From: Haloarcula vallismortis ATCC 29715
Lineage (GTDB): Archaea; Halobacteriota; Halobacteria; Halobacteriales; Haloarculaceae
DNA length: 64,000 nucleotides
Direction of reading: 5' to 3'
Assembly: GCF_000337775.1 (NCBI RefSeq)
Contig: NZ_AOLQ01000055.1
Location: forward strand, 1-64,000
Shown here: positions 1-64,000 of the stretch, one piece after another
How positions within the stretch are numbered: the stretch's first letter is position 1
How the letters are laid out: every line of letters begins with the position of its first letter
Notes under the pieces: generated by a model
Database searches by the model: none
What the model was told of the DNA's origin: nothing
The model's input: only the letters and a program-made list of their open reading frames with translations
Program-made: the position numbers and the translations under genes

Positions 1-60
1 CCTCAGTTTCGAGCCCCGGAAGTAGACACGTTTTTACTGACCAATTGCGGATTTTGTATC

Positions 61-384
61 ATGGCGGTAGATAACAATCGGTGTGAAAGCGGCTGTGCTG
101 CCACGCTACCCGATGTTGTTCCGTTCAGCCTCTCTCATGTGACACGACAGAGTTGGGAATTAGGCACGCGCTCTGTGCAGGATGAGCAAACGACAGCGCT
201 CGGGAAATGGTCCTATCAGGCCGGGCAGTGGTCCCTGTCACTGTTTGCGGTAACAAGCGAGACCGCCATTATCCGTATCCAGACACCAGTCGGTCGAAAG
301 CGGTATTACGGGGCGATTCAGTCAGAGCTCCACACAGCTATGCAAGAACTCGAAGCGAGCGCAGCCTGGCAGAAAGTGATGTGA
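61..384 (+). CDS. Hypothetical protein, 107 aa
   Basis: This open frame begins at an ATG a few bases after the AT-rich stretch TTTTGTATC and ends at TGA. The second half (about residues 62-105) reads like real protein, with alternating hydrophobic and charged residues ending in a helix-like ELHTAMQELEASAAW segment. I recognise no family, signal peptide or membrane segment. It is less acidic than its neighbours, so it may be a spurious frame. The region upstream lies outside the window. Confidence 0.4.
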   Translation: MAVDNNRCESGCAATLPDVVPFSLSHVTRQSWELGTRSVQDEQTTALGKWSYQAGQWSLSLFAVTSETAIIRIQTPVGRKRYYGAIQSELHTAMQELEASAAWQKVM

Positions 385-501
385 GTCCTGACGACACTAC
401 GGACCTGTTCCTCTGGAACGGATTCCGTACAGGAAAATGGGTGTCGCCTTGACGAAACTATAGACGAGCCAGTTAGCAGTCGAGTCTGAAAGGTGTACGC
501 A

Positions 502-1338
502 TCAGTCAGGCTGGCCGAGCCCTCCCGCCTGTCCTAGCCGCTTCGGCCCCGAATACACGACTACAACGATAGTGGTGGCGACGAGGAACCCGACCATTGC
601 GAGGCTCGCCGGATCAGAGTCAAGAACAGGGAACATTCCATGGGTCCAGTTCCACGAAGTGTGCATGAGAACCACCGGAAGTAGACTGCCGTTCGTGCTG
701 TTGTACACCCAGGTCATGAGCACAGAGAGCAACGTGATAGCGACGGCGAACCCAAGGAATGGATTGTCGTAGTAGATCGTCTCGCTCGGGATGTAGAACA
801 GAGGGAGATGCCAGACTGCCCAGACGAGTCCAACAGCGAGACCTCCGCCGAGTGGCGTAAGCTGTTCTTGGAGCGGATCAAGGAGGTAGCCACGCCACCC
901 GAACTCTTCTTGAACTGGCCCGCCAAGCAGGAGGATCCAGACGAACGCGATGGGGAGAACAAACGGTTGGTCCGCCCAGGGAAACGTCGGTGTCGTCCCG
1001 GTAGCGACGGCTACTACGAGGGCGCTGCCGACGAGCACTGGTGGGAACAGCAAGGCGATGAGAACCCAGCGCTTGCGATAGTCGAGTCGGAACGCTCGGA
1101 CAGCGAGTCGCCGCACTCCCCTGAACCCGTCGGCGTAGACGACGACGAGAAGCGCAGCGACGGTTGGACCGAACGCACCCAAATCCGGCAGGACCTGCAC
1201 ACCCACATCGGCACCCTCTGCGAGAAGGACCTTCAGCCCCCAAAACCCCCACGACCACGCGAACGTCAGGACGAGAAACGTGGCTATGCCGCCGGTGCCG
1301 ACCTCCCTGGTGTCCGATTTCCCGCTGACTCGTGTCAT
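502..1338 (-). CDS. CPBP family intramembrane metalloprotease
   Basis: A 278-residue polytopic membrane protein of the CPBP (CAAX prenyl protease-like, ABI) family, predicted to be a zinc protease working inside the membrane. The family motifs are visible: a Glu-Glu pair with a following Arg (E144, E145, R149 in QEEFGWRG), a His in the next segment (H177) and HxxxN (H226, N230). Hydrophobic segments at about residues 19-40, 55-70, 91-112, 126-141 and 195-212 fit the usual fold. The substrate is not evident. It stands alone, reading away from a small AT-rich promoter region at 1339-1375. Confidence 0.85.
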   Translation of the reverse strand: MTRVSGKSDTREVGTGGIATFLVLTFAWSWGFWGLKVLLAEGADVGVQVLPDLGAFGPTVAALLVVVYADGFRGVRRLAVRAFRLDYRKRWVLIALLFPPVLVGSALVVAVATGTTPTFPWADQPFVLPIAFVWILLLGGPVQEEFGWRGYLLDPLQEQLTPLGGGLAVGLVWAVWHLPLFYIPSETIYYDNPFLGFAVAITLLSVLMTWVYNSTNGSLLPVVLMHTSWNWTHGMFPVLDSDPASLAMVGFLVATTIVVVVYSGPKRLGQAGGLGQPD

Positions 1339-1686
1339 GTCACTAATAATATATTACACACAGTATAATATGGGTCATCGGTCCTCGCGTGCCGGCAAGT
1401 CGGCTATTTACCGGCAGCCAGTGATCCAGTAAGAGGAATAGTTCCACACGATGGCTGCCGAAACTACGCAAATTACTGTTTGTATGGTCTTCAGCAGTGA
1501 CAGCCGCCGAATCACATGGTTACGTAACGGCTGAAGGCCTATCAGAGATGTTGGTCGTCGGTATCGGGGCTGGGCTGTTGCTTAGATTGTTGGCGACTCT
1601 TCTATCTTTCTCGGCTGAAGCGAGTCGCCATTGACGCCAAGCTCGTGACGAACTCGCCGTGGTTGGGCGATGGGCGTTCGCCACGC
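1339..1686. other. Non-coding gap with a promoter region
   Basis: The left end is AT-rich (about 1345-1372) and contains TAATATATTA and TATAATA stretches, which probably supply the minus-strand promoter of the CPBP protease gene. A 6-bp inverted repeat (TGCCGG at 1390-1395, CCGGCA at 1411-1416) lies just beyond it. Nothing else recognisable is present. Confidence 0.5.
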
Positions 1687-2073
1687 TCAGTCGGTGTACC
1701 AGTACGCCCAGAGAATCAACACGCCCTGAAGCGGCAGCCGCGCCCAGCGGACCAGCGCAGATGGCTGGCCGCCACCCGTTCCATCGATGGTGACCATAGA
1801 GACAGCCATGTAGATGTTCGCGGGAAAGATCGCGACGAGCAGTGCAATCGTCGCCCAAGCGGCGTATGAGCGCGTCTGCGGCACCAACAGGCCGAGCCCG
1901 ACACCGACCTCGGCGACGCCGGACAGATACACCAGCGCAAGCGGCGCCGGCAAAACCGGCGGCACGATCTGGACGTATAGCTCTGGCACGACGAAATGCA
2001 ATATCCCAACAACATACAGGAGCGCCATCACGTAGCACAACGGTCGTTTGAACTGCCGCAAGCCAACACGCAT
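1687..2073 (-). CDS. DoxX family membrane protein
   Basis: A 128-residue protein with four hydrophobic segments (about residues 13-35, 46-65, 69-85 and 108-124), matching the small four-helix DoxX/MauE-type fold. The GVAEVGVGLGLLVPQTR stretch between helices 2 and 3 is typical of DoxX proteins. Its biochemical role is unknown; DoxX proteins have been linked to oxidoreductase partners, but nothing adjacent fixes this. The start gives a normal N-terminus (MRVGLRQFKRP) leading straight into helix 1. Confidence 0.75.
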   Translation of the reverse strand: MRVGLRQFKRPLCYVMALLYVVGILHFVVPELYVQIVPPVLPAPLALVYLSGVAEVGVGLGLLVPQTRSYAAWATIALLVAIFPANIYMAVSMVTIDGTGGGQPSALVRWARLPLQGVLILWAYWYTD

Positions 2074-2148
2074 CTGTCAGTGTGTAGGTCGGGCAGTAGA
2101 AAGGAAGTTGGGATTTGGACTCCAGTGGGAAAACAGAGGAGCGGCCTC

Positions 2149-2730
2149 TCATCCAGGGAGAAAGAGATTGAGGATTGCCACGACTACGCCAGCAAGTCCC
2201 ATTCGAGCGGCAGCCACGTACCACCGCTGGCCCGAAATCGAACCCATGTAGGCACCGAACGCACCCAACACACCGACGCCCAGGCCGACCGCAATGAGTG
2301 CCGCCTCCGTCATCGTGACGACAGTCCCGGCGACAAGGAACGGCGTCAGCGGAATCAGAATCCCGACAAGCGGCCCCAGCCCGCTCATGATGGCGTGAAC
2401 GAACCGGGCACCGCGCTGGTTCCGCTGTACGCGGGTATCATCAAGATCTGTGAGCATCGCTTGCTCGATACGTCTGATTTCGGCTCGAGTTTCGGCACGT
2501 TCGATTTCCCACACGCTCCAGACCGCAGAGGTCCCGAGTCCGACTGCTGCCCCCAGTCCAATTTTGATCACAGTGCCTCCGTCAGAGACCCCCGAAAGGA
2601 CGGCCCCGACGATGATGCCAATGCTCGTGAGCGTCCCGTCGAAGCCGTTCGAAATGAAGTATCGACGAGAGATTGCAAGGACATCTTCCTTTCCAAGCAG
2701 GCGCCTGAAGAACTGTCGAATGGACGCCAC
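2149..2730 (-). CDS. VIT1/CCC1-like membrane transporter
   Basis: A 193-residue protein resembling the VIT1/CCC1 family of metal (iron/manganese) transporters. The N-terminal half has the family pattern in which a short amphipathic leader precedes ISNGFDGTLTSIGIIVGA, followed by a glycine-rich helix and a charged cytoplasmic helix (about residues 80-110). Three more hydrophobic helices follow (about 117-190). It ends 6 bases from the DUF211 gene's stop in the same direction, so the two probably form one transcript with DUF211 first. Metal specificity cannot be read from the sequence. Confidence 0.75.
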   Translation of the reverse strand: MASIRQFFRRLLGKEDVLAISRRYFISNGFDGTLTSIGIIVGAVLSGVSDGGTVIKIGLGAAVGLGTSAVWSVWEIERAETRAEIRRIEQAMLTDLDDTRVQRNQRGARFVHAIMSGLGPLVGILIPLTPFLVAGTVVTMTEAALIAVGLGVGVLGAFGAYMGSISGQRWYVAAARMGLAGVVVAILNLFLPG

Positions 2731-2736
2731 AGCGAA

Positions 2737-3027
2737 TCAGCCATCCTGTAACGTCCGTCGATCCGTGACAACGGCGTCACCGCAGGCAACCTGGTCGACG
2801 GAGTGTACTGACCCGCCGAGGTTTTCGATCGTCTCATCGATCGCCTCGAAGTCCAGATCGTCGCCTTCGAACGTGAGCTTGACGTTTTGCACTTCCTGAT
2901 CCAGTTCAATCAGGGACGCTGTTGCTCCATCGACACTCGCAATTTCGGCCAGTTGATCGGTGAACGTCAGTAGCGGTGGGTCGTGTGGTTTCAGGACATC
3001 GATAACAAGGCGTCGGACTGCTGCCAT
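2737..3027 (-). CDS. DUF211 domain protein
   Basis: A 96-residue protein covering one complete DUF211 domain, a small ferredoxin-like alpha/beta domain found in archaea. Typical features are the opening VRRLVIDVLKPHDP, the VQNVKLTFEGDDLDFEAI strand-helix unit and the GGSVHSVDQVACGD ending. The function is unknown. It lies directly upstream of the VIT1-like transporter gene with a 6-base gap, and DUF211 genes are often found next to membrane transporters, so an accessory role is plausible but unproven. Confidence 0.85.
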   Translation of the reverse strand: MAAVRRLVIDVLKPHDPPLLTFTDQLAEIASVDGATASLIELDQEVQNVKLTFEGDDLDFEAIDETIENLGGSVHSVDQVACGDAVVTDRRTLQDG

Positions 3028-3380
3028 ATCTCAACACGCGAAGGGTTATGGTAAAAATGTGTGCCAAGACCACTCCGTCAGCGCATCAACTCTATAGAGA
3101 CCCGACAGCAGTACTGTACATTCTCTATCAGAATAGATGTCAAGAACCGTCAGCAGGCGAGATGTTATTAGATCTCACTGTGTAGTTCGTCGAACAGCGT
3201 CTCTGGACTACCATGCATCTGAAACGACAGCGAGCCGAACAGTTTGCTACGCAGACGATGATACAACAGGGGCTCAGAGGCCACAGTCACAACGGGAGGA
3301 CAAATAGAGCCTTCCACCCACCCCACGACGGTCTCCGTTGCCCAGATAGCTGACCGGGGTTCAACCAAGCGACTACCAGC
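3028..3380. other. Non-coding gap between divergent genes
   Basis: A gap separating the minus-strand DUF211 gene from the plus-strand universal stress gene. A short open frame at 3168-3368 (minus) has no recognisable features and I do not call it. AT-rich promoter-like bases occur near 3030-3060 and 3160-3180. Confidence 0.4.
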
Positions 3381-4277
3381 ATGTACGACACCATCCTGTT
3401 CCCGACTGACGGGAGCGACGCCGCAGAATCGGTTCTTGAATACGCGCTACAGATCGCAGTCGAGCACGAGGCGACAATCCATATCCTCAACGTCGCTGAC
3501 ACTGGCCACGACAGTGCCACCACGGTTCGTGAAGAAGTCGTCGACGTTCTCGAAACAGAGGGAGAGCGCATTGTGGCAGAAGCCACACAACGCGCGAAGG
3601 ACAGCGGCGTTCCAGTTGTCTCTGCAGTCCTTCAGGGTGACCCACACAGGACGATAGTCGACTACAGCGAACAGTCCGACAGTGACTGCATCGTCATGCC
3701 GACACACGGGCAACGTGGGATCAAGCGAATCCTCCTCGGAAGCGTCACCGAGCGTGTCATCAACACGGCGACAGTGCCCGTCGTTGCGGTCAACCCTGCC
3801 AAGGATCGGTCACTCGCGTATCCGCCAAAGCACGTCCTCGTCCCAACGGATGGCAGTCGTGGCGCAGAGCTCGCAGTGACACAGGGGATTGCCGTTGCAA
3901 AAGCGACGGGGGCCACACTCCATCTGCTCCACGTTGTCGAGACCGCCGGGCTCGGGCCCGAGACGCGCTCTGGCCGAAAGGAGGGGGAGTTGACTGATCG
4001 GGCGAGCGAAATTGTGGCGGAGGCGACCGAGAGGGTCGAGGAAGCGTCGCTTGACTCGGTCACCACAGCCATCGAATACGGTACCCCTTCGAAGGTGATT
4101 TGTGACTACATAGACGAGAACGAGGTCGATCTCGCGATGATGGGGACACACGGACGGACGGATTTCAGCAGGTACGTCATGGGTGGTGTCAGCGCCAAAA
4201 TCGTCCGGACGTCCCCAGTTCCAGTGGTGTGGGTGCGCGAGCCCGACACTGAATCAGATGAGTCGGTCGAGTTGTGA
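3381..4277 (+). CDS. Universal stress protein, tandem UspA domains
   Basis: A 298-residue cytoplasmic protein of two UspA domains (about 1-142 and 148-290). Each begins with a strand of the type YDTILFPTDGSD or KHVLVPTDGSR. The ATP-binding loop has the family form G-x2-G-x9-G-S/T. In the second domain it reads GTHG then nine residues then GG. In the first it reads PTHG then nine residues then GS, so the first glycine is a proline. Such proteins are thought to act as nucleotide-binding stress sensors. The gene stands alone and starts at the ATG that opens the first strand. Confidence 0.9.
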   Translation: MYDTILFPTDGSDAAESVLEYALQIAVEHEATIHILNVADTGHDSATTVREEVVDVLETEGERIVAEATQRAKDSGVPVVSAVLQGDPHRTIVDYSEQSDSDCIVMPTHGQRGIKRILLGSVTERVINTATVPVVAVNPAKDRSLAYPPKHVLVPTDGSRGAELAVTQGIAVAKATGATLHLLHVVETAGLGPETRSGRKEGELTDRASEIVAEATERVEEASLDSVTTAIEYGTPSKVICDYIDENEVDLAMMGTHGRTDFSRYVMGGVSAKIVRTSPVPVVWVREPDTESDESVEL

Positions 4278-4394
4278 ATCTGCCAGCCTATCCTAGAGTA
4301 CGGGTCACATAACGCTTCTGTGCGTACTGGTCCCCAACGGAACTCTCGATATGCGGGAGTGTTTAGTAACCATAGACACCACGTAAATCGAATC

Positions 4395-5009
4395 ATGACC
4401 ACAGATGACTCACAGCCCGGAGGGGGGACGAGCAAAGTCGATGCCGTGATTCAGAAATACGATCTTGTCGGGATGGGTGCAGAGCTCGAAAGTCGGTGGG
4501 TTGGCGACGAGGGCGAAGAGCAAAGTACCCGCGACCTTGCTGACTATTTCAATCAGTCAGTGCTCGAATCGGCCATCGAAGGGACTGACGCTCCGACACT
4601 AAGTGGCGATATCCAACAGGTCTATCAGTCACTCAGTGAAGATGACGCCGACGCCCCGATCATACGCTCTCGCCTCGAACAGAGCGGCGTCGATATCGAA
4701 TCTGTGATGGCTGACTTTATCTCCCACCAGACAGTGTATCGCTACCTCACGAACGACCGTGGCGCGGTCAGACCTGAGCAGACGCCCGGAGAGCGGAAAA
4801 AAAGCGCTATTGACAGAATACAGCGCCTCCGGGGGCGAACCACCGCTGTAACAAGACAAACTATCGAGAGTCTAGAAAAAAACGACGCCATCTCGGCAGG
4901 CGAGTTCAACATCATCAACGAACTGCAGGTGCTGTGTGAGGACTGTGGCCGTAGCTACGATATTGTCGCGTTTCTGGAACAAGATGGCTGCGACTGTCAG
5001 TCCGCATAA
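4395..5009 (+). CDS. rdfA: Rod-determining factor RdfA
   Basis: A 204-residue protein that I recognise as the haloarchaeal RdfA family, reported to control the disk-to-rod cell-shape switch in Haloferax. Conserved features are KVDAVIQKYDLVGMGAELE near the N-terminus, the RDLADYFNQ helix, the VMADFISHQTVYRYLTN block in the middle and a C-terminal cysteine cluster (CEDCG ... CDC) likely to bind zinc. The open frame extends upstream to 4320, but the ATG at 4395 gives the usual family N-terminus, so I chose it. The family has many paralogues per genome, so this copy need not be the shape regulator itself. Confidence 0.8.
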   Translation: MTTDDSQPGGGTSKVDAVIQKYDLVGMGAELESRWVGDEGEEQSTRDLADYFNQSVLESAIEGTDAPTLSGDIQQVYQSLSEDDADAPIIRSRLEQSGVDIESVMADFISHQTVYRYLTNDRGAVRPEQTPGERKKSAIDRIQRLRGRTTAVTRQTIESLEKNDAISAGEFNIINELQVLCEDCGRSYDIVAFLEQDGCDCQSA

Positions 5010-5084
5010 CGGTATCTGTACGTATTATCACAGACAGCCCGGACAGCAGTCCCGTAAGCACACCTGTTCCACGACGGACAGCAG

Positions 5085-5363
5085 TCAGCCGAGCCTCGGG
5101 AACCGGTCGGACTTACAGTCGACACTGCAGAACGCGTATTCCGTGACGTTACCGGAATTATCTCTGGTAGTCACATTTCGATACTGGACGTTTTCACCGA
5201 TCGGTGCTCCACAGTGATCGCAGTGTCGCGTTGCAATCGAGTTAACCACGACCCTGATAGATTGGCTCTCAACGCTTTCGGGGACTGCACTTCGCGCTTG
5301 GTCCGCGTTTGCGATATCTGCTGGTTGTTGGCTACGATGCTCCTGCGTGTTTTGTGCGTTCAT
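5085..5363 (-). CDS. Small zinc-finger protein, paralogue of 6000-6275
   Basis: A 92-residue protein. The first about 35 residues are polar and probably disordered. The rest is a compact domain with CDHCG at residue 48 and a second pair, FCSVDC, about 27 residues later, so one zinc is likely bound by CxxC...CxxxC. The region between (NVTTRDNSGNVTEYAF) closely matches the protein encoded at 6000-6275 on the other strand. The number of residues before the first cysteine (47) is the same in both. The function is unknown. The gene reads away from the structured element at 5413-5629. Confidence 0.7.
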   Translation of the reverse strand: MNAQNTQEHRSQQPADIANADQARSAVPESVESQSIRVVVNSIATRHCDHCGAPIGENVQYRNVTTRDNSGNVTEYAFCSVDCKSDRFPRLG

Positions 5364-5412
5364 GATGTTGCTGAGTGTGATTTGTCGTTGGTGTCATAGC
5401 GCTTCGTAGGGT

Positions 5413-5629
5413 GGGTCGTCTCGACCCGAAAACCGTCGGCTGGTGCTCTGGAGACCAGCCAAGACTGACGTTTTCCACCTGTGTGCCGGCGTTTGCCCGC
5501 ACTGTGATGGTCTACGTCAGTTTAAAATGTAAAAAATGTAAAACTAGATAGAGAGCAATCCGCACCGATCAAGTGCCGGGACAGCGGGCTTGCCTTCCAA
5601 GCCGTACGGTTAACGCCCGGGTTCATGCA
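5413..5629 (+). ncRNA. Candidate structured RNA element, copy A
   Basis: An intergenic element with a second diverged copy at 12090-12302. From left to right I see: hairpin GGGTCG/CGACCC (5413-5418, 5422-5427) ending in ACCCGAA; hairpin GGCTGGT/ACCAGCC (5438-5444, 5454-5460); a long arm whose base pairs 5462-5471 with 5514-5523; an internal loop (UUUCC/CU); a 3-bp ACC/GGU stem; an apical hairpin (5483-5490 with 5495-5502, one C-C mismatch); an A-rich linker starting TTTAAA; and TGCCGGGACAGC leading into hairpin GGCTTG/CAAGCC (5587-5592, 5598-5603). Relative to copy B, the long arm shows an A-T to G-C double change and an A-U to G-U change, so pairing is kept on the plus strand. Transcription is not shown by the sequence. 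It lies between two divergent zinc-finger genes. Confidence 0.45.
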
Positions 5630-5999
5630 AGTATCTTTAATGGATGTACACTTAACGATTCTGTGAGTGATATTCACACTCACCAATTACCTGCGTCTGT
5701 AAGCGACCCCCTCTCAGTAGCGGAATTGCTGTATACTAACCAAATGATTAAATACGACAGTTAATCATATAGATGTATGATACCGGGTTCTCGGACGACA
5801 GAAGCGTCCCAGAGAACGAGAGATGCAGTGGCTGTAGAGACTGATTATACGTTTTAATCCGACATATCCGGTGGCCCACCATACCCTGGGCAGTAACCCG
5901 GAATCGGTGGTAAACGTCGGGAAGCCGTCCATCGCTACGCCGGAGATGTGTTCCAGTAAAACGAGCCCTCCACCTGTCAACAACGAATCGATACAAACG
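5630..5999. other. AT-rich gap upstream of zinc-finger gene
   Basis: Non-coding, AT-rich sequence between the structured element and the plus-strand zinc-finger gene. A TATA-like TTTTAATCC at about 5850-5858 may drive that gene. Alternative starts GTG 5871 and ATG 5946 lie in frame with it. I see no other feature. Confidence 0.35.
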
Positions 6000-6275
6000 A
6001 TGAAGGGAGAAACTGAGGCAGAGCAGCCACTAGCAACCGGTCGTTGCAGCATGAATACTAGCAGCAACACAGCCGCTGCCGAGCTGATTATTCAAAACAA
6101 GTCAACGCGAGTCTTGGTTGGCGGGTCACCGAGCTACCGCTGTGACTACTGTGGACAGGTAATCAGCGAGCGGATGAGATACAGTGGAGTTACGATACGA
6201 GACTCGGCCGGAAATATAACGGAGCATTTCTTCTGCGAAGAGGAGTGTATGATATCTCAGTATCCCGACATTTAA
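6000..6275 (+). CDS. Small zinc-finger protein, paralogue of 5085-5363
   Basis: A 91-residue protein from the ATG at 6000; in-frame starts also exist at 5871 (GTG), 5946 and 6051. I chose 6000 because it puts 47 residues before the first cysteine, exactly as in the divergent paralogue. The domain has CDYCG, then VTIRDSAGNITEHFF, then CEEEC, so a single zinc site of CxxC...CxxxC type is likely. The leader is polar and low in complexity. Role unknown. The two paralogues point away from each other with structured element A between them. Confidence 0.6.
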   Translation: MKGETEAEQPLATGRCSMNTSSNTAAAELIIQNKSTRVLVGGSPSYRCDYCGQVISERMRYSGVTIRDSAGNITEHFFCEEECMISQYPDI

Positions 6276-6500
6276 CATATATGTTTAGATCGATATCAGC
6301 ACAAGCCCTATATATACAAAGCTATCGAACACAATATGATATCTTCATATTTTAGCTGACGCTGTGGAAAGCCAAATAGCAGTACATCTAGGAGTATAAA
6401 ACAATATCTGAGTATTTGGCTGAGATAAAAGCTTGGGTATATGTATATTACCCGTTTTGTTTGGACACTCACTTTATTTTCTCGTTCTGAAGAGTTGTCT

Positions 6501-6514
6501 GATATATAAATATT
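6501..6514 (+). promoter_or_regulatory. TATA box of small ORF
   Basis: GATATATAAATATT lies about 23 bases (centre to ATG) upstream of the start at 6529, the spacing expected for a leaderless archaeal transcript. Confidence 0.4.
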
Positions 6515-6528
6515 CTCAGTGTATTAAT

Positions 6529-6720
6529 ATGCAACAGTACAGAATAAGGGATGGGTTTAGGTGTTTCCACAATCCATGCCACCACATGACATACTATAAT
6601 GGAAGTAAGGGTATCCTGTACAAAGAACTGCCAACAGACGCACCGAGACCTGAAAAAGAAGAAGACAACAAACTGAGCACCAGTGACGGTGGCGCAACGC
6701 AAACGGTCGCAAACGACTGA
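6529..6720 (+). CDS. Small hypothetical protein, 63 aa
   Basis: A short frame starting at an ATG placed correctly behind a TATA box. The product has a Cys/His-rich stretch near the N-terminus (FRCFHNPCHHM) that could bind metal and an acidic, disordered tail (PRPEKEEDNKLSTSDGG) typical of haloarchaeal proteins. I recognise no family. The surrounding sequence is AT-rich, unlike the core genes, which points to an accessory origin. It may not be a gene. Confidence 0.4.
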   Translation: MQQYRIRDGFRCFHNPCHHMTYYNGSKGILYKELPTDAPRPEKEEDNKLSTSDGGATQTVAND

Positions 6721-6919
6721 CTCTGGTTCATAGCCGGTGTCCGCCGGCGAACCTATATACAGTCGGTATGATGAAAGGGCAACGTAGAGTCCTCTCAGTG
6801 ACTATCTGCTCTGAAGTTGCAGTTTTGAATTAGCAGACAATACCATATCGGCCATAATTGGGTGGAGGCTTTCGCAGTTTGGTCGTAAATAAAGAGACGG
6901 ATGTCTCAATGTGGTTCAG

Positions 6920-8353
6920 TTAGTTTTGTCTGTGTATCGCCTTTCCTCTTGCACTCTGTGCGGCTTCCATTATCGATTCACTTAATGTTGGATGCGTATG
7001 GACAGTGGACCCGATGTCCTGGAGCTTAGCACCCATTTCGATCATTGCTGCGATTTCTGCAATCAATTCGGCTGCCTCCGGCCCGACAATCTGTGCACCG
7101 ATTACACGTTCAGTTTCTTTTGCAGCGACGATTCGGACAAAGCCGTCCGTCCGGTTTGCGGTTAGTGCTCGTCCAGATGCCTGAAACTGGAACTCACCGG
7201 TGAGCGGTGCGACACCTTCATTTGCTGCTTCCGCTGCCGTCAGCCCCACAGTTCCGATTTCCGGATCGGTAAACACGGCAGCCGGGAGTGCCTGATAGTC
7301 GACCGCAGCGGGTTCACCAGCAATGACTTCCGCTGCAACCTCTCCTTCTTTCGATCCCTTGTGCGCGAGCATCGGTTCACCCGCAACGTCACCGACCGCG
7401 AAAATGTGCTCCTTGTTTGTCCGGCACCTGCTATCTGTTGGAATGAACCCCTGAGAACTGGTTTCGACGCCAGCGGCGTCGATACTGAGGGTGTCAGTCA
7501 CCGGGCGCCTGCCGACGGCAACAAGTATTCTGTCAGCGGTGAGTTCTATATCGCTATCATGTGCCGCCTCTTCCGTGGGGACAGCAGTCAGAACGGCCTC
7601 ATCGCCCGACTCCACCCAGCTGTCCGCAGTGTACCCGAAATGGAAATCCACACCGATGTCCTCCGCTCGCTGCCTGACTATCGAGGCGATGTCTTCCTGA
7701 TAGCTGGGAAGCGCCTGTCCGAGCATCTCAATAACCGAGACGTCGCTCCCAAGTCGGCTAAAGACAGTCGCTAGCTCCATGCCGATGTATCCAGCTCCGA
7801 CGATTGCGAGTTCGTCTGGCACTGTGTCGAAGTTCAGAGCGCCATCTGACGAGACAATACGCTCATCATCGAAGTCGAACCCCGGAATTGCAACCGGTCT
7901 GGATCCCGTCGCGATGATGCAGCGTTCGAATTTCAGCGATTCAGACCCCTGTCCTTCACCCTGGTGGACGATTCTGACCTTGTTTTCGTCGGCAAATTCG
8001 GCAGTCCCTCTCAGCAGGTTCACACCAGTTGCCGTACACAGTTGCTCGATACCGCTCGTTAACTGGTCGACGACGCCGTCTTTCCAGCTCATCATCTCGT
8101 CGAGTGCGACCGTTGGGTCCGCGTAAATCCCCAGTTCCTCCGCGTTGCCGGCCTCTGATGCCAGTTTTGAACCGTGTATCAGCGCCTTAGAGGGGATACA
8201 GCCTCGGTTGAGACAGGCTCCCCCGTACTCTCCCTTTTCAACGAGCGTGACATCGAGGTCAAGCTGTGCAGCGCGGATTGCGGCGACGTATCCGCCGGGA
8301 CCCGCACCAATAACCAGTACGTCAGTCGACGTAGTTACATCTCCGACGACCAT
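6920..8353 (-). CDS. lpdA: Dihydrolipoyl dehydrogenase (E3)
   Basis: A 477-residue FAD flavoprotein, the E3 component that reoxidises the dihydrolipoyl group of E2 and makes NADH. Visible motifs are the FAD-binding GAGPGGYVAA, the redox disulphide ACLNRGC in GGACLNRGCIPSK, a second dinucleotide fold GAGYIGMELATVFSRLG, the FAD segment IFAVGDVAG and the C-terminal catalytic HTHPTLSE. The length is normal. The start codon overlaps the stop of the E2 gene by one base (TAATG), so the two are translationally linked. It is the last gene of the E1 alpha-E1 beta-E2-E3 operon. Confidence 0.95.
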   Translation of the reverse strand: MVVGDVTTSTDVLVIGAGPGGYVAAIRAAQLDLDVTLVEKGEYGGACLNRGCIPSKALIHGSKLASEAGNAEELGIYADPTVALDEMMSWKDGVVDQLTSGIEQLCTATGVNLLRGTAEFADENKVRIVHQGEGQGSESLKFERCIIATGSRPVAIPGFDFDDERIVSSDGALNFDTVPDELAIVGAGYIGMELATVFSRLGSDVSVIEMLGQALPSYQEDIASIVRQRAEDIGVDFHFGYTADSWVESGDEAVLTAVPTEEAAHDSDIELTADRILVAVGRRPVTDTLSIDAAGVETSSQGFIPTDSRCRTNKEHIFAVGDVAGEPMLAHKGSKEGEVAAEVIAGEPAAVDYQALPAAVFTDPEIGTVGLTAAEAANEGVAPLTGEFQFQASGRALTANRTDGFVRIVAAKETERVIGAQIVGPEAAELIAEIAAMIEMGAKLQDIGSTVHTHPTLSESIMEAAQSARGKAIHRQN

Positions 8354-9873
8354 TATTCTAGTAGTAGCAGGTTTGGATTTCGCAGGTATTTCTGTACGGA
8401 GTTCGTGAACTGTGCAGCGTCTGCACCATCAAGCACCCGATGGTCGAACGACAACGATAGTGTCATAATATGTCGAGGTTCTATCGTCTCTTCACCATCA
8501 GCTTCGACGACCCGTGGCTTCTTCTTGATTGCACCCAGTGCCAAAATAGCGCTCTCCGGCTGATTGATTATCGGGGTGCCGTACTCCCCGCCGATTCCGC
8601 CGATGTTCGAGATGGTAAATGTCCCATCACGCATTTCCGCCGGCGAAAGACGCCGTTCTCTGGCTTTCTGGGTCTTTTCGTTGGTTTCCGAGGCAACTTC
8701 GAACAGGTCTTTCTTATCGACGTCCTTGACAACGGGAACTAACAGCCCAGCATCAGTTGCCGTTGCGACGCCGATATTGTAGTACTGTTTCTCGACAATC
8801 TCTTCGTTTGCTTCGTCGAGGGAGGCGTTTACCTGTGGGTTCTTTTTGAGGGCCGCGGCACATGCTTTCATAACGAACGGCATATACGTCAGTCGAGTAC
8901 CGTGCTCCTCGGCCTCCTGTTTGAGGGTCGAGCGAGCGTCGACCAGAGCGGTAACATCAACCTCGTCCTGATGGGTGACGTGTGGAGCCGTGTATTTCGA
9001 CGACGTCATCGCCGATCCAATCGTTTGCCTGATCCCGTTGTATGGCTTCCGAGATTCCGGGCGCGCTGGATCGTCTGTTGCTGCGCCCTCGGCTAGCGCT
9101 TCTCCATCCGTTTTCTGTGCCTGCTGTTGTGCCTTTGCGTACTCCTGGACCGCTTCCAGCGTGACAAACGGTTCGCCGTCCTTTTGTTCGTCGGTGGGGA
9201 CGGTATCGAGATCTATTCCTGCCTCCGCTGCAATATGCCTGGCTTTCGGGACGGCAACGGTCGTTTCCCGGTCTGCTGTGTCGCCAGTCTGTGCCGGACT
9301 GACAGACTGCGCCGAGGCCGCCTCCCGGTTTCGTTGCGTCGGGGCAGCGGTCTGTTGAGTTGAACGGTCCTGAGTCGCGGGGTCCGCTCCCGCGTGCGCG
9401 CGAACATCGGATTTGGTTATCCGTCCCGAAGACGAGTCCGCGATACTGGAAATATCGACGCCCAGCGAGCGGGCAAGACGACGCACAGACGGCGAGGCGG
9501 GGATGTGGACGCGCTGTGTCACTTCCGGGTCTGACTGCGTATCGCTGGCTGGCTGTGCTGTGGCTCCGATAGTGGATTGCTGGCTGGTGTCCGCAGTGGT
9601 GTTGTCTGTCGACGCTGTTTCAGCTCCGTCTTCATCCTCAACCCGAAAGACAATGATCACATCACCGACTGGGACGGTCTCACCTTCACCAGCACGGAGT
9701 TCTTCGACAACGCCGTCGACGGGTGATGGAACATCAACGACGGCTTTGTCGGTCTCGACTTCCGCTACCGGCTGGTCCTCCGAAACAGAGTCGCCCGGCT
9801 CGACACGCCAGCGTAGCAGTTCGCCCTCAGCGACGCCTTCACCGACATCGGGTAGTTCGAATTCGCGCACCAT
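8353..9873 (-). CDS. 2-oxoacid dehydrogenase E2 (dihydrolipoyl acyltransferase)
   Basis: A 506-residue E2 component of a 2-oxoacid dehydrogenase complex. Domains in order: one lipoyl domain (1-80, with lipoyl lysine in ETDKAVV), a long Ala/Gln/Thr-rich linker, two peripheral subunit-binding-like segments (near SPSVRRLARSLGVD and PKARHIAAEAGIDL) and the catalytic acyltransferase domain ending with the active-site SFDHRVLDGADAA. The frame is open to 9966, but the ATG at 9873 gives the standard MVREFELPDVGEG start and lies one base after the E1 beta stop. The sequence does not tell pyruvate from branched-chain oxoacid specificity. Confidence 0.93.
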   Translation of the reverse strand: MVREFELPDVGEGVAEGELLRWRVEPGDSVSEDQPVAEVETDKAVVDVPSPVDGVVEELRAGEGETVPVGDVIIVFRVEDEDGAETASTDNTTADTSQQSTIGATAQPASDTQSDPEVTQRVHIPASPSVRRLARSLGVDISSIADSSSGRITKSDVRAHAGADPATQDRSTQQTAAPTQRNREAASAQSVSPAQTGDTADRETTVAVPKARHIAAEAGIDLDTVPTDEQKDGEPFVTLEAVQEYAKAQQQAQKTDGEALAEGAATDDPARPESRKPYNGIRQTIGSAMTSSKYTAPHVTHQDEVDVTALVDARSTLKQEAEEHGTRLTYMPFVMKACAAALKKNPQVNASLDEANEEIVEKQYYNIGVATATDAGLLVPVVKDVDKKDLFEVASETNEKTQKARERRLSPAEMRDGTFTISNIGGIGGEYGTPIINQPESAILALGAIKKKPRVVEADGEETIEPRHIMTLSLSFDHRVLDGADAAQFTNSVQKYLRNPNLLLLE

Positions 9874-9874
9874 G

Positions 9875-10891
9875 TTAGAAATCGACTGTTTCGCGGATTC
9901 CGTCCTGAATACGGACGGCCTGTGGCAGATAGTAATCCTCCAGCGAATGGAGTGGCATGGGGGCATCGAAGCCGGCGATTCGTTTGATTGGCGCTTCCTG
10001 ATGTACGAGCGCTTCTTCCTGAATTGTCGTTGCGATTTCCGCTCCTAATCCGCCAGTCTTCGGTGCTTCGTGAACAATCGCGGCTCTTCCGGTCTTTTTG
10101 AATGAGTCAGTGATCGTCTCTATGTCGAGTGGGGACAGAGTCCGCAAATCGATGATTTCGGCATCGATGCCATGTGATTGGCTGAGATTCTCCGCGGCGA
10201 TCAGGGCAGGCCGAGTCATTGCCCCCCAGGTATAGACTGAGATGTCGGTCCCCTCCCGCCGGACAGCAGCCTCACTCAGGGACACTTCATACGGCTTCGT
10301 TGGGACATCCTCACGAAAGGCGCGGTAGATCAACTTCGGCTCCAGGAAGATGACTGGATCCGGGTCGTGGATGGACGCCGCCAGCAGTCCCTTTGCATCG
10401 TAGGGCGTGCTTGGCGAGACGACCTTGAGGCCGGGCTCGTGCACGAAGAACGCTTCCTTCGACTCGGAGTGGTGTTCTGGGGCCCGGATACCACCGCCGT
10501 ACGGAGCCCGTATCACCATCGGCACCGAATACTGGCCCTGACTACGGCTCCGGAGGCGGGCAGCGTGACTGACAATCTGGTCGAAGGCAGGGTACATGAA
10601 GCCCATGAACTGCATCTCGGGAACAGGCTTCATCCCGGTCTGAGCGAGTCCGATCGAAGCCCCGATGATTCCGGCTTCTGCCAGTGGCGTGTCGATGACG
10701 CGGTCTTCGCCGAACTCTTCGTAGAGCTGGTCGGTTGCTCTGAAAACACCGCCGTTCTTGCCGACGTCTTCGCCCAAGACGACGACGTTGTCGTCCTGTG
10801 CCATTTCAGTGTACAACCCGTCCTGTATCGCCTCCACGAGAGTGAGACGCTGGGCATTTTGCCCAGTCTGCGTGCTGGCTGTCGAGCTCAT
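9875..10891 (-). CDS. 2-oxoacid dehydrogenase E1 beta
   Basis: A 338-residue beta subunit of the thiamine-dependent E1 decarboxylase. It shows the family opening TLVEAIQDGLYTEMAQDDNVVVLGEDVG, the FMGFMYPAFDQI block and the PYGGGIRAPEHHSES loop before a transketolase C-terminal domain (about 205-330). It pairs with E1 alpha to decarboxylate a 2-oxoacid and hand the acyl group to lipoyl-E2. The ATG overlaps the E1 alpha stop by four bases (ATGA), so translation is coupled. Confidence 0.94.
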   Translation of the reverse strand: MSSTASTQTGQNAQRLTLVEAIQDGLYTEMAQDDNVVVLGEDVGKNGGVFRATDQLYEEFGEDRVIDTPLAEAGIIGASIGLAQTGMKPVPEMQFMGFMYPAFDQIVSHAARLRSRSQGQYSVPMVIRAPYGGGIRAPEHHSESKEAFFVHEPGLKVVSPSTPYDAKGLLAASIHDPDPVIFLEPKLIYRAFREDVPTKPYEVSLSEAAVRREGTDISVYTWGAMTRPALIAAENLSQSHGIDAEIIDLRTLSPLDIETITDSFKKTGRAAIVHEAPKTGGLGAEIATTIQEEALVHQEAPIKRIAGFDAPMPLHSLEDYYLPQAVRIQDGIRETVDF

Positions 10892-12036
10892 TCCAGCACC
10901 TCCGAGAACGCACCGTCATCGTACTTCTCACGCAGCCGGTTCAGTTCGTCCCGCTGTTCTTCGAGTCGCGCTGGAACCTCGTCGTACACGTGCTCAACGA
11001 TATTGTCCGGACTCGTCTCCGTCTGCTCCGCCGTTTCTATCGCTTCACTAACCTCTTGTTCGATTCGGTCTTGGATCTCACTTTCGAGAGCTGAATCGAG
11101 AATGCCCTCGTTGTAGAGATACTTTTCAATCCGGTCCACAGGGTCACGGTCTCGCCAGGCTTCTTCCTCCGATTCGTCTCTGTAAACGGACGGGTCATCC
11201 GCGGTAGTGTGTGCACCAAAGCGATACTGAACGGACTCGATGAGCGTCGGCCGTCGCTCACCGGGATCTGGATTCCGGGCTTTTTCGAGTGCCTCACTGG
11301 CGACCTTGTAGACCGCAAGCGGGTCCAACCCGTCGACTCGCACGCCGTCGATGCCATATGCCTGTGCCTTTTCAGCGATTGTTTCGCTCGCGGTCTGTTG
11401 CTCTCGGGGGACCGAAATCGCCCATTGGTTGTTGTTACAGACGAATACAGCAGGGACATCGAACACCCCAGCGAAGTTCAGCCCTTCGTGGAAGTCTCCT
11501 TCGGAGGTCGCACCATCACCGAGGTGACACAGGACGGCCGTATCCGTTTTTCCCTGTAGCTTGTGTCCCCAAGCCATTCCCATGGCCTGTGGGACTTGGG
11601 TTGCAATCGGTATGTACTCCGGCATCACGTTGACGTCTTCCGGAATTGCGTATCCTTCCCGATAACCCCGCAGTGGCTCGAAGAGGGATTCCAGTTCCAT
11701 CCCGTGGGCGTACTTCGCCGCGTGCTCTCTGTAGGTCGGGAACAACCAGTCTTGTTCGGCAAGCGCCAAGCTCGTGGCGACCTGTGACCCCTCCTGTCCG
11801 GTCATTGGTGCGTACGTTGCCAGTCGTCCCTGTCGCTGAAAGCTAATCGCCCGCTGGTCAAAGTGACGAGCGAGCTTGATAGTCTCATACAGCTCAAGTA
11901 ACTGCCTATCTGAGAGAGGTGGGACAGAGGCCTGCGGTAGTACGTTGCCTTCAGCATCCAGTACCTGTACCAGGTCCGAATCTTGTCTGACGGGCGCTGG
12001 CAAGTCCGTGTTTCCTGCTTCGTTTTTCATGTTCAT
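10888..12036 (-). CDS. 2-oxoacid dehydrogenase E1 alpha
   Basis: A 382-residue alpha subunit, first gene of the operon. The thiamine diphosphate motif is clear: GDGATSEGDFHEGLNFA and, about 28 residues after GDG, NNNQWAIS. The frame is open to 12147, but upstream codons would run into the structured element's flank and give no family sequence, so I place the start at the ATG pair 12036/12030. Substrate is unresolved: haloarchaeal complexes of this type have been linked to branched-chain 2-oxoacids. The neighbouring Liv importer and aminotransferase support that reading here. Confidence 0.9.
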   Translation of the reverse strand: MNMKNEAGNTDLPAPVRQDSDLVQVLDAEGNVLPQASVPPLSDRQLLELYETIKLARHFDQRAISFQRQGRLATYAPMTGQEGSQVATSLALAEQDWLFPTYREHAAKYAHGMELESLFEPLRGYREGYAIPEDVNVMPEYIPIATQVPQAMGMAWGHKLQGKTDTAVLCHLGDGATSEGDFHEGLNFAGVFDVPAVFVCNNNQWAISVPREQQTASETIAEKAQAYGIDGVRVDGLDPLAVYKVASEALEKARNPDPGERRPTLIESVQYRFGAHTTADDPSVYRDESEEEAWRDRDPVDRIEKYLYNEGILDSALESEIQDRIEQEVSEAIETAEQTETSPDNIVEHVYDEVPARLEEQRDELNRLREKYDDGAFSEVLE

Positions 12037-12089
12037 TGTTTTCGATGATGTTTTCGTATTCGACAGACGCTCCCTCGACAGACCCTGAT

Positions 12090-12302
12090 GACCCGAACAG
12101 CCGCTGGTTACGGCTCCCCGAGCGAGTTCAAGGCTGGCGTTTTCCACCGGACCACAGGGACCACCTGTGCGCCAGCGGTCTACGCCAGTTTAAATGTCGA
12201 AAATCGAAAAGATGTAGCTGTGGCGGAGGGCAGTGCCCAATCCATTAATTGCCGGGACAGCTGACCTGCAGGGCAGGCGGTAGGGTTCGAGCCCGGGTGC
12301 AT
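12090..12302 (+). ncRNA. Candidate structured RNA element, copy B
   Basis: The diverged second copy of the element at 5413-5629. It starts with ACCCGAA (12091-12097), a hairpin AGCCG/CGGCT (12099-12103, 12111-12115) and then the long arm 12131-12140 paired with 12182-12191. The same UUUCC/CU internal loop and ACC/GGU stem follow. Its apical hairpin CACAGG/CCTGTG (12153-12158, 12164-12169) has a different sequence from copy A. A TTTAAA-led A-rich linker, TGCCGGGACAGC (12250-12261) and a hairpin CCTGC/GCAGG (12265-12269, 12273-12277) complete it. It lies immediately upstream of the minus-strand E1 alpha operon, so a leader or promoter role on the other strand is an alternative. Confidence 0.45.
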
Positions 12303-12718
12303 ATGTGGAGTCTGACATGGTAGATACTTATTGTTTGTGCGGCACTCGTTCACACGACACAGTGGCTATCCCGGTGTGAACGGTGATGTGTGTCGGCACA
12401 GAGCGGCGTGGATGTGGCGGCAAATGTAATTTTATTGATGTTTGCAGCCATGGCTACAATTTGTGAGAGTATCGGTACAACCGTCATGCAGACACTCTTA
12501 CCGACGGTACGATAGTGCAAGCAGTTGTCTGGAACGAGGCGTGTAAAATGACTGCCACCTAGATGGAGGCAGGCCGGCAGCGTCCAAATGTGTTCGCCAA
12601 TTATGCGGCCCATCGAAGAGTCAACGACATATGCAGACGCAACAGCCCGTGGAGTAATTCGTGTGGGAGTATGCCTGTGACAAAACACAGCCACCAAGCC
12701 AGTGTCGGGATACAGGAG
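12303..12718. other. Non-coding gap
   Basis: Separates structured element copy B from the end of the first Liv operon (livF stop at 12719). Open frames here lack coding character on either strand. I see no repeat or RNA gene. Confidence 0.4.
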
Positions 12719-13423
12719 CTACCCGCCGAGAAAATCCTCGCGGACCTGTTGGTCGTTGAGGAGTGCCTCACCGCTGTCTTCGTGTCGGTTCTGCCCCTGT
12801 ACAAGTACATAGCCGCGGTCACACCGGCGCAATGCCTCTTTGGCGTTTTGTTCGACGAGGAGAACTGCGGTACCGGCGTCGTTAATCTCATCAATCCGGT
12901 CAAACATCTCATCGACGAGATCCGGTGCGAGGCCTGCGCTGGGCTCGTCGAGCAGTAACAGGTCGGGATCAAGCATGAGCGCACGGCCCATCGCCAGCAT
13001 CTGTTGTTGCCCCCCTGACAGTGTCCCTGCTTTCTGCTCCGACCGGGATTCCAGTATCGGGAACCGGTCGTAAACCGCCTGTAACCGTTCCTCCGGGAAC
13101 TGGTCCAGCGTGTATGCACCCATCTTGAGGTTCTCGGTGACCGTCAGCGGCTCGAACACGTTGTTGCTCTGGGGAACAAAGCTCAAACCGTACGAGATTA
13201 TCTCTTCCGGTTGTTCACCGGCGATGTCCTGCTCACCGAATACGATTTTCCCACCCATGTACGTCGTCAGTCCGAACACTGATTTCATCACAGTGGATTT
13301 GCCTGCACCATTCGGGCCGACGATGGTGATGTACTCACCCTGTCCGACCTCCATGTCGACATCTGTGAGAATCTGCAGATCACCGTAGCCGGCGTCCAGT
13401 TGCTGCACTGATAGTAAGCTCAT
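12719..13423 (-). CDS. livF: Branched-chain amino acid ABC transporter ATPase LivF (system 1)
   Basis: A 234-residue ATPase with Walker A GPNGAGKST (about 35-43), the signature LSGGQQQM and Walker B LLLLDEPSAGLAP. The N-terminal sequence MSLLSVQQLDAGYGDLQIL is typical of LivF rather than LivG. It powers the LivHM permease together with LivG. The start overlaps the livG stop by four bases. Last gene of the livJ-aminotransferase-livH-livM-livG-livF series. Confidence 0.93.
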   Translation of the reverse strand: MSLLSVQQLDAGYGDLQILTDVDMEVGQGEYITIVGPNGAGKSTVMKSVFGLTTYMGGKIVFGEQDIAGEQPEEIISYGLSFVPQSNNVFEPLTVTENLKMGAYTLDQFPEERLQAVYDRFPILESRSEQKAGTLSGGQQQMLAMGRALMLDPDLLLLDEPSAGLAPDLVDEMFDRIDEINDAGTAVLLVEQNAKEALRRCDRGYVLVQGQNRHEDSGEALLNDQQVREDFLGG

Positions 13424-14247
13424 ATTGTCACCTCTTCTCCGAGGTATGCATCGAGTACTTTATCATTGTTTTTCACTGTGTCCGGTTGGCCCTCTGTGAG
13501 AACACTCCCCTGGTGCATCACGATGACCGTATCGCAGTTATTCATAATGACGTCCATGTCGTGTTCGACGAAGAGGAAGGTGTAGCCCTGCTCTTTGAGC
13601 GTATGCAACCGGTCAATGAGTTTCTCCTCAAGCGTTGGGTTGACTCCTGCAAGCGGTTCATCTAGCAACACCATCTCGGGATCGGTCATGAGCACACGCG
13701 CCATCTCCAGCAGCTTCCGTTGGCCCCCTGAGAGATTGCCGGCGGATTCGTGCGCGACGTGTTCTATCTCGAACAGTTCAAGCATTTCCCAGGCCTGTTT
13801 TCGGAGCGCCTTCTCCTGCTCGACGACCTGTGTTCTGGCTCGCGGGAGGACCGCCCGCCAGATTGCTTCGCCGACCTGGTTCTGTGGTGCCAGCATCAGA
13901 TTTTCCAGCACGGTCATCTCCGAGAGCTCCCGTGCTATCTGGAAGGTCCGTACGAGACCCTGGTTTGCAACCTGATCTGACCGATACCCCGTTATCTCCG
14001 TGTCGTTGAACTCGACTGCGCCCCCGTCCGGGCGTTGCACACCGGTAATGAGGTCGAACGTCGTCGACTTGCCTGCACCATTCGGACCAATCAGGCCAGT
14101 GATCGACCCCTTTTCGACGTGGAAAGAGACGTCAGCGACGGCGGTAATACCACCAAACGTCTTTCGCAGGTTCTTCACTGTGAGTATCTGCTCTTGCTGT
14201 CCGTTCTGGGTCTGGTCCCTCTGTGCTGATTGTACGTTCTTACTCAT
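13420..14247 (-). CDS. livG: Branched-chain amino acid ABC transporter ATPase LivG (system 1)
   Basis: A 275-residue ATPase with Walker A GPNGAGKST, signature LSGGQRKLLEMARV and Walker B MVLLDEPLAGVNP, plus the LivG-type insertion between Walker A and the signature (about 100-160). The longer frame to 14322 would overlap livM by over 80 bases. The ATG at 14247 gives an overlap of only 8 bases and a short polar leader (MSKNVQSAQRDQ), so I use it. It partners LivF. Confidence 0.93.
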   Translation of the reverse strand: MSKNVQSAQRDQTQNGQQEQILTVKNLRKTFGGITAVADVSFHVEKGSITGLIGPNGAGKSTTFDLITGVQRPDGGAVEFNDTEITGYRSDQVANQGLVRTFQIARELSEMTVLENLMLAPQNQVGEAIWRAVLPRARTQVVEQEKALRKQAWEMLELFEIEHVAHESAGNLSGGQRKLLEMARVLMTDPEMVLLDEPLAGVNPTLEEKLIDRLHTLKEQGYTFLFVEHDMDVIMNNCDTVIVMHQGSVLTEGQPDTVKNNDKVLDAYLGEEVTI

Positions 14248-15547
14248 AGTCGTCCTCGCGAGTTTCCCGTTGCGAGAGGTCAACGCTTGATGCGATTGCT
14301 TTTCGGTGACCGAGCAGGCCATCCGGATGCCGTTGCATAAGATACACCAGAACGATACCTAGCAGCATAAGCCGGAGCGCAGAGATGCTCACGTCCTGCA
14401 CGGAATACGCCAGTAACGGTATGACATCACCGGAGCCTAACTCGACGATGGCCGCGACAAGCGTATCGGGAGCATTGCTGAGCTGGAGGGACTCCGCTAC
14501 GACCCGGCGGATAAACGAAGGGCCTTCGAAGAGCAGACTCGCGAATAGAGCACCGCCGACAATACTCCCCGTTGGCGAGCCAGTCCCGCCGATAAACAGC
14601 GCAATGAAGATGTAAAACGTCTGTATCGGTTTGAACATCCGTGGTGAGGCATACCCCCCAGAGAGACGCCAGAGGATAGCAATCAGGCCCATGAGCGCAC
14701 AGCCAAGCGCGAACGTCTTGATCTTGAACAGGCGCGTATCCTTCCCCAGCGCCTGCGTGACCTGCTGGTCCTCGCGAATACTCTTGAGGACGCGTCCGAA
14801 AGGTGACTTCCCGATGCGAACCATCAGCCAGTACAGGAGGCCAAGACAGAGGCATAACACGACCACGTACGCCCAGCCGATGACTAGCGTCTCCTCAATT
14901 CCCAGCGGTTCCACGGCGCTGAATATCGCCGCCCCGAGAGCGTTGGGTGCTGGGGCTGTTGCGGCCGGGTCCGTGTAAAAGAGAATCCGGATCGGATTCG
15001 ATGGCAAGGACAGCCCCGTTGCGCCGCCCGTCCCGAATGCAACACCGGCGATGCGGGTGTTTGCGAACTCCGGCGCACGGAGTGTGAGGCGGACGATTTC
15101 CGAGAATGCGACAGTGACGATTGCAAGATAATCGGCACGGAGTCGGATCGCAGGTAACGCAGCGAGGCCACCGATGAGTCCAGTCACGAGTATTGCACCC
15201 AGAATCGCAACCGGGAGTGGTAGCCCAAAGCCAGGCGGACTGGCCGTCACCGGAGCGGTCAGTATCCCCATCGTGTACACACCGATTGCCATGAACCCTG
15301 CTGCACCGAGATTGAACAGGCCCGCGTATCCCCACTGGAGGTTCAGCGCGAGCGCCAACATGGCATAGATCGCTGAAAGGAAGGCGACACGGCGGAGCGT
15401 GTTGACCGTGCCATTCAGCTGGAACCCAAGGACGACGCTGAAAAGCGCGTACAACCCCCCGATAGCGAGGGCAAGAGCGATAAGCAGGCGCACGTCATTG
15501 TTGCCGAGCCAACCCTCAGCCCGCGCCTGAATAGAGCCTGTACTCAT
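14240..15547 (-). CDS. livM: Branched-chain amino acid ABC transporter permease LivM (system 1)
   Basis: A 435-residue integral membrane protein of the LivM family. Family blocks include ALNLQWGYAGLFNLGAAGFMAIGVY and the LPAIRLRADYLAIVTVAFSEI block; the cytoplasmic coupling loop is SIREDQQVTQALGKDTRLFKI. The start at 15547 overlaps the livH stop by four bases; the longer upstream frame runs inside livH and is rejected. About 10 hydrophobic segments are expected. Confidence 0.92.
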   Translation of the reverse strand: MSTGSIQARAEGWLGNNDVRLLIALALAIGGLYALFSVVLGFQLNGTVNTLRRVAFLSAIYAMLALALNLQWGYAGLFNLGAAGFMAIGVYTMGILTAPVTASPPGFGLPLPVAILGAILVTGLIGGLAALPAIRLRADYLAIVTVAFSEIVRLTLRAPEFANTRIAGVAFGTGGATGLSLPSNPIRILFYTDPAATAPAPNALGAAIFSAVEPLGIEETLVIGWAYVVVLCLCLGLLYWLMVRIGKSPFGRVLKSIREDQQVTQALGKDTRLFKIKTFALGCALMGLIAILWRLSGGYASPRMFKPIQTFYIFIALFIGGTGSPTGSIVGGALFASLLFEGPSFIRRVVAESLQLSNAPDTLVAAIVELGSGDVIPLLAYSVQDVSISALRLMLLGIVLVYLMQRHPDGLLGHRKAIASSVDLSQRETREDDYE

Positions 15548-16641
15548 GCCGTCGTCCTCCCGCTGAACAGCCCCGACGGACGCACGAGCAGCATGACGAT
15601 CATGAGAACGAACGCCGCAGCCAGGAGGAAGCTGGCTGGAATCCAGACGAGCGCGAGTCGGCTCGCGATGCCGAGAATGACACCGCCGACCATTGCGCCG
15701 TAAATCGAACCGACACCGCCGAGGATGACCGCTGCGAACACCAGTAGCAGCAGGTCCCACCCCATTGTTACTGTGAGCGTCCCCTGCTGTAATGCGATAA
15801 GAAAGCCTGCACACCCGGTAAGCCCGCCGCCGATACCCCACGTGAGTTTGACGACGCGCTCTGTGGGGATGCCCGTGACTTTTGCGAGGTCTTTGTTCGC
15901 AGCCATTGCACGCATCGCCGTACCGATTTTAGTGTACTGGAGCAGAACGTGGGTGGCAAGCATCAGGAGTGCGGCGACGAGGACCAGCGTAATCTGGTGC
16001 CCGCCAAAGGTGACGCCTCCAAGAGTAAACTGGGGGACGTTCCCGCCTGTCAGTCCGCGGCTGTCGGTCAGGAACGAAAAGGTGAGGAAGTTACGAAGGA
16101 ACAGTGCGACACCGACGCTAGCAATCATCAGCGTCACACCGTCGGCGCTACGCATCGGCTTGAAAACGATTCGATCCAGCAAAAGCGAAAGGGCGGCTGT
16201 CAGGACCGCAGCGACCAGTAGGCCAGCCAGCAGGGCCAGTGGGGTATTGACGACGTTTATTCCAAGCTCGTTCGAACCGACCGCGATTGGGCCGCCGATG
16301 AGGACGAGCGCTTCAACGGAGAAGTCACCCAGCCCGGCAATCAGAAACGCCGTCGCCCACCCGGCGAACGCACCGCTCGTAATCAGGTCGCCGTGGGCAA
16401 AGTTCGCGAAATTGAGGATGCTGTATGTCATCGAGAGGCCGACGCCGGCCAGTCCAAGCGACATCCCAAGCACCAGTCCGTTCCAGAGATAACTCACGAG
16501 ATCTGTGGCGGTAATTGTTCCAGTTCCTAGCTGTCGAAAGATATCGAAGACGAGAAACACGCCGATAACCGCGAATACAACGAGTACTGGGCGGTTATAC
16601 ACTATATTCTGTCCACGGCTGTAGTAGTCTCGTGCCGCCAT
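15544..16641 (-). CDS. livH: Branched-chain amino acid ABC transporter permease LivH (system 1)
   Basis: A 365-residue LivH-type permease. After a short N-terminal segment and one extra hydrophobic helix (about 22-40) comes the family block LAGVGLSMTYSILNFANFAHGDLITSGA. Further on, the coupling region KIGTAMRAMAANKDLAKVTGI is seen. The ATG at 16641 follows an AT-rich stretch; the frame upstream is not family-like. First of four overlapping genes livH-livM-livG-livF. Confidence 0.92.
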   Translation of the reverse strand: MAARDYYSRGQNIVYNRPVLVVFAVIGVFLVFDIFRQLGTGTITATDLVSYLWNGLVLGMSLGLAGVGLSMTYSILNFANFAHGDLITSGAFAGWATAFLIAGLGDFSVEALVLIGGPIAVGSNELGINVVNTPLALLAGLLVAAVLTAALSLLLDRIVFKPMRSADGVTLMIASVGVALFLRNFLTFSFLTDSRGLTGGNVPQFTLGGVTFGGHQITLVLVAALLMLATHVLLQYTKIGTAMRAMAANKDLAKVTGIPTERVVKLTWGIGGGLTGCAGFLIALQQGTLTVTMGWDLLLLVFAAVILGGVGSIYGAMVGGVILGIASRLALVWIPASFLLAAAFVLMIVMLLVRPSGLFSGRTTA

Positions 16642-16904
16642 ATTTCTGTGCTCTGTACCCAGTGTTAAAAATCTTGATGTAAAATTGTCATAGAATCCGG
16701 GAGAACCGAAGACGCACACCAATTTCGTGCTAGTATCACACAGGGCAACATTCCACAAGTATGGGCCATCATATGTGAATCGGACAGGTTTTCTCTTGCA
16801 GGTGCCGATAACGAGATTATACCCCGTCACGGACCCGGACCCGCGACGAGAGATATGAGCCCACCTATCCGAAAGCACAGTCAAGCACGAATCTCAGTGG
16901 TACC

Positions 16905-18035
16905 CTACAGCGAATTCGTGACCGTTCGCATCACTTCCAGCGCCGATTTCAGTTCAGTTGTGCTTGTGGCATACGAAATGCGTGCTTGCCCACTTCCACT
17001 CGGCCCAAACGCCTCGCCAGGGACCACGATGACATCGTTGTCCAGCATCTTCTGGGTCCACCCTTCCGGGACGTGAGGCATCGCGTAGAACGCCCCCTTG
17101 GGGACCGGCGTGTCAAGGCCGATATCCTCCAGCCCATCGAGAAGGACGTTTCGTCGCTCCTCAAAGGCCGACACCATCTCTCGAACCGGTTCCTGTGGGC
17201 CAGTCAGCGCCGCTTTAGCTGCGTACTGTGAGGGAGCACTGGCGCACGCCTGCACGTACTGGTGGACTCGAAGCATCCGCTCGATTCGCTCCGAACTGGC
17301 CGCCACCCACCCGAGCCGCCACCCTGTCATCGAGTACGTTTTCGAGCACGCACTGGCCTGAATGACCCTGTCGGAGCTAGCGAACTCCGCCGGCGAATGG
17401 TGCTCACCATCGAAGACAATCTTCTCGTACACCTCGTCGGAGAGGCAGATGATCTCGTGCTCGTCCGCTATCCGCGCGAACTCTGCCATATCCCGTTTCG
17501 ATTGCACTGCGCCGGTGGGGTTCGCTGGACTGTTAACGATAAACAGCGACGTGTTGTCCGTGATGGCATCCTCGACAGCAGCGGGGTCAAGGGTCAGGTC
17601 GTCTCTGAGCTCGACCCGCTTGGGTTCGCCGCCGGCAAGTAGTACCAGTTGTTCGTAGGCCAGAAACCCGGGGTCGGGGCAGATCACTTCGTCACCTGAC
17701 TGGACGTGGGCCTCGATTGCGACGTGGATTGCCTCGCTTGCGCCGGCAGTGGCGATGATATTTTCGGGCGGTATGTCCTGCCCGTTATCGGTGGCGTAGC
17801 GTTCACTGATGGCCTCTCTGAGTTCTGGAATCCCCTTGTTGGACGTGTATGAATCACCCATCCCATCCTGAATCGCATTCATCGCTGCCTCCCGGGCGTG
17901 TTCTGGAGTGGGGAAATCAGGCTGACCGAGACCCAGATTTATTGCGTCTTCGCCTGCCGCCTCGAAGACTTCTCGGATACCACTGATATCCATCTCTTCG
18001 ACGCGTGCTGCGTACTGAGACATCAGTTCAACCAT
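16905..18035 (-). CDS. Class I/II PLP-dependent aminotransferase
   Basis: A 376-residue fold-type I aminotransferase. The PLP lysine is in SACSKTYSMTGWRLGW, with the binding Asp/Tyr block LSDEVYEKIVFDGEHHS and the nucleotide-like loop ATAGASEAIHVAIE earlier. It should move an amino group from an amino acid to 2-oxoglutarate, giving a 2-oxoacid. It lies between livJ and livHMGF on the same strand with gaps of 175 and 263 bases, which ties it to the imported amino acid. A second start at 18023 (MSQYAARV) is equally good. Confidence 0.9.
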   Translation of the reverse strand: MVELMSQYAARVEEMDISGIREVFEAAGEDAINLGLGQPDFPTPEHAREAAMNAIQDGMGDSYTSNKGIPELREAISERYATDNGQDIPPENIIATAGASEAIHVAIEAHVQSGDEVICPDPGFLAYEQLVLLAGGEPKRVELRDDLTLDPAAVEDAITDNTSLFIVNSPANPTGAVQSKRDMAEFARIADEHEIICLSDEVYEKIVFDGEHHSPAEFASSDRVIQASACSKTYSMTGWRLGWVAASSERIERMLRVHQYVQACASAPSQYAAKAALTGPQEPVREMVSAFEERRNVLLDGLEDIGLDTPVPKGAFYAMPHVPEGWTQKMLDNDVIVVPGEAFGPSGSGQARISYATSTTELKSALEVMRTVTNSL

Positions 18036-18210
18036 ATAATGGTATTTGATTATAGTCTTTTGGTTGTGTGATACTGTCTATCTTGACGGCCTTGCCACAC
18101 AGTATGTTGAATAGTATCTACCTGAGTCATGGCGATGTCACAAGCTCTTCCCGGATGGCCGTCTCTGAAAGGGACGCAACTGGGAGTGAGAAAGCCCAAT
18201 GGTGTTCTCG

Positions 18211-19440
18211 TTACACTTCGACCTGCTCGATGTTCTCTGTGCCGTTCGCTGTGTACCTGAAGTAGTTGTACACGGCGCTGGCGAGGTCACCATTCTCGTC
18301 GAACTCGACTGGGCCTGAGACGCCCTGATAATTGATTTCGTTCCCGTCGGCCGCCAGTGAAACACCAGCGCCCAGATTTTCAGGTCCGACCGCTTCGCCA
18401 CCAGAGTCTGTGACCGCTCGCATTTGATCGCGGATTGCAGTCCCATCATCTTCACCCGCTGCCGCGCGTGCCAGCATGAGGACTGCCGCCGCATCAAACG
18501 ACTGCTGATTGAACGGCCCCGGTGCAGAGCCATACTCCTCCTCGTATGCCGATCTGAAGTACTCGATCCCTGGACCGGCCGATGACGGATTGGTCCCGCG
18601 GACGTTTGTCATATCGTGTCCCACGTTCCCGGGTAAGTCATCGGCCCTGAGGCCGTCCGGGACCAGAATGTCCATGTCCGCTCTGTTGAAGTTCTCGTAG
18701 AAGTTCCGGAAGATCTTGGTCCCGCTCTCGGGGTAGCCAATAATCACGAGCGTCTCCGGGTCACCGTCAAGGGCGTTTTGCAACTGTGATGTGTATGAGG
18801 ATCGACCCGCCGAGTACGAGACCTGATTTAGAACCTCACCACCGTACTCCGACTCAAACGTCTTGGTGAATCCGTTCGACAGACCGTTCCCGTACGCGTT
18901 GTTGAGAAAGAGGATAGCTGCACTCTCTTTCTCACGCCGTTCGGCCGCTATCTGTGCCAGCAGCGACCCCTGTAGCTTGTCTGTCGGCGGCGTTCGGTAC
19001 ACAAAATCGTTGTCTTCGAGCGAGGCGACATCAGGCGACGTCGCCGATGGTGAGCACATCACCGCCTGATTTGGAATCGCGACGTTCTCGGCGACCTGCA
19101 GTGTCACTGACGACGCTAGCCCCCCACAAATCATCGGATACCCGCCGTTTATCAGAGCTTCTGCGCCACTCACGCCTCGGCTCGGTTTGGTCTCCGTATT
19201 CTCGAACTGCGTATCGACTGAGAACCCGTTGTCCGCGTCCTGGACCTGCTTTACAGCTAGTTCTGCTGCATCCCGAATCGCAGGACCCACCTCGGACAGA
19301 CCGCCTGTTACTCCCATTAGGATACCCATGCTGATGGTGTTCTCGCTGCCACCACCATCTGCCGAACAGCCTGCAAGGCCGACAGCGCCTGCGGCACCAA
19401 TGCTCTTCATGACAGTTCGACGGCTGACTGTGTCGTGCAT
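18211..19440 (-). CDS. livJ: Branched-chain amino acid ABC transporter substrate-binding protein LivJ (system 1)
   Basis: A 409-residue secreted binding protein. The N-terminus carries a Tat motif SRRTVMKSIG, a hydrophobic stretch and a lipobox GLAGC near residue 27, so it is probably a lipid-anchored surface protein. The rest is the periplasmic-binding type I fold (ISMGILMGVTGGLSEVGPAI, and AILFLNNAYGNGLSNGF at about 150). The ATG at 19440 is preferred over 19455 because it leads directly into the Tat signal. It is the first gene of the system 1 series and probably the most expressed. Confidence 0.9.
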   Translation of the reverse strand: MHDTVSRRTVMKSIGAAGAVGLAGCSADGGGSENTISMGILMGVTGGLSEVGPAIRDAAELAVKQVQDADNGFSVDTQFENTETKPSRGVSGAEALINGGYPMICGGLASSVTLQVAENVAIPNQAVMCSPSATSPDVASLEDNDFVYRTPPTDKLQGSLLAQIAAERREKESAAILFLNNAYGNGLSNGFTKTFESEYGGEVLNQVSYSAGRSSYTSQLQNALDGDPETLVIIGYPESGTKIFRNFYENFNRADMDILVPDGLRADDLPGNVGHDMTNVRGTNPSSAGPGIEYFRSAYEEEYGSAPGPFNQQSFDAAAVLMLARAAAGEDDGTAIRDQMRAVTDSGGEAVGPENLGAGVSLAADGNEINYQGVSGPVEFDENGDLASAVYNYFRYTANGTENIEQVEV

Positions 19441-20584
19441 CGCAACACTCCCCATGACACAATCTTTCGTGATAAACGTTATTATGAGCCGTAGCAGTTC
19501 TGCCCAGAGAAGAAACGGGCCTTGCGAGGGGCTGAGTCAGGCACAGACAGCGCTCGGGCTGTTCCGAGTGGCTACTGTATTGGACGGGCCGCGGACGATT
19601 CTGTCTGGTACCAAGCGTACAGATACTCGGAAAGCTCTCGTCTGAAGTACCGCCTTTTCCATACTGTCATGTCCGTGGCGCGTCAGCGTCGATACTCGTT
19701 CGAACCTTACGAACGGTGTCGGAGGCAGGTGTCACACACAGTTCATGTCCTCTACAGTGTGATTCTGACCCTCACTGGCACGGATACTCGTGACACGGAT
19801 TCTGATCCTTCCGTGCAATCACTTGCGGTTGACTGCGCTCTATACCGGGCGTGCAGAACGCTTCTCGTATCGGTGCTCAGTCTCGGATCGGCGATTTCCT
19901 GTCATCCCCGCTCGGATAGGGGACCGTCCGGGCGGGTCCGGTATATAAACATCTTGTAGTGTGTACGGGTTCGAACTAGTAGAACAGACAAGCAACCACG
20001 TTCGCTGTGACCTCGAAGAACGAGTGGCTCTACCCCGGGCAAAGACAGTTCGTTGACCTATATAATCAATCTGTGGTGAGAGTACAGAAAGAGTCTACGT
20101 GCCCATATTGTTACACACATATGCTTGTAACACTGTCCATGATTGTCGGGTGGGTGCTGTTACAACAGTACCGCTGTAATCAGCCGATGGCTGTGTCCAG
20201 CGATATGGGAGACAGGCGTCCGACGCAACGGATTCAATCGAACGTAGAACCGCGTTCCCGGCGATTAATACAATTTGTCCGTGTACGCTCGATAACTCTA
20301 TATCATATATGTTGAAATATATTCTGTCCAAGTTAGCAGAACACCGCTTTTAGAGAGAAACGGGAAGCACAGGCCACAAAGTGACTGATTGTGTGAGATT
20401 CCGGTACTGCTGGCTGATCGAATTACTTGAACAACGTAACAAGCCAGCTGGTTTCGAATGACCCCGAGTGTCCGGCTCCCCACTCATGACTGCTGCAACG
20501 TTGCACCCCAAACTCTATATCTTGGGAGTTACCCACAGTGGGACGTAGCGCACCAATCGAGAATGACACCCAAATGTACTACTC
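19441..20584. other. 1.1-kb non-coding gap
   Basis: A long stretch between divergent operons. Contains an inverted repeat CGTTCG/CGAACG (about 19698-19716), a strong TATA-like GTATATAAAC near 19940-19949 with no convincing frame behind it, and AT-rich stretches around 20050-20070 and 20290-20330. Frames at 19522-19959 and 20007-20315 have basic, non-haloarchaeal compositions. It could hold an unannotated RNA driven by the 19940 TATA box. Confidence 0.4.
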
Positions 20585-22288
20585 ATGACTGAAACAGGAA
20601 AGCGCCTTGTCGAAGAACTGGACGAGCAAGGCGTCGAGTACGTCTTCGGATACCCCGGTGGTCGTGCTATCGAGATTCTCGATCACGTACCGGACGCCGA
20701 CGTCGAGATGGTCCGACCACGCGATGAGCGCGAAGCCAGCGTCATGGCCGAGATGCACGGCCGACTTACCGGCAATCCCGGGGTCCTCGCGGGACAGGGA
20801 CCCTGGATCGGGAGCCTCGGTGCAATCGGCCAGATGGAAGGAAAGCTCGCTTCGTCACCGATGGTCGTTATTACCGAGGCCAGCGAGCGCGGCGACTATT
20901 CCACGCTTGCGCCGTACCAGCAGGCCCGCGGTGACTACGGTGGGCTTGACCTTCCGTCAGCGCTCGATGCCTACACCAAAGAAAACTGGTTCCCGCGCTC
21001 TCCGACGGAGACGGTACGGAGCCTCCAGCTCGCGTTCAAACACGCGACAGCCGGCCGGCCCGGCCCAACAGCGATAATCCTCGACGGCGACGCCGTCACC
21101 GAGGAGGTGCCCGAAGATCCGATTCCGCCGGTCTGGGACGGCCACGATCAGGTGCAAAACTGGGACTCGCGACCTACCGGCGAGGATGTCGAGACGGCGA
21201 TTGCCGCACTTACCGACGCCGAGCGGCCGGTCATCATCTCCGGCAACGGCGTTCACGCCGCCGACGCCTACGACCACCTCGAAACTGTGGCAGAAGCGAC
21301 TGATGCCGTCGTCACTACCTCCTATCTGGGCAAGTCGACGTTCCCCGAAACCCACGAACTGGCTGCAGGCGTTATCGGCTCATTCGGGCACGAAGGGGCA
21401 AATCAGGTCGTCAGCGAAGCAGACGTCCTTCTCGTCGTGGGCTGTCGGATGAACCCGATGGATACGAACTGGCAGTCCCCGGAGTTCATCCGGCCCGACG
21501 AACAGACCATCATCCATGCTGATATCGACACACGCAACGCTGGCTGGGTCTATCCCGCAGATGTTGCACTCATCGGTGATGCCGCACAGAGTCTCGACGA
21601 CCTGGCGGCGAACCTCCCAGAGAGTGCTGGAAACGACTGGGCACGCGACCGTGCGGCCGCAGCGCAGGAGTCGTTTTACGCCCCCAGATGCGAGTCAGAT
21701 GCGTCGCCGATCAAGCCACAGCGTGCGGTCAAAGAAATCGAGGCTGTCGTTGATTCGGAAACGATTGTGACCGCCGACTCCGGCAACAACCGGTTCTGGT
21801 TGCTGAACTACCTCCAGACACCGGACACCGGGACCTACTACGGCAGCGGTGGCGTTGGCGCGATGGGGTGGGCAACGCCGGCAGCAGTGTCAGCCGCCAT
21901 CACGACAGAGAAGGATGTCATCGCCGTCGCCGGCGACGGTGGCTTCACGATGACAATGACCAGTGTGGAGACGGCCGTCGAGAACGACGTCGCGCCCACG
22001 TTCGTCGTCCTCAACGACACCAGCCTGGGGATGGTTCGGCAGATGCAACACGAAGACGGTGACATCGCTGGCGTCGAGTTCCACGACACCGACTTCGTGA
22101 AAGCGGCCGAGGCGTTCGGCGCTGAAGCGACGCGTGCCGTGACACCCGCTGAACTCGAAGACGCACTCGCCGACGGGACCAGCGCCGACGTCCCGTTCGT
22201 CATCGACGTTCGCATCGACCGTGACGAAGAGATGGTCGAGACCCTTCAGTCGTCGTTCTACAAAGAAGTCGGCGGGCTCCACGAATGA
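20585..22288 (+). CDS. Thiamine diphosphate-dependent enzyme (acetolactate synthase-like)
   Basis: A 567-residue protein with the three-domain layout of the TPP decarboxylase/acetolactate synthase superfamily: pyrimidine-binding domain (1-165), central Rossmann domain (about 185-325) and pyrophosphate-binding domain (about 370-550). The cofactor motif is GDGGFTMTMT with ND about 26 residues later (VVLNDTSLG). The N-terminal segment reads MVRPRDEREASVMAEMHGRL in place of the usual H-E-x-x-A pattern, so the reaction cannot be assigned. It begins the 20.6-26.3 kb plus-strand catabolic series. Confidence 0.85.
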   Translation: MTETGKRLVEELDEQGVEYVFGYPGGRAIEILDHVPDADVEMVRPRDEREASVMAEMHGRLTGNPGVLAGQGPWIGSLGAIGQMEGKLASSPMVVITEASERGDYSTLAPYQQARGDYGGLDLPSALDAYTKENWFPRSPTETVRSLQLAFKHATAGRPGPTAIILDGDAVTEEVPEDPIPPVWDGHDQVQNWDSRPTGEDVETAIAALTDAERPVIISGNGVHAADAYDHLETVAEATDAVVTTSYLGKSTFPETHELAAGVIGSFGHEGANQVVSEADVLLVVGCRMNPMDTNWQSPEFIRPDEQTIIHADIDTRNAGWVYPADVALIGDAAQSLDDLAANLPESAGNDWARDRAAAAQESFYAPRCESDASPIKPQRAVKEIEAVVDSETIVTADSGNNRFWLLNYLQTPDTGTYYGSGGVGAMGWATPAAVSAAITTEKDVIAVAGDGGFTMTMTSVETAVENDVAPTFVVLNDTSLGMVRQMQHEDGDIAGVEFHDTDFVKAAEAFGAEATRAVTPAELEDALADGTSADVPFVIDVRIDRDEEMVETLQSSFYKEVGGLHE

Positions 22289-22312
22289 GGTCCACGACAC
22301 GGTGTCGCAAAG

Positions 22313-22320
22313 AATATAAA
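22313..22320 (+). promoter_or_regulatory. TATA box of epimerase gene
   Basis: AATATAAA about 33 bases before the ATG at 22350, within the 61-base gap after the TPP enzyme, giving this gene its own promoter. Confidence 0.45.
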
Positions 22321-22349
22321 TCAGCCACGGAACACACATTGATATAACA

Positions 22350-23312
22350 ATGACAGATACGACAGTGCTCGTCACTGGCGGAACCGGCTTCCTCGGCTCG
22401 TATGTGGTCGAGGACCTCATCGAACACGGCCACGACGTCGTCGCCTACGACCTCTCGACGGACGACCATATCCTCTCGGAGTTGGGTGTCGCCGACGACG
22501 TGACCATCCGGCGCGGTGACGTTTCGGAGGCGACAGACGTGATTCGTGCTGTCAAAGAGACCGGGACGACACATATCGTTCACCTTGCAGCACTCCTGAC
22601 GAACACAGCACGGGACAACCCGCGGGCCGGTCTCGATGTCAACATCAAAGGGACGAACAACGTCTTCGAGGCCGCACGTACCCTCGACGACCAGATCGAG
22701 CGCGTCGCCTGGGCCTCCAGCGCCGCGGTGTACGCGCCGCCGCACAACTACGCTGCCGAGTACGTCGACGAGAGCGAACTCGTCTATCCCGACACGCTCT
22801 ATGGCGCGACCAAAGAGTACAACGAACATCAGGCCCGGGTCTACCACGAGGACTACGGCGTTGACCACGTCGGGCTGCGTCCGACAGTCGCGTACGGCCC
22901 CTACCGAGAAACCGGAGGGTCGGCATTCCTTGCAAACATCATCGAAAAGCCGGCACTCGGCGAACCGTTCAGCGTCGAGTACGGTGATCAGGTGATCGAC
23001 TGGCAACACGCACGCGATATCGCACAGGCGTTCCGGAAAGCCACGTTCGTCGACGAGGAATCGCTCAGCCAGCGTATCTACAACGTCCGCGGCGTCCTCG
23101 CGACGATTCGTGAAGCCGCCAACGCTGTCCGGGAGATCGTCCCGGACGCCGATCTCGATGTGTCCGACGAAGGCGAACTCCCGTGGACTCAGAATCTCGA
23201 TATGACTGCTGCGCAGGACGACCTCGGCTACGAGGTCGAGTACGGCCTCGAAGCCGGGTTCCGGTCATACATCAACACACTCCGGGACGAGAACGGCCTC
23301 GAACCGCTCTGA
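22350..23312 (+). CDS. NAD-dependent epimerase/dehydratase (extended SDR)
   Basis: A 320-residue extended short-chain dehydrogenase. It has the NAD-binding TGGTGFLGSYV at residues 9-19, an acidic residue after strand 2 (YDLSTDD) indicating NAD, and the catalytic YGATK (about residues 151-155) preceded by a Ser in ASSAAVY. Substrates in this superfamily range from nucleotide sugars to small hydroxyacids. In this context a small-molecule dehydrogenase is as likely as a sugar epimerase. Confidence 0.88.
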   Translation: MTDTTVLVTGGTGFLGSYVVEDLIEHGHDVVAYDLSTDDHILSELGVADDVTIRRGDVSEATDVIRAVKETGTTHIVHLAALLTNTARDNPRAGLDVNIKGTNNVFEAARTLDDQIERVAWASSAAVYAPPHNYAAEYVDESELVYPDTLYGATKEYNEHQARVYHEDYGVDHVGLRPTVAYGPYRETGGSAFLANIIEKPALGEPFSVEYGDQVIDWQHARDIAQAFRKATFVDEESLSQRIYNVRGVLATIREAANAVREIVPDADLDVSDEGELPWTQNLDMTAAQDDLGYEVEYGLEAGFRSYINTLRDENGLEPL

Positions 23313-23425
23313 GACACGAGTCCCGCCGGCGGAGCGTAGTGCATCTTGTGGGTTGGCCCGTTTTTCGCTCAGTGCTCCAGAGTGACCCCAGTGTTTGATT
23401 AGGGACCTCGCTGTACGCATAGGTG

Positions 23426-24694
23426 ATGTACGAGCGCGACTTCATGGAAGGAACGCGTGGCACCATGGCCGTCGACTGGGAAGAGCGAATCGACGTTCAG
23501 CGGATGCGGCGCGAGCGCAAAGAACGAGCCCTCGACCGACTGCAGGACTCAGGACTGGGGTCGATGCTGCTGATCAATGACCCAAACGTTCGGTACGTCA
23601 CTGGGCTGGCGATGACCGGGGGGAGCGGGGCAGACCACTACACGCTCTTGACCGAAGACGGCGACGTGGTCCACTGGGACACTGCTGACCACGCATCAAA
23701 CCAGCGGTTCAACTGTCCCTGGCTTGATGACATTCGGTATGCCTGTCCGGGACTCGGAAACGTTCCCCGGGCGTCAGGCAGCGCCTCCGCGCGTGACTGG
23801 CTCAAAGACAAGATGGCCGAGACAGTGTACACCGCCATGGAGGAGTACGGCGTCGACCGGGAGCCGATGGGCATCGACGTGGGGAACGGGACGCTCATCG
23901 AGAAGTTCGAAAACCGCGGCGTCGATGTCGACACCAGTGCGGCGACTGATATCATGCTCGACGCGCGGAAGATCAAAACCCGCGACGAGGTCGAGTGTCT
24001 GCGACAGGTCGCTGCAATCTGTGAGGCAGGCTTCCAGAAGATTACAGAGAGTGCAAAACCGGGCAAGCGGGAATCGGAAGTCTGGGGCGATGCAGTCGGC
24101 GAACTCTGGGGCCACGGCGCAATGGCCCAGGGCGGGTACGTGACCTCCGGTCCGAACACCTGGCCGAAACACCAGGCGAACACGACAGACCGAATGATTC
24201 GACCGAACGACCTCGTCTACGCAGATTTCTACAACATCGGCTATCTCGGCTATCGCTCCTGTTACTACCGCACGTTCAGCATGGGCGAACCGACGCAGGC
24301 ACAGAAAGACGCCTACGAAAAAGCGCGTGACGACCTCTACGACGTCCTCGAACGGATCAAGCCGGGGGCCACGACCGACGAAATCTGCAAGGGGTTCCCC
24401 GACAGGGACAGCGAGCATATGGACTGGTACGACGCAGACGAGTTCTGGCAGATGACGACCAACCACTGGGCGCACGGACTGGGGCTGCAGCTGTATGAAA
24501 CGCCGCTCATCTGGCGCGGACTCTCGCCGGACCACCCGATCGAAATCGAGGAGGGCATGACGATGGCTGTCGAGACAATGCAACCCGCGGAGCGGCAGGG
24601 CGTCCGCGTCGAGGAGATGGTTGTCGTCCGCGAGAACGGCGTGGAAATCCTCAGTGAGTGGCCCGTTTCGGAGATCACTCGGATCGACTACTGA
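23426..24694 (+). CDS. M24 family peptidase-like protein with altered metal site
   Basis: A 422-residue protein with an N-terminal creatinase-like domain (1-175) and a C-terminal pita-bread M24 domain (about 190-420). Of the five usual metal ligands, I can align D267 (YADFYN), H350 (WAHGLGLQLYE), E383 (AVETMQP) and E396 (GVRVEEMV). The second aspartate, normally in the SD.TRT segment, is Cys279 in GYRSCYYRTF. It may be a C-N or C-S bond hydrolase/lyase, as creatinase and DddP are, and not a peptidase. An SD-like GGTGA lies just before the ATG; GTG 23423 is an alternative start. Confidence 0.82.
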   Translation: MYERDFMEGTRGTMAVDWEERIDVQRMRRERKERALDRLQDSGLGSMLLINDPNVRYVTGLAMTGGSGADHYTLLTEDGDVVHWDTADHASNQRFNCPWLDDIRYACPGLGNVPRASGSASARDWLKDKMAETVYTAMEEYGVDREPMGIDVGNGTLIEKFENRGVDVDTSAATDIMLDARKIKTRDEVECLRQVAAICEAGFQKITESAKPGKRESEVWGDAVGELWGHGAMAQGGYVTSGPNTWPKHQANTTDRMIRPNDLVYADFYNIGYLGYRSCYYRTFSMGEPTQAQKDAYEKARDDLYDVLERIKPGATTDEICKGFPDRDSEHMDWYDADEFWQMTTNHWAHGLGLQLYETPLIWRGLSPDHPIEIEEGMTMAVETMQPAERQGVRVEEMVVVRENGVEILSEWPVSEITRIDY

Positions 24695-24785
24695 GCTGAC
24701 GGGCGAGCACCGCGGCCGGGCTCATGTACTGTTCGGTTGCCACTGCGTCACTAGCATTAAGTCGGTCGCGCCGTAACAGGAATTT

Positions 24786-25790
24786 ATGCAACTGGGAACA
24801 GGCCTGTTTACCTGTCAGCAGCGCCCGGACGACGACCGCGAAACCAGCGAGATTTACGACGAAATGCTCGAACTGGGTGAGGTGATTGACAACGCAGGGC
24901 TCGATAGCGCCTGGGTCTCAGAGCATCACTTCCTCGACGACGACTATCTGTCGGGCGTCACACCGGCGCTTGGCGCGTTAGCTGCAGTCACCGAAAACAT
25001 CGAAATCGGGTCCTGTATCGCACTCGCGCCGCTGTATGACTCAGTCCGGCTCGCCGAAGATATCGCAACAGTGGATCAGATCTCCGGTGGCCGAACGACG
25101 CTCGGCCTGGCAATCGGGTCCAACGTCTCCGAGTTTGACGCCTTCGGGATTCCCGACGACGAACGGGCCGAACGACTAGCCGACACGGTTGATACGCTTC
25201 GCGGTGCCTGGTCTGACGGGCCGCTTGCTTACGACCCGGAGTTCCACAACATCTCGTCGGACATCACTGTGACACCGAAGCCCGCACACGACGTTCCGCT
25301 CATGCTCGGTGGGGCGTCGCGGCCTGCCGTCCGGCGGGCCGCCCGGACCGCTGACGCGTGGTGCGCCCCGTCGTCGCTGTCAGTCGATGGCGTCCGCAAG
25401 CGTGTCGAGGACATCCGTAACGTCCGTGACGACGAGGATATCGAGGGCGATTTCCAGGTGTATGTCCTTCAGCACGGGTTCGTCGGTGACTCCCGTGAGG
25501 ACGCATGGGAGCAGATGCGTGACGGCTACCTCTACATCCAGCGCCGGTACGAGGAGATATTCTCCGGCGAGACGGTTGCGGAACTGGATGAAGACCGCAA
25601 ACAGGAGCTCAAGGAACAGGCTATCTTCGGGACACCAGAACAGGTCGCGGCTGAGCTGGAGACGTACCGGGAGGCGCTGGGCGATGACATTCACTTCATC
25701 TTCCGGACGTATCATCCCGGAGCCGGAACGCAGGAGATGGCCGAGTGCATCCGGCGGCTGGGTGAAGAGGTGCGGCCGATGGTCAAATAG
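24786..25790 (+). CDS. LLM class flavin/F420-dependent oxidoreductase
   Basis: A 334-residue TIM-barrel protein of the luciferase-like monooxygenase superfamily. Characteristic blocks are GLDSAWVSEHHFLDDDYLSG, a strand with NIEIGSCIALAPLYDSVRLAED, DQISGGRTTLGLAIGS and PLMLGGASRPAVRRAA. It uses FMN or F420 to oxidise or oxygenate a small substrate. An F420:NADP reductase-like gene lies 1.6 kb downstream, which would be compatible with F420. TATA-like GCATTAAG lies before the start. Confidence 0.88.
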   Translation: MQLGTGLFTCQQRPDDDRETSEIYDEMLELGEVIDNAGLDSAWVSEHHFLDDDYLSGVTPALGALAAVTENIEIGSCIALAPLYDSVRLAEDIATVDQISGGRTTLGLAIGSNVSEFDAFGIPDDERAERLADTVDTLRGAWSDGPLAYDPEFHNISSDITVTPKPAHDVPLMLGGASRPAVRRAARTADAWCAPSSLSVDGVRKRVEDIRNVRDDEDIEGDFQVYVLQHGFVGDSREDAWEQMRDGYLYIQRRYEEIFSGETVAELDEDRKQELKEQAIFGTPEQVAAELETYREALGDDIHFIFRTYHPGAGTQEMAECIRRLGEEVRPMVK

Positions 25791-25948
25791 GGGCTGACAC
25801 GCCGTGTCGGTGACTGCTGCGACGCCAGACGCAGTCCGGCCGGAAACGGTCTCGACAGGGCGGGGGCAAGCGATTCTCTGACCGTCGCCCGTGGGTTTCG
25901 GACCCGGGGAACACCAATACTTATTTCCCCAGGTGAAGAACCGAATTG

Positions 25949-26338
25949 ATGAGTATGGACATCGAAGCATTCTTCGAGAACATGCCGTTTGCCGACCTGC
26001 TCGATATCGAGATAACCACCGTCGATAACGGGCACGCCGAAGGCCACATCGAAATGCGCGAGGAACTGTCCTGGAACGAGGAGCAGATAATGGCCCACGG
26101 CGGCGTGACGTTCACCCTTGCCGACACTGTTGGTGGGGCCGCTCTCGTATCCCTCGTCGAACAGCCGGTGCCGACCATCGATATGCGTATCGATTACCTC
26201 GAAGCCGGAACAGGTGATCTCCGAGCGGAAGCGGACGTGGTTCGCAACGGCGGTGACGTCGGCGTCGTCAATGTCGAAGTGTACGCCGAGGATGGTGCAC
26301 AGGTCGCGGATGCACGCGGCGTCTACAAGACCGGGTAG
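25949..26338 (+). CDS. PaaI-family acyl-CoA thioesterase
   Basis: A 129-residue hotdog-fold thioesterase. The catalytic-type block EEQIMAHGGVTFTLADTVGGAA contains HGG and the acidic residue in the long helix; DMRIDYLEAG and VNVEVYAEDG are the following strands. It should release free acid from a CoA ester produced by the pathway. A Shine-Dalgarno-like AGGTGA (25931-25936) precedes the ATG at 25949; the TTG at 25946 is not needed. Confidence 0.88.
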   Translation: MSMDIEAFFENMPFADLLDIEITTVDNGHAEGHIEMREELSWNEEQIMAHGGVTFTLADTVGGAALVSLVEQPVPTIDMRIDYLEAGTGDLRAEADVVRNGGDVGVVNVEVYAEDGAQVADARGVYKTG

Positions 26339-26683
26339 CCCGACTGCGGCAACTGCACAGGTGCCACGCACTGCCACAGTCGACGGTCCCGGTGTCAGAC
26401 CGACGCAAGACAATCGAGGAGGGACACGACGAACCGACCGGGACGTTACGGGAGTCGGGACAGTACTTGGCAAGCCGGTCCGTCCGCGTCGACGCCGGTG
26501 TGTCGACTCACCCCCGGAAACCCAGTCACCAAAAGCCGTTCGGCGAATCGTTCAGAGCGTCCACGAGGGCACAGAACTGCGGGCCTGCCCAAGACTGTGC
26601 AGCAACAGACAAAAGCAAGAGCGCAATTGACCGCACGACGAGACGATTTGAACTGTGGCGAAGAGTGGAGGCGTTGCCGGCGT
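26339..26683. other. Non-coding gap between convergent genes
   Basis: Separates the ends of the plus-strand thioesterase and minus-strand npdG genes. Frames here look non-coding. Probably holds transcription ends; I see no clear T-run terminator. Confidence 0.4.
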
Positions 26684-27355
26684 TTAGTTGAAAGTCACAC
26701 CGACATCGTGCATCCCCTCGTTGTATCGGGCGATGTTTATCAGCAGTGGCGTCAGACTCTCCACTTCCGCGGCGTTCGAAAGCGGCCCAGCAGGAATCGG
26801 TCGGACGCCCGCGAGGTCAGCAGTCAGCGTCACGACCCGTTCACTAACCGCCGGGTCGTCCGCGACGACCAGCGTATCCACATCGAGCGTGGCCTCTAGG
26901 TCCGCCAGCCGGTCCGCTGCGAGATTGTGGAACGCGCCCGCGACTGGAACCGAATCAGGGGCCCGCTCTGCGACGAACTCGGTAACGCTGCCCGTCGACG
27001 GTGGTCGGTAGTGAAGTCCATCCTCGTCGCCGCTCATCCCGACAGCAGGGCTAATAAGCAGTTGGTCCGAAAGCACGTCATCCGCAGTCAGTGCTTCAAC
27101 TGTATCGCCGACGTGATGTGGTGGAATGGCCAGAATAACCACGTCTGCACCCGCCGCGGCACTACTGTTGTCTGCCCCGTTGATTGCACTCTCGATACCA
27201 TGAGCAGAAAGCTGCTCTTCGTACGCCCTCGCTCGCTCACTGGCTTTTGCAGCGTCCCGTGAGCCGACCGTAATCGTATGCTCTGTATCGGAGGCAAACC
27301 GCATCGCAAGTCCTTCGCCAATATCACCAGTACCGCCCAGTATGGCTAACTCCAT
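26684..27355 (-). CDS. npdG: NADPH-dependent F420 reductase-like protein
   Basis: A 223-residue Rossmann protein opening MELAILGGTGDIGEGLAMRFA and continuing TITVGSRDAAKASERA, the arrangement of F420:NADP oxidoreductase (Fno/NpdG) with the basic residue after strand 2 for the NADP phosphate. It transfers hydride between NADPH and coenzyme F420, which an F420-dependent LLM enzyme would need. I place the start at 27355, since the upstream 15 residues are not family-like. Confidence 0.83.
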   Translation of the reverse strand: MELAILGGTGDIGEGLAMRFASDTEHTITVGSRDAAKASERARAYEEQLSAHGIESAINGADNSSAAAGADVVILAIPPHHVGDTVEALTADDVLSDQLLISPAVGMSGDEDGLHYRPPSTGSVTEFVAERAPDSVPVAGAFHNLAADRLADLEATLDVDTLVVADDPAVSERVVTLTADLAGVRPIPAGPLSNAAEVESLTPLLINIARYNEGMHDVGVTFN

Positions 27356-27487
27356 GCACTCGCATAACGCCCCTTGAGATAAGAAGCTTTGTTCTGTCAC
27401 GCGAACGCTGGCTCCCGTAGCTGCTGCCAGCAGACAAGAGCCGAACGCGGCAGCAATAGCGGACTGTGCAGTTGTAACCGCGGACGG

Positions 27488-28849
27488 TTATTCGGTCCAG
27501 ACCGTCTTTTTGTTGACGAACTCTTTGATTCCCATCTCCGAGAGTTCACGGCCGTAGCCGGCGTCTTTGATGCCGCCGAACGGAACTCGCGGGTCTGATT
27601 TGGTCATCTCGTTGATGTAGACACAGCCCGCCGAGATGTCTCGTGCCAGACGCTGGCCGCGTTCCCGGTCTGCTGTCCAGAGGCTCGCACCCAGCCCGAA
27701 GCGGGTGTCGTTTGCGACTGTGATCGCTTCGTCGGCATCGGCGACCTCATAGACGGTCGCCACTGGTCCAAACGTCTCCTCGGTGTCAGCGGGGCACCCT
27801 GAGGGGACAGCAGTCAGTACTGTCGGCGGGTAGAACGCACCAGTCCGGTCAAGCGGCTCGCCCCCAGTCAACAGCGTGGCACCGGCGTCGACGCTGGCCT
27901 GTACCTGCTCGTGGAGTTCGGCCATGAGATCAGGGTCGGCCTGCGGGCCGACATCGGTTTCTTCGGACATCGGATCGCCGACGGTGAGGTCTTCGAAGGC
28001 AGCGACGAGCCGGTCAACGTACTCCTCATAGACATCTGTGTGAACGATAAATCGCTTGGCGGCGATACAGGATTGGCCGCCATTTAGTGTCCGAGCTTGT
28101 ACCCCAGTCTCGAGGGCCGCGTCGAGGTCTGCGTCATCAAGGACAATAAACGGATCAGATCCACCCAGTTCCAGCACGGTCTTTTTCAGATGCTTGCCGG
28201 CCGTTTCGGCGACGGCACGGCCAGCCGGGCCACTTCCGGTCAGCGTCGCCGCGCGGACACGGTCGTCTGCGAGAATGCCGTCGACATCACTTGATCCGAC
28301 CAGCAGCGTTTGGAACGCGCCCTCGGGATACCCCGCTTCGGCAAACACTTCTTCGAGCGCGAGCGCACACCCGGGGACGTTTGAGGCGTGTTTGAGGAGG
28401 CCCACGTTCCCAGCAGTGAGATAGGGCGCGGCAAAGCGAATGACCTGCCAGAACGGATAGTTCCAGGGCATCACTGCAAGCACTGGCCCGAGCGGGTCGT
28501 GGACCGTCTTTACTTCCGTTCCCGGCGGACTGGGGTGGTGTTCATCGGAGAGATACTTGTGTGCGTATTCGGCGTAATGGTCACACGCCCAGGCACACTT
28601 TTCCACTTCAGCGATGGCTTGCGTGATTGGTTTACCCATCTCCCGGGTCATCAGTTCAGCGTACCGCTGTTTGTTCTCCCGTAGAACCTCACCGGCGTTT
28701 ACAAGTAACTGCTCTCGTTCGCGCAACGGAACGTCACGCCATTCCTCAAACGTCGACGTGGCACGGTCTAGCTTTCGCTCGACTGTGTCATCATCATCAG
28801 GCTCGTACACGTGTAGCCGCTCGCCCGTAGCGGGATTGACTGCCTCCAT
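27488..28849 (-). CDS. NAD(P)-dependent aldehyde (succinate-semialdehyde type) dehydrogenase
   Basis: A 453-residue aldehyde dehydrogenase. The catalytic Cys is in NGGQSCIAAKRFIVH, the activating Glu in VLELGGSDPFIVLD and the nucleotide-binding GSGPAGRAVAE about 30 residues before it. The N-terminal VNPATGERL and the DPRVPFGGIKDAGYGRELSEMGIKEF ending are typical of the succinate-semialdehyde dehydrogenase branch, but substrate prediction in this family is weak. It would convert an aldehyde from the cluster to an acid. Confidence 0.88.
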   Translation of the reverse strand: MEAVNPATGERLHVYEPDDDDTVERKLDRATSTFEEWRDVPLREREQLLVNAGEVLRENKQRYAELMTREMGKPITQAIAEVEKCAWACDHYAEYAHKYLSDEHHPSPPGTEVKTVHDPLGPVLAVMPWNYPFWQVIRFAAPYLTAGNVGLLKHASNVPGCALALEEVFAEAGYPEGAFQTLLVGSSDVDGILADDRVRAATLTGSGPAGRAVAETAGKHLKKTVLELGGSDPFIVLDDADLDAALETGVQARTLNGGQSCIAAKRFIVHTDVYEEYVDRLVAAFEDLTVGDPMSEETDVGPQADPDLMAELHEQVQASVDAGATLLTGGEPLDRTGAFYPPTVLTAVPSGCPADTEETFGPVATVYEVADADEAITVANDTRFGLGASLWTADRERGQRLARDISAGCVYINEMTKSDPRVPFGGIKDAGYGRELSEMGIKEFVNKKTVWTE

Positions 28850-28924
28850 ATCGATTCAGTCTTCGGCGTCACGGATACATTAATCTTTACTGACCCAAGT
28901 TTTCTGACAGTTGACAGCGTTAGC

Positions 28925-28932
28925 TTTTATAC
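28925..28932 (+). promoter_or_regulatory. TATA box of double-EthD gene
   Basis: TTTTATAC centred about 27 bases before the ATG pair 28954/28957, suggesting a leaderless or very short-leader transcript. Confidence 0.45.
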
Positions 28933-28947
28933 TCATAGGTCAGAAAC

Positions 28948-29673
28948 ATGTTGATGATGTACAAGCACGTAGCCCTGTTAGTCAGACAGAGCGGCATGTC
29001 TCACGAGGAGTTCGTCGACTACTGGCAGACCAACCACACGCCAATCGCGAAGGATATCGAGGGCGTCGTCCGCTACCAGCAGGTCCTTCCAACAGAGCCA
29101 GCACACGCTGAATTCGATGGGCTAGCAGAGCTGTACTTCGAGACACTTGACGATCTGCACGAGGCGCTTGGCAGTCCCGGCTCCCGGGACTATGACCCAA
29201 CGAAAGAGGTCGCCACAGAGGCCCGCGAGGACGTGAATAACTTCCTTGCTGTCGAGGAACGGCCGCGTATCATCGGTGAAGAGATCGTCCAGAAAGACGA
29301 GGTTGGCGGTGACACTGATGGCCTCTACAAGCACTCGGCGTTTCTCGTCCGACAGGACGACATGACACACGAGGAGTTCATCGACTACTGGCAGACCAAC
29401 CACACTCCAATTGCCCGCGAAATCGAGGGCGTCGTCAAGTACAATACGGTCATCCCCACTGATCCCGAAAACGCCGAGTTCGACGGTGTCGCTGAGCTCT
29501 ACTTTGACGACCTCGAGAAGCTATACGACGCGCTCGGCAGCGAGGGGTCCCGAGATTACGCTCCCGACAGAGGGAAAGCGAAAGCGGCCCGCGAGGATGT
29601 AGATAACTTCTTGGCTATCGACGAGCGCCCCCGGTTTATTGGCCAGGAACAGCTCGTCAAGGACGAGGGGTAG
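28948..29673 (+). CDS. Tandem EthD-domain protein
   Basis: A 241-residue protein made of two EthD (dimeric alpha/beta barrel) domains, about 4-115 and 125-240. Both halves share HEEFxDYWQTNHTPIA, EIEGVVxY-type, AEFDGxAELYF and SRDYxP motifs and are about two-thirds identical, so this is a recent internal duplication. EthD proteins accompany degradation of ethers and other compounds; the molecular role is unsettled. Further in-frame ATGs lie at 28954 and 28957, and the latter fits a leaderless start. Only one base separates it from the HD-domain gene. Confidence 0.85.
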   Translation: MLMMYKHVALLVRQSGMSHEEFVDYWQTNHTPIAKDIEGVVRYQQVLPTEPAHAEFDGLAELYFETLDDLHEALGSPGSRDYDPTKEVATEAREDVNNFLAVEERPRIIGEEIVQKDEVGGDTDGLYKHSAFLVRQDDMTHEEFIDYWQTNHTPIAREIEGVVKYNTVIPTDPENAEFDGVAELYFDDLEKLYDALGSEGSRDYAPDRGKAKAAREDVDNFLAIDERPRFIGQEQLVKDEG

Positions 29674-29674
29674 T

Positions 29675-30259
29675 ATGCCTGACTACGAGGCGCAGGTCAC
29701 GCAGGCGTTCCCGGAACTCGACTACATCACGTCGGACGATCTCCGCAGCGAAGTCATCGAGGCGTGGACACTCGCACTTGATCGGGGTGGCTGGCGCGAC
29801 ATCACAGATGTTCCCTACGCCTGGAACATCCACGAAGTGAACAACGTCAGGCACGTCCGCGGTGTCACCAGAATCGCACGAGAAACTGCTATCGAACAAC
29901 GGGAGTTCCACGGTGCAGACCCCGATATCGACGTCATCGTGGCGGCGACGTTACTGCACGATGTCGGAAAGTGCTATGAGTACGTCGACTTTGTCGAGGA
30001 CGAGATGCTAATCGATCCAGAGCCCAAGTATGCAAGCGAAGAAGTCCCACACTCTCTGTCAGGCTATGCACTTGCTCACGAGGTCGGGTGTCCACTGGCT
30101 GTCCAGCGGGCGATTCCCCACTTTATCGGCGAGATCCCGACACGGACGTTGGAAGCCGAACTCGTCAAAAGTGCAAACTCCGCGTCCTCGAACGCGATTA
30201 CACAGTCCACGATGGGGATTACGCTTCAGGAGTGGGTCGATGAATACTCACAGACGTAG
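29675..30259 (+). CDS. HD-domain phosphohydrolase-like protein
   Basis: A 194-residue protein of the HD superfamily. The metal-binding His is in NVRHVRGVTRIA, the HD pair in ATLLHDVGKCYEY, and further ligands may come from VPHSLSGYALAHE and AIPHFIGE. It probably hydrolyses a phosphate ester or anhydride, or acts as a hydratase as some small HD proteins do. The ATG at 29675 follows the EthD stop after one base, so the two are co-translated and probably share a pathway. Confidence 0.82.
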   Translation: MPDYEAQVTQAFPELDYITSDDLRSEVIEAWTLALDRGGWRDITDVPYAWNIHEVNNVRHVRGVTRIARETAIEQREFHGADPDIDVIVAATLLHDVGKCYEYVDFVEDEMLIDPEPKYASEEVPHSLSGYALAHEVGCPLAVQRAIPHFIGEIPTRTLEAELVKSANSASSNAITQSTMGITLQEWVDEYSQT

Positions 30260-30811
30260 CCGGTAGCAGGAGCGACAGCGGTCCCTGCCGAGGAGTCGAC
30301 CGATGAATTAGTACTCCGGCGATTACCGGTCGTCGTGGTGCTATCCAAGGCCTTCCAGAGTTCACTGGTAGCTGCAAGTTCGAACAAGCGAGGGTCCCGC
30401 CGCTCGCAGATCAAGGCGGTCGAGCGTCACGGCGTAGCGTATCAGCTGCCCGTAACAATAAATCGAGACCACAGTGTCAATCCTCGAAAGCGTTCTCAGG
30501 AATCGACGAGGCGATAGGCGTGCCCTCAGCGGTGATACTGTCGACCGCTTCGAGCGGACTCTGATGGACAGCGGTATGTGAATGCTGCGTACGCATGCGG
30601 TTTTGAGATGTTCGATTACGCTTTCCTTGCTCAGCGGAGATCAATAGCTAAACCTATCGCAGGTATATCCAAAAAGTGATCGCTCAGCATATAGGTAGCT
30701 CTACGACAGCTATTCACGTCCAGAAGGTAACTGAAATAATTATTAATAGAGAAATGTGGTTGGGATACCAGTATTTGTGTCAAATATGAATCTATAACGG
30801 CTTGACCTGAT
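30260..30811. other. Non-coding gap
   Basis: Lies between the convergent HD-domain gene and the glucose dehydrogenase gene. The right half (about 30640-30800) is AT-rich. Short frames lack coding character and I see no repeat or RNA gene. Confidence 0.4.
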
Positions 30812-31870
30812 TTATACCCTGAAATCTACGTACGATTTGATAGTATCCGGTGTATCTTCAAATGCATCCGCAAACTCCGACACCGGGCACTGGGTCGTCA
30901 TGATAGACGGAAGGAACCAGTCCGGATATTCTGCCAACGTGTCACGGGCACGTTGGTAATGCCGGATATTCGAATTTACGCTCCCGAGCAACGCTTTGTT
31001 CTGGAGAACCAACTGCCTGTGGAGGGCCCCACCATTGACGGAGAATTCCCAGTCGTCGGGGATACCGAGAAGCACTCCGACCCCGTTTGCATCGAGTGCC
31101 TCTATTGTTGAGAACGCGTGTTTTGCGTGCCCCGTCGCCTCGAAAACCAGGTCCATCGGCTCGTAAACTGTGGGGATCTCATCCACAGCCGTCTGCTGAG
31201 AATTGATGTACGTGGCCCCCAGTTCCTCGATAATGTCGATGGTCGGATCTGGTCTTTCACGGCGGCCGAGACAGTACGTTCGCTCACACTGATCTGCAAG
31301 CATCGCCAACGTCAGTAGGCCTAACGGTCCGTTTCCAAGGACAAGTCCGGCAGAATCCTGCCACTCGAAGGTCGACCGTGAGCGCTGTGCCAACTCGAGT
31401 GCCTTTTCTGCATTGCTGATCGGTTCGACCAGAAAGCCGACGTCCGCCAGCGATTCTGGGAGTGAAACGAGAAACGATGCAGGTGTGGTGAAGTACTCGG
31501 ACATATAGCCGTGCGCCCCCGAAATTCCCCGTTCCACATACTCACCGGGGGGTGCCATATCTGGCTCGTTATTCTCGAAAAACCTGCTCGGTGTGTTTGC
31601 GGGCCGCCGGACTGTGGGGACAACAATATCTCCTTCATTCAGTGCGGTCCCGTTTGGAGACTCGACGACACCGACGGCCTCGTGGCCAAGTATCTGGTAA
31701 TCGCTGCCCTCAGGAAACGCATCGTGTGATCCAGATAACACCTCAAAGTCCGTTCCGTCGATACCAACCCGGAGAGTCTTCACGAGCACTTCTCCCTCGT
31801 CCGGTTCCGGACGCTCGATATCAATCAGCTCTGGGCGAGTCTCTCCCTGCTTGACGGCGATTGCATGCAT
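30812..31870 (-). CDS. gdh: Glucose 1-dehydrogenase (zinc MDR family)
   Basis: A 352-residue medium-chain dehydrogenase very similar to the characterised haloarchaeal glucose dehydrogenase. Zinc-site residues fall at the numbers known for the Haloferax mediterranei enzyme: D38, H63 and E64 (LGHEAVGVVE), and a Glu in VEPISNAEKA near 150. The nucleotide fold reads GNGPLGLLTLAMLADQ, and GRRERPD after strand 2 suggests NADP. It oxidises aldoses at C1 to aldonolactone, the first step of the semi-phosphorylative Entner-Doudoroff route. Amino sugars are a possible alternative substrate in this cluster. Confidence 0.9.
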   Translation of the reverse strand: MHAIAVKQGETRPELIDIERPEPDEGEVLVKTLRVGIDGTDFEVLSGSHDAFPEGSDYQILGHEAVGVVESPNGTALNEGDIVVPTVRRPANTPSRFFENNEPDMAPPGEYVERGISGAHGYMSEYFTTPASFLVSLPESLADVGFLVEPISNAEKALELAQRSRSTFEWQDSAGLVLGNGPLGLLTLAMLADQCERTYCLGRRERPDPTIDIIEELGATYINSQQTAVDEIPTVYEPMDLVFEATGHAKHAFSTIEALDANGVGVLLGIPDDWEFSVNGGALHRQLVLQNKALLGSVNSNIRHYQRARDTLAEYPDWFLPSIMTTQCPVSEFADAFEDTPDTIKSYVDFRV

Positions 31871-32322
31871 TGTTCTACGTGTCCCCTAACTGGAGTCCAC
31901 CACGCATCGACATTTGAATGTTTCGACCAGTAGCCAGCGGCTCTCTATGCAGTTTCGCATTGTGAAAAGCTACCGGTGGTGGAACCATGATGAGCGATAG
32001 GAGCGAGCAGAAAAGCGGGTCGAAGGAAAGTCGTCACAGCGCCCCTGTACCACGAGATGTGCAGGTCAGGAAATAATCAGGTCCATATGCGCAGTTCTCC
32101 ATAACAAGTGTACTGTTGTTATAGTTCGTGTCAAGTAATTCATTATATTTTCGCTTAAAGAAATACTCTATCTCGAATGAAAGTTTTAATTGATATTTGT
32201 ATTAGCTCCGCTGAAATCAGCGTCGATCAGAGACACTCCCAACTGAGCGAGCCGTACTGAGCATTGCCGATTACACGTTGTCCTGAGGCCGCACCTATGT
32301 ACAGGAGTAACTATCGGTCGGC
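31871..32322. other. Promoter-side gap of gdh
   Basis: Upstream region of the minus-strand gdh. Near the gene lies an imperfect palindrome TCGA-CATT-TG-AATG-TTTCGA (31907-31926); further out there is a perfect inverted repeat (32101-32122) and AT-rich sequence 32130-32210. No gene is visible. Confidence 0.45.
32101..32122. promoter_or_regulatory. Inverted repeat, candidate operator
   Basis: ATAACAA and TTGTTAT form a perfect 7-bp inverted repeat separated by 8 bases, in the gap between gdh and the iclR stop. IclR-type regulators often bind such symmetric sites, but the 231-base distance to gdh makes an operator role uncertain; it could instead mark a transcript end. Confidence 0.3.
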
Positions 32323-33069
32323 TCAGATCTGCTCCGCATTGAGTTGCCTGACGGCACTAAGGATCATTCCTGGGACATCCTCCTGTAGCCGCTTCCCGCT
32401 CAGTCGCTCAGCATGTCCCGCTACGTACACAGCTGCAGTTGTGGACTGGTCCTGAATCGGGACCGCGACGCAGTTTACGTCTGGATACTGCTCACGGCGC
32501 TCGAACGCAATACCTCGGTCCCGGATATTATCGAGTTCGGCAATGAGTGTCTCGCGGTCCGTAATCGTGTTTTCGGTCAGTGCAGGCAGCCCAGTATGGT
32601 CTAAAATGGTAGTAACCTCCTCCGATTCGGTTGCTGCGAGGATTGCTTTTCCCGGAGCACTGCAGTGAAAACAAGGGGAGTTTACGTGTCTCGGTGAGTC
32701 GTCGACGGCGGTATGATAGACATCGGCGATTTGCTTTTCGTGCTTGATAACCAGCCCGGCCGACTCGCCAGTTGTCGCGGAAATCTGGTCAATCTGTGGT
32801 TTTGTGTCCTGATAGACTGATGTCTGTGACTTAACGTGTTCGCCGATATCGGCGAACTGCACCGTAAGCTGATAGTCGCCTGTGCTCTTTGTAACGTAGC
32901 CCGACTGCAACAGCGTGTTCAGATGTTTGTATGTCGTACTCCGAGTGTAGCCGAGTTGCTCTGCCACCGCTGAGACGCCACGCGGCCCGTCGGCGTCTCT
33001 GAGCACCTCAACAATGGCAAGCGTCTTCATCGGCGCCGAAAGTGTCGCTGTCTCGGTATCGTTTGGCAT
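32323..33069 (-). CDS. IclR family transcriptional regulator
   Basis: A 248-residue regulator with an N-terminal winged helix-turn-helix (about 8-70; GVSAVAEQLGYTRSTTYKHLNTL is the recognition region) and a C-terminal effector-binding IclR domain (about 75-245; PGKAILAATES and the cysteine-containing NCVAVPIQDQ). Position beside gdh and the DgoD-like gene suggests it senses a sugar acid and controls this island. The ATG at 33069 is preferred over 33090; a TATA-like CTTAAAC lies upstream on the minus strand. Confidence 0.9.
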   Translation of the reverse strand: MPNDTETATLSAPMKTLAIVEVLRDADGPRGVSAVAEQLGYTRSTTYKHLNTLLQSGYVTKSTGDYQLTVQFADIGEHVKSQTSVYQDTKPQIDQISATTGESAGLVIKHEKQIADVYHTAVDDSPRHVNSPCFHCSAPGKAILAATESEEVTTILDHTGLPALTENTITDRETLIAELDNIRDRGIAFERREQYPDVNCVAVPIQDQSTTAAVYVAGHAERLSGKRLQEDVPGMILSAVRQLNAEQI

Positions 33070-33123
33070 ACGATACCCACACTCGTCCACAGTTTAAGTT
33101 TTTTTACTATTGTGAAACGACGG

Positions 33124-34272
33124 CTACCAGTCGGCGACGCTCCCATCTTCGTGCCGCCATATCGGGTTATGCCAGTCGAGATCGGCTTCTGACTTCTCCC
33201 GAACCACGTCCAGTGCGACATCGATACCCAGTCCCGGGCCGTCAAGCGTCTTCAGGTAGCCGTCGTCGAACGCGAACGGATTCGAATTCAGCAGATCATG
33301 CGCGGGGCTGGTCGTCTCAGAGTGAACGTCGAACCCCTGATCCTGTACTAACAGATTCGGGACGACTGTATCGACCTGAATCGACGCAGCCAGTGCAATT
33401 GGACCCAGTGGGCAGTTCGGCGCAATAGCGACATCGTGTGATTCAGCCATGTTCGCCAGTTTGACCATCTCTGAGATACCGCCTGCGTGAGAGACATCGG
33501 GCTGAATCACATCAATTGCCCCGGTTTTGAGGAGGTCTTTGTAATCCCATCTCGAGTACAACCGCTCGCCTGCTGCGATGGGTGCGTGGGTCTGAGCGGC
33601 AATGTTCGGTAGGTGTTCGATGTTCTCGGGGAGTACTGGCTCTTCAATGAACATCGGCTCGACGGATTCCAGGCGGTTGGTAAGAGTCTTCGCCATCGAT
33701 TTTGATACTCGACCCCTGAAATCGATCCCGAGATCTACCCGGTCGTCAACCGCCGCTCGAACGTGCTGAATTCGTTCTGTGATCTCATCAAGCGACGCCC
33801 TCGTTTCGATGAATCGCGTCTGGTTCGTTGCATCCATTTTGAGCGCGGTGTAGCCAGCCTCAGCTAACCGCGTCGCTTCTGCAGCGACATCCTCTGGCCG
33901 GTCACCGCCGATCCATTTGTACACTCGCACTTTGTCTCGACTTTTGCCACCCAGCAGTTCGTACACGGGTGCACCGAAGTGTTTCCCCTTGATATCCCAG
34001 AGTGCTTGATTGATGCCAGCAATCGCAGACATCAGTATCGGCCCCCCGCGATAGAATCCGCCACGGTACAGCGCTTGCCAGTGGTCCTCAATTCTAAACG
34101 GGTCCTTCCCGATGAGGTACTGGTCCAGCATCTCCTCGACTGCCGCTCGAACTGTCTTAGCCCTGCCCTCGATGACAGGCTCACCCCAGCCCAGAAGTCC
34201 GGTGCTGGTTTCTAGTTTCAGGAAGACCCAGCGGGGAGGGATTTCGAACAGTTCGTATCCGGTGATTTGCAT
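33124..34272 (-). CDS. Galactonate dehydratase (DgoD)-like enolase-superfamily protein
   Basis: A 382-residue enolase-superfamily protein of the mandelate racemase group, closely similar to E. coli DgoD over its whole length (for example the RNPLWRHED-like WHNPIWRHEDGSVADW ending). Metal-binding D184, E210 and E236 are present. However, the positions of the two catalytic histidines of DgoD (H185 and H285 there) are Arg186 (DFRGRV) and Asn286 (APNCPLGP). It may therefore be a dehydratase for a different aldonate such as gluconate or an amino-sugar acid, or have another activity. It follows gdh and iclR in a sugar island. Confidence 0.85.
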   Translation of the reverse strand: MQITGYELFEIPPRWVFLKLETSTGLLGWGEPVIEGRAKTVRAAVEEMLDQYLIGKDPFRIEDHWQALYRGGFYRGGPILMSAIAGINQALWDIKGKHFGAPVYELLGGKSRDKVRVYKWIGGDRPEDVAAEATRLAEAGYTALKMDATNQTRFIETRASLDEITERIQHVRAAVDDRVDLGIDFRGRVSKSMAKTLTNRLESVEPMFIEEPVLPENIEHLPNIAAQTHAPIAAGERLYSRWDYKDLLKTGAIDVIQPDVSHAGGISEMVKLANMAESHDVAIAPNCPLGPIALAASIQVDTVVPNLLVQDQGFDVHSETTSPAHDLLNSNPFAFDDGYLKTLDGPGLGIDVALDVVREKSEADLDWHNPIWRHEDGSVADW

Positions 34273-34509
34273 ACTGCTGCGTCGTATCCGGAGGGTGATT
34301 AACCTTCATCATCTAATCAGCATAATTCTGTGCCGGCCGGGTCTGGATATCGGTTGTGTATATATATATCATAATTTCCGACATCGGTGGTGGAGATCTA
34401 CATACTTGGGATGCTAGAGAGCGGAGAATATGGAATAGGCCAAGGATGAGTGCGTAGCACTCGGTGTCAGGTGCTGTGTGTCGTGCGCTGGGATAGTCGA
34501 TGCAGTCCA

Positions 34510-35517
34510 CTACCCCAGTGCACTCCATTCAACGTGTTTCGAGAGTTCCGGTGGATCATCTGGATTGTATCCTTTCTTGACGGCCGTCTTGTACGTGAGC
34601 GACTGCAGAATCTTTAACGGCACTATCGGGTGGTCTGGTGAATGAGTGGGGAGTTCAATTGAGATGTCTCCATCATAATCGCTCGCCGGCCGCTTCAGGA
34701 CAATTGTGGTGACTCTGGCGTCACGTAGTTTTGAGACGACCTCACTGGTCAAGGATGACTTCGACTCTTGGGTGGCGATGACGAGCGCCGGCTCACCGGC
34801 GGCATTTGCGATGGGGCCGTGGCTGATTTCGGGTGTCGGGAGTGGTGTCGTATGCAACAGTGCACCTTCACCGAACTTCGTCGCGGCCTCGCCTGCAAGC
34901 CCATATTCGATCCCCTGTCCGAGAGTGTAGAGTGTCTCGGCCTCTGCAAGGACACCGACTGCTGCCTGGAAATCCTGATCGATAACGGTCCGGCATGTGC
35001 GTTGTAGCTCGCTCGGTGGGTGCTCACTATGTCTGCTTTCCAGCAGCGAGAACGTCAGCATCAACGCGGCGTCGACTGTTTTGGTGGCAAGGACTGCCTT
35101 TTCGGTCCCTGCCGGCGTGACAAGGACCTCGTCCACGACTGAGCCTAGCGTCGACTCCTCGCTGTTTGTGATACCAATAACGATCGCACCACAGTCTTTT
35201 GCTCGCCGAGCGGCTGTCACAGTTTCAGTTGTCTCGCCGGACTGGGAGTAGGCGATGACAGCCGTTCGCTCAGTAATCGGCGGACCGGCGAACAGGTACT
35301 CTGACGCGGCGTATGCAGTCGCATCGATGTCACTCTGGAACGCCGCATACTGACCGATCACACCGGTCCAGTATGAGGACCCACAGCCGATGAAGTGGAC
35401 CCGGTCAGCGTCTGCAATACGCATCCGTGGTTCAGAAATGGCATCTGGGCTCAGCTCGAAATCATGTAGCTGGTCGATACCCGAACGAATCTCATTGTAC
35501 ACTGCGTGTGTGGTCAT
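34510..35517 (-). CDS. SIS-domain protein (sugar isomerase/deaminase-like)
   Basis: A 335-residue protein with two SIS domains (about 30-160 and 190-310), resembling the isomerase half of glucosamine-6-phosphate synthase and AgaS/FrlB proteins. Phosphosugar-binding loops include the FIGCGSSYW and AYSQSGETTET motifs in the first domain. It probably isomerises or deaminates a (amino)sugar phosphate. I start at ATG 35517; the longer frame to 35625 crosses the promoter region. It diverges from the sugar ABC transporter operon. Confidence 0.83.
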   Translation of the reverse strand: MTTHAVYNEIRSGIDQLHDFELSPDAISEPRMRIADADRVHFIGCGSSYWTGVIGQYAAFQSDIDATAYAASEYLFAGPPITERTAVIAYSQSGETTETVTAARRAKDCGAIVIGITNSEESTLGSVVDEVLVTPAGTEKAVLATKTVDAALMLTFSLLESRHSEHPPSELQRTCRTVIDQDFQAAVGVLAEAETLYTLGQGIEYGLAGEAATKFGEGALLHTTPLPTPEISHGPIANAAGEPALVIATQESKSSLTSEVVSKLRDARVTTIVLKRPASDYDGDISIELPTHSPDHPIVPLKILQSLTYKTAVKKGYNPDDPPELSKHVEWSALG

Positions 35518-35642
35518 ATTTTGATGTTCATGGGACCGCACCGTAGTCAGTTGTTTCAACGACAACGCTGGCAGAGGCACTCCCGGTAGCCGGTACTTGT
35601 CCGACGGTAGCTTCTCTGCGAGCACTTAGATTACTGATTGAT

Positions 35643-35663
35643 TATAGTGGGATATAAACTATA
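35643..35663. promoter_or_regulatory. Inverted repeat over a TATA-like sequence
   Basis: TATAGT (35643-35648) and ACTATA (35658-35663) flank GGGATATAA, between the divergent SIS and sugar-binding-protein genes. A repressor bound here could cover a promoter of either gene. Confidence 0.3.
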
Positions 35664-35725
35664 CGGTAGGTGTTCCCGATGGTACGTTGCAAGCAGTATC
35701 AAGAACATTATCCTAAACAATTAAT

Positions 35726-35753
35726 TATATATACTACATGCGGCGTTGGTGAT
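35726..35753 (+). promoter_or_regulatory. TATA box and Shine-Dalgarno of sugar-binding protein gene
   Basis: TATATATA (35726-35733) is followed by GGTGAT (35748-35753), five bases before ATG 35759. A real ribosome-binding site is unusual among the mostly leaderless genes here. Confidence 0.4.
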
Positions 35754-35758
35754 AGCAT

Positions 35759-37126
35759 ATGCCAGACAGTAGTGTGCGGAGTGGCAAGCGACGTCGTTTC
35801 ATCAAAAGCGCCGGAGCGGCAACGGTGACGCTGCTTGCAGGTTGTGGAGGCAGTGAAAGTTCGGAGAGTACCCCCGGAGATGGGGGAGGTGACGAGAGCG
35901 GGGCAAGTACTGGGGCGCAATCGAACAAGATAACCACCCTCACAGTCCGCCACTTCGTCAATGATCACATCGAGACGTTCTATAAGAAACACAATCCGAT
36001 ACTGAAGAAAGAACACGGGATCAACGTGGATTTCGAGACGATGGGCTGGGGCGTCGCTCGCAAGAAGCAAAACAACAGTATCTCCACCAGGACCGGTCCG
36101 GATGTCGAGGAGATCGCATCAACGTGGATGCCACAACAGGTCAATTCCGACGGCTGGATGGACCTCGAAGCGGCCGGCGTCTCGCTACCGACCGACGAGA
36201 TCTACGATTCGCCGCTTCAGATAGGCAAGTTCGACGGTGTCCGTGCCGGATTCCCCTGGTTCTGGGGACCCCGTGGGCACATTTATTATAAGTCGCTCTT
36301 CAAAGAGGCTGGTATCGACGGCCCGCCATCGACCTGGGATGAACTCGTGAATGATGCGACAAAGTACAATAAGCAGGCTGAGAAGTGGGAACAGGAGGGG
36401 TACAACACGAGATATCTGTTTGGCATTCCCGGTGCGAACAACTGGGCAGTTGTCCAGTACTATATGATGCTCATCTGGCAAAACGGTGGGAGCGTGATTG
36501 ACGGGTCCAAGGCGACGTTTGACAGTGACGCGGCGGTGGAGGCGCTGAATTTCTACAAGGATCTGTCCACAGCGCACGGGGCATCTCCACAGGCGTCAGT
36601 CGAGTGGAACGGTGTTGCACGGAACAACGCGTTTAGCAGCAAGCGCATCGCCTCTACGTGGCAGGGGCTCAGGGTCGCCAACAATATCGACGCCGAACTC
36701 GGCGTCGGTAGACCACCTGCCGGTCCCCGAGGAGAGTCCTCAACCTTCTTCGGAGTGAATCTCATGGGCATCCATCCGTGGACAAACAAGAAAAGCGAAG
36801 CCGCGACGTTCATCGAGTATCTGATGCAGCCGGAAGTCAACGCGGAACTCGCGAAAGGGTCTGGCTTCTTGCCGACAATCAAGAGTAGCTTCGAGCAAGA
36901 GGCCTTTCAGGGTGAGCTGTATCAGTCCTTCAGTGAAGACGTGCTGAACAATACAAACGCCAAGACAGCGCCGCAGGTGGTAGGATGGGGTGATGTCTCC
37001 GGAGCGATCAAAGGGGCTGTCACGAAGGTGCTCACGAAGGCAGCAACAGACTCTTGGTCCGACGGTGATAGCCGGAAGGCACTCCAACAGGCTGCGATGC
37101 AGGCAGAGAACGCTCTCCAGAGCTGA
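35759..37126 (+). CDS. Sugar ABC transporter substrate-binding protein
   Basis: A 455-residue solute-binding protein of the carbohydrate (family 1/UgpB-like) type. A Tat signal with RRRFIKSAG, a hydrophobic stretch and lipobox LLAGC make it a lipoprotein outside the cell. A Gly/Ser/Glu-rich linker (about 36-58) precedes the binding domain, which has the ATSWMPQQ-like and SVIDGSKATFDSDAAVEAL blocks typical of oligosaccharide-binding proteins. Two permeases follow on the same strand. The ligand is probably an oligosaccharide handled by the GH3 enzyme downstream. Confidence 0.9.
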   Translation: MPDSSVRSGKRRRFIKSAGAATVTLLAGCGGSESSESTPGDGGGDESGASTGAQSNKITTLTVRHFVNDHIETFYKKHNPILKKEHGINVDFETMGWGVARKKQNNSISTRTGPDVEEIASTWMPQQVNSDGWMDLEAAGVSLPTDEIYDSPLQIGKFDGVRAGFPWFWGPRGHIYYKSLFKEAGIDGPPSTWDELVNDATKYNKQAEKWEQEGYNTRYLFGIPGANNWAVVQYYMMLIWQNGGSVIDGSKATFDSDAAVEALNFYKDLSTAHGASPQASVEWNGVARNNAFSSKRIASTWQGLRVANNIDAELGVGRPPAGPRGESSTFFGVNLMGIHPWTNKKSEAATFIEYLMQPEVNAELAKGSGFLPTIKSSFEQEAFQGELYQSFSEDVLNNTNAKTAPQVVGWGDVSGAIKGAVTKVLTKAATDSWSDGDSRKALQQAAMQAENALQS

Positions 37127-37227
37127 ATCTCGACGGCGGGTCGGTCCGCTGTGTGACGCCGTTCAGCCAGTCAGATACCTTTCTATTCTGTACCGATACA
37201 GCGGTACGCCGCTGCCGTGCAGAACGG

Positions 37228-37235
37228 TTAAATAC
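37228..37235 (+). promoter_or_regulatory. TATA box of first sugar permease gene
   Basis: TTAAATAC centred about 25 bases before ATG 37257 suggests the permease genes have their own leaderless promoter inside the cluster. Confidence 0.4.
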
Positions 37236-37256
37236 ATAGCATAATAATCGATTGGT

Positions 37257-38237
37257 ATGCTCCTGTCCGCGTACCAGCGAGTCAGACGTCGGCTCCCAGC
37301 AGTTCATATCCCGTACGTGAGCTCATTACCAGCAAGCCAGCGGTTCGGGCTCAAGCTCATTGCTCCGGCCCTGGCAATGATGCTGCTCGTTCACGGGATT
37401 CCCGTCATTCTGGGGTTCGTTATGAGCTTCTATGAGTTCCCATCGCTCAGATATACCGACTGGTTCCGTCCCGAGACGTTCGTCGGACTTGCCCACTTCA
37501 TGAAGGTCTTCCAGAAAGACACGATCTATGGTGCACAGTTCTGGAACTCGCTCAAGGTCACAGTTCTGTATACGGTTGGTTCGGTGATAGGGACGTACGT
37601 TCTTGGACTCGTCACCGCGCTCACTCTGGATAAGCAATTTCGGGGCAAGCTCGTAGCGAGGACCGTAATTCTGCTTCCGTACGTGACGCCGGTTGTCGTC
37701 ACGCTTCTTACCTGGCGGATGATGTTCCGAAGCGATACCGGGGTCATCAACGCCTTACTCCGACAGGCCGGACTCATCGAGGGGTCCCTGTTCTGGCTGC
37801 TGGGCCCAAACTCGCTGTATGCGATAATTATCGCGAACGTCTGGCGGAACTTCCCGTATGCGGCAATCATGTTGTACGCTGGACTGCAGTCGATTCCTGA
37901 ACAGTTGTACGAGGCTGCCGAGATAGATGGAGCCGGTCGATGGGGGAAACTTCGGTATGTCACACTGCCACAGTTGAAGCCCGTCTCTGCCGTCATTCTA
38001 CTGCTGTTGATCCTCTGGACCTTCATCAACTTCCCCGTCCCGTACATTCTGCTGGGCGGGTCACCAAGTGAGTCAGGGAACGTACTGATGTTACTCATTT
38101 ACTCCTTTGGGTTCAAGCAGAGTGCGTACGGAATCGGGTCCGCACTCAGCGCGATGCTGTTCCTGTTCTCGATGACCATCGCATACGTCTATTACAAGCG
38201 CGTTGTGGCGTCAAGCTACGACGGAGGTACTATCTGA
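37257..38237 (+). CDS. Sugar ABC transporter permease (MalF type)
   Basis: A 326-residue permease of the carbohydrate uptake-1 family with six or more hydrophobic segments. The coupling motif EAAEIDGAGRWGKLRYVTLPQL (near residue 220) is the EAA loop that contacts the ATPase. It pairs with the MalG-type permease, which begins two bases after its stop. ATP is probably supplied by the UgpC-like ATPase encoded at 42940. Confidence 0.92.
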   Translation: MLLSAYQRVRRRLPAVHIPYVSSLPASQRFGLKLIAPALAMMLLVHGIPVILGFVMSFYEFPSLRYTDWFRPETFVGLAHFMKVFQKDTIYGAQFWNSLKVTVLYTVGSVIGTYVLGLVTALTLDKQFRGKLVARTVILLPYVTPVVVTLLTWRMMFRSDTGVINALLRQAGLIEGSLFWLLGPNSLYAIIIANVWRNFPYAAIMLYAGLQSIPEQLYEAAEIDGAGRWGKLRYVTLPQLKPVSAVILLLLILWTFINFPVPYILLGGSPSESGNVLMLLIYSFGFKQSAYGIGSALSAMLFLFSMTIAYVYYKRVVASSYDGGTI

Positions 38238-38238
38238 G

Positions 38239-39156
38239 ATGCTTAGTTCGCTCATGGCTGCTGTTGGGTCAGAGAAGACACTCGTCCCTGACGAAATGCG
38301 ACTCACTGCGGACGGTAAAGAGCTCGTGTACCAGCTGCTCTGGCGCTCCGTGCTCATCCTGATTCTGATATTCGCGATATTCCCCGTCTGGATGATGTTC
38401 ACGACATCGTTCAAAACCCGCACTGAAGTGCTACAGCTCGGGCTCGACATACTTCCGACAGACCCCTATGTCCAGAACTACTTCCTGATGTTCCAGCGAT
38501 TCCCGCTTGTCGATTACTACGTTAACAGCCTGATCATTTCGAGTGTGACAACGGTCCTCTCGCTGCTTATCGGTGGACTGGCTGCCTACTCGTTGTCGCG
38601 GTATGAGTTCCCCGGCAAGGAGAAGTTCGAGATGGGAGCACTCGCAACCCAGATGATTCCGGGCGTACTCATCCTCATCCCGATGTTCCTGTTGTTCATC
38701 TTCATGGACCAGTCCCTGAACATTCCGATGAAAGATACGTACCATGGCATGATATTCCTCTATACGACGTTCACCGTCCCGTTCACCATCTGGATGCTGC
38801 GTGGGTACTTCGACGCGATTCCGACCGCACTGGAGGAAGCCGCACGAATCGACGGCTGTACACGGACACAGGCCCTGTTCCGCGTCGTAATGCCGCTTGC
38901 AGCACCGGGCCTGGCCGCTACTGGAATGTTCGTGTTCCTGCTCGCATTCAATGAGGTGCTTTTCGCGTCAGTGCTGGCGACTGACAGCGTCACGCCGTTC
39001 TCCATCGGGATTCAGAACTTCCAGCAGCAGGATCAGACGATGTGGGGCCAGATGATGGCTGCCTCGACACTCGCCGCGGTGCCATTGCTCGCGATCTTCG
39101 TTGTGTTCCAGCGGCAGATCGTTTCTGGGCTAACATCCGGGAGCGTCAAACAGTAA
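38239..39156 (+). CDS. Sugar ABC transporter permease (MalG type)
   Basis: A 305-residue permease. The EAA coupling loop LEEAARIDGCTRTQALFRVVMPLAAPG is clear near residue 200, and the N-terminal helix (VLILILIFAIFPVWMMFTTSFK) is typical of MalG-like subunits. The ATG at 38239 follows the previous stop with one base between, so the two permeases are co-translated; the in-frame start at 38203 would overlap the upstream gene. Confidence 0.92.
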   Translation: MLSSLMAAVGSEKTLVPDEMRLTADGKELVYQLLWRSVLILILIFAIFPVWMMFTTSFKTRTEVLQLGLDILPTDPYVQNYFLMFQRFPLVDYYVNSLIISSVTTVLSLLIGGLAAYSLSRYEFPGKEKFEMGALATQMIPGVLILIPMFLLFIFMDQSLNIPMKDTYHGMIFLYTTFTVPFTIWMLRGYFDAIPTALEEAARIDGCTRTQALFRVVMPLAAPGLAATGMFVFLLAFNEVLFASVLATDSVTPFSIGIQNFQQQDQTMWGQMMAASTLAAVPLLAIFVVFQRQIVSGLTSGSVKQ

Positions 39157-39198
39157 CCTCGGACAGATTTTTGTGGTGGTTCGCGGCCGCAGACGTAG

Positions 39199-39206
39199 TT
39201 TTATAT
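39199..39206 (+). promoter_or_regulatory. TATA box of GH3 gene
   Basis: TTTTATAT about 27 bases before ATG 39231, consistent with a separate leaderless transcript. Confidence 0.45.
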
Positions 39207-39230
39207 CCCCAGCACATCGGATGTTGTTAT

Positions 39231-40802
39231 ATGCAGGCGCAGACGGTAGCGAGTATGCCAGTAGCACAGAAAGTCGGCCAGTTATTCATGGCTGGCTTTG
39301 ATGGCTCCGAGCCGACTGATGGGGTGTTGGAACTGATTCGTGAGTACAACCTCGGAAACATCATTTACTTCGCCAGAAACATCACGTCGCCAACACAGGT
39401 GGCAACACTCTCAGCGGAGTTACAGTCGGAAGCCACAGCAGTTGGCGCTGGTCTTCCGCTGTTCGTCGCCACCGATCAAGAGGGGGGCGTCGTCTCACGT
39501 CTCAACTGGGGCACGCAACTGCCGAGTCAGATGCTCATTGGGGCCTGTGATGACGACGTGATGGCCCGGAGGGCAGGTGCGACCGTCGGGCGAGAGTTAC
39601 GGAGTCTCGGGATCAATCTGAACCTCGCGCCGGTCCTCGATGTCAACAACAACCCAGACAACCCCGTAATCGGTGTCAGATCCTTCGGGGAAGATCCAGA
39701 GCGTGTGGCCACGCTGGGCACAGCCATGGCTCAGGGCCTCCAGTCTGTGGGTGTCACAGCCTGTGGAAAGCATTTTCCCGGCCATGGCGACACAGCAGTC
39801 GATTCACATCTCGATCTGCCGGTAGTTGCCCACGAGCGGTCCAGACTGGAACGCATCGAGTTCGCACCGTTCAAAGCAGCAATACAGAGCGGCATCGACG
39901 CGATTATGACAACACATGTCGCATTTCCGGCCATAACCGGCAGCAAAGAGCTGCCGGCGACGATGTCGTCAGCTGTGCAGACAGCACTTCTTCGCAAGCA
40001 GTTAGGATTTGATGGGGTACTCGTTACGGACTGTCTTGAGATGGATGCGATTGCTGAAGGCGTCGGCCCCGCCGAAGGGGCTGTCCGTGCAATCGAGGCG
40101 GGGTGTGACATAATCACTGTTTCGCATACACTTGAGCGACAGCGGGCGGCGATTGAGGCCGTGCTTTCGGCCGTTCGGTCGGGGCGGCTTACCGAGGAAC
40201 GAATCGACCGGTCGCTGTATCGCATCCGGCGTTGTAAACAGCGACGGCTGGGTGAATCTGAGACTGTCGAAGTGCCGGAGTGGCGTCGCTGTGCGACCGC
40301 GTCGAAACAGCTCGCAGCTGAAATCGCGGACTGTGGGATAACACTCGTCAGAGATGACAGCGAGACACTACCGTTCGATACGTCACGTCCGCTACACGTG
40401 GTCAGCTTTGCCGGGACGCGAGGGTCGCCCGCTGAGGACGAGCGTTACGACCCAGAGGTGGTCTCTACTGCGCTCAGAGAGGTCGGCTTCGAGGTTACGA
40501 CACAGATTATAACTGGGGACGATCCAATCAGTATTGAGGCAAAAAACGAACAGATGATAGCTGTCAGTTACGATGCACGGGCTACCGAGTCACGAGCAGA
40601 GGCACTCCAGAGTCTCAGTCAGCATCACGACCAGTTGGCTGTCCTTGCTGTGCGGAACCCATATGATCTCTCTATCTGTCCGGATACGGTTACGTTTTTG
40701 ACGACGTACGACTATTCGCCAGGCGCAATTCAAGCGGCGGCAAAAACACTGGCAGGGAACGTCGAACCAACGGGGACGCTGCCGGTCACGGTTCCAGAAT
40801 GA
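39231..40802 (+). CDS. nagZ: Glycoside hydrolase family 3, beta-N-acetylhexosaminidase-like
   Basis: A 523-residue GH3 enzyme with a TIM-barrel (about 10-335) and a C-terminal alpha/beta domain. The NagZ-type signature KHFPGHGDTAVDSHLDLP holds the acid/base His-Asp dyad, and the nucleophile Asp is in GVLVTDCLEMDAIAEG. Together these favour removal of beta-linked N-acetylhexosamines from non-reducing ends. No signal peptide is present, so it acts in the cytoplasm on imported oligosaccharides. The start at 39231 is preferred over the longer frame to 39042, which overlaps the permease. Confidence 0.87.
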   Translation: MQAQTVASMPVAQKVGQLFMAGFDGSEPTDGVLELIREYNLGNIIYFARNITSPTQVATLSAELQSEATAVGAGLPLFVATDQEGGVVSRLNWGTQLPSQMLIGACDDDVMARRAGATVGRELRSLGINLNLAPVLDVNNNPDNPVIGVRSFGEDPERVATLGTAMAQGLQSVGVTACGKHFPGHGDTAVDSHLDLPVVAHERSRLERIEFAPFKAAIQSGIDAIMTTHVAFPAITGSKELPATMSSAVQTALLRKQLGFDGVLVTDCLEMDAIAEGVGPAEGAVRAIEAGCDIITVSHTLERQRAAIEAVLSAVRSGRLTEERIDRSLYRIRRCKQRRLGESETVEVPEWRRCATASKQLAAEIADCGITLVRDDSETLPFDTSRPLHVVSFAGTRGSPAEDERYDPEVVSTALREVGFEVTTQIITGDDPISIEAKNEQMIAVSYDARATESRAEALQSLSQHHDQLAVLAVRNPYDLSICPDTVTFLTTYDYSPGAIQAAAKTLAGNVEPTGTLPVTVPE

Positions 40803-40841
40803 GGGGTTTACACCGACAGTGTTCGGGCGGTCGCCGGAACG

Positions 40842-41546
40842 CTATCCGAGAAATTCCTGTGCGGACTCATGTAACGGGACGAACCCCTCCGCGCTCCGGG
40901 CACCAGCCTGCTTACCGAACACGAGGTTCTCAGCGCGAAGTCCGTCGATGAGGTTGTCGAACTCAGCATCGATGCCGCCGTGTTCGACAAGGAACTCCAC
41001 CTGTGACTCGTGTTTCCTGATCGCTGTGACCTTTTGCTCGAGATACCCATCGATATCGATGAACAGGGATGGGGTAAACTCCGATGTCGGCTTGCCGAAG
41101 TAGTAGATATTATCGGGGTCACAGGGCTCGAAATCCGTCTCAACGAGGGGTAGCGAAGCCATGTAGTACGCGTCGGTAACTAACCGTGACGTCGCTCGGT
41201 GGTCTGGATGTAGATCGTCTTTATAATGCGTGAGGATGATATCTGGGTCATACGCCCGGATGACATCCACCATCTCGAATCGGTTCTCAAGGGAGTAAGT
41301 GACACGTCCGTCTCTGAACCCGAGAAACGCGACTTCTGACGCGCCCAACACTGCACCGGAGGCGCGAGCCTCCTGTTCACGGACGCTCGCGACCGCTTCC
41401 CGTGAGTCCGTTCGCAGCCCGCCGTATTCGCCGCGGGTCATGTGTACAATACTGACCTCGTCGCCACGTTCAGCGTGCTTTGCTATCGTACCGCCACAGA
41501 AGACATCTGCGTCGTCTGGGTGAGCAACTACTACGAGGACATCCAT
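40842..41546 (-). CDS. PIG-L family N-acetyl sugar deacetylase
   Basis: A 234-residue zinc enzyme of the PIG-L/LmbE family. The metal and catalytic residues are in VVAHPDDADVFCGG near the N-terminus and DLHPDHRATSRLV around residue 117. Relatives remove acetyl groups from N-acetylglucosamine or its conjugates. Next to a hexosaminidase it would turn N-acetylglucosamine into glucosamine plus acetate. AT-rich sequence 41550-41585 between it and the next gene holds its own promoter. Confidence 0.88.
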   Translation of the reverse strand: MDVLVVVAHPDDADVFCGGTIAKHAERGDEVSIVHMTRGEYGGLRTDSREAVASVREQEARASGAVLGASEVAFLGFRDGRVTYSLENRFEMVDVIRAYDPDIILTHYKDDLHPDHRATSRLVTDAYYMASLPLVETDFEPCDPDNIYYFGKPTSEFTPSLFIDIDGYLEQKVTAIRKHESQVEFLVEHGGIDAEFDNLIDGLRAENLVFGKQAGARSAEGFVPLHESAQEFLG

Positions 41547-41590
41547 GGTATGCTATAGTATTGTAAGTTATTATTTATATTTTTTCTTTA

Positions 41591-42808
41591 TTACAGATGG
41601 GTGAGCAGGCGGTCGATGACGTACGCAGCACCGTCTTCATCAAGACACATCGGGTTGAGAACAATCGCTCCCTCGTCGATACGGTCCTCACCGACATATA
41701 CGCGGGGATCATCACGCTGTAGTTCCGCTACCAACGCAGCTGCTGAGAGAGTGGATTGTGAGTGGCTTATGTCCACAATGACCCGGGGAGCAACACTCTG
41801 CTCACCGCCGGCGACAACTGTGGTCGCCACGCCCGCTGCCTCGAGTTGGCTCGCCATGCTCTGGGCGAGATCCTCCCACTCGGCAACCAGTGCTTCCTGA
41901 TCCTCCTCAATGAATAGGTCCAGCGCGCGAATGAGGCCGACAAGTTCCTCTTTGCCGACCTTGAGTGACCGTCCGATTCCCTGTCTGGGAACCCCGTCGA
42001 ATCGGTCCGTATGGATAAGCGAACTGGGTGGGTTCCACACCCGGCGGTCGACGTGCATATCCTGATGCTGCACAGCGATTGAGCGGATGTACCGGCGTTT
42101 ACCGGCGACGATACCTGTCGTCTGTGGGCCGCGAATCCCTTTGCCACCACTGAACACGACCATGTCTGCTCCCTGCTCGATGAAACGAGAGAGGTTCGCA
42201 ATGGGAGGCACCTCTGCGGCAGCGTCGACAATCACAGGAATGTCGTGTCGGTGTGCAATCTCTGTGACAGTCGAGAGTTCGGGCTGTGTGTATGCTTTCT
42301 GGACATACGCAACCCCAGCAGTGTTTCCGTCGATGGCGCTTTCGATTTCCCAGGGTTCCACGTTTGTTGCGCCGGTGCCGAGATGGTAATCGTTTGTTCC
42401 GACATCGACGATATTTGCGCCAGCCGCTCGCAGCGCGTGGTCGTATCCTGTCCGGTGAGTTCGAGGCATCACGATGTCGTTTGGCGCGTCTGTCGGATGG
42501 GGTAACTCCGACATCGTCTTCGGGTCGTCCCCTGCAATCGCAGCGGCTGCGGCCAACAACAGGCCGGCTTCAGCACCCGGCGAAACGTATCCGGCTTCCG
42601 ACCCAGCGATTTCAGCGATTTGTTCTGACGCCCGTGCCTCTAACTCACTCAACTGGACGAATTCCTTGGCAGCGGCACGCATAGCTTCCGCAGCTTCCTC
42701 TCGGATGAGGCTGCCGCCAATTCGCGTTTTTGTGCCCGCTGCGTTGATGACCGGCGTGACACCGAGCTGACGATACACCGACTCTGACTCTGTTGTAGAT
42801 GGAACCAT
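41591..42808 (-). CDS. SelA-fold PLP enzyme, DgaE-like (D-glucosaminate-phosphate ammonia-lyase-like)
   Basis: A 405-residue fold-type I PLP enzyme. The Schiff-base lysine is K223 in FSGGKGIRGPQTTG, with Asp195 in VIVDAAAEVPP contacting the pyridine nitrogen. The opening VTPVINAAGTKTRIGGS is the signature of the SelA-like group that includes DgaE, which removes ammonia from 2-amino-2-deoxygluconate 6-phosphate. Here it lies with a deacetylase, aldose dehydrogenase and hexosaminidase, so an unphosphorylated glucosaminate is a reasonable substrate. Start at 42808 excludes an upstream, promoter-overlapping extension. Confidence 0.82.
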   Translation of the reverse strand: MVPSTTESESVYRQLGVTPVINAAGTKTRIGGSLIREEAAEAMRAAAKEFVQLSELEARASEQIAEIAGSEAGYVSPGAEAGLLLAAAAAIAGDDPKTMSELPHPTDAPNDIVMPRTHRTGYDHALRAAGANIVDVGTNDYHLGTGATNVEPWEIESAIDGNTAGVAYVQKAYTQPELSTVTEIAHRHDIPVIVDAAAEVPPIANLSRFIEQGADMVVFSGGKGIRGPQTTGIVAGKRRYIRSIAVQHQDMHVDRRVWNPPSSLIHTDRFDGVPRQGIGRSLKVGKEELVGLIRALDLFIEEDQEALVAEWEDLAQSMASQLEAAGVATTVVAGGEQSVAPRVIVDISHSQSTLSAAALVAELQRDDPRVYVGEDRIDEGAIVLNPMCLDEDGAAYVIDRLLTHL

Positions 42809-42903
42809 AGTTGTACGCTTGTCATTCCCGCTAGCGCTATATACGAACTCGAACTCCCTCCAAGTATATGAAAGATTCCCATCTATGATCGAATAACACA
42901 AAC

Positions 42904-42914
42904 TATTATATATC
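42904..42914 (+). promoter_or_regulatory. TATA box in divergent promoter region
   Basis: ATTATATATCT about 30 bases before ATG 42940; the 131-base gap 42809-42939 also serves the minus-strand SelA-like gene, which has AT-rich sequence GCTATATACG at 42836-42845. Confidence 0.4.
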
Positions 42915-42939
42915 TCTGTAGAACAATAACAGGTATCCC

Positions 42940-44070
42940 ATGGCACAGTTAGAGCTTGATGGCCTTGTCAAGACATTCTCCGACGGAAGTGATGAGGTCG
43001 TCGCTGTCGATACGGTGAATATGTCGCTGAATGACGGTGAGTTCCTGGTACTGGTCGGCCCATCCGGGTGTGGGAAATCCACGACCTTGCGGATGGTTGC
43101 CGGGCTTGAGACGGCAACTGAGGGTGATATTTTGATCGGTGATGAGTCTGTTATTGGCAAGGAGCCCCGTGAACGTGACATCGCAATGGTGTTTCAGAAC
43201 TACGCGCTCTATCCACATATGACCGCAAAGGAGAATATGTCGTTTGGGTTGAAGATGACGACAGATCTGGATACAGAAGCGATTGAACAGCGCGTAGCTG
43301 AGACAGCCGAGATGATGGGAATCAAGGACCTGCTTGATGACCCACCAAAGGAGCTGTCTGGTGGCCAGCAACAGCGAGTAGCTCTTGGGCGGGCAATCGT
43401 TCGGGACCCGGCAGTGTTCCTGATGGACGAGCCGCTGAGCAATCTGGACGCCAAACTCCGGACAAAAATGCGGACCGAACTAAAGCGCCTCCAGAACGAA
43501 CTCGACGTTACGACTATCTATGTCACCCATGATCAGACAGAGGCCATGACGATGGGCGACCGTATCGCTATTCTCGACGACGGAGTGTTACAGCAGGTTG
43601 GTACACCACTGGAGTGTTATCACCGTCCAGCCAATCGGTTTGTCGCCGGGTTTATCGGGTCGCCCTCGATGAACTTCATCCAAGCCGCCGTCGAGGACGG
43701 GTCGCTAGTGCATCGGGAATTTACTTACGCGCTGTCTGCCGAGACCGCCGCCCAGCTTGACGGGTACGAGGACGTCGTTCTCGGTGTGCGGCCTGAAGAT
43801 ATTCAGCTCAGCACCGCGACGGGGCCAGAGCAGACAGTTACCGCGACTGTCGACGTCGTCGAGCCGCTCGGGGACCTGTTTCATGTGTACGTGACGATTG
43901 ACGGAAAGCAGTATACGGTTACTGTCGAGGATGGGGCAGACCTCAGAAATGGACTCACAGTCGGACTGAAGTTCCCAGAAGACACGATCCACCTCTTTGA
44001 TTCGGCCACCGGCACCGCGATCAAAAACAGTGAAACGAAAATCGACGAAGAAAGTCCAGTTGCAGCCTGA
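42940..44070 (+). CDS. Sugar ABC transporter ATP-binding protein (UgpC/MalK/MsmK type)
   Basis: A 376-residue ATPase: nucleotide-binding domain (1-235; Walker A GPSGCGKST, signature LSGGQQQRVALGRAIVRDP, Walker B VFLMDEPLSNLDAKLR) plus a C-terminal TOBE/OB regulatory domain (about 240-365; VLGVRPEDIQLS). This two-domain form is specific to carbohydrate importers, and no other gene in the cluster encodes such an ATPase, so it most likely energises the permeases at 37257-39156, although it is transcribed separately. Confidence 0.93.
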   Translation: MAQLELDGLVKTFSDGSDEVVAVDTVNMSLNDGEFLVLVGPSGCGKSTTLRMVAGLETATEGDILIGDESVIGKEPRERDIAMVFQNYALYPHMTAKENMSFGLKMTTDLDTEAIEQRVAETAEMMGIKDLLDDPPKELSGGQQQRVALGRAIVRDPAVFLMDEPLSNLDAKLRTKMRTELKRLQNELDVTTIYVTHDQTEAMTMGDRIAILDDGVLQQVGTPLECYHRPANRFVAGFIGSPSMNFIQAAVEDGSLVHREFTYALSAETAAQLDGYEDVVLGVRPEDIQLSTATGPEQTVTATVDVVEPLGDLFHVYVTIDGKQYTVTVEDGADLRNGLTVGLKFPEDTIHLFDSATGTAIKNSETKIDEESPVAA

Positions 44071-45100
44071 CTTTTCACAGTCTGTACCGATTGGGAGGAC
44101 GTGAGTCACGAAGACGAGCAGTGGTTGCTGGTGACAGTGACGACTGAAGGGTGCGCAGTCGAATCCCAGAGACAGAACTACCGACCGTATGCGCTGATAG
44201 ATGCTTCCACAGCATTCAATATTCGCTTTCTGCGGGCAAGTTCGAGAGTTTATTTCGTAATGTGACACTCATACGGACAGCCTTCAGGAGTCGGTAGCAG
44301 GCCGGAGTCGCTTGCCAGCCGAACTGCTATGAGTGGGAGGCGTCAAGATTACAACCATCAACTGTTTCGTAATACGATATCGGCGACAATTCAGATAACA
44401 GGCGTACAAACATTACCGGAGTGGGCAACTTGTCCTGCCACTCTTACTAAACGCGCAAGCGCAGCAGAGAACCAGACCCAACCCTGACTGGTATTCAACA
44501 GGTATGAACAGCTTTCAGTGTAGTCCAGATTGTTTCGTGACAAGTACAGAGTTCCCAAACCACAGACGACCAACCACAATATAACAGACGTACATATGTT
44601 AGTATTGCCAGTATCGACCCGAAAGTCGCCGATAACAGGAGCGGTATTTGATTGAACTACCACCGGAAGCGTCTGCGCTTGTCCACGGAGAGTGCTGAAC
44701 CCAAACAGGGCAGGTCGAAGTGGACCGGACCACCGTGGCAGGACTAGTCGCAATTAGCGACGGTATCCTCGCTATGCTTTCATCACATTTCGTCGGCCAA
44801 GACTGGATTCAACTCTATTGAACGCAATAGTAGACCGTAAAGATACCAGCGTGCGGTAGCTGACCGACCGGAACGAAACCGCCGGGACCGGGCCGCACTA
44901 CTCCGTTTTTTCATCGCGGCACAGCAGTAGCGGACACGTGGGCCGGAAAGTGGACGCACAGGTGATTGTCGAGTCCTGTGTTAGTGTAGCATGATATGAT
45001 CGACCCAACAGCGATTGGACGACACCGGGCAGAACAACTTACGGGCAATGAATTCAGTCTGATTGAACAATTTTATAAACATTTAGCCGAATATACGCGT
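44071..45100. other. 1-kb non-coding gap
   Basis: Separates the sugar island from the aromatic-amine island. The frame continuing from about 44078 to 44264 (plus) reads plausibly but has no ATG start and no known family. The frame 44391-44753 (minus) looks non-coding. A TATA box (TTTATAAAC, 45072-45080) at the right end serves the IclR gene. Confidence 0.4.
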
Positions 45101-45853
45101 ATGACAGGACAAGGCCCGATAGAGTCCGCCGAGAGAGTACTGGACATTATTGAGGCACTGAAAACAGAGCAGGCGCTCGGCGTCACCGAGTTGGCAGAGC
45201 GGGTGGGGATGCCCAAGAGCACGGTCCACGTCCACCTCTCAACTCTCAAGAGCCGAGGCTACGTCGTTCAGGACCAGAACAAGGCGTATCGGCTGAGTTT
45301 GCGGTTTCTGGACGTTGGGATGAAAGTCCGTGAGCGACAGGAAATGTATCAGGAGGTTAGGCCGAAACTGAATGAGATAGCTGCCGAAACTGACGAAAAG
45401 GCATGGTGGATCGTCGAAGAGAACGGAAAGGCGGTCTTTTTAGCAAAGTCACTCGGCAGTCGAGCGATTCAGACAAACTCACAGATCGGCCAGTACACCG
45501 AACTGTACAGGCTCGCTGGTGGCATGGCAATCCTCTCAGTGTTGCCGAAACACCGACGGGAGACAATCCTCGAAAGCTACGACTATCCCCTCCCCGACGG
45601 TCGAAACAGAGCGGAGCTCGAAGCAGAACTCAACGAGATTCAGGACCGCGGCGTCGCCTACGGTATTGACCAGTTCCTCGAAGGCGTAGCCGGTGTTGGT
45701 GCACCACTGGTAGATAACGCCGGCAACACGTACGGTGCTATCAGTGTTTCGGGACCAGCGAACCGACTGGATTCGGAACGCATCGAAAACGAGCTGACCG
45801 GACTTATTCGTGGGATATCCGGCGAGCTGCAGGTGAATCTCTCCTATCAGTAG
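45101..45853 (+). CDS. IclR family transcriptional regulator
   Basis: A 250-residue IclR regulator: N-terminal HTH (about 8-65; GVTELAERVGMPKSTVHVHLSTL) and IclR effector domain (about 75-245; GGMAILSVLPKH, GVGAPLVDNAGNTYGAISVSGP). The start at 45101 is preferred because TTTATAAAC lies about 25 bases upstream, indicating a leaderless transcript; the longer frame from 44996 would include the promoter. It faces the minus-strand Liv system 2 genes and may control them. Confidence 0.9.
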   Translation: MTGQGPIESAERVLDIIEALKTEQALGVTELAERVGMPKSTVHVHLSTLKSRGYVVQDQNKAYRLSLRFLDVGMKVRERQEMYQEVRPKLNEIAAETDEKAWWIVEENGKAVFLAKSLGSRAIQTNSQIGQYTELYRLAGGMAILSVLPKHRRETILESYDYPLPDGRNRAELEAELNEIQDRGVAYGIDQFLEGVAGVGAPLVDNAGNTYGAISVSGPANRLDSERIENELTGLIRGISGELQVNLSYQ

Positions 45854-46112
45854 TTCGACTGACTCGAACACCGCTTATCTCGGCGAGACACCCGTGATAC
45901 CGTTTGAATCACGTACAACAGGGCTCTGGACGGATAATATCTGGTTCAATAGAGTAGAACGAATCGTGTGAAACGTACACATCCGAATCAGCGCTATCAC
46001 TCAGTGTATGGACCTCAAACAGTGGTCGGGGGACACTGTAGCGAACGGGACCACTGTACCAGACAGTCGTATAGCCGAGGGTTGAGTCGTTGTCTGGCGA
46101 TTATGACGAGAG

Positions 46113-46835
46113 TCAATCAGTGACGCCGACGCCGAGATGCTGGTCAAGCACCTCCTCGTTGTCCTGAATCTCTGCCGCAGTTCCCTCGTGGACGATCTTG
46201 CCCTTTTCGAGGATGTACGTATACTGTGAGACCTCCAGTGCAACCGGGATGTTCTGCTCAACGACCAGTACTGTGATACCCTGATCGTTCAACTCAAGGA
46301 TAAGGTCCTCTATCTGTCGGACGACATAGGGTGCGAGCCCTTCCGTCGGTTCGTCAAGCAACAACAAATCCGGGTCAGCAGTCAGGGCACGACCGACCGC
46401 AAGCATCTGTTGTTCACCACCTGAGAGGACCGAGCCGTCCTTGTGTTCTCGCTCCGCGAGGTTCTCGAACATATCCAGTACATCGTCAACTGACGGCCCA
46501 GCAGGTGATTCAGCACCAATCTCACCCATTCTGATGTTCTCCCGGACAGTCAGTTCGGGAAAGATACGTCGTTCTTCGGGAACGAACCCGATACCGCTCC
46601 GGATCGTCGCCTCTGAATTACGTGTCGTGATGTCCTCACCGTTGAACGTGATTGACCCACCAGTCGGAGTGATATTGCCGACGATTGAACGGAGCGTCGT
46701 CGTCTTGCCGACCCCGTTGCGGCCGACCAGCGACACGACACTCCCCCGTTCGACGTCCATTGAGACGCCCTGTAGCACCTCAGTCATGCCGTACCCGGCC
46801 CGGACATCTTTGAGAGACAGTAGCGGATCAGTCAT
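46113..46835 (-). CDS. livF: Branched-chain-type ABC transporter ATPase LivF (system 2)
   Basis: A 240-residue LivF-type ATPase, with Walker A GRNGVGKTT (G-R in place of the usual G-P), signature LSGGEQQMLAVGRAL and Walker B LLLLDEPTEGLAP. It is the last gene of the system 2 operon livJ-livHM-livG-livF and overlaps the livG stop by four bases. Its neighbours suggest an aromatic or amide substrate and not a branched-chain amino acid. Confidence 0.92.
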   Translation of the reverse strand: MTDPLLSLKDVRAGYGMTEVLQGVSMDVERGSVVSLVGRNGVGKTTTLRSIVGNITPTGGSITFNGEDITTRNSEATIRSGIGFVPEERRIFPELTVRENIRMGEIGAESPAGPSVDDVLDMFENLAEREHKDGSVLSGGEQQMLAVGRALTADPDLLLLDEPTEGLAPYVVRQIEDLILELNDQGITVLVVEQNIPVALEVSQYTYILEKGKIVHEGTAAEIQDNEEVLDQHLGVGVTD

Positions 46836-47596
46836 TCTCGAACACCACCGAGGTACGCATCACGGACGTCCTCGTTGTTTGCAATCTCTTCGGGTGTTCC
46901 GCTTGCGAGTTCTTCGCCGCGGGTGAGGACGGTAATCCGGTCCGAAACACGCATCACGAGGTCAATGTCGTGTTCAATAAGCATCAGGGACTGGTCTGCA
47001 AGAACAGTGTCGATAAGATTCATTGTGGCCTGTGTTTCTTCGCTACTCATTCCGGCGGTCGGTTCATCGAGCATGACGAGGTCGGGATCTGTCGCCAACA
47101 CGAGCCCCAGTTCGAGTCGTCGCTGGTCGCCGTAGGCCAGGGCTTCTGCGTGCTCGTCAGCCCGATCTTGGAGACCAATCTGGTCCAGCACTGTCTCAGT
47201 TTGCTCGGAAATCTCCTCAAAGCTGTTCTTGTTACGGAACAGCGCCTCGCCCGGGTTGATCCCCTCGCTATGGACGGACTGGGCTGCCAGACGCACGTTT
47301 TCCCGAACACTGAGGCCGCCGAACACATTCGTGATCTGGAACGAGCGCCCCAATCCACGGCCAACTCGTTCGTGTGGAGCAACGTCAGTGATATCCTCAC
47401 CTTTGAAGCGGACGACTCCCGCTGACGGTGACAGCGCGCCAGTGATGAGATTAAACGTCGTTGTCTTCCCGGCCCCGTTTGGCCCGATGACACTCCTGAA
47501 CTCACCATCTGCAACCGACAACGACACGTCGTCGACGGCGGTCAGTTTGCCGAACCGTTTCGTCAGTCCGTCTGTTTCGAGGACAGTCTCAGTCAT
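46832..47596 (-). CDS. livG: Branched-chain-type ABC transporter ATPase LivG (system 2)
   Basis: A 254-residue LivG-type ATPase with Walker A GPNGAGKTT, the LivG insertion, a signature region in which the usual LSGG is replaced by ALAYGDQRRLELGLVLA and Walker B LVMLDEPTAGMS. AYGDQRR is common in LivG proteins of this group. The start overlaps the end of the fused permease gene by 8 bases. Confidence 0.92.
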   Translation of the reverse strand: MTETVLETDGLTKRFGKLTAVDDVSLSVADGEFRSVIGPNGAGKTTTFNLITGALSPSAGVVRFKGEDITDVAPHERVGRGLGRSFQITNVFGGLSVRENVRLAAQSVHSEGINPGEALFRNKNSFEEISEQTETVLDQIGLQDRADEHAEALAYGDQRRLELGLVLATDPDLVMLDEPTAGMSSEETQATMNLIDTVLADQSLMLIEHDIDLVMRVSDRITVLTRGEELASGTPEEIANNEDVRDAYLGGVRE

Positions 47597-49613
47597 CGCT
47601 TCTCACTTCCGTCTCATCCATGTCAACAGCACCGTCCGCGTTGTTGGCCGTCTCCAGTCGCTGTGCAACAAGAGACGGAATCGATACGATACCGCGTGGG
47701 ACGAACAGCACGAATAGAATAAACAGTGTTCCAATGATAAGCCGCCACTGGTCGGTGTACGACGAGAGGAATTCTTCAGCCCCGAAGAAGACACCAGAGC
47801 CAATCATGGGACCGTACAGTGTGCCCATCCCACCGAACAGCGCAATGACAATGACCTCACCAGAGTGGATCCAGTTGAGTGTCTGGTCCGGTGAGATGAT
47901 GACAGTCGACGGACTGACAGCGAGAAGCCCGCCGGCCAGTCCAGCCATACCGCCGCTGATGACAAACGCTCGGCGCTTGTATCTGTTGACGTCGTACCCG
48001 ATGAACTCCGCTCGCTCTTCGCTTTCCCGGATCGACTGCAGGACACTGCCAAACGGCGCGTTCATCATGCGGCGAGCGAACAGGAGCGAGAGCACGGCAA
48101 TTAGCAGGGCGAGATAGTAGAACACGAACTGCTGTCCGACCTCGTACCCCAGAAGGCCGAACTCGATGTTCGAGAGTGCCGCTCCGACGCCGCCGAGTCC
48201 AAGGAACGCTTCGAAGCCGAGCAAGCCGTCGCTCCCGCCGGTGAAGTCGAACTTGAACACGGCACTGTAGAGCAACTCCGCGAACGCCAGCGTAATCATT
48301 GCGAAGTACACGCCGGAGACGCGAATCGAGAGGCTTCCGACGATCCAGGCCAGGATTGCACAGAGGAGAATAGCCCCGAGTAACACGACAAAAACCGACT
48401 GCGAGTAGTGCAACATCACGAGCGCAGCGGTGTATGCACCGACGCCGTAGAACATCGTGTGCCCGAGCGGCACCAGTCCGGCGTATCCCATCACGATATC
48501 CAGACTCAGGGCGAAAATGGCCCAGATGAGGATCTCATTGAGGACGACAAGGTAGTACTGATCGCCCATGAGCAGAATCGCCACTGGCGCGACTGCGAGT
48601 GCGACCACGGCGATTCCGCCGAGCCGGACCCGTGTGCTGTCTGCCAGTATCCCGCCGTAGCCGCCGACGAGAAGCTCACCTTCGCCCTCTGATTCCTCAC
48701 CCCGTGTTCCAAACAGCCCTTGCGGTTTGACGAGCAACACTGCGATCATAAGCAGGTACACGGTCAGCCCTTCGAGATTGGGAACACTCAGCGTTGTATC
48801 ACCGAACGTGGCAAGGACACTCCCACTGTAGGCCCGCATCAGCGTCTGGACGACGCCGACGAGCAATCCACCGAAGACGGCCCCTCTGAAACTACCGAGG
48901 CCACCGAGAACGACAACGACGAACGCCGGAATGATGACGCTGTTTCCCATCCCGGTGTTCACGTTCTGGTAGCCGCCAAGGACGATTCCGGCGACGGCAG
49001 CCAGTGCCGCACCGACGCCAAAGACCAGTGTGTAGTACTGGTCGATATCAATACCGACGTTGCGGACCATCTCACGGTCCTGAGACCCGGCACGGATGAT
49101 CATCCCGTACTTTGTCCGGTTCAGTAGGTACCACGTCACGACTGCAAGCAACGCCGCAAAGGCGATCATGAAGTAGTTGTACACGGACACCTGGACGCCC
49201 AGTATGGACACTGGTTGGCTCAGATACGCGGGGACAGCTAGCTGTCGTTGCTGTGTCCCCCAGATCAGACGGATGCCGTCGTTGATGACGAGTACGAGCC
49301 CGAACGTCAGAAGAATATGATACAGCGGGTCCCGGCCATACAACGGTCGGACAGTCGTTCGCTCGATAGCGGCACCGATGAGACCGACGACGACCGGTGC
49401 GACCACTATTGCGACCCAGAATCCAATCCCAGCACCGAACGGCGCGATGATGCTCAGGGAGAGATACGCACCGAGTGCGAACAGTTCGCCATGGGAGAAG
49501 TTGATTACGTCCATTACGCCGAAGATGACTGACAGCCCGGCGGCTAGCAGGACGTAAACCATCCCCAGGGTGAGGCCATTCAGCAGTTGTTCTATGAAGT
49601 CGGCAGCGACCAT
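47589..49613 (-). CDS. Fused LivH-LivM permease (system 2)
   Basis: A 674-residue protein joining two permeases that are normally separate. Residues about 1-300 are LivH (LLAAGLSVIFGVMDVINFSHGELFALGAY; ending LLVKPQGLFG). After an acidic Gly/Glu linker (ESEGEGELL), residues about 325-650 are LivM (LSLDIVMGYAGLVPLGHTMFYGVGAY; coupling SIRESEERAEFIGYDVNRYK). One chain therefore supplies the complete transmembrane pore. No stop or frameshift lies at the junction, so the fusion is genuine in this sequence. System 1 at 14240-16641 keeps the two proteins apart. Confidence 0.93.
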   Translation of the reverse strand: MVAADFIEQLLNGLTLGMVYVLLAAGLSVIFGVMDVINFSHGELFALGAYLSLSIIAPFGAGIGFWVAIVVAPVVVGLIGAAIERTTVRPLYGRDPLYHILLTFGLVLVINDGIRLIWGTQQRQLAVPAYLSQPVSILGVQVSVYNYFMIAFAALLAVVTWYLLNRTKYGMIIRAGSQDREMVRNVGIDIDQYYTLVFGVGAALAAVAGIVLGGYQNVNTGMGNSVIIPAFVVVVLGGLGSFRGAVFGGLLVGVVQTLMRAYSGSVLATFGDTTLSVPNLEGLTVYLLMIAVLLVKPQGLFGTRGEESEGEGELLVGGYGGILADSTRVRLGGIAVVALAVAPVAILLMGDQYYLVVLNEILIWAIFALSLDIVMGYAGLVPLGHTMFYGVGAYTAALVMLHYSQSVFVVLLGAILLCAILAWIVGSLSIRVSGVYFAMITLAFAELLYSAVFKFDFTGGSDGLLGFEAFLGLGGVGAALSNIEFGLLGYEVGQQFVFYYLALLIAVLSLLFARRMMNAPFGSVLQSIRESEERAEFIGYDVNRYKRRAFVISGGMAGLAGGLLAVSPSTVIISPDQTLNWIHSGEVIVIALFGGMGTLYGPMIGSGVFFGAEEFLSSYTDQWRLIIGTLFILFVLFVPRGIVSIPSLVAQRLETANNADGAVDMDETEVRSDD

Positions 49614-49621
49614 TGTGCTAC

Positions 49622-50869
49622 CTACATCTCACAACCGAGGTCACTGGCCGGTGGCAGCGTCTCCGACCCCGGGACCTGCTCGAGCAATTCGACATCCGCT
49701 GTATCACCGTCGCCCTCGACGAGCTCAGCCATCCACGTTGGGTTCGTGGCCTGATGGTCGCTCTCTCGAAGCGTAATGTCTCCCAGGACTGTCGTGAACG
49801 TGCCGCCCTCAAGTGCGTCTCGGACATCTGCCGGTTCGGTACTCCCAGCTTTGTTCATTCCTTTCGCCATCAACCGCATCGAGTCGTAGCCGACACGGGC
49901 GAAGTTGCCTGGCTCTCTGTCGTTTTCGCTGGCGTAGGCCTCAACGAATGCCGGATTGTCACCGGTGTCGAGCGAGGGGTCGTACCGAGCGCCGCCGAAG
50001 GTACCGACACTGTTTGCGCCGGTTCCAGCACGGACACTCTGGAACGTCTGGGTCGGACCGACAACAGCCATCTGGTCGGTGAGGCCCTGATCCGCGGCCT
50101 GGTTGGTGAAGTTCACCAGGTCACCGCCGGTCATCCCCAGAACGACCACGTCAGCGTCAGAGTTGCTGATCTGCGTGATGAACGAGCCGTAGTTACTGGC
50201 ACCCAGCTCGGACGTTGATGTCCCGACCTCAGTGTAGTCGTCGCTGGCGGCCTCCATGCGCCTGCTGGTGCGGTTGTACACCGAGTCGCCGTACGCGTAG
50301 TCCGCATAGTGGAACCAGACGTTGCTCCCCAGATTATTGACTGAGTAGGCAGATATGGCCTCGGCAATCTGTGCAGTGTTCGTTTCGAAGCGGAACACCC
50401 ACTCGTTGCAGGCAGACCCAGTGATCGGGACTGCTGCGCCGCCGGGGAAGTAGATGTGCTCCGACTGAGCGGCGAAGTCGTTCAGCCCGAGTGCAACGGA
50501 GCTGGAAATCGCACCGAACACGAACTCCGCCCCCTCTTCCTGAACAACGCGCTGTGCCTCGGACTGTGCGGCTCCGGCCTCGGTCTCCGTGTCGCCCGTC
50601 ACCAGCTCGAACTCGAAGTCGTAGTTGTCGTTGTTGTTGATTTCCGTTACGGCGAGCTCAGCCCCAGTTCGCTGGCCCGGCCCGAGAGAGCTGAAGGGGC
50701 CGGTCATCGGGTTCAGGCTCGCAACGGTCACAGCACCGTCGCCGCCTGTGGACCCGCCCTGACAGCCAGCGAGGCCAAGCGCGCCGACCGCGCCGGCGGC
50801 GGCGAGGAACTGTCTCCGTGAACGGTCGATGCCCGCACTACTGTCTGATGAAGTACCTTCGCTCGACAT
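49622..50869 (-). CDS. livJ: Branched-chain-type ABC transporter substrate-binding protein (system 2)
   Basis: A 415-residue type I binding protein. Tat signal SRRQFLAAAG with lipobox LGLAGC at about residue 36, so an anchored lipoprotein. The mature part shows VASLNPMTGPFSSLGPGQRTGAELA and a hinge typical of the LivJ/amide-urea binding family. The start at 50869 is preferred over 50917, which lies at the TATA-like CTTTAATAC (50898-50906, minus strand). First gene of the system 2 operon. Confidence 0.9.
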   Translation of the reverse strand: MSSEGTSSDSSAGIDRSRRQFLAAAGAVGALGLAGCQGGSTGGDGAVTVASLNPMTGPFSSLGPGQRTGAELAVTEINNNDNYDFEFELVTGDTETEAGAAQSEAQRVVQEEGAEFVFGAISSSVALGLNDFAAQSEHIYFPGGAAVPITGSACNEWVFRFETNTAQIAEAISAYSVNNLGSNVWFHYADYAYGDSVYNRTSRRMEAASDDYTEVGTSTSELGASNYGSFITQISNSDADVVVLGMTGGDLVNFTNQAADQGLTDQMAVVGPTQTFQSVRAGTGANSVGTFGGARYDPSLDTGDNPAFVEAYASENDREPGNFARVGYDSMRLMAKGMNKAGSTEPADVRDALEGGTFTTVLGDITLRESDHQATNPTWMAELVEGDGDTADVELLEQVPGSETLPPASDLGCEM

Positions 50870-51000
50870 AGGTTCATTATCTATTGTTAAGCAAATCGTA
50901 TTAAAGCCTTGCCCCATGTCGGCGTGTCGCTCGCTGTCCGCACCCTTCAGGCTCAGCAGTATCGCGTCTCACCGCTTCTGTTCCGTACCCGCCGTCGTGG

Positions 51001-53850
51001 CTAGCGAGCCGTGTCGTCCTGTCTGTACAGCCACGCCAGCGCAGTCCCGAGTACTGCGGACACCCCGGTCAGTGTCGTGAATCCGGGGCCACTGGCGTCC
51101 GTTCCGGTATTCACCGCCGTCGCTGTGTCCGCGCGCTCTGTCTCAGCAGTCGTCGCCGCCGTACTCGTCACGGTGCTCTCGTCTGTCTCAGTGCCCTCAC
51201 TCGTCAGCGTGTCATCGGTGCCACCGTCAGACGGACTCACTGCCCTCATCAGCGTCCGTGTTGCCGTTGTTGCAGACTCGATATCTGCGTCGGCGAACAA
51301 CAACTGTTTGTACTCGAAATTCTCGAACATCGCCAGCTGGTCGTCGTAGTGTTCGCCGGTCGTGTCGTCTGGAGCAACGTAGCCGTCGTTGCCGGGCGGG
51401 AGAATGTTCTCTGCCTGCGGGTCGTCACTAAGCTGGACGAGGTGATTCTCGGTCCCGCGGTTCATCAGCGCCGTGTTCCCCGCGGACGTGACACCGATAG
51501 GCATCCCGAACAGCGCGAGGTTGTCGAACTCGTGAAGTGCTGCCGCACGCCGCCAAGTTCTCGGGTCGCCGTCGTATCGCTCGGCGAGTTCGTCCACGGC
51601 GGTCCGGAACGCGCTGACCAGCGCATCTGTGATGTCGCCGTCAGCATACTCGGCCTGCGTCGACAGTGCTGTCTCCGCTGAGTTGAGGACTCGCATCAGG
51701 GTGCCGCGGCCGTAGTCGTAGCCGAGGAAGTACGACGCCGGACCGTATGCGCTCCCGAACGTCTCGCTGAAGACTTCCTCTAAAATATACGGGAACGTTG
51801 CATCCCAGATGGTGTACCCGGCAGAGTGGCGTCCCTCGTTGTCTTCGCCGTCAGCCTGTGCAAAGTGGTCCCACGAGGCCAGTTCGTCGCGTGCTTGCTG
51901 TTCGGTGTCGGAGAGGTCTGCGTCCGCAAGCGCATCAAGCAAATGGTCTTTGTACCGAATTGAACGCAGATCAGTAAAGGAGATATCGTAGATAACAGTC
52001 TTCAGGAAGTCGTAATCGACTGCCCCCTCCTGTGCTAACCGCTGCTCGACCAGATTGATGATCCGTTGCACGCGGTGGTCGGTCGACCACGAGTAGCTCA
52101 GGTCGCCGTTGTTCCACTCCGGAGCGGGTTTGTTGTTCCACTGGGCCGAGTAGCCCGGGTCGGGGTTGATGGCGTAGGGCACGTCGCCATCAGCCGCACG
52201 CAGGTAATCCTCAGCTGTCAGTTCGTACTGCGTCCCGTCAGCGGGGAGCCGTGTATCCCAGTCGACCGATTCACTGTCCGGATACCGACCCAGATGAACG
52301 TACGCGATGTCACCGTCTTTGTCTGCCCACATGAAATTCAGCGCGTAGTCACAGCGCTGTGCTGACTCCCGGAACTCCTCGGCGTCCGTCGCAAACTGAC
52401 ATTCGTAGTAGGCCCGCCAACAGTTCATATGCCGGCCGGCGTATGACTTCGTCTGTGCCAGTGCTTCCCCGCTGTCAGGATCCCACTGTGTCACAACGCC
52501 GTGGCGAGTGAACCGTTCAGTGTAGGTTACGTCCTCGCCGTCGGCGACAGTGATTGTCCGCTCAGCCGTTTCGACCTCGTACTCCGCACCCTGAAAGGTG
52601 TACGTGTCCGGACCCGACGAGTTGGTCGTGATCGACTCCGTGAACATCTGGATGCAGTTGTCGATCCCGGCGGTCGAGGTCATTGCCCCGTTTCGGTTGT
52701 GGCCGAACATGATGAACGGATACCCGGCAACCGTGACACCAGCGACGTCGAAATCCGGGCCGTGCAGGCTCGCCTCGTACATTATCGAGGGTGTGTTGAA
52801 CCCCATCTGTGGCCCGCCCATCAGTAACGCATCGCCACTGGACGTGATATCACCCTGAACAGCGAGGGCGTTGCTGCCGTATTTGATCGGGAGGCCCAGG
52901 CTATCGAGCCCGGAGGCGAGCGTTCGCATCCGATCCATCTCTGCCTCGTGCATCCCCTCAGCGTCAGTTGGGGGCGCGTAGTCCCCGCCAGTCACAACAT
53001 TGCTCGGTGTTACGGACGGGCCGCTTGCGCCACGGGTCACCCTGCGTGTCTCCTGTCCCCCGGCCACGTCGGGTGTCGGCCCTGTTCCCACATCAGTATA
53101 GGAAGGGGAGTAGCCATCCGACGGCTGGACCGTCGAGGTCGGGCAACCAGGGTCGTCGCCCCACTGCAGGTCCTCGAACAGCTCCATCGCACGCTGTTCA
53201 CTACCGGTCTCCTTCGTGAGTGCGTCGAGAACTGTCGCGCTGAGCGTCTCGAGCTGGAAGCCGCTGAAATACGCCATGCTGGCGACGAACATTCCAGCAG
53301 CGTCTGTCGTAGTAAACTCCTCGGGCTCGAACCCGTGCTCCTGAAACGCCCGGTGGAATTCCAGCTCCTCGCTCTCACGGACCTCGGTAATGTACCGATT
53401 GATGCCGTCTGTAAACGCCTGCAGGACCGCTCGCTGGGCCGCCGTCAGCTGTTCGGCGGCCTGCTCGTCGAGTGACGGCTCGCCGGCCGTGTTGCGCCGC
53501 GCCTCGATATCGAACTGGACCCAGTCAGTGTCCTCATCACCCGCACCGAGGACTGCCGCGACAGTCCCATCATAGTACCGCCGGTACAGTTCTAGCTGAT
53601 AGAGTCGGTCTGCTGCTGTTGCGTATCCGAACCCATAGAACGCCGGCGCGCGGCTGTCAGCGTCACGCGCGTAGATGTGGGGAACGCCGTGGTCGTCCCG
53701 TCGTATCGTAACCGTGACATCGTCTTCCTGCGCGTACGCCAACTCCGTCTCGACGGCACCGATGCCGGTCATGCCGGTCACCGCCGCGCCTGTCTTCAGA
53801 AGCGTTCGTCGCGAGAGATGCTGCCACGAGTGCTGGTGCTGTGCTGGCAT
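51001..53850 (-). CDS. Exported penicillin acylase family amidohydrolase with PGF-CTERM anchor
   Basis: A 949-residue N-terminal nucleophile hydrolase. A Tat signal (SRRTLLKTGA, residues 13-22) exports it. The precursor would be processed into alpha (about 45-300) and beta chains, with the catalytic Ser326 as the new beta N-terminus (YGS-NALAVQGD, matching the SN start of penicillin G acylase beta) and GGPQMGFNTPS following. The far C-terminus has a Thr/Glu-rich linker, PGF, a hydrophobic helix and basic residues, the archaeosortase PGF-CTERM signal. It should cleave N-acyl amides outside the cell. A TATA-like TATTTATTAC (53874-53883, minus) precedes the start. Confidence 0.88.
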   Translation of the reverse strand: MPAQHQHSWQHLSRRTLLKTGAAVTGMTGIGAVETELAYAQEDDVTVTIRRDDHGVPHIYARDADSRAPAFYGFGYATAADRLYQLELYRRYYDGTVAAVLGAGDEDTDWVQFDIEARRNTAGEPSLDEQAAEQLTAAQRAVLQAFTDGINRYITEVRESEELEFHRAFQEHGFEPEEFTTTDAAGMFVASMAYFSGFQLETLSATVLDALTKETGSEQRAMELFEDLQWGDDPGCPTSTVQPSDGYSPSYTDVGTGPTPDVAGGQETRRVTRGASGPSVTPSNVVTGGDYAPPTDAEGMHEAEMDRMRTLASGLDSLGLPIKYGSNALAVQGDITSSGDALLMGGPQMGFNTPSIMYEASLHGPDFDVAGVTVAGYPFIMFGHNRNGAMTSTAGIDNCIQMFTESITTNSSGPDTYTFQGAEYEVETAERTITVADGEDVTYTERFTRHGVVTQWDPDSGEALAQTKSYAGRHMNCWRAYYECQFATDAEEFRESAQRCDYALNFMWADKDGDIAYVHLGRYPDSESVDWDTRLPADGTQYELTAEDYLRAADGDVPYAINPDPGYSAQWNNKPAPEWNNGDLSYSWSTDHRVQRIINLVEQRLAQEGAVDYDFLKTVIYDISFTDLRSIRYKDHLLDALADADLSDTEQQARDELASWDHFAQADGEDNEGRHSAGYTIWDATFPYILEEVFSETFGSAYGPASYFLGYDYGRGTLMRVLNSAETALSTQAEYADGDITDALVSAFRTAVDELAERYDGDPRTWRRAAALHEFDNLALFGMPIGVTSAGNTALMNRGTENHLVQLSDDPQAENILPPGNDGYVAPDDTTGEHYDDQLAMFENFEYKQLLFADADIESATTATRTLMRAVSPSDGGTDDTLTSEGTETDESTVTSTAATTAETERADTATAVNTGTDASGPGFTTLTGVSAVLGTALAWLYRQDDTAR

Positions 53851-53992
53851 CCCGTAGGTGACAGTCTGGATATGTAATAAATATTTGGAGATATTTTTCG
53901 TGAAGGAGGATGTGTGCCTGCGCAAATCCCGTTCTGGGACCCAAGTCACGCTGAACCGGGCAGAATACCGACGCTCAGCACCCGACCCAAGC

Positions 53993-54000
53993 ATATAATT
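53993..54000 (+). promoter_or_regulatory. TATA box of VOC gene
   Basis: ATATAATT about 28 bases before ATG 54024, in the divergent gap shared with the penicillin acylase gene. Confidence 0.45.
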
Positions 54001-54023
54001 GGGAGCCTCCCACAGTCCTCGCT

Positions 54024-54494
54024 ATGTCACAGGAGACACCGGTCCGTGTCGACCATATCGGAATCGCTGTCGAGGACATCGCCGACGCTGAGCCGTTCCT
54101 GTTCACACTCGGCTGTCGGAAACTCATCGAAGAGTCCGTCGACGGCCGGTTTCGCTGGGCGCAGTACGACTTCGACCGGGACGCGTCGCGGCTCGAACTT
54201 ATCGCACCGGAAGCACCGGACACGTTCCTCACATCGTATCTCGACGACCACGGCCCGGGACTACACCATGTCACGCTCGAAGTGGCATCTGTTGATGCAG
54301 TGACAGCGGTCATAGAGCACAATGGATACAGCGTCGTCGACTACCGCGAATATCAGGACTGGACTGAGGCGTTTGTGTCCCCCTCGAACCCGACCGGGGC
54401 GCTGTTTCAACTGTTCGAGTATCACGACAGCTACGATGCTGACCGGCCACCTGCCGGGCAGCTCTACGTCGATGGCAGCCGACTCGATGGCTGA
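54024..54494 (+). CDS. VOC-family protein, methylmalonyl-CoA epimerase-like
   Basis: A 156-residue vicinal oxygen chelate protein of two beta-alpha-beta-beta-beta units. Metal ligands can be placed as His in VDHIGIAVED, His in GLHHVTLEV and Glu in LFQLFEYHD. The arrangement resembles methylmalonyl-CoA epimerase and related dioxygenase-fold isomerases. In this cluster it could also act on an aromatic intermediate; the sequence does not decide. Confidence 0.8.
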   Translation: MSQETPVRVDHIGIAVEDIADAEPFLFTLGCRKLIEESVDGRFRWAQYDFDRDASRLELIAPEAPDTFLTSYLDDHGPGLHHVTLEVASVDAVTAVIEHNGYSVVDYREYQDWTEAFVSPSNPTGALFQLFEYHDSYDADRPPAGQLYVDGSRLDG

Positions 54495-54553
54495 CAGCTG
54501 CAGCGGTTCGCTCTCGGGAAACGCGTCAGGCGAGAACAACAGGTAGTGCGCTC

Positions 54554-56605
54554 TCAGTCGTCGTCAGCAGCCTCGCCCCTGCTTTCCGGCGTCTCGTCGT
54601 CGAACTCATCGCGTGAAGGGACGGTGTGGCCTTCGTTGATAACGTGCTCGGGCGGTACGTCAAGGGCTTCCGACTGGCCGAAGAAGTTGTCAGGGGTTAG
54701 CTTGAGATTGGCCATCTGTACCGGCAACACCGGCCAGTCCTCCGGTCGCGTAACGTGGTTTTTCCCGAGCGTGTACCAGACGACGAGGTCTTCATCGGTG
54801 AGGTCGCGGTCCGCCTCGGTCCAGACCGGGAGCCCCGCGGGGCCTTCAGCCTGATTCGGGTAGTCGCCGGCGGGGAACATCTCGTTCTCGTCGTGTGGGG
54901 TAACCCAGAGATGGTTCTTGACGAAGCCGGAGCGCCGAATGACGCTACTGTCGTCCTGCTGGGCGGCTTTGACGTTCTCGTGGGGTTCGATACGGTACCC
55001 GACCTCGTTGTCCAGGCGGTTCGTCTCGGTTGGGTTCGTGACTTTCCAGTAGCGCCCGTCGAGCGGGTTGATAAGCCGCTGTGCCTCCTGTTCACTCTCT
55101 AACTGACGCTCTTCCGCGTAGAAGGCGTTGCCACCCGGGTTGGGTGTTTCCGCCGATGGGTCCGCGTGCGGACTGAAACCTTGCGGCCCACTCGGCACCG
55201 TCTGGTTCTCGACTTCGTAGACGTTGTTCTCGGTCCCGTCGATGTCGAAGTCCAGTCGGAAATTGAAGAAGTGCTGGTGAATTGGGGCTTTCAGCTGAGG
55301 TGCGACTAGCTCAGAATAGCCTTTGACGTCCTTGTTTTTCGGTGCCGCGGAGACGTTATCGATGCCAGTCAGGCGTACCTGCACCTGCACGGAGCCGTCC
55401 TGATAGAAGTACCAGTAGAAGCCGTAGTCGTAGTTGCCGACAGCGGCGATGAACGAGACGACAAGGCGACGGTTACGGCGGGATTCGGCGCTCTCGGTGC
55501 GCCAGTCGGAACGTTCCCACAGCAAACCGTAGTCTTCTTCGTGCATACAGATAGCGTTGGGGAGGACATTGACAGCACCGTCCATCGTGTTCATCACCGC
55601 ATCGAAGTAATGCATATAGCCCAGACAGTCACACCGCTTCTCCAGGGACTTCGCCATCCGGCCGATGTTGTACTCGCCGGCGTCCATGGCGTTTTTGAAC
55701 CGGTCGTTCTGATCAGGCGTCCCGTATGGGACGGACATTTCAGCAAGCGATGCCCGGTGCAGAATCTTGCGGAACTCCCCGTCATCGTTGTAGCCGACGT
55801 TGTGCAAGACGAGCCCCTCACGCTGGGTCCACCCGACCCGGAACTCCCAGTTTTGCCACTCGACCCTGTGACCGGACACGTCGAACGACGGCCCGTCCGG
55901 CTGCACAACGTCGTACGGTTTCAGGTCGTCCCGCAGGTCAATGTCCGCCTCGCGATATGCCATCTCCTCGGGTGGCAGCGGGTGGTCTTCATCCGGCGGC
56001 CCGTTATCCACGACCTCGACGACAGACATCTCGTCTAAGTCGACGTAGACGTGCAGGCCGGTAACTGGCTTGGCGTAGCCCTCGTCGCCGTCATCCGCAC
56101 TCGGTCGTACGTACGTCAGACCGTGAGCAAGCCGACGGTCGCGGTCGATGTGTTCGGGAATGAAGTCGTACCCGACCGACCACGGGTCAACCATGGCTCG
56201 CTCGGTGTCCACAACACCCCGGTCCTCGAGAGCGGCCTGCCACTCCTCGTGTGCTTTCACCGTCTGTTCACACTCGATGAACTCCTCGATAGCGATGGAG
56301 GGCTGTGCGCCTTCGATGTGCTCGACCGAACTGATCTCCTCAGCTTCGAGCGAAACGGTTGCTTCGTACGTCTTCCGCTCTGGGCTGTCGCGGATGACCG
56401 CGAAGGCCTGCCGTTCGATCTCCCGCCCATGTTCCTCGTGGGCAGTGATGGCGTCTTTCGACGGTTCATCGAGTTCGATTTTGACGATGCGTGCGCCATC
56501 AGTGAACTCACTCGTACTGGTCAGGAGGTCACCTGCGAGTTCAATCTCGTCCGGAGTGAGCGGGTCGAGTGGGTGACCGACCTGTTCTTTGGGTTCGGTT
56601 GCCAT
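54554..56605 (-). CDS. Copper-containing primary amine oxidase
   Basis: A 683-residue copper amine oxidase. Tyr392 in VGNYDYGFYW is the tyrosine converted to the topaquinone cofactor, and Asp308 in MDAGEYNIG is the catalytic base; both lie exactly 10 residues beyond their equivalents in Arthrobacter phenylethylamine oxidase (382 and 298). Copper ligands are HQH in IHQHFFNFRLD and a later His in VTPHDENEMFP. It has no signal peptide, so it is cytoplasmic. It converts primary amines to aldehyde, ammonia and hydrogen peroxide. Similarity to the phenylethylamine enzymes and the nearby paaK support an aromatic amine. Confidence 0.93.
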   Translation of the reverse strand: MATEPKEQVGHPLDPLTPDEIELAGDLLTSTSEFTDGARIVKIELDEPSKDAITAHEEHGREIERQAFAVIRDSPERKTYEATVSLEAEEISSVEHIEGAQPSIAIEEFIECEQTVKAHEEWQAALEDRGVVDTERAMVDPWSVGYDFIPEHIDRDRRLAHGLTYVRPSADDGDEGYAKPVTGLHVYVDLDEMSVVEVVDNGPPDEDHPLPPEEMAYREADIDLRDDLKPYDVVQPDGPSFDVSGHRVEWQNWEFRVGWTQREGLVLHNVGYNDDGEFRKILHRASLAEMSVPYGTPDQNDRFKNAMDAGEYNIGRMAKSLEKRCDCLGYMHYFDAVMNTMDGAVNVLPNAICMHEEDYGLLWERSDWRTESAESRRNRRLVVSFIAAVGNYDYGFYWYFYQDGSVQVQVRLTGIDNVSAAPKNKDVKGYSELVAPQLKAPIHQHFFNFRLDFDIDGTENNVYEVENQTVPSGPQGFSPHADPSAETPNPGGNAFYAEERQLESEQEAQRLINPLDGRYWKVTNPTETNRLDNEVGYRIEPHENVKAAQQDDSSVIRRSGFVKNHLWVTPHDENEMFPAGDYPNQAEGPAGLPVWTEADRDLTDEDLVVWYTLGKNHVTRPEDWPVLPVQMANLKLTPDNFFGQSEALDVPPEHVINEGHTVPSRDEFDDETPESRGEAADDD

Positions 56606-56645
56606 GCCTGTGATTATCTGTGTAACAGAATTATTAGTATTTTAC

Positions 56646-56654
56646 TATTTATAC
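56646..56654 (-). promoter_or_regulatory. TATA box of copper amine oxidase gene
   Basis: On the minus strand the sequence reads GTATAAATA, centred 45 bases upstream of the start at 56605, giving a leader of about 18 bases. Confidence 0.45.
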
Positions 56655-56707
56655 ACAGGTTACACTATGAGGGGTGAGAGTGCTACAGAGGCGAGAACGG
56701 GACTGTC

Positions 56708-57034
56708 TCAGTCGGCTCTCTCGTCTAACTGGACCGTCTCCTCGACAATAAGCCGGGGACCGGCCTCCAGATCGATGAACTCAGCCGCGTCGGCCTGCAC
56801 CCGCTCGGCGAGGTCGGAATCGAACGCCTCGCTGAGTGCGTCCATGTCCTCGAAATAGAGTTCGAGCACGCCGTCGTAGGCCGCTCGCTCCGGGTCTGTC
56901 GGCACAGATGTCACGTAGCGTTGCAGTCCCGGCAGATCCTTCGCCAGCTCCGAGTGGTCGCCTTGCCATCGGTCGGCGAACTCCTCGTGAGTGTAGCCAT
57001 CTCTCCGGACGAGCAAATCGACGATTTTTGTCAT
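56708..57034 (-). CDS. EthD-domain protein
   Basis: A 108-residue single EthD (dimeric alpha/beta barrel) domain, beginning TKIVDLLVRRDGYTHEEFADRW and with the motif ELYFEDMDAL. It is a distant relative of the double EthD protein at 28948. I start at ATG 57034, which opens the first strand; the longer frame to 57091 is not family-like. It lies between the amine oxidase and an IclR gene, so it is probably part of the same catabolic unit. Confidence 0.83.
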   Translation of the reverse strand: MTKIVDLLVRRDGYTHEEFADRWQGDHSELAKDLPGLQRYVTSVPTDPERAAYDGVLELYFEDMDALSEAFDSDLAERVQADAAEFIDLEAGPRLIVEETVQLDERAD

Positions 57035-57146
57035 GCGTACACCACGTCGACTCGGAGTGGCTTTTAGCTGCCGGTCTGACAGGGCCGCCACTGATTCAAG
57101 CTACTCGAACAAAACACTTGTAAGCCGATTAGTCATGTGTGTACGT

Positions 57147-57917
57147 ATGGCAATCCCGCCCGCTGTCAACAGGCCGGTCGGAACAATCGAGAGAGCAATC
57201 GAGATCATGGAGTATCTCAAAGCGCACGACACGGCCACGGTGTCTGAAATGACAGCCCACCTCGACTGTGCGAAGAGTACAACGCACAGATATATGAAGA
57301 CACTCGCGGCCAATAGCCTCCTCGTCGAGGACGACAACGAGTATCAGCTCGGGATCCGCTTTCTGGACTACGGCGAAGTGGCGCGGAACAAGTACCGGCT
57401 CTACGACGAGGCGAAGCCGAGAGTCGACGAACTTGCAGAGGAGACTGAGGAGAAAATCTGGTGTGCAGTTGAAGAGCACGGCCGCAGCGTCCACATCTAC
57501 GGCGCGCAGGGCAAACACTCGGTACAGACGTACGCCCGGGTCGGCCACCGGAACTATCTCCACCAGCACGCCGCAGGGAAGGCGATACTCGCACACCTTC
57601 CGGATAGCCAGATCACAGAAACAATCGACAGACATGGCCTGCCCGGCCGGACGCCACAGACCATTACCGACAGGGACGAGCTCTGGGAGGAAATCGAGGC
57701 GATACGTGACCGCGGCTACGCGTTCAACTTTCAGGAGTCTGTGGAGGGACTGCACGCGGTCGGTGCGCCGATTACGGACGAAAACGATACTGCCATCGGG
57801 GCGATCAGCGTCTCCGGCCCGGCAAGCCGACTTGAGGGCACGATTCTCCGGGACGAACTGCCGACGCTGCTACTGGGCGTCGTCAACGAGATCGGGATAA
57901 ACATGGCCCATCCGTAA
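57147..57917 (+). CDS. IclR family transcriptional regulator
   Basis: A 256-residue IclR protein: N-terminal HTH (about 15-75; TVSEMTAHLDCAKSTTHRYMKTL) and effector domain (about 85-250; AAGKAILAHLPDSQ, AVGAPITDENDTAIGAISVSGP). The ATG at 57147 fits the family; the frame from 57033 runs through the promoter. It is closest in form to the regulator at 45101. Both probably respond to intermediates of the aromatic amine/acyl-CoA pathway. Confidence 0.9.
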   Translation: MAIPPAVNRPVGTIERAIEIMEYLKAHDTATVSEMTAHLDCAKSTTHRYMKTLAANSLLVEDDNEYQLGIRFLDYGEVARNKYRLYDEAKPRVDELAEETEEKIWCAVEEHGRSVHIYGAQGKHSVQTYARVGHRNYLHQHAAGKAILAHLPDSQITETIDRHGLPGRTPQTITDRDELWEEIEAIRDRGYAFNFQESVEGLHAVGAPITDENDTAIGAISVSGPASRLEGTILRDELPTLLLGVVNEIGINMAHP

Positions 57918-58022
57918 GGCCGGCGGCGCGGTTCTAGCGGAGCAACGGGACGTTTTCGAGCTGTGTTTCGCTGGGCATGGCCGCAACCGAGCGGGGTTCC
58001 CCGTTCCGGGGACAAGGCACGC

Positions 58023-58835
58023 TCACTCGCTGGCCCACTTCGGCTCTCTGTCTTCGAGGAACGCGTCGATTCCTTCGTCCTTGTCGCCAGTTGCGAACAG
58101 CTGTGCGAACAGTTCAGCCTCGTACTCGATGCCGGCTTCGAGGTCCATGCGGGAACTGGCACGGACGGCTTTCTTTGCGAGTTCGAGTGCTGCGGGACTT
58201 TTCTCGGCAATCGACGACGCTATGTCGTAGACCCGCTCGTCGAAGGAGTCGTCGTCGTGGACCTCGTCGACGAGGCCGATGTCGGCGGCCTCCGTCGCGT
58301 CGATGAGTTCGCCGGTGAGTATCAGCCGCATCGCGTGGCCTTCCCCGACCAGACGCGGCAATCGCTGTGTGCCGCCACCGCCGGGCATGATGCCGAGGTT
58401 GATCTCCGGCTGGCCGAACTTCGCGTCCGTGTGCGCGATCCGGATGTCGGCCGCCTGAATCAGCTCACAGCCGCCGCCGAGTGCGTGCCCGTTGATGCGA
58501 GCGATGACCGGCATCGGACACTCGTCGACGTGTTCGTAGACCCGGGGCCGCTTACTCGCCTCCCGTTGCTCCAGCATATCCCGCTCGCGGAGTTCTGTCA
58601 CGTCCGCACCGGCAACGAATGCGCCGGTGTCTGCCGCGCCAGTCAACACGACAGCACGGACGCCACTGTCTGGGATTGCGTCGAAGACCTGTTTGAACTC
58701 CGACCGCAACTGGCTGTTGAGCGCGTTTCGGGCCTCCGGCCGGTGCAACTCGACAGTGGCGACGTTCTCGACGCGGTCGCCGACGCTCACCGAAACCGTT
58801 TCACAGTCCGCCGCGGCGTCGGCGAGGTCCGTCAT
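58023..58835 (-). CDS. Enoyl-CoA hydratase/isomerase (crotonase) family
   Basis: A 270-residue crotonase-fold protein. The oxyanion-hole glycine blocks are GAFVAGADVTEL and INGHALGGGCELIQAADIRIA, and the catalytic acidic residues are suggested by the NLGIMPGGGGTQRLPRLVG segment. It adds water across 2-enoyl-CoA or carries out a related step. Its start overlaps the stop of the 3-hydroxyacyl-CoA dehydrogenase gene by four bases, so they form one unit. Confidence 0.92.
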   Translation of the reverse strand: MTDLADAAADCETVSVSVGDRVENVATVELHRPEARNALNSQLRSEFKQVFDAIPDSGVRAVVLTGAADTGAFVAGADVTELRERDMLEQREASKRPRVYEHVDECPMPVIARINGHALGGGCELIQAADIRIAHTDAKFGQPEINLGIMPGGGGTQRLPRLVGEGHAMRLILTGELIDATEAADIGLVDEVHDDDSFDERVYDIASSIAEKSPAALELAKKAVRASSRMDLEAGIEYEAELFAQLFATGDKDEGIDAFLEDREPKWASE

Positions 58836-59719
58836 GCGTCCCCCCAGTCGCCGCTGGTGCCGACGATGTCGCCATCCTCCCAGACGTAGAACCCCTCGCC
58901 GGATTTCCTGCCGAGTTTGCCCGCACGGACCTTCCGTTTCAGAATCTGTGGCGGGCGGAACCGTTCACCGAGTTCCGCACGCAGGTATTCGAGGATGTCG
59001 AGTCGGACGTCGAGACCGACGACGTCGCCGAGTTCGATCGGTCCCATCGGGTGATTGTAGCCGAGTTCCATGGCGGTATCGATGTCCCCCGGTGTTGCAA
59101 CGCCCTCCTGTACCATCCGCATCGCTTCGACGCCCAGCGAGACACCGAGCCGGGAGGAGGCAAAGCCCGGTGCATCAGCCACCTCCACCGGTGTCTTATC
59201 GATCCCGTGCACGAACTCCCGAGCACGCGAGACCGTCTCGGTACTCGTCTGTTCCGCGACGACGATCTCGACGAGTGCCATGATGTGTACCGGATTGAAG
59301 AAGTGGAGGCCGATAGCTCGTTCCGGGTAGTCAAGAGCGCTCGCTATCTCAGTCAGTGACAGCGAGGAGGTGTTTGAAGCGATCAGCGTCGCCGGGTCGA
59401 CGTGGGATTCGACCTCGGTGAGCGTCTCGTGTTTGATCTCCATGTCCTCGGGGACTGCTTCCAGAACAAGATCTGCCCCGGTCACGGCCTCCTCCAGCGA
59501 CGTTGTTCCAGTGAGGCGGTTTAGCGTTGCCTCGGCCGTGGACTCACTCACTTTCTCCCGGGCGATACCCTCTTGCAGATTCGACTCAATGGCGGCCAGG
59601 CCGTCATCGACGATATCCGCCTCAATATCGCGGAGAGAGACGTCGTGACCGGCCATTGCCGACACTTGAGCGATACCGTGGCCCATGGTACCGGCGCCTA
59701 GAATGGCTACGTGCATCAT
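58832..59719 (-). CDS. 3-hydroxyacyl-CoA dehydrogenase
   Basis: A 295-residue NAD-dependent dehydrogenase. The Rossmann motif is ILGAGTMGHGIAQV, the catalytic dyad is His in GLHFFNPVHIMALVEIV with the downstream Glu, and the C-terminal dimer domain (about 190-290) contains AMELGYNHPMGPIELGDVVGLD. It oxidises 3-hydroxyacyl-CoA to 3-ketoacyl-CoA, such as 3-hydroxybutyryl- or 3-hydroxyadipyl-CoA. It is a separate protein and not fused to a hydratase. ATG 59716 is an alternative start. Confidence 0.93.
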   Translation of the reverse strand: MMHVAILGAGTMGHGIAQVSAMAGHDVSLRDIEADIVDDGLAAIESNLQEGIAREKVSESTAEATLNRLTGTTSLEEAVTGADLVLEAVPEDMEIKHETLTEVESHVDPATLIASNTSSLSLTEIASALDYPERAIGLHFFNPVHIMALVEIVVAEQTSTETVSRAREFVHGIDKTPVEVADAPGFASSRLGVSLGVEAMRMVQEGVATPGDIDTAMELGYNHPMGPIELGDVVGLDVRLDILEYLRAELGERFRPPQILKRKVRAGKLGRKSGEGFYVWEDGDIVGTSGDWGDA

Positions 59720-59775
59720 TTCTCAGCACAGTAGCAAAGGATAAAAACGTTGCTTGCATCTCACCCCAGCGTGAC

Positions 59776-59790
59776 CTGTATTTATTACAG
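59776..59790. promoter_or_regulatory. Palindrome overlapping thiolase TATA box
   Basis: CTGTA-TTTAT-TACAG is a perfect 5-bp inverted repeat over a TATA-like centre in the 95-base divergent gap between the dehydrogenase and thiolase genes. A dimeric regulator such as one of the nearby IclR proteins could bind and block or drive both promoters. Confidence 0.35.
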
Positions 59791-59814
59791 CGGCCACGAT
59801 AGGAGTCGGTGAGG

Positions 59815-60957
59815 ATGACTGCTTCCGACTCGCAAGCCGTTGTTGTCGACGCCGTACGGACGCCACAGGTGCCGAAGGATGGCGCACTGGCCGGGACACA
59901 TCCCGAAGACCTCGTCACCACGGTGCTTGCTGCACTCGGTGACCGGACCGGTGTCCCGGCCACCGAGTGGGACGACTTCCGACTCGGGTGTGCAAACCAA
60001 GAGGCAGCGCAGGGCCGAAACCTCGCCCGGCAGTCGATACTCGCCGGCGGGTTCCCTGAAACGGTGCCCGGAGCGACAACAACCCGATTGTGTGGGTCGT
60101 CGCTGACAACACTTGTTGACGCCGCTCGCGCCATCGAGACGGGTGACGGTGAAGTGTATCCGGTCGCCGGCGTCGAGCACATGAGTACCGTCCCCTTCTC
60201 GGACTGGCTCCATCCGGCTATCGAACAGCGGTACGACCCCGACAGGCTGCCGATGGGACAGACGGCCGAAACCATCGCCCGTAACCACGATATCAGCCGT
60301 AAAGCCCAGGATGAGTTCGCGGTGCGGTCACACGAGCGTGCGGTCACGGCGATGGAAGACGGCCGGTTCGACGCAGAGACCGTGCCAGTCCACGCCGACG
60401 AGACAGCGGTCGAGAGCGACAAAACACCGCGAGCAGACACGTCAGCCGAGCAGTTGAGCGAACTCCCGACGGTGTTCCGCGACGACGAGGCAGCGACGGT
60501 CACGCCGGGGAACGCATCACCGCTGACCGACGGCGCGGCCGGGATGCTCGTCACCTCGGCAGCGTACGCAGACCAGCACGGTCTAGACATTCTTGGGCGG
60601 GTCAAGACGCGCGCTGTCGCCGGTGTCGATCCGCTGGTCATGGGTCGGGGACCGATCCCGGCGACGCGTACCGCGCTAGACGACGCCGGCCTGACAATCG
60701 GTGATATCGACCTCGTGGAGCTCAACGAGGCCTTTGCCGCGCAGAGCCTTCACTGTAAGCGCGAGCTGAAGATTCCAGACAGCCGGCTCAACGTCAACGG
60801 TGGGGCCATCGCGCTCGGCCATCCCCTTGGCTGTTCGGGGGCACGAATCACGACAACGTTACTCCACGAGATGCAGCGGCAGGACGCGACGCATGGTCTG
60901 GCGACGATGTGTGTTGGCTTCGGTCAGGGCGTCGCGGTTGTGTTCGAGCGTCTCTGA
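59815..60957 (+). CDS. Acetyl-CoA C-acyltransferase (thiolase)
   Basis: A 380-residue thiolase with the nucleophile Cys93 in [15 protein letters not shown], the His of [16 protein letters not shown] and the second Cys in [14 protein letters not shown]. These three active-site elements are those of degradative thiolases, cleaving 3-ketoacyl-CoA to acetyl-CoA and a shortened acyl-CoA. It diverges from the dehydrogenase/hydratase operon and completes a beta-oxidation-type set. Start at 59815 gives a normal N-terminus ([12 protein letters not shown]). Confidence 0.93.
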
Positions 60958-60966
60958 TCGTGGCGG

Positions 60967-62403
60967 CTACCGGCGCTGGCTGGCGACCTGCGCTTTGAAG
61001 CCGTATCTGATGACCCCCTCCTGCGTGTAGATGCGCCGCGTCGTCAGCACGACAGGTGTGTCGATGGTGACCTCGTCGGTTGTATCGAGCACCTGTGCGG
61101 GGACGCTCACGGTCTGCTCGCCAGATGGGCCATCAAGCGCGACGATAGCGCTATCGAACTCGCCGCTGCTGGACTGCTGCGCGACGAACTCCGGCGGTGC
61201 ACCGCCCTGTTCGATCGTCGTTACTGCCGCAACTGTCCCTGTCCCGGGCAGTTCGACAGCCTCGAAATCACCGGTGCGCTCGTGACAGTCGTTGCAGGCC
61301 CCGGTCGGCGGGAAATTCAACGCGCCACAGGCAACACACCGGCCGGCGACGAGTCGGTGACGTTGCGGAATCGTCCGCTGCCAGGACGGGACACTGACGT
61401 ACGCTCCGCCACCCTCTGGTTCGTCGCGCGTAATCTCGCCACGCCGCCTGAGGTACTCGGCATAGGACAGCGAGACAGCACCATCAAGCGCAGTTTCGAC
61501 CGGAACAGGACCAGTGGCGACGAACAGCGTCGCACTTGCTCCGCTTCCGTACGCGGCGATCAACACACGCTCGGCGTCGTCCGCGAACGCTGTTGCCGCT
61601 CCAAGGAATGCACTTGCCGCGCCGGTATCCCCGAGCGTACTGACTGTGTCCGCGGCAGCGATGGTCTCTGCGTCGACCCCGAGTGCACCAGTCGCCCGAT
61701 AGGGGAGTTTTCCGTCCGGAGACTGAACTGCTGCCGCATCGAGGTCATCTATCGGCACGGCCAGTCGTTCCGCCGCACTGCCGAGCGTGGTGATAAACGC
61801 CTCACGGTCGTACTGCGTCACGCCAAGACCGGTCGTCCGGTCGTCCCCGCCCGTTCTGAACCGTGTTCCGGGGTACGCCTCCGTGTGTGACGCCCGGTCA
61901 ACGACGGCTCCGGGACCGTCATCATCGACAACGAGCGCAACACTCCCGGCACCGGCGGCGTGTTCGACCTCGCTGTCAGGATCGCCCCGCGGACAGTCGC
62001 TGACGATGACGAGACCGATGCCGTCTCCGAACGGGCCGCCGTCCATGGTTGCGTCCAGTGCTTGCGCCCCGGTGTGTGTGGAGCCGGTCATCGTCTGGGT
62101 CTTGGCATCATCAGGGACGTTGAGAATACTGCAGAGTCGCGCCGCAAGGTCCTCTTCCGCCATCGGCGGTGTCGTCGTCGCAAAGGCCAGGTGCGCGACA
62201 TCCGTGCCGGACGCGTCGGCCGCAGTTAGCGCACGACGGGCTGCTTCGACACCCATCGTGACCGCGTCCTCGTCGGCGTCGGGGACCGCCTTCGCATCGA
62301 TTCCCGCTGCATCGAATCGGCCCCAAGCAGCTTCGAACTCCGCGGCGTCGATCCGTAGGCGAGGCGCGTACGCACCGATGGCCGCGAGCCCCGACGCGGT
62401 CAT
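60967..62403 (-). CDS. HMG-CoA synthase-like protein fused to zinc-ribbon OB (DUF35) domain
   Basis: A 478-residue fusion. Residues about 1-330 have the HMG-CoA synthase/ketoacyl synthase III fold (GLAAIGAYAPRLRI; LAFATTTPP). Residues about 340-478 are a DUF35 domain: a rubredoxin-like zinc ribbon (CVACG ... CNDCHE) and an OB fold. The catalytic cysteine expected near residue 109-111 is missing: the segment reads MTGSTHTGAQAL. It may be a non-catalytic partner that binds acyl-CoA, because DUF35 proteins bridge thiolase and HMG-CoA synthase in archaea. It overlaps the next thiolase gene by four bases. Confidence 0.85.
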   Translation of the reverse strand: MTASGLAAIGAYAPRLRIDAAEFEAAWGRFDAAGIDAKAVPDADEDAVTMGVEAARRALTAADASGTDVAHLAFATTTPPMAEEDLAARLCSILNVPDDAKTQTMTGSTHTGAQALDATMDGGPFGDGIGLVIVSDCPRGDPDSEVEHAAGAGSVALVVDDDGPGAVVDRASHTEAYPGTRFRTGGDDRTTGLGVTQYDREAFITTLGSAAERLAVPIDDLDAAAVQSPDGKLPYRATGALGVDAETIAAADTVSTLGDTGAASAFLGAATAFADDAERVLIAAYGSGASATLFVATGPVPVETALDGAVSLSYAEYLRRRGEITRDEPEGGGAYVSVPSWQRTIPQRHRLVAGRCVACGALNFPPTGACNDCHERTGDFEAVELPGTGTVAAVTTIEQGGAPPEFVAQQSSSGEFDSAIVALDGPSGEQTVSVPAQVLDTTDEVTIDTPVVLTTRRIYTQEGVIRYGFKAQVASQRR

Positions 62404-63572
62404 CGTGCGGCCTCCCGTTCGAGGATATGAACAACGGCACTACCGCCGCTTCCCCCCACATTGTGAGTCAGCCCGTACTTCGGGGCCGCTAGCTGTCGGT
62501 CCGCGGCGCGACCGGTGAGCTGTTTGAACGCCTCGACAATCTGGCCGGCCCCAGTTGCGCCGATAGGGTGACCCTTCGATTTCAGTCCGCCGGAGAGATT
62601 GACCGGCATGGCTCCGTCAGCTTCGGTCGTTCCCTGTTCCAGCAACTGTGGGGCCTCGCCGCGGTCACAGAAGCCGAGGTCCTCGTAGGCAAGCAGTTCG
62701 GCAATCGTGAAGCAGTCGTGTACCTCAGCGAAGTCGAGGTCGTCTGGGACGACGCCAGCACGATCATAGGCCGTGGTTGCAGCGGCTTCCGATGCAGAGA
62801 CCGCGGTGTAGCTGTCTCGCTGGAAGAGCCCGACCCGGTCGCTGGCTGCGCCGACTCCGGCGACCCGAATTGGGTCGTCAGTGTACTGCTCAACGACATC
62901 CGCACTGGCGACGAGAGCAACGGCTGCGCCGTCGGAGGTTGGACAGCAGTGATAGAGGTTCAACGGGTCCGCGACAACGGGTGCGCTGGCGGCGTCTTCT
63001 AAGGAGCACTCAAAGCCCAGATGGGCCTTCGGATTTTTTGCGCCGTTCCGGTGGTTCTTGACCGCTACCATCGAGAGATGCTCCTCGCTTGCCTCGTATT
63101 CCCGTAGATACGCGCTTGCCATCTGTGCGTAGACGCCCGAAAACGTCGTCCCGGTCAGCCGTTCCCACTCTGTTTCGCCGGAGACGCCGAGCCAGTACTT
63201 CGTCACGTCGCTGCTCATGTCTGTCATGACTTCGACGCCGCCAGCCAGCGCCACGTCGGCCATCCCGCTTTTGACGGCCTGCACTGCCTGACGGACGGCG
63301 TAGCCAGACGCGGCACAGGCATTTTCGACGCGCACGCTGGGGATGCCGTGCAGTCCGGCGTGTTCGGTTGCTGCCGGTCCCGAGAGACCGAGTTGTCGAC
63401 CGCCCACACCGAGTGAGCCGACGACCGCCTCATCTATCGCATCCGTATCGATGCCGTGGTCGACACTGTCGACGGCTTCGCTGACTGCGTGGTCGAACAG
63501 TGATCTATAACTCTCTTCGGGCATCGAGCCAAACGGCGTTTGCCCGGCGCCGATGATATACGCGTCCCGCAT
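62400..63572 (-). CDS. SCP-x type thiolase
   Basis: A 390-residue thiolase-superfamily protein of the archaeal acetyl-CoA acetyltransferase/SCP-x group. Active-site elements are VENACAASGYAVRQAV (Cys), GHPIGATGAGQIVE (His) and THNVGGSGGSAVVHIL where degradative thiolases have a second Cys. Such thiolases work in a complex with DUF35 proteins. The stop overlaps the start of the HMG-CoA synthase-like/DUF35 gene, so the two products probably assemble. Start at 63572 opens the family MRDAYIIGAGQTPFG. Confidence 0.9.
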   Translation of the reverse strand: MRDAYIIGAGQTPFGSMPEESYRSLFDHAVSEAVDSVDHGIDTDAIDEAVVGSLGVGGRQLGLSGPAATEHAGLHGIPSVRVENACAASGYAVRQAVQAVKSGMADVALAGGVEVMTDMSSDVTKYWLGVSGETEWERLTGTTFSGVYAQMASAYLREYEASEEHLSMVAVKNHRNGAKNPKAHLGFECSLEDAASAPVVADPLNLYHCCPTSDGAAVALVASADVVEQYTDDPIRVAGVGAASDRVGLFQRDSYTAVSASEAAATTAYDRAGVVPDDLDFAEVHDCFTIAELLAYEDLGFCDRGEAPQLLEQGTTEADGAMPVNLSGGLKSKGHPIGATGAGQIVEAFKQLTGRAADRQLAAPKYGLTHNVGGSGGSAVVHILEREAAR

Positions 63573-63704
63573 ACATAGAACTCTGAAGGTACTGAAAAAT
63601 AGCTTTGCATCACTTGCCGATAGTCGCACAGCACGTACGCAACTGGCAGCGGAGTGACCAATCCCAAACCATTTTATCACTCTCATTCCATTCTATCATT
63701 GACG

Positions 63705-64000
63705 ATGGTGTACAAGCCACTGGAGGCGTCTGACCGTACGGAGCTGCGTGCGTTACAAACTGACCGATTACAGGGGATTGTCGCACACGCCTACGAGAAC
63801 GTCCCGTTTTACCGGGAAAAGCTCGACGAGGCGGGCGTCTCGCCCGACGATATCCAGAGCATCGACGACATCGCAAAGTTGCCGATGACGACAAAAGAGG
63901 ATTTCCGCGACGAGTACCCCGACGGCCTGTTCGCCGTAGACGATGAAAACGTTGCCCGCATCCACGCGTCATCTGGGACGACCGGCAAACCCAAAATCGT
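63705..64000 (+). CDS. paaK: Phenylacetate-CoA ligase, 5' part
   Basis: The first about 98 codons of an AMP-forming ligase, cut by the window edge. The translated start (LRALQTDRLQGIVAHAYENV, then PFYREKLDEAGV, DDIAKLPMTTKEDFRD and the AMP-binding ASSGTTGKPK) is the N-terminus of phenylacetate-CoA ligase. It activates phenylacetate, or a related aryl acetate, with CoA and ATP. It diverges from the thiolase operon and suggests that a phenylacetate degradation (paa) cluster continues to the right. Confidence 0.88.
   Translation, partial: MVYKPLEASDRTELRALQTDRLQGIVAHAYENVPFYREKLDEAGVSPDDIQSIDDIAKLPMTTKEDFRDEYPDGLFAVDDENVARIHASSGTTGKPKI

Follow-up and report, generated by a model that had tools for sequence, protein, structure and literature searches.

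Within the window, the 64,000-nucleotide stretch of haloarchaeal DNA that we analysed, one gene encodes a relative of archaeal HMG-CoA synthase joined to a DUF35 domain, and this gene overlaps that of a thiolase. The question raised by the locus is what a synthase-like protein may contribute to a thiolase once its own catalytic residues have been replaced. An initial annotation had described a synthase-like protein lacking the catalytic Cys, a single chain that includes the DUF35 part, and a partner thiolase overlapping by four bases. Each of these descriptions held (Table 1), and the places of Glu82 and His238 proved to be changed in addition to that of Cys114. The longest start listed for the thiolase reading frame is at 63686.

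Table 1. Features of the fused gene, its partner and their neighbours
Feature	Positions	Strand	Detail and basis
Fused HMG-CoA-synthase-like/DUF35 gene	60967..62403	-	478 aa; ORF with domain matches to both parts, model, fold matches
HMG-CoA-synthase-like (thiolase-fold) domain, triad lost	61438..62403	-	residues 1-322
Thr77, at position of Glu82 of 6ESQ HMGS	62173..62175	-	alignment
GSTHTG loop, Thr109 in place of Cys114 of 6ESQ HMGS	62068..62085	-	residues 107-112; alignment
Gln227, at position of His238 of 6ESQ HMGS	61723..61725	-	alignment
DUF35: rubredoxin-like zinc ribbon (Cys356/359/370/373) and OB-type part	60985..61392	-	residues 338-473
Partner SCP2-type thiolase, Cys86/His285/His335 kept	62400..63572	-	390 aa; ORF, domain matches, alignment
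Four-base overlap ATGA, thiolase stop/fused-gene start	62400..62403	-	
Classical FadA/PaaJ-type thiolase, same cluster	59809..60957	+	domain matches
3-hydroxyacyl-CoA dehydrogenase (PaaH-like)	58832..59719	-	domain matches
Enoyl-CoA hydratase (PaaF-like)	58023..58835	-	domain matches
Start of phenylacetate-CoA ligase (PaaK)	63705..64000	+	ORF; name from annotated orthologous clusters

A synthase fold without its catalytic residues

Residues 4-322 of the fused protein match the archaeal HMG-CoA synthase model PRK04262 with 137.3 bits, and since this lies under the NCBIfam cut-off of 244 the family is not called; the score against TIGR00748 (81.9) is likewise below its cut-off of 353.35. Pfam zf-ChsH2 matches residues 345-376. 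Among solved structures the sequence matched the synthase of the archaeal complex 6ESQ (6esq_I, 1.4e-19), PhlA (5m3k_A, 3e-11) and the DUF35 protein of 6ESQ (6esq_E, 1.8e-9). A predicted model of the chain (pLDDT 92) has the HMG-CoA synthase fold, with Z 43.0 and rmsd 2.0 over 322 residues at 24% identity to 6esq_I; the model matches PhlA 5mg5_A with Z 41.0 and a MucABC chain with Z 37.5. Because the synthase domain fills this list, the fold search offers no separate evidence for the DUF35 half. That half is a Cys4 zinc-ribbon/OB domain, and the Cys4 pattern is present in all 92 fused relatives examined.

When the fused protein is aligned with the 6ESQ synthase, Thr77, Thr109 and Gln227 stand in the places of Glu82, Cys114 and His238. 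A survey of orthologues, which the initial annotation had proposed for the Cys, extended this result. Among 108 distinct relatives, confined to tblastn matches above 70 bits with weaker divergent ones left out, Cys and Glu occur at the aligned places in none (0/108 each) and His in 6/108. In 20 canonical archaeal complexes that served as controls, Glu, Cys and His are each present in 20/20; these complexes represent 19 families and were chosen for a strong match to the synthase of 6ESQ, stronger than those of about 1e-77 in family f16, and they therefore lean towards the canonical type. The divergent relatives L063, L065-L067, L069-L071, L073 and L074 are also without Cys there, in an alignment that does not hold L043 and L061, for which no single frame covered the region. 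The residue at the Cys place is Thr in 98 of the 108 relatives, Ala in six, and Leu, Pro, Gly and Ser in one each, and in three bacterial forms it is Ala, Leu and Gln. Because the residue varies, we rejected Thr109 as a nucleophile that took over from Cys throughout the clade.

Relatives from across Halobacteria show the same fusion, overlap and lost residues, which are therefore not a product of chance. The two parts of the fused gene each gave a dN/dS of 0.08-0.12 in four of four Haloarcula comparisons, indicating purifying selection, and on these values of about 0.1 and the wide conservation we rejected a pseudogene or local decay.

Could the protein nevertheless be an active HMG-CoA synthase that supplies isoprenoid synthesis? 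Its fold and the NCBIfam matches below cut-off point that way, and three plasmid records among the matches listed (H27, H30 and H32) bear the automatic annotation '3-hydroxy-3-methylglutaryl CoA synthase', pksG. To judge from excerpts of a 2023 physiology paper (PMC10694973), its authors very probably took the Haloferax gene as an HMG-CoA synthase, and these excerpts suggest a role in membrane biogenesis. However, the changed residues and the scores under the cut-offs argue against this reading, as does a separate halobacterial HMG-CoA synthase elsewhere in the genome that has Glu, Cys and His (NF041302, 867.1 bits, cut-off 800); the genes that neighbour the module are, moreover, degradative. 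We rejected it on the residues, the cut-offs and the separate synthase. There is hardly any chance that the fused protein makes HMG-CoA, and the name given to it, very probably also in that paper, is probably wrong.

Conservation of the domain and of its partner thiolase

Of the three parts of the module, the synthase-like domain shows the lowest conservation, which is not so in the controls. It is less conserved than the thiolase in 1830/1830 pairs in the module and in 95/171 in the controls. This comparison used 92 of the 94 fused genes (without L137, whose thiolase frame is over-long, and L158, which has none), which became 61 after removal of near-copies, and 19 of the 20 control complexes, no DUF35 having been found for L223. 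Within the domain, the former active-site loops have a mean commonest-residue frequency of 0.85, compared with 0.62 for the rest; the equivalent control values are 0.90 and 0.76, the two sets being of unequal depth (60 and 21 rows, respectively). In the 60 rows Asp259 and Arg236 are invariant (60/60), Thr109 is present in 57 and Gln227 and Thr77 in 50 each.

The thiolase keeps Cys86, His285 and His335 in 105/105 relatives read, out of 107 (L050 is short and L137 long); by analogy, each residue may be assigned its role in catalysis. In the control thiolases, Asp occupies the Cys column in 3/20. A thiolase gene adjoins on the same strand in 107/108 relatives, the single exception (L158) lying at a contig end, and of the 100 relatives with the thiolase gene first, 97 have ATGA or GTGA at its stop. 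The 32 plasmid records with a thiolase of at least 60% identity are exactly those at the top of the list for the synthase-like protein. The module is present in about six in ten of the sampled genomes of the class Halobacteria.

A putative thiolase complex with a non-catalytic subunit

Because the catalytic residues are lost and an intact thiolase is encoded alongside, the best reading of the domain is that of a scaffold in a thiolase complex. From sequence and by analogy with characterized complexes, we consider it likely that the pair forms one enzyme, in which an active degradative 3-oxoacyl-CoA thiolase is joined by a second subunit, a synthase-fold pseudoenzyme fused to a DUF35 adaptor. 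The fused protein is thus probably a non-catalytic helper of the overlapping thiolase. The fusion, the overlap and the precedents of the archaeal ACAT/HMGCS complex and PhlACB suggest that DUF35 would hold the thiolase and synthase-like parts together. The dead domain may then act as a scaffold that lines a shared cavity for CoA and substrate without chemistry of its own, while thiolysis would be carried out by Cys86 of the thiolase.

The conservation of the loops exceeds what structure alone requires and so speaks against a pure scaffold, yet the control loops also stand out from the rest of their domain and buried loops are often conserved. A tentative proposal, possible but rather doubtful, is that the dead pocket is a working binding site in which Thr, Thr, Gln, Asp and Arg would keep the acyl-CoA or the released CoA arm beside the thiolase. 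One complex might then make both thiolytic cuts that the phenylacetate pathway needs (C8 to C6, and C6 to C4 at a later stage) with partial channelling. If this were true, the old active site of a pseudoenzyme would now serve a catabolic thiolase as a pocket for specificity or for waiting, with a parallel in bacteria. The same loop frequencies and the invariant Asp259 and Arg236 could also be taken to mean that the pocket of Thr77, Thr109, Gln227, Asp259 and Arg236 gained a different reaction, for example hydrolysis or isomerization ahead of the thiolase step. We give this little credence, as the variation at the Cys place, in the clade and in the bacterial forms, leaves no general nucleophile and, according to PMC6392133, the substrate of PhlACB is contacted by residues of PhlC alone. 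Of the two roles offered by the initial annotation, scaffold or new reaction, the first is therefore favoured by the lost residues and intact thiolase, and the second is not, no replacement nucleophile being seen at the variable Cys place.

The locus itself is a phenylacetate (paa) cluster. Past the window the same contig continues with paaI, maoC, an aldehyde dehydrogenase gene and paaDCBA (reading frames named from annotated orthologous clusters), and paa genes lie around the module in Haloarcula, Haloferax and Halorubrum. The substrates here would most likely be 3-oxo-5,6-dehydrosuberyl-CoA, 3-oxoadipyl-CoA or both. Most module copies lie elsewhere, often by beta-oxidation genes, and of the 84 module stretches that are at least 17 kb long, 63 lack a PaaA/C/D match; its role in other haloarchaea is probably in further pathways resembling beta-oxidation. 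Clear paa genes adjoin the module in 19 stretches, which are what remains of 23 after removal of L101, L102 and L172 (whose paa-like matches reach only 27-38%) and of L132 (same organism as L122), and which may still include further repeats of a species. A PaaJ-type thiolase gene is next to the module in 13 of the 19, and a PaaJ-type match is absent from the stretch in six. In the five of these six that are whole genomes, relatives elsewhere reach 47-50% at best, and genomes without the PaaJ type still hold general FadA-like thiolases. A PaaJ-type thiolase adjoins the module at our locus too, and this counts against a firm choice of substrate. These data suggest that the phenylacetate pathway of haloarchaea has a second thiolase; some clusters of the pathway have no PaaJ-type gene nearby.

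As a whole, the results delimit, against a control, a large clade of putative synthase-fold pseudoenzymes encoded with a thiolase. They raise the question of why a thiolase keeps a catalytically dead partner, which can be tested genetically. Among the open-licence PMC matches listed, no title or abstract describes a Cys-less thiolase-partner role for the haloarchaeal protein, which is weak evidence of absence.

Comparison with known systems

The archaeal ACAT/HMGCS/DUF35 complex (6ESQ) likewise combines a thiolase, a synthase-fold partner and DUF35, all encoded together as in the module, and it provides both the best structural match and the closest solved thiolase by sequence. The canonical complexes, however, retain Glu, Cys and His, the residues lost from the module. 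In addition, their synthase gene precedes the thiolase gene in 20/20, with a separate downstream DUF35 gene found in 19/20, whereas in the module the thiolase comes first, the synthase-like part is fused to DUF35 and the context is catabolic.

Two-subunit thiolases are also known in haloarchaea. For the Haloferax mediterranei beta-ketothiolases PhaA and BktB, Hou reportedly described in 2013 a thiolase with a small OB-fold beta subunit. These enzymes are not known to have a synthase-like domain; the second subunit of the module carries such an extra domain of about 320 residues. The H. mediterranei plasmid that bears the module encodes two further thiolases of this kind, one of which might be BktB, with 37% and 44% identity to the partner thiolase; one adjoins a stand-alone Zn-ribbon OB-fold gene and the other a small hypothetical gene. 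These resemblances, with the pairs of co-transcribed genes that excerpts of PMC8387396 and PMC6631277 give for each haloarchaeal PHBV ketothiolase, might suggest that the module works forward, making 3-oxoacyl-CoA, for instance for polyhydroxyalkanoate. We think this unlikely, because no gene named pha occurs in the four annotated paa-bearing module neighbourhoods and because the module gene of Haloferax alexandrinus is co-induced with paa genes, according to an excerpt of PMC10694973.

Benzoylsuccinyl-CoA thiolase BbsAB (7PXP) and the Sal/Ltp2 aldolase-DUF35 complexes join a thiolase-fold enzyme to DUF35 in aromatic or steroid degradation, and the portion of PMC12329534 that treats them mentions no synthase-like subunit. 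The partner thiolase matches BbsB (7pxp_C) with 2.5e-51.

The published precedent for a synthase-fold subunit without Cys and Glu is PhlA, which, in the relevant portion of PMC6392133, has Gly115 and Cys83 in those places; functional enzyme requires expression of the whole operon, and only PhlC residues act. The acyltransferases PhlACB/PpATase and CsATase (5M3K, 5MG5 and 9SKH) share with the module such a subunit, a DUF35 protein and an active thiolase-fold PhlC with its Cys. MucABC (9VBO, 9VBT) is likened to the module by structural match alone. From these three shared parts, and from the structural match to PhlA, the pair might be taken for a C-acylating enzyme of the PhlACB type and not a degradative thiolase. 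This is highly improbable: the thiolase is much nearer to archaeal acetoacetyl-CoA thiolase (6esq_A, 5.4e-85) than to PhlC (2.1e-27), and the module neighbours are catabolic beta-oxidation genes. PhlACB also differs in having three separate chains and in acylating phenols, and in a tree of 21/61 fused and 10/20 canonical rows, with midpoint root only, a 100/99 branch separates PhlA, on the canonical side, from the module clade.

In the same tree the fused L172 groups with the split forms at 93/75, so that the fusion may have arisen more than once. On the module side of the 100/99 branch are the bacterial fused forms. These bacterial pairs, annotated 'OB-fold domain-containing protein' and 'acetyl-CoA acetyltransferase' in Rhodococcus and on two Novosphingobium plasmids, have the same fusion, an overlapping thiolase gene and changed Cys and Glu places. 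Identity to the fused protein is 25% over the length in Rhodococcus and 36-40% over the first third in Novosphingobium. They differ from the module in that the fused gene precedes the thiolase gene and the neighbours are ring dioxygenase, SDR, P450 and lipid-transfer genes.

The gene pair and its lost catalytic residues

The initial annotation described a synthase-like/DUF35 chain whose gene overlaps that of a partner thiolase by four bases, and this arrangement is indeed present. The thiolase gene comes first and the fused gene follows. The window lies within a contig of 94 kb (G000:C55), and its nearest named relatives, four Haloarcula species, share 92-93% identity with it in the fused protein.

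Coordinates of the thiolase and of the fused protein
Feature	Length	Position	Strand	Basis
Thiolase	390 aa	62400-63572	minus	ORF reading
Protein with synthase-like and zinc-ribbon/OB (DUF35) domains	478 aa	60967-62403	minus	ORF and domain matches

The predicted structure of the fused protein, built on an alignment of 60 relatives (pLDDT 92.0, pTM 0.93), has as its top structural neighbor 6esq_I, the synthase of an archaeal thiolase/HMG-CoA synthase complex (Z 43.0, rmsd 2.0, 322 residues). PhlA, the HMGS-like subunit of the acyltransferase PhlACB, comes next (9skh_A, 42.2; 5mg5_A, 41.0), and behind these are HMG-CoA synthases, MucABC and FabH. Thr77, Thr109 and Gln227 align with Glu82, Cys114 and His238 of 6ESQ; Glu82 and Cys114 are named in the available text of PMC6392133, and His238 is taken as the third reference residue from our reading of the alignment. 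The absence of the catalytic Cys, claimed earlier for the window, extends to all of 108 distinct relatives, drawn from 175 fetched and partly overlapping stretches. The Cys place holds Thr in 98, Ala in 6 and Leu, Pro, Gly or Ser in 1 each; the Glu place Thr in 93, Ser in 12 and others in 3; and the His place Gln in 78, Thr in 14, His in 6 and others in 10. Glu, Cys and His are each kept in 20/20 canonical archaeal complexes. These represent 19 families of the phylum and were selected for a synthase that matches that of 6ESQ strongly. The three residues are also intact in a separate halobacterial HMG-CoA synthase in the window's genome, which scores above its NCBIfam cut-off. The fused protein is almost certainly not an HMG-CoA synthase.

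Coupling to the thiolase and constraint on the synthase-like domain

A same-strand thiolase gene adjoins the synthase-like gene in 107 of the 108 relatives, and the sole exception (L158) sits at a contig end. The thiolase gene is first in 100 relatives, whereas in the canonical complexes the synthase gene is first in 20/20. In 97 of these 100 the thiolase stop reads ATGA or GTGA; judged from these four bases, the following gene would start within the overlap. Judged by length, DUF35 is fused in 94/108; the 14 unfused relatives comprise 7 split versions with the same order and 7 divergent ones with the synthase-like gene first. Within the plasmid collection, 32 records reach at least 60% thiolase identity, and these same 32 top the synthase-like list; the next thiolase is at 44.9%.

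Cys86, His285 and His335 of the thiolase are kept in all 105 sequences read. The nearest solved relative of the window thiolase is the archaeal acetoacetyl-CoA thiolase 6esq_A (5.4e-85), followed by 7yvy_A (9.5e-80); the matches to BbsB and PhlC are at 2.5e-51 and 2.1e-27. Among the thiolases of the canonical complexes (L206-L225), 3/20 have Asp at the alignment position of the nucleophilic Cys, which reflects either an alignment error or an inactive thiolase. The fused protein is very likely the partner of the thiolase, and the pair is best explained as a catabolic thiolase whose second subunit is a non-catalytic synthase-like/DUF35 fusion.

Across 61 dereplicated fused sets, the thiolase is the most conserved part (median pairwise identity 73.4%), ahead of DUF35 (58.2%) and the synthase-like domain (51.7%). 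In 19 canonical sets the medians are 68.5% for the thiolase, 58.9% for DUF35 and 67.3% for the synthase. Because the synthase-like part is less conserved than the thiolase in 1830/1830 pairs, against 95/171 for the canonical synthase, it seems to have lost a constraint that the canonical synthase keeps. Decay of the domain is ruled out by a dN/dS of 0.08-0.12 in both parts of the fused gene, relative to the four named Haloarcula species, and by retention of the former active-site loops. In the 35 loop residues the commonest residue has a mean frequency of 0.85, versus 0.62 elsewhere in the domain (0.90 versus 0.76 in the control synthases), and Asp259 and Arg236 are present in 60/60 rows. This conservation may reflect either the folding needs of buried loops or a pocket that still binds something.

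Spread and phenylacetate context

Matches at E 1e-10 or better occur in 248/391 sampled genomes of the class, all but 6 at 1e-50 or better (hand count from the printed table), and in 81/146 of the family sample. One of the 6 (G164) carries a canonical HMGS-thiolase-DUF35 set with the full triad (L225, on G164:C5, same order, family f5); the synthase of the window's own genome is, in contrast, of the NF041302 type. In a midpoint-rooted tree of 51 rows, 38 (35 Cys-less haloarchaeal and 3 bacterial fused) split from the canonical synthases and PhlA with support 100/99. A divergent Cys-less group (L050, L063-L076, L110-L114), with the thiolase second and 40-46% identical, lies in other neighborhoods, some with acyl-CoA dehydrogenase, hydratase or dehydrogenase matches.

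Adjoining the pair are genes for PaaK, PaaI, a MaoC hydratase, an aldehyde dehydrogenase, PaaDCBA, a PaaJ-type thiolase, a 3-hydroxyacyl-CoA dehydrogenase and an enoyl-CoA hydratase, names past the window edge being taken from annotated orthologous clusters. From this neighborhood, the pair likely functions in phenylacetate breakdown at this locus. Annotated haloarchaeal 'PaaE' is about 55 aa (L123:8577-8744, L121:1121-1288, L226:1675-1842); the bacterial epoxidase reductase is far larger. Positions 46113-57091, with L041/L042 past the window, encode a copper amine oxidase, a branched-chain/urea-type ABC transporter, an EthD protein, an IclR regulator and a 997-aa protein whose Haloarcula sinaiiensis counterpart is annotated penicillin acylase. 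This looks like a phenylethylamine/phenylacetamide-to-phenylacetate island; the Haloarcula sinaiiensis cluster has a second PaaK, and the amine oxidase is absent from its corresponding stretch.

Clear paa genes lie beside the module in 19 stretches (hand count), of which 6 lack a PaaJ-type thiolase. In the 5 whole genomes among these, the best relatives of it genome-wide are 47-50% identical, like the general thiolases also present in the window's genome; in the sixth, from Haloferax alexandrinus, the plasmid searched gave no PaaJ-type match. These 6 stretches suggest that the constant thiolase of the haloarchaeal phenylacetate pathway is the module, not PaaJ; all the stretches came from searches with the module itself, which would leave clusters lacking it unseen. 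Bacterial PaaJ is described as performing both thiolytic steps (PMC9493321, available text), and archaeal phenylacetate-ligase pathways as occurring in Halobacteria only, in partial form (PMC13186573, available text). Since the remaining copies adjoin different genes, often of beta-oxidation, and 21/84 stretches of 17 kb or more have any PaaA/C/D match, the module is probably of general use. In L101, L102 (about 17.6-18.9 kb) and L172 (2539-4825), remote paa-like proteins (27-38% identity) are encoded close to the module, and L172 also has UbiD decarboxylases. These neighbors hint at a further aromatic pathway.

Comparison with known systems

In Haloferax alexandrinus, the run ECH-paaH-'pksG HMG-CoA synthase'-'paaJ'-paaK is silver-induced, and membrane biogenesis was proposed (PMC10694973, available text). 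Because another strain has a gene order identical to that reported there and Thr/Thr/Thr at the triad places, this 'pksG' is very probably the synthase-like pseudoenzyme of the module. In the bacterial fused forms (from Rhodococcus, and from Novosphingobium plasmids), Ala, Leu or Gln stands where the Cys would be, and the fused gene overlaps a downstream thiolase gene. A published precedent for a Cys-less HMGS-like subunit beside an active thiolase-fold subunit is PhlACB: in the available text, PhlA is without Cys and Glu, the substrate contacts described are PhlC residues only, and a functional enzyme needs expression of the entire operon (PMC6392133, PMC12955522). DUF35 is described as the bridge in such complexes (PMC12329534, available text).
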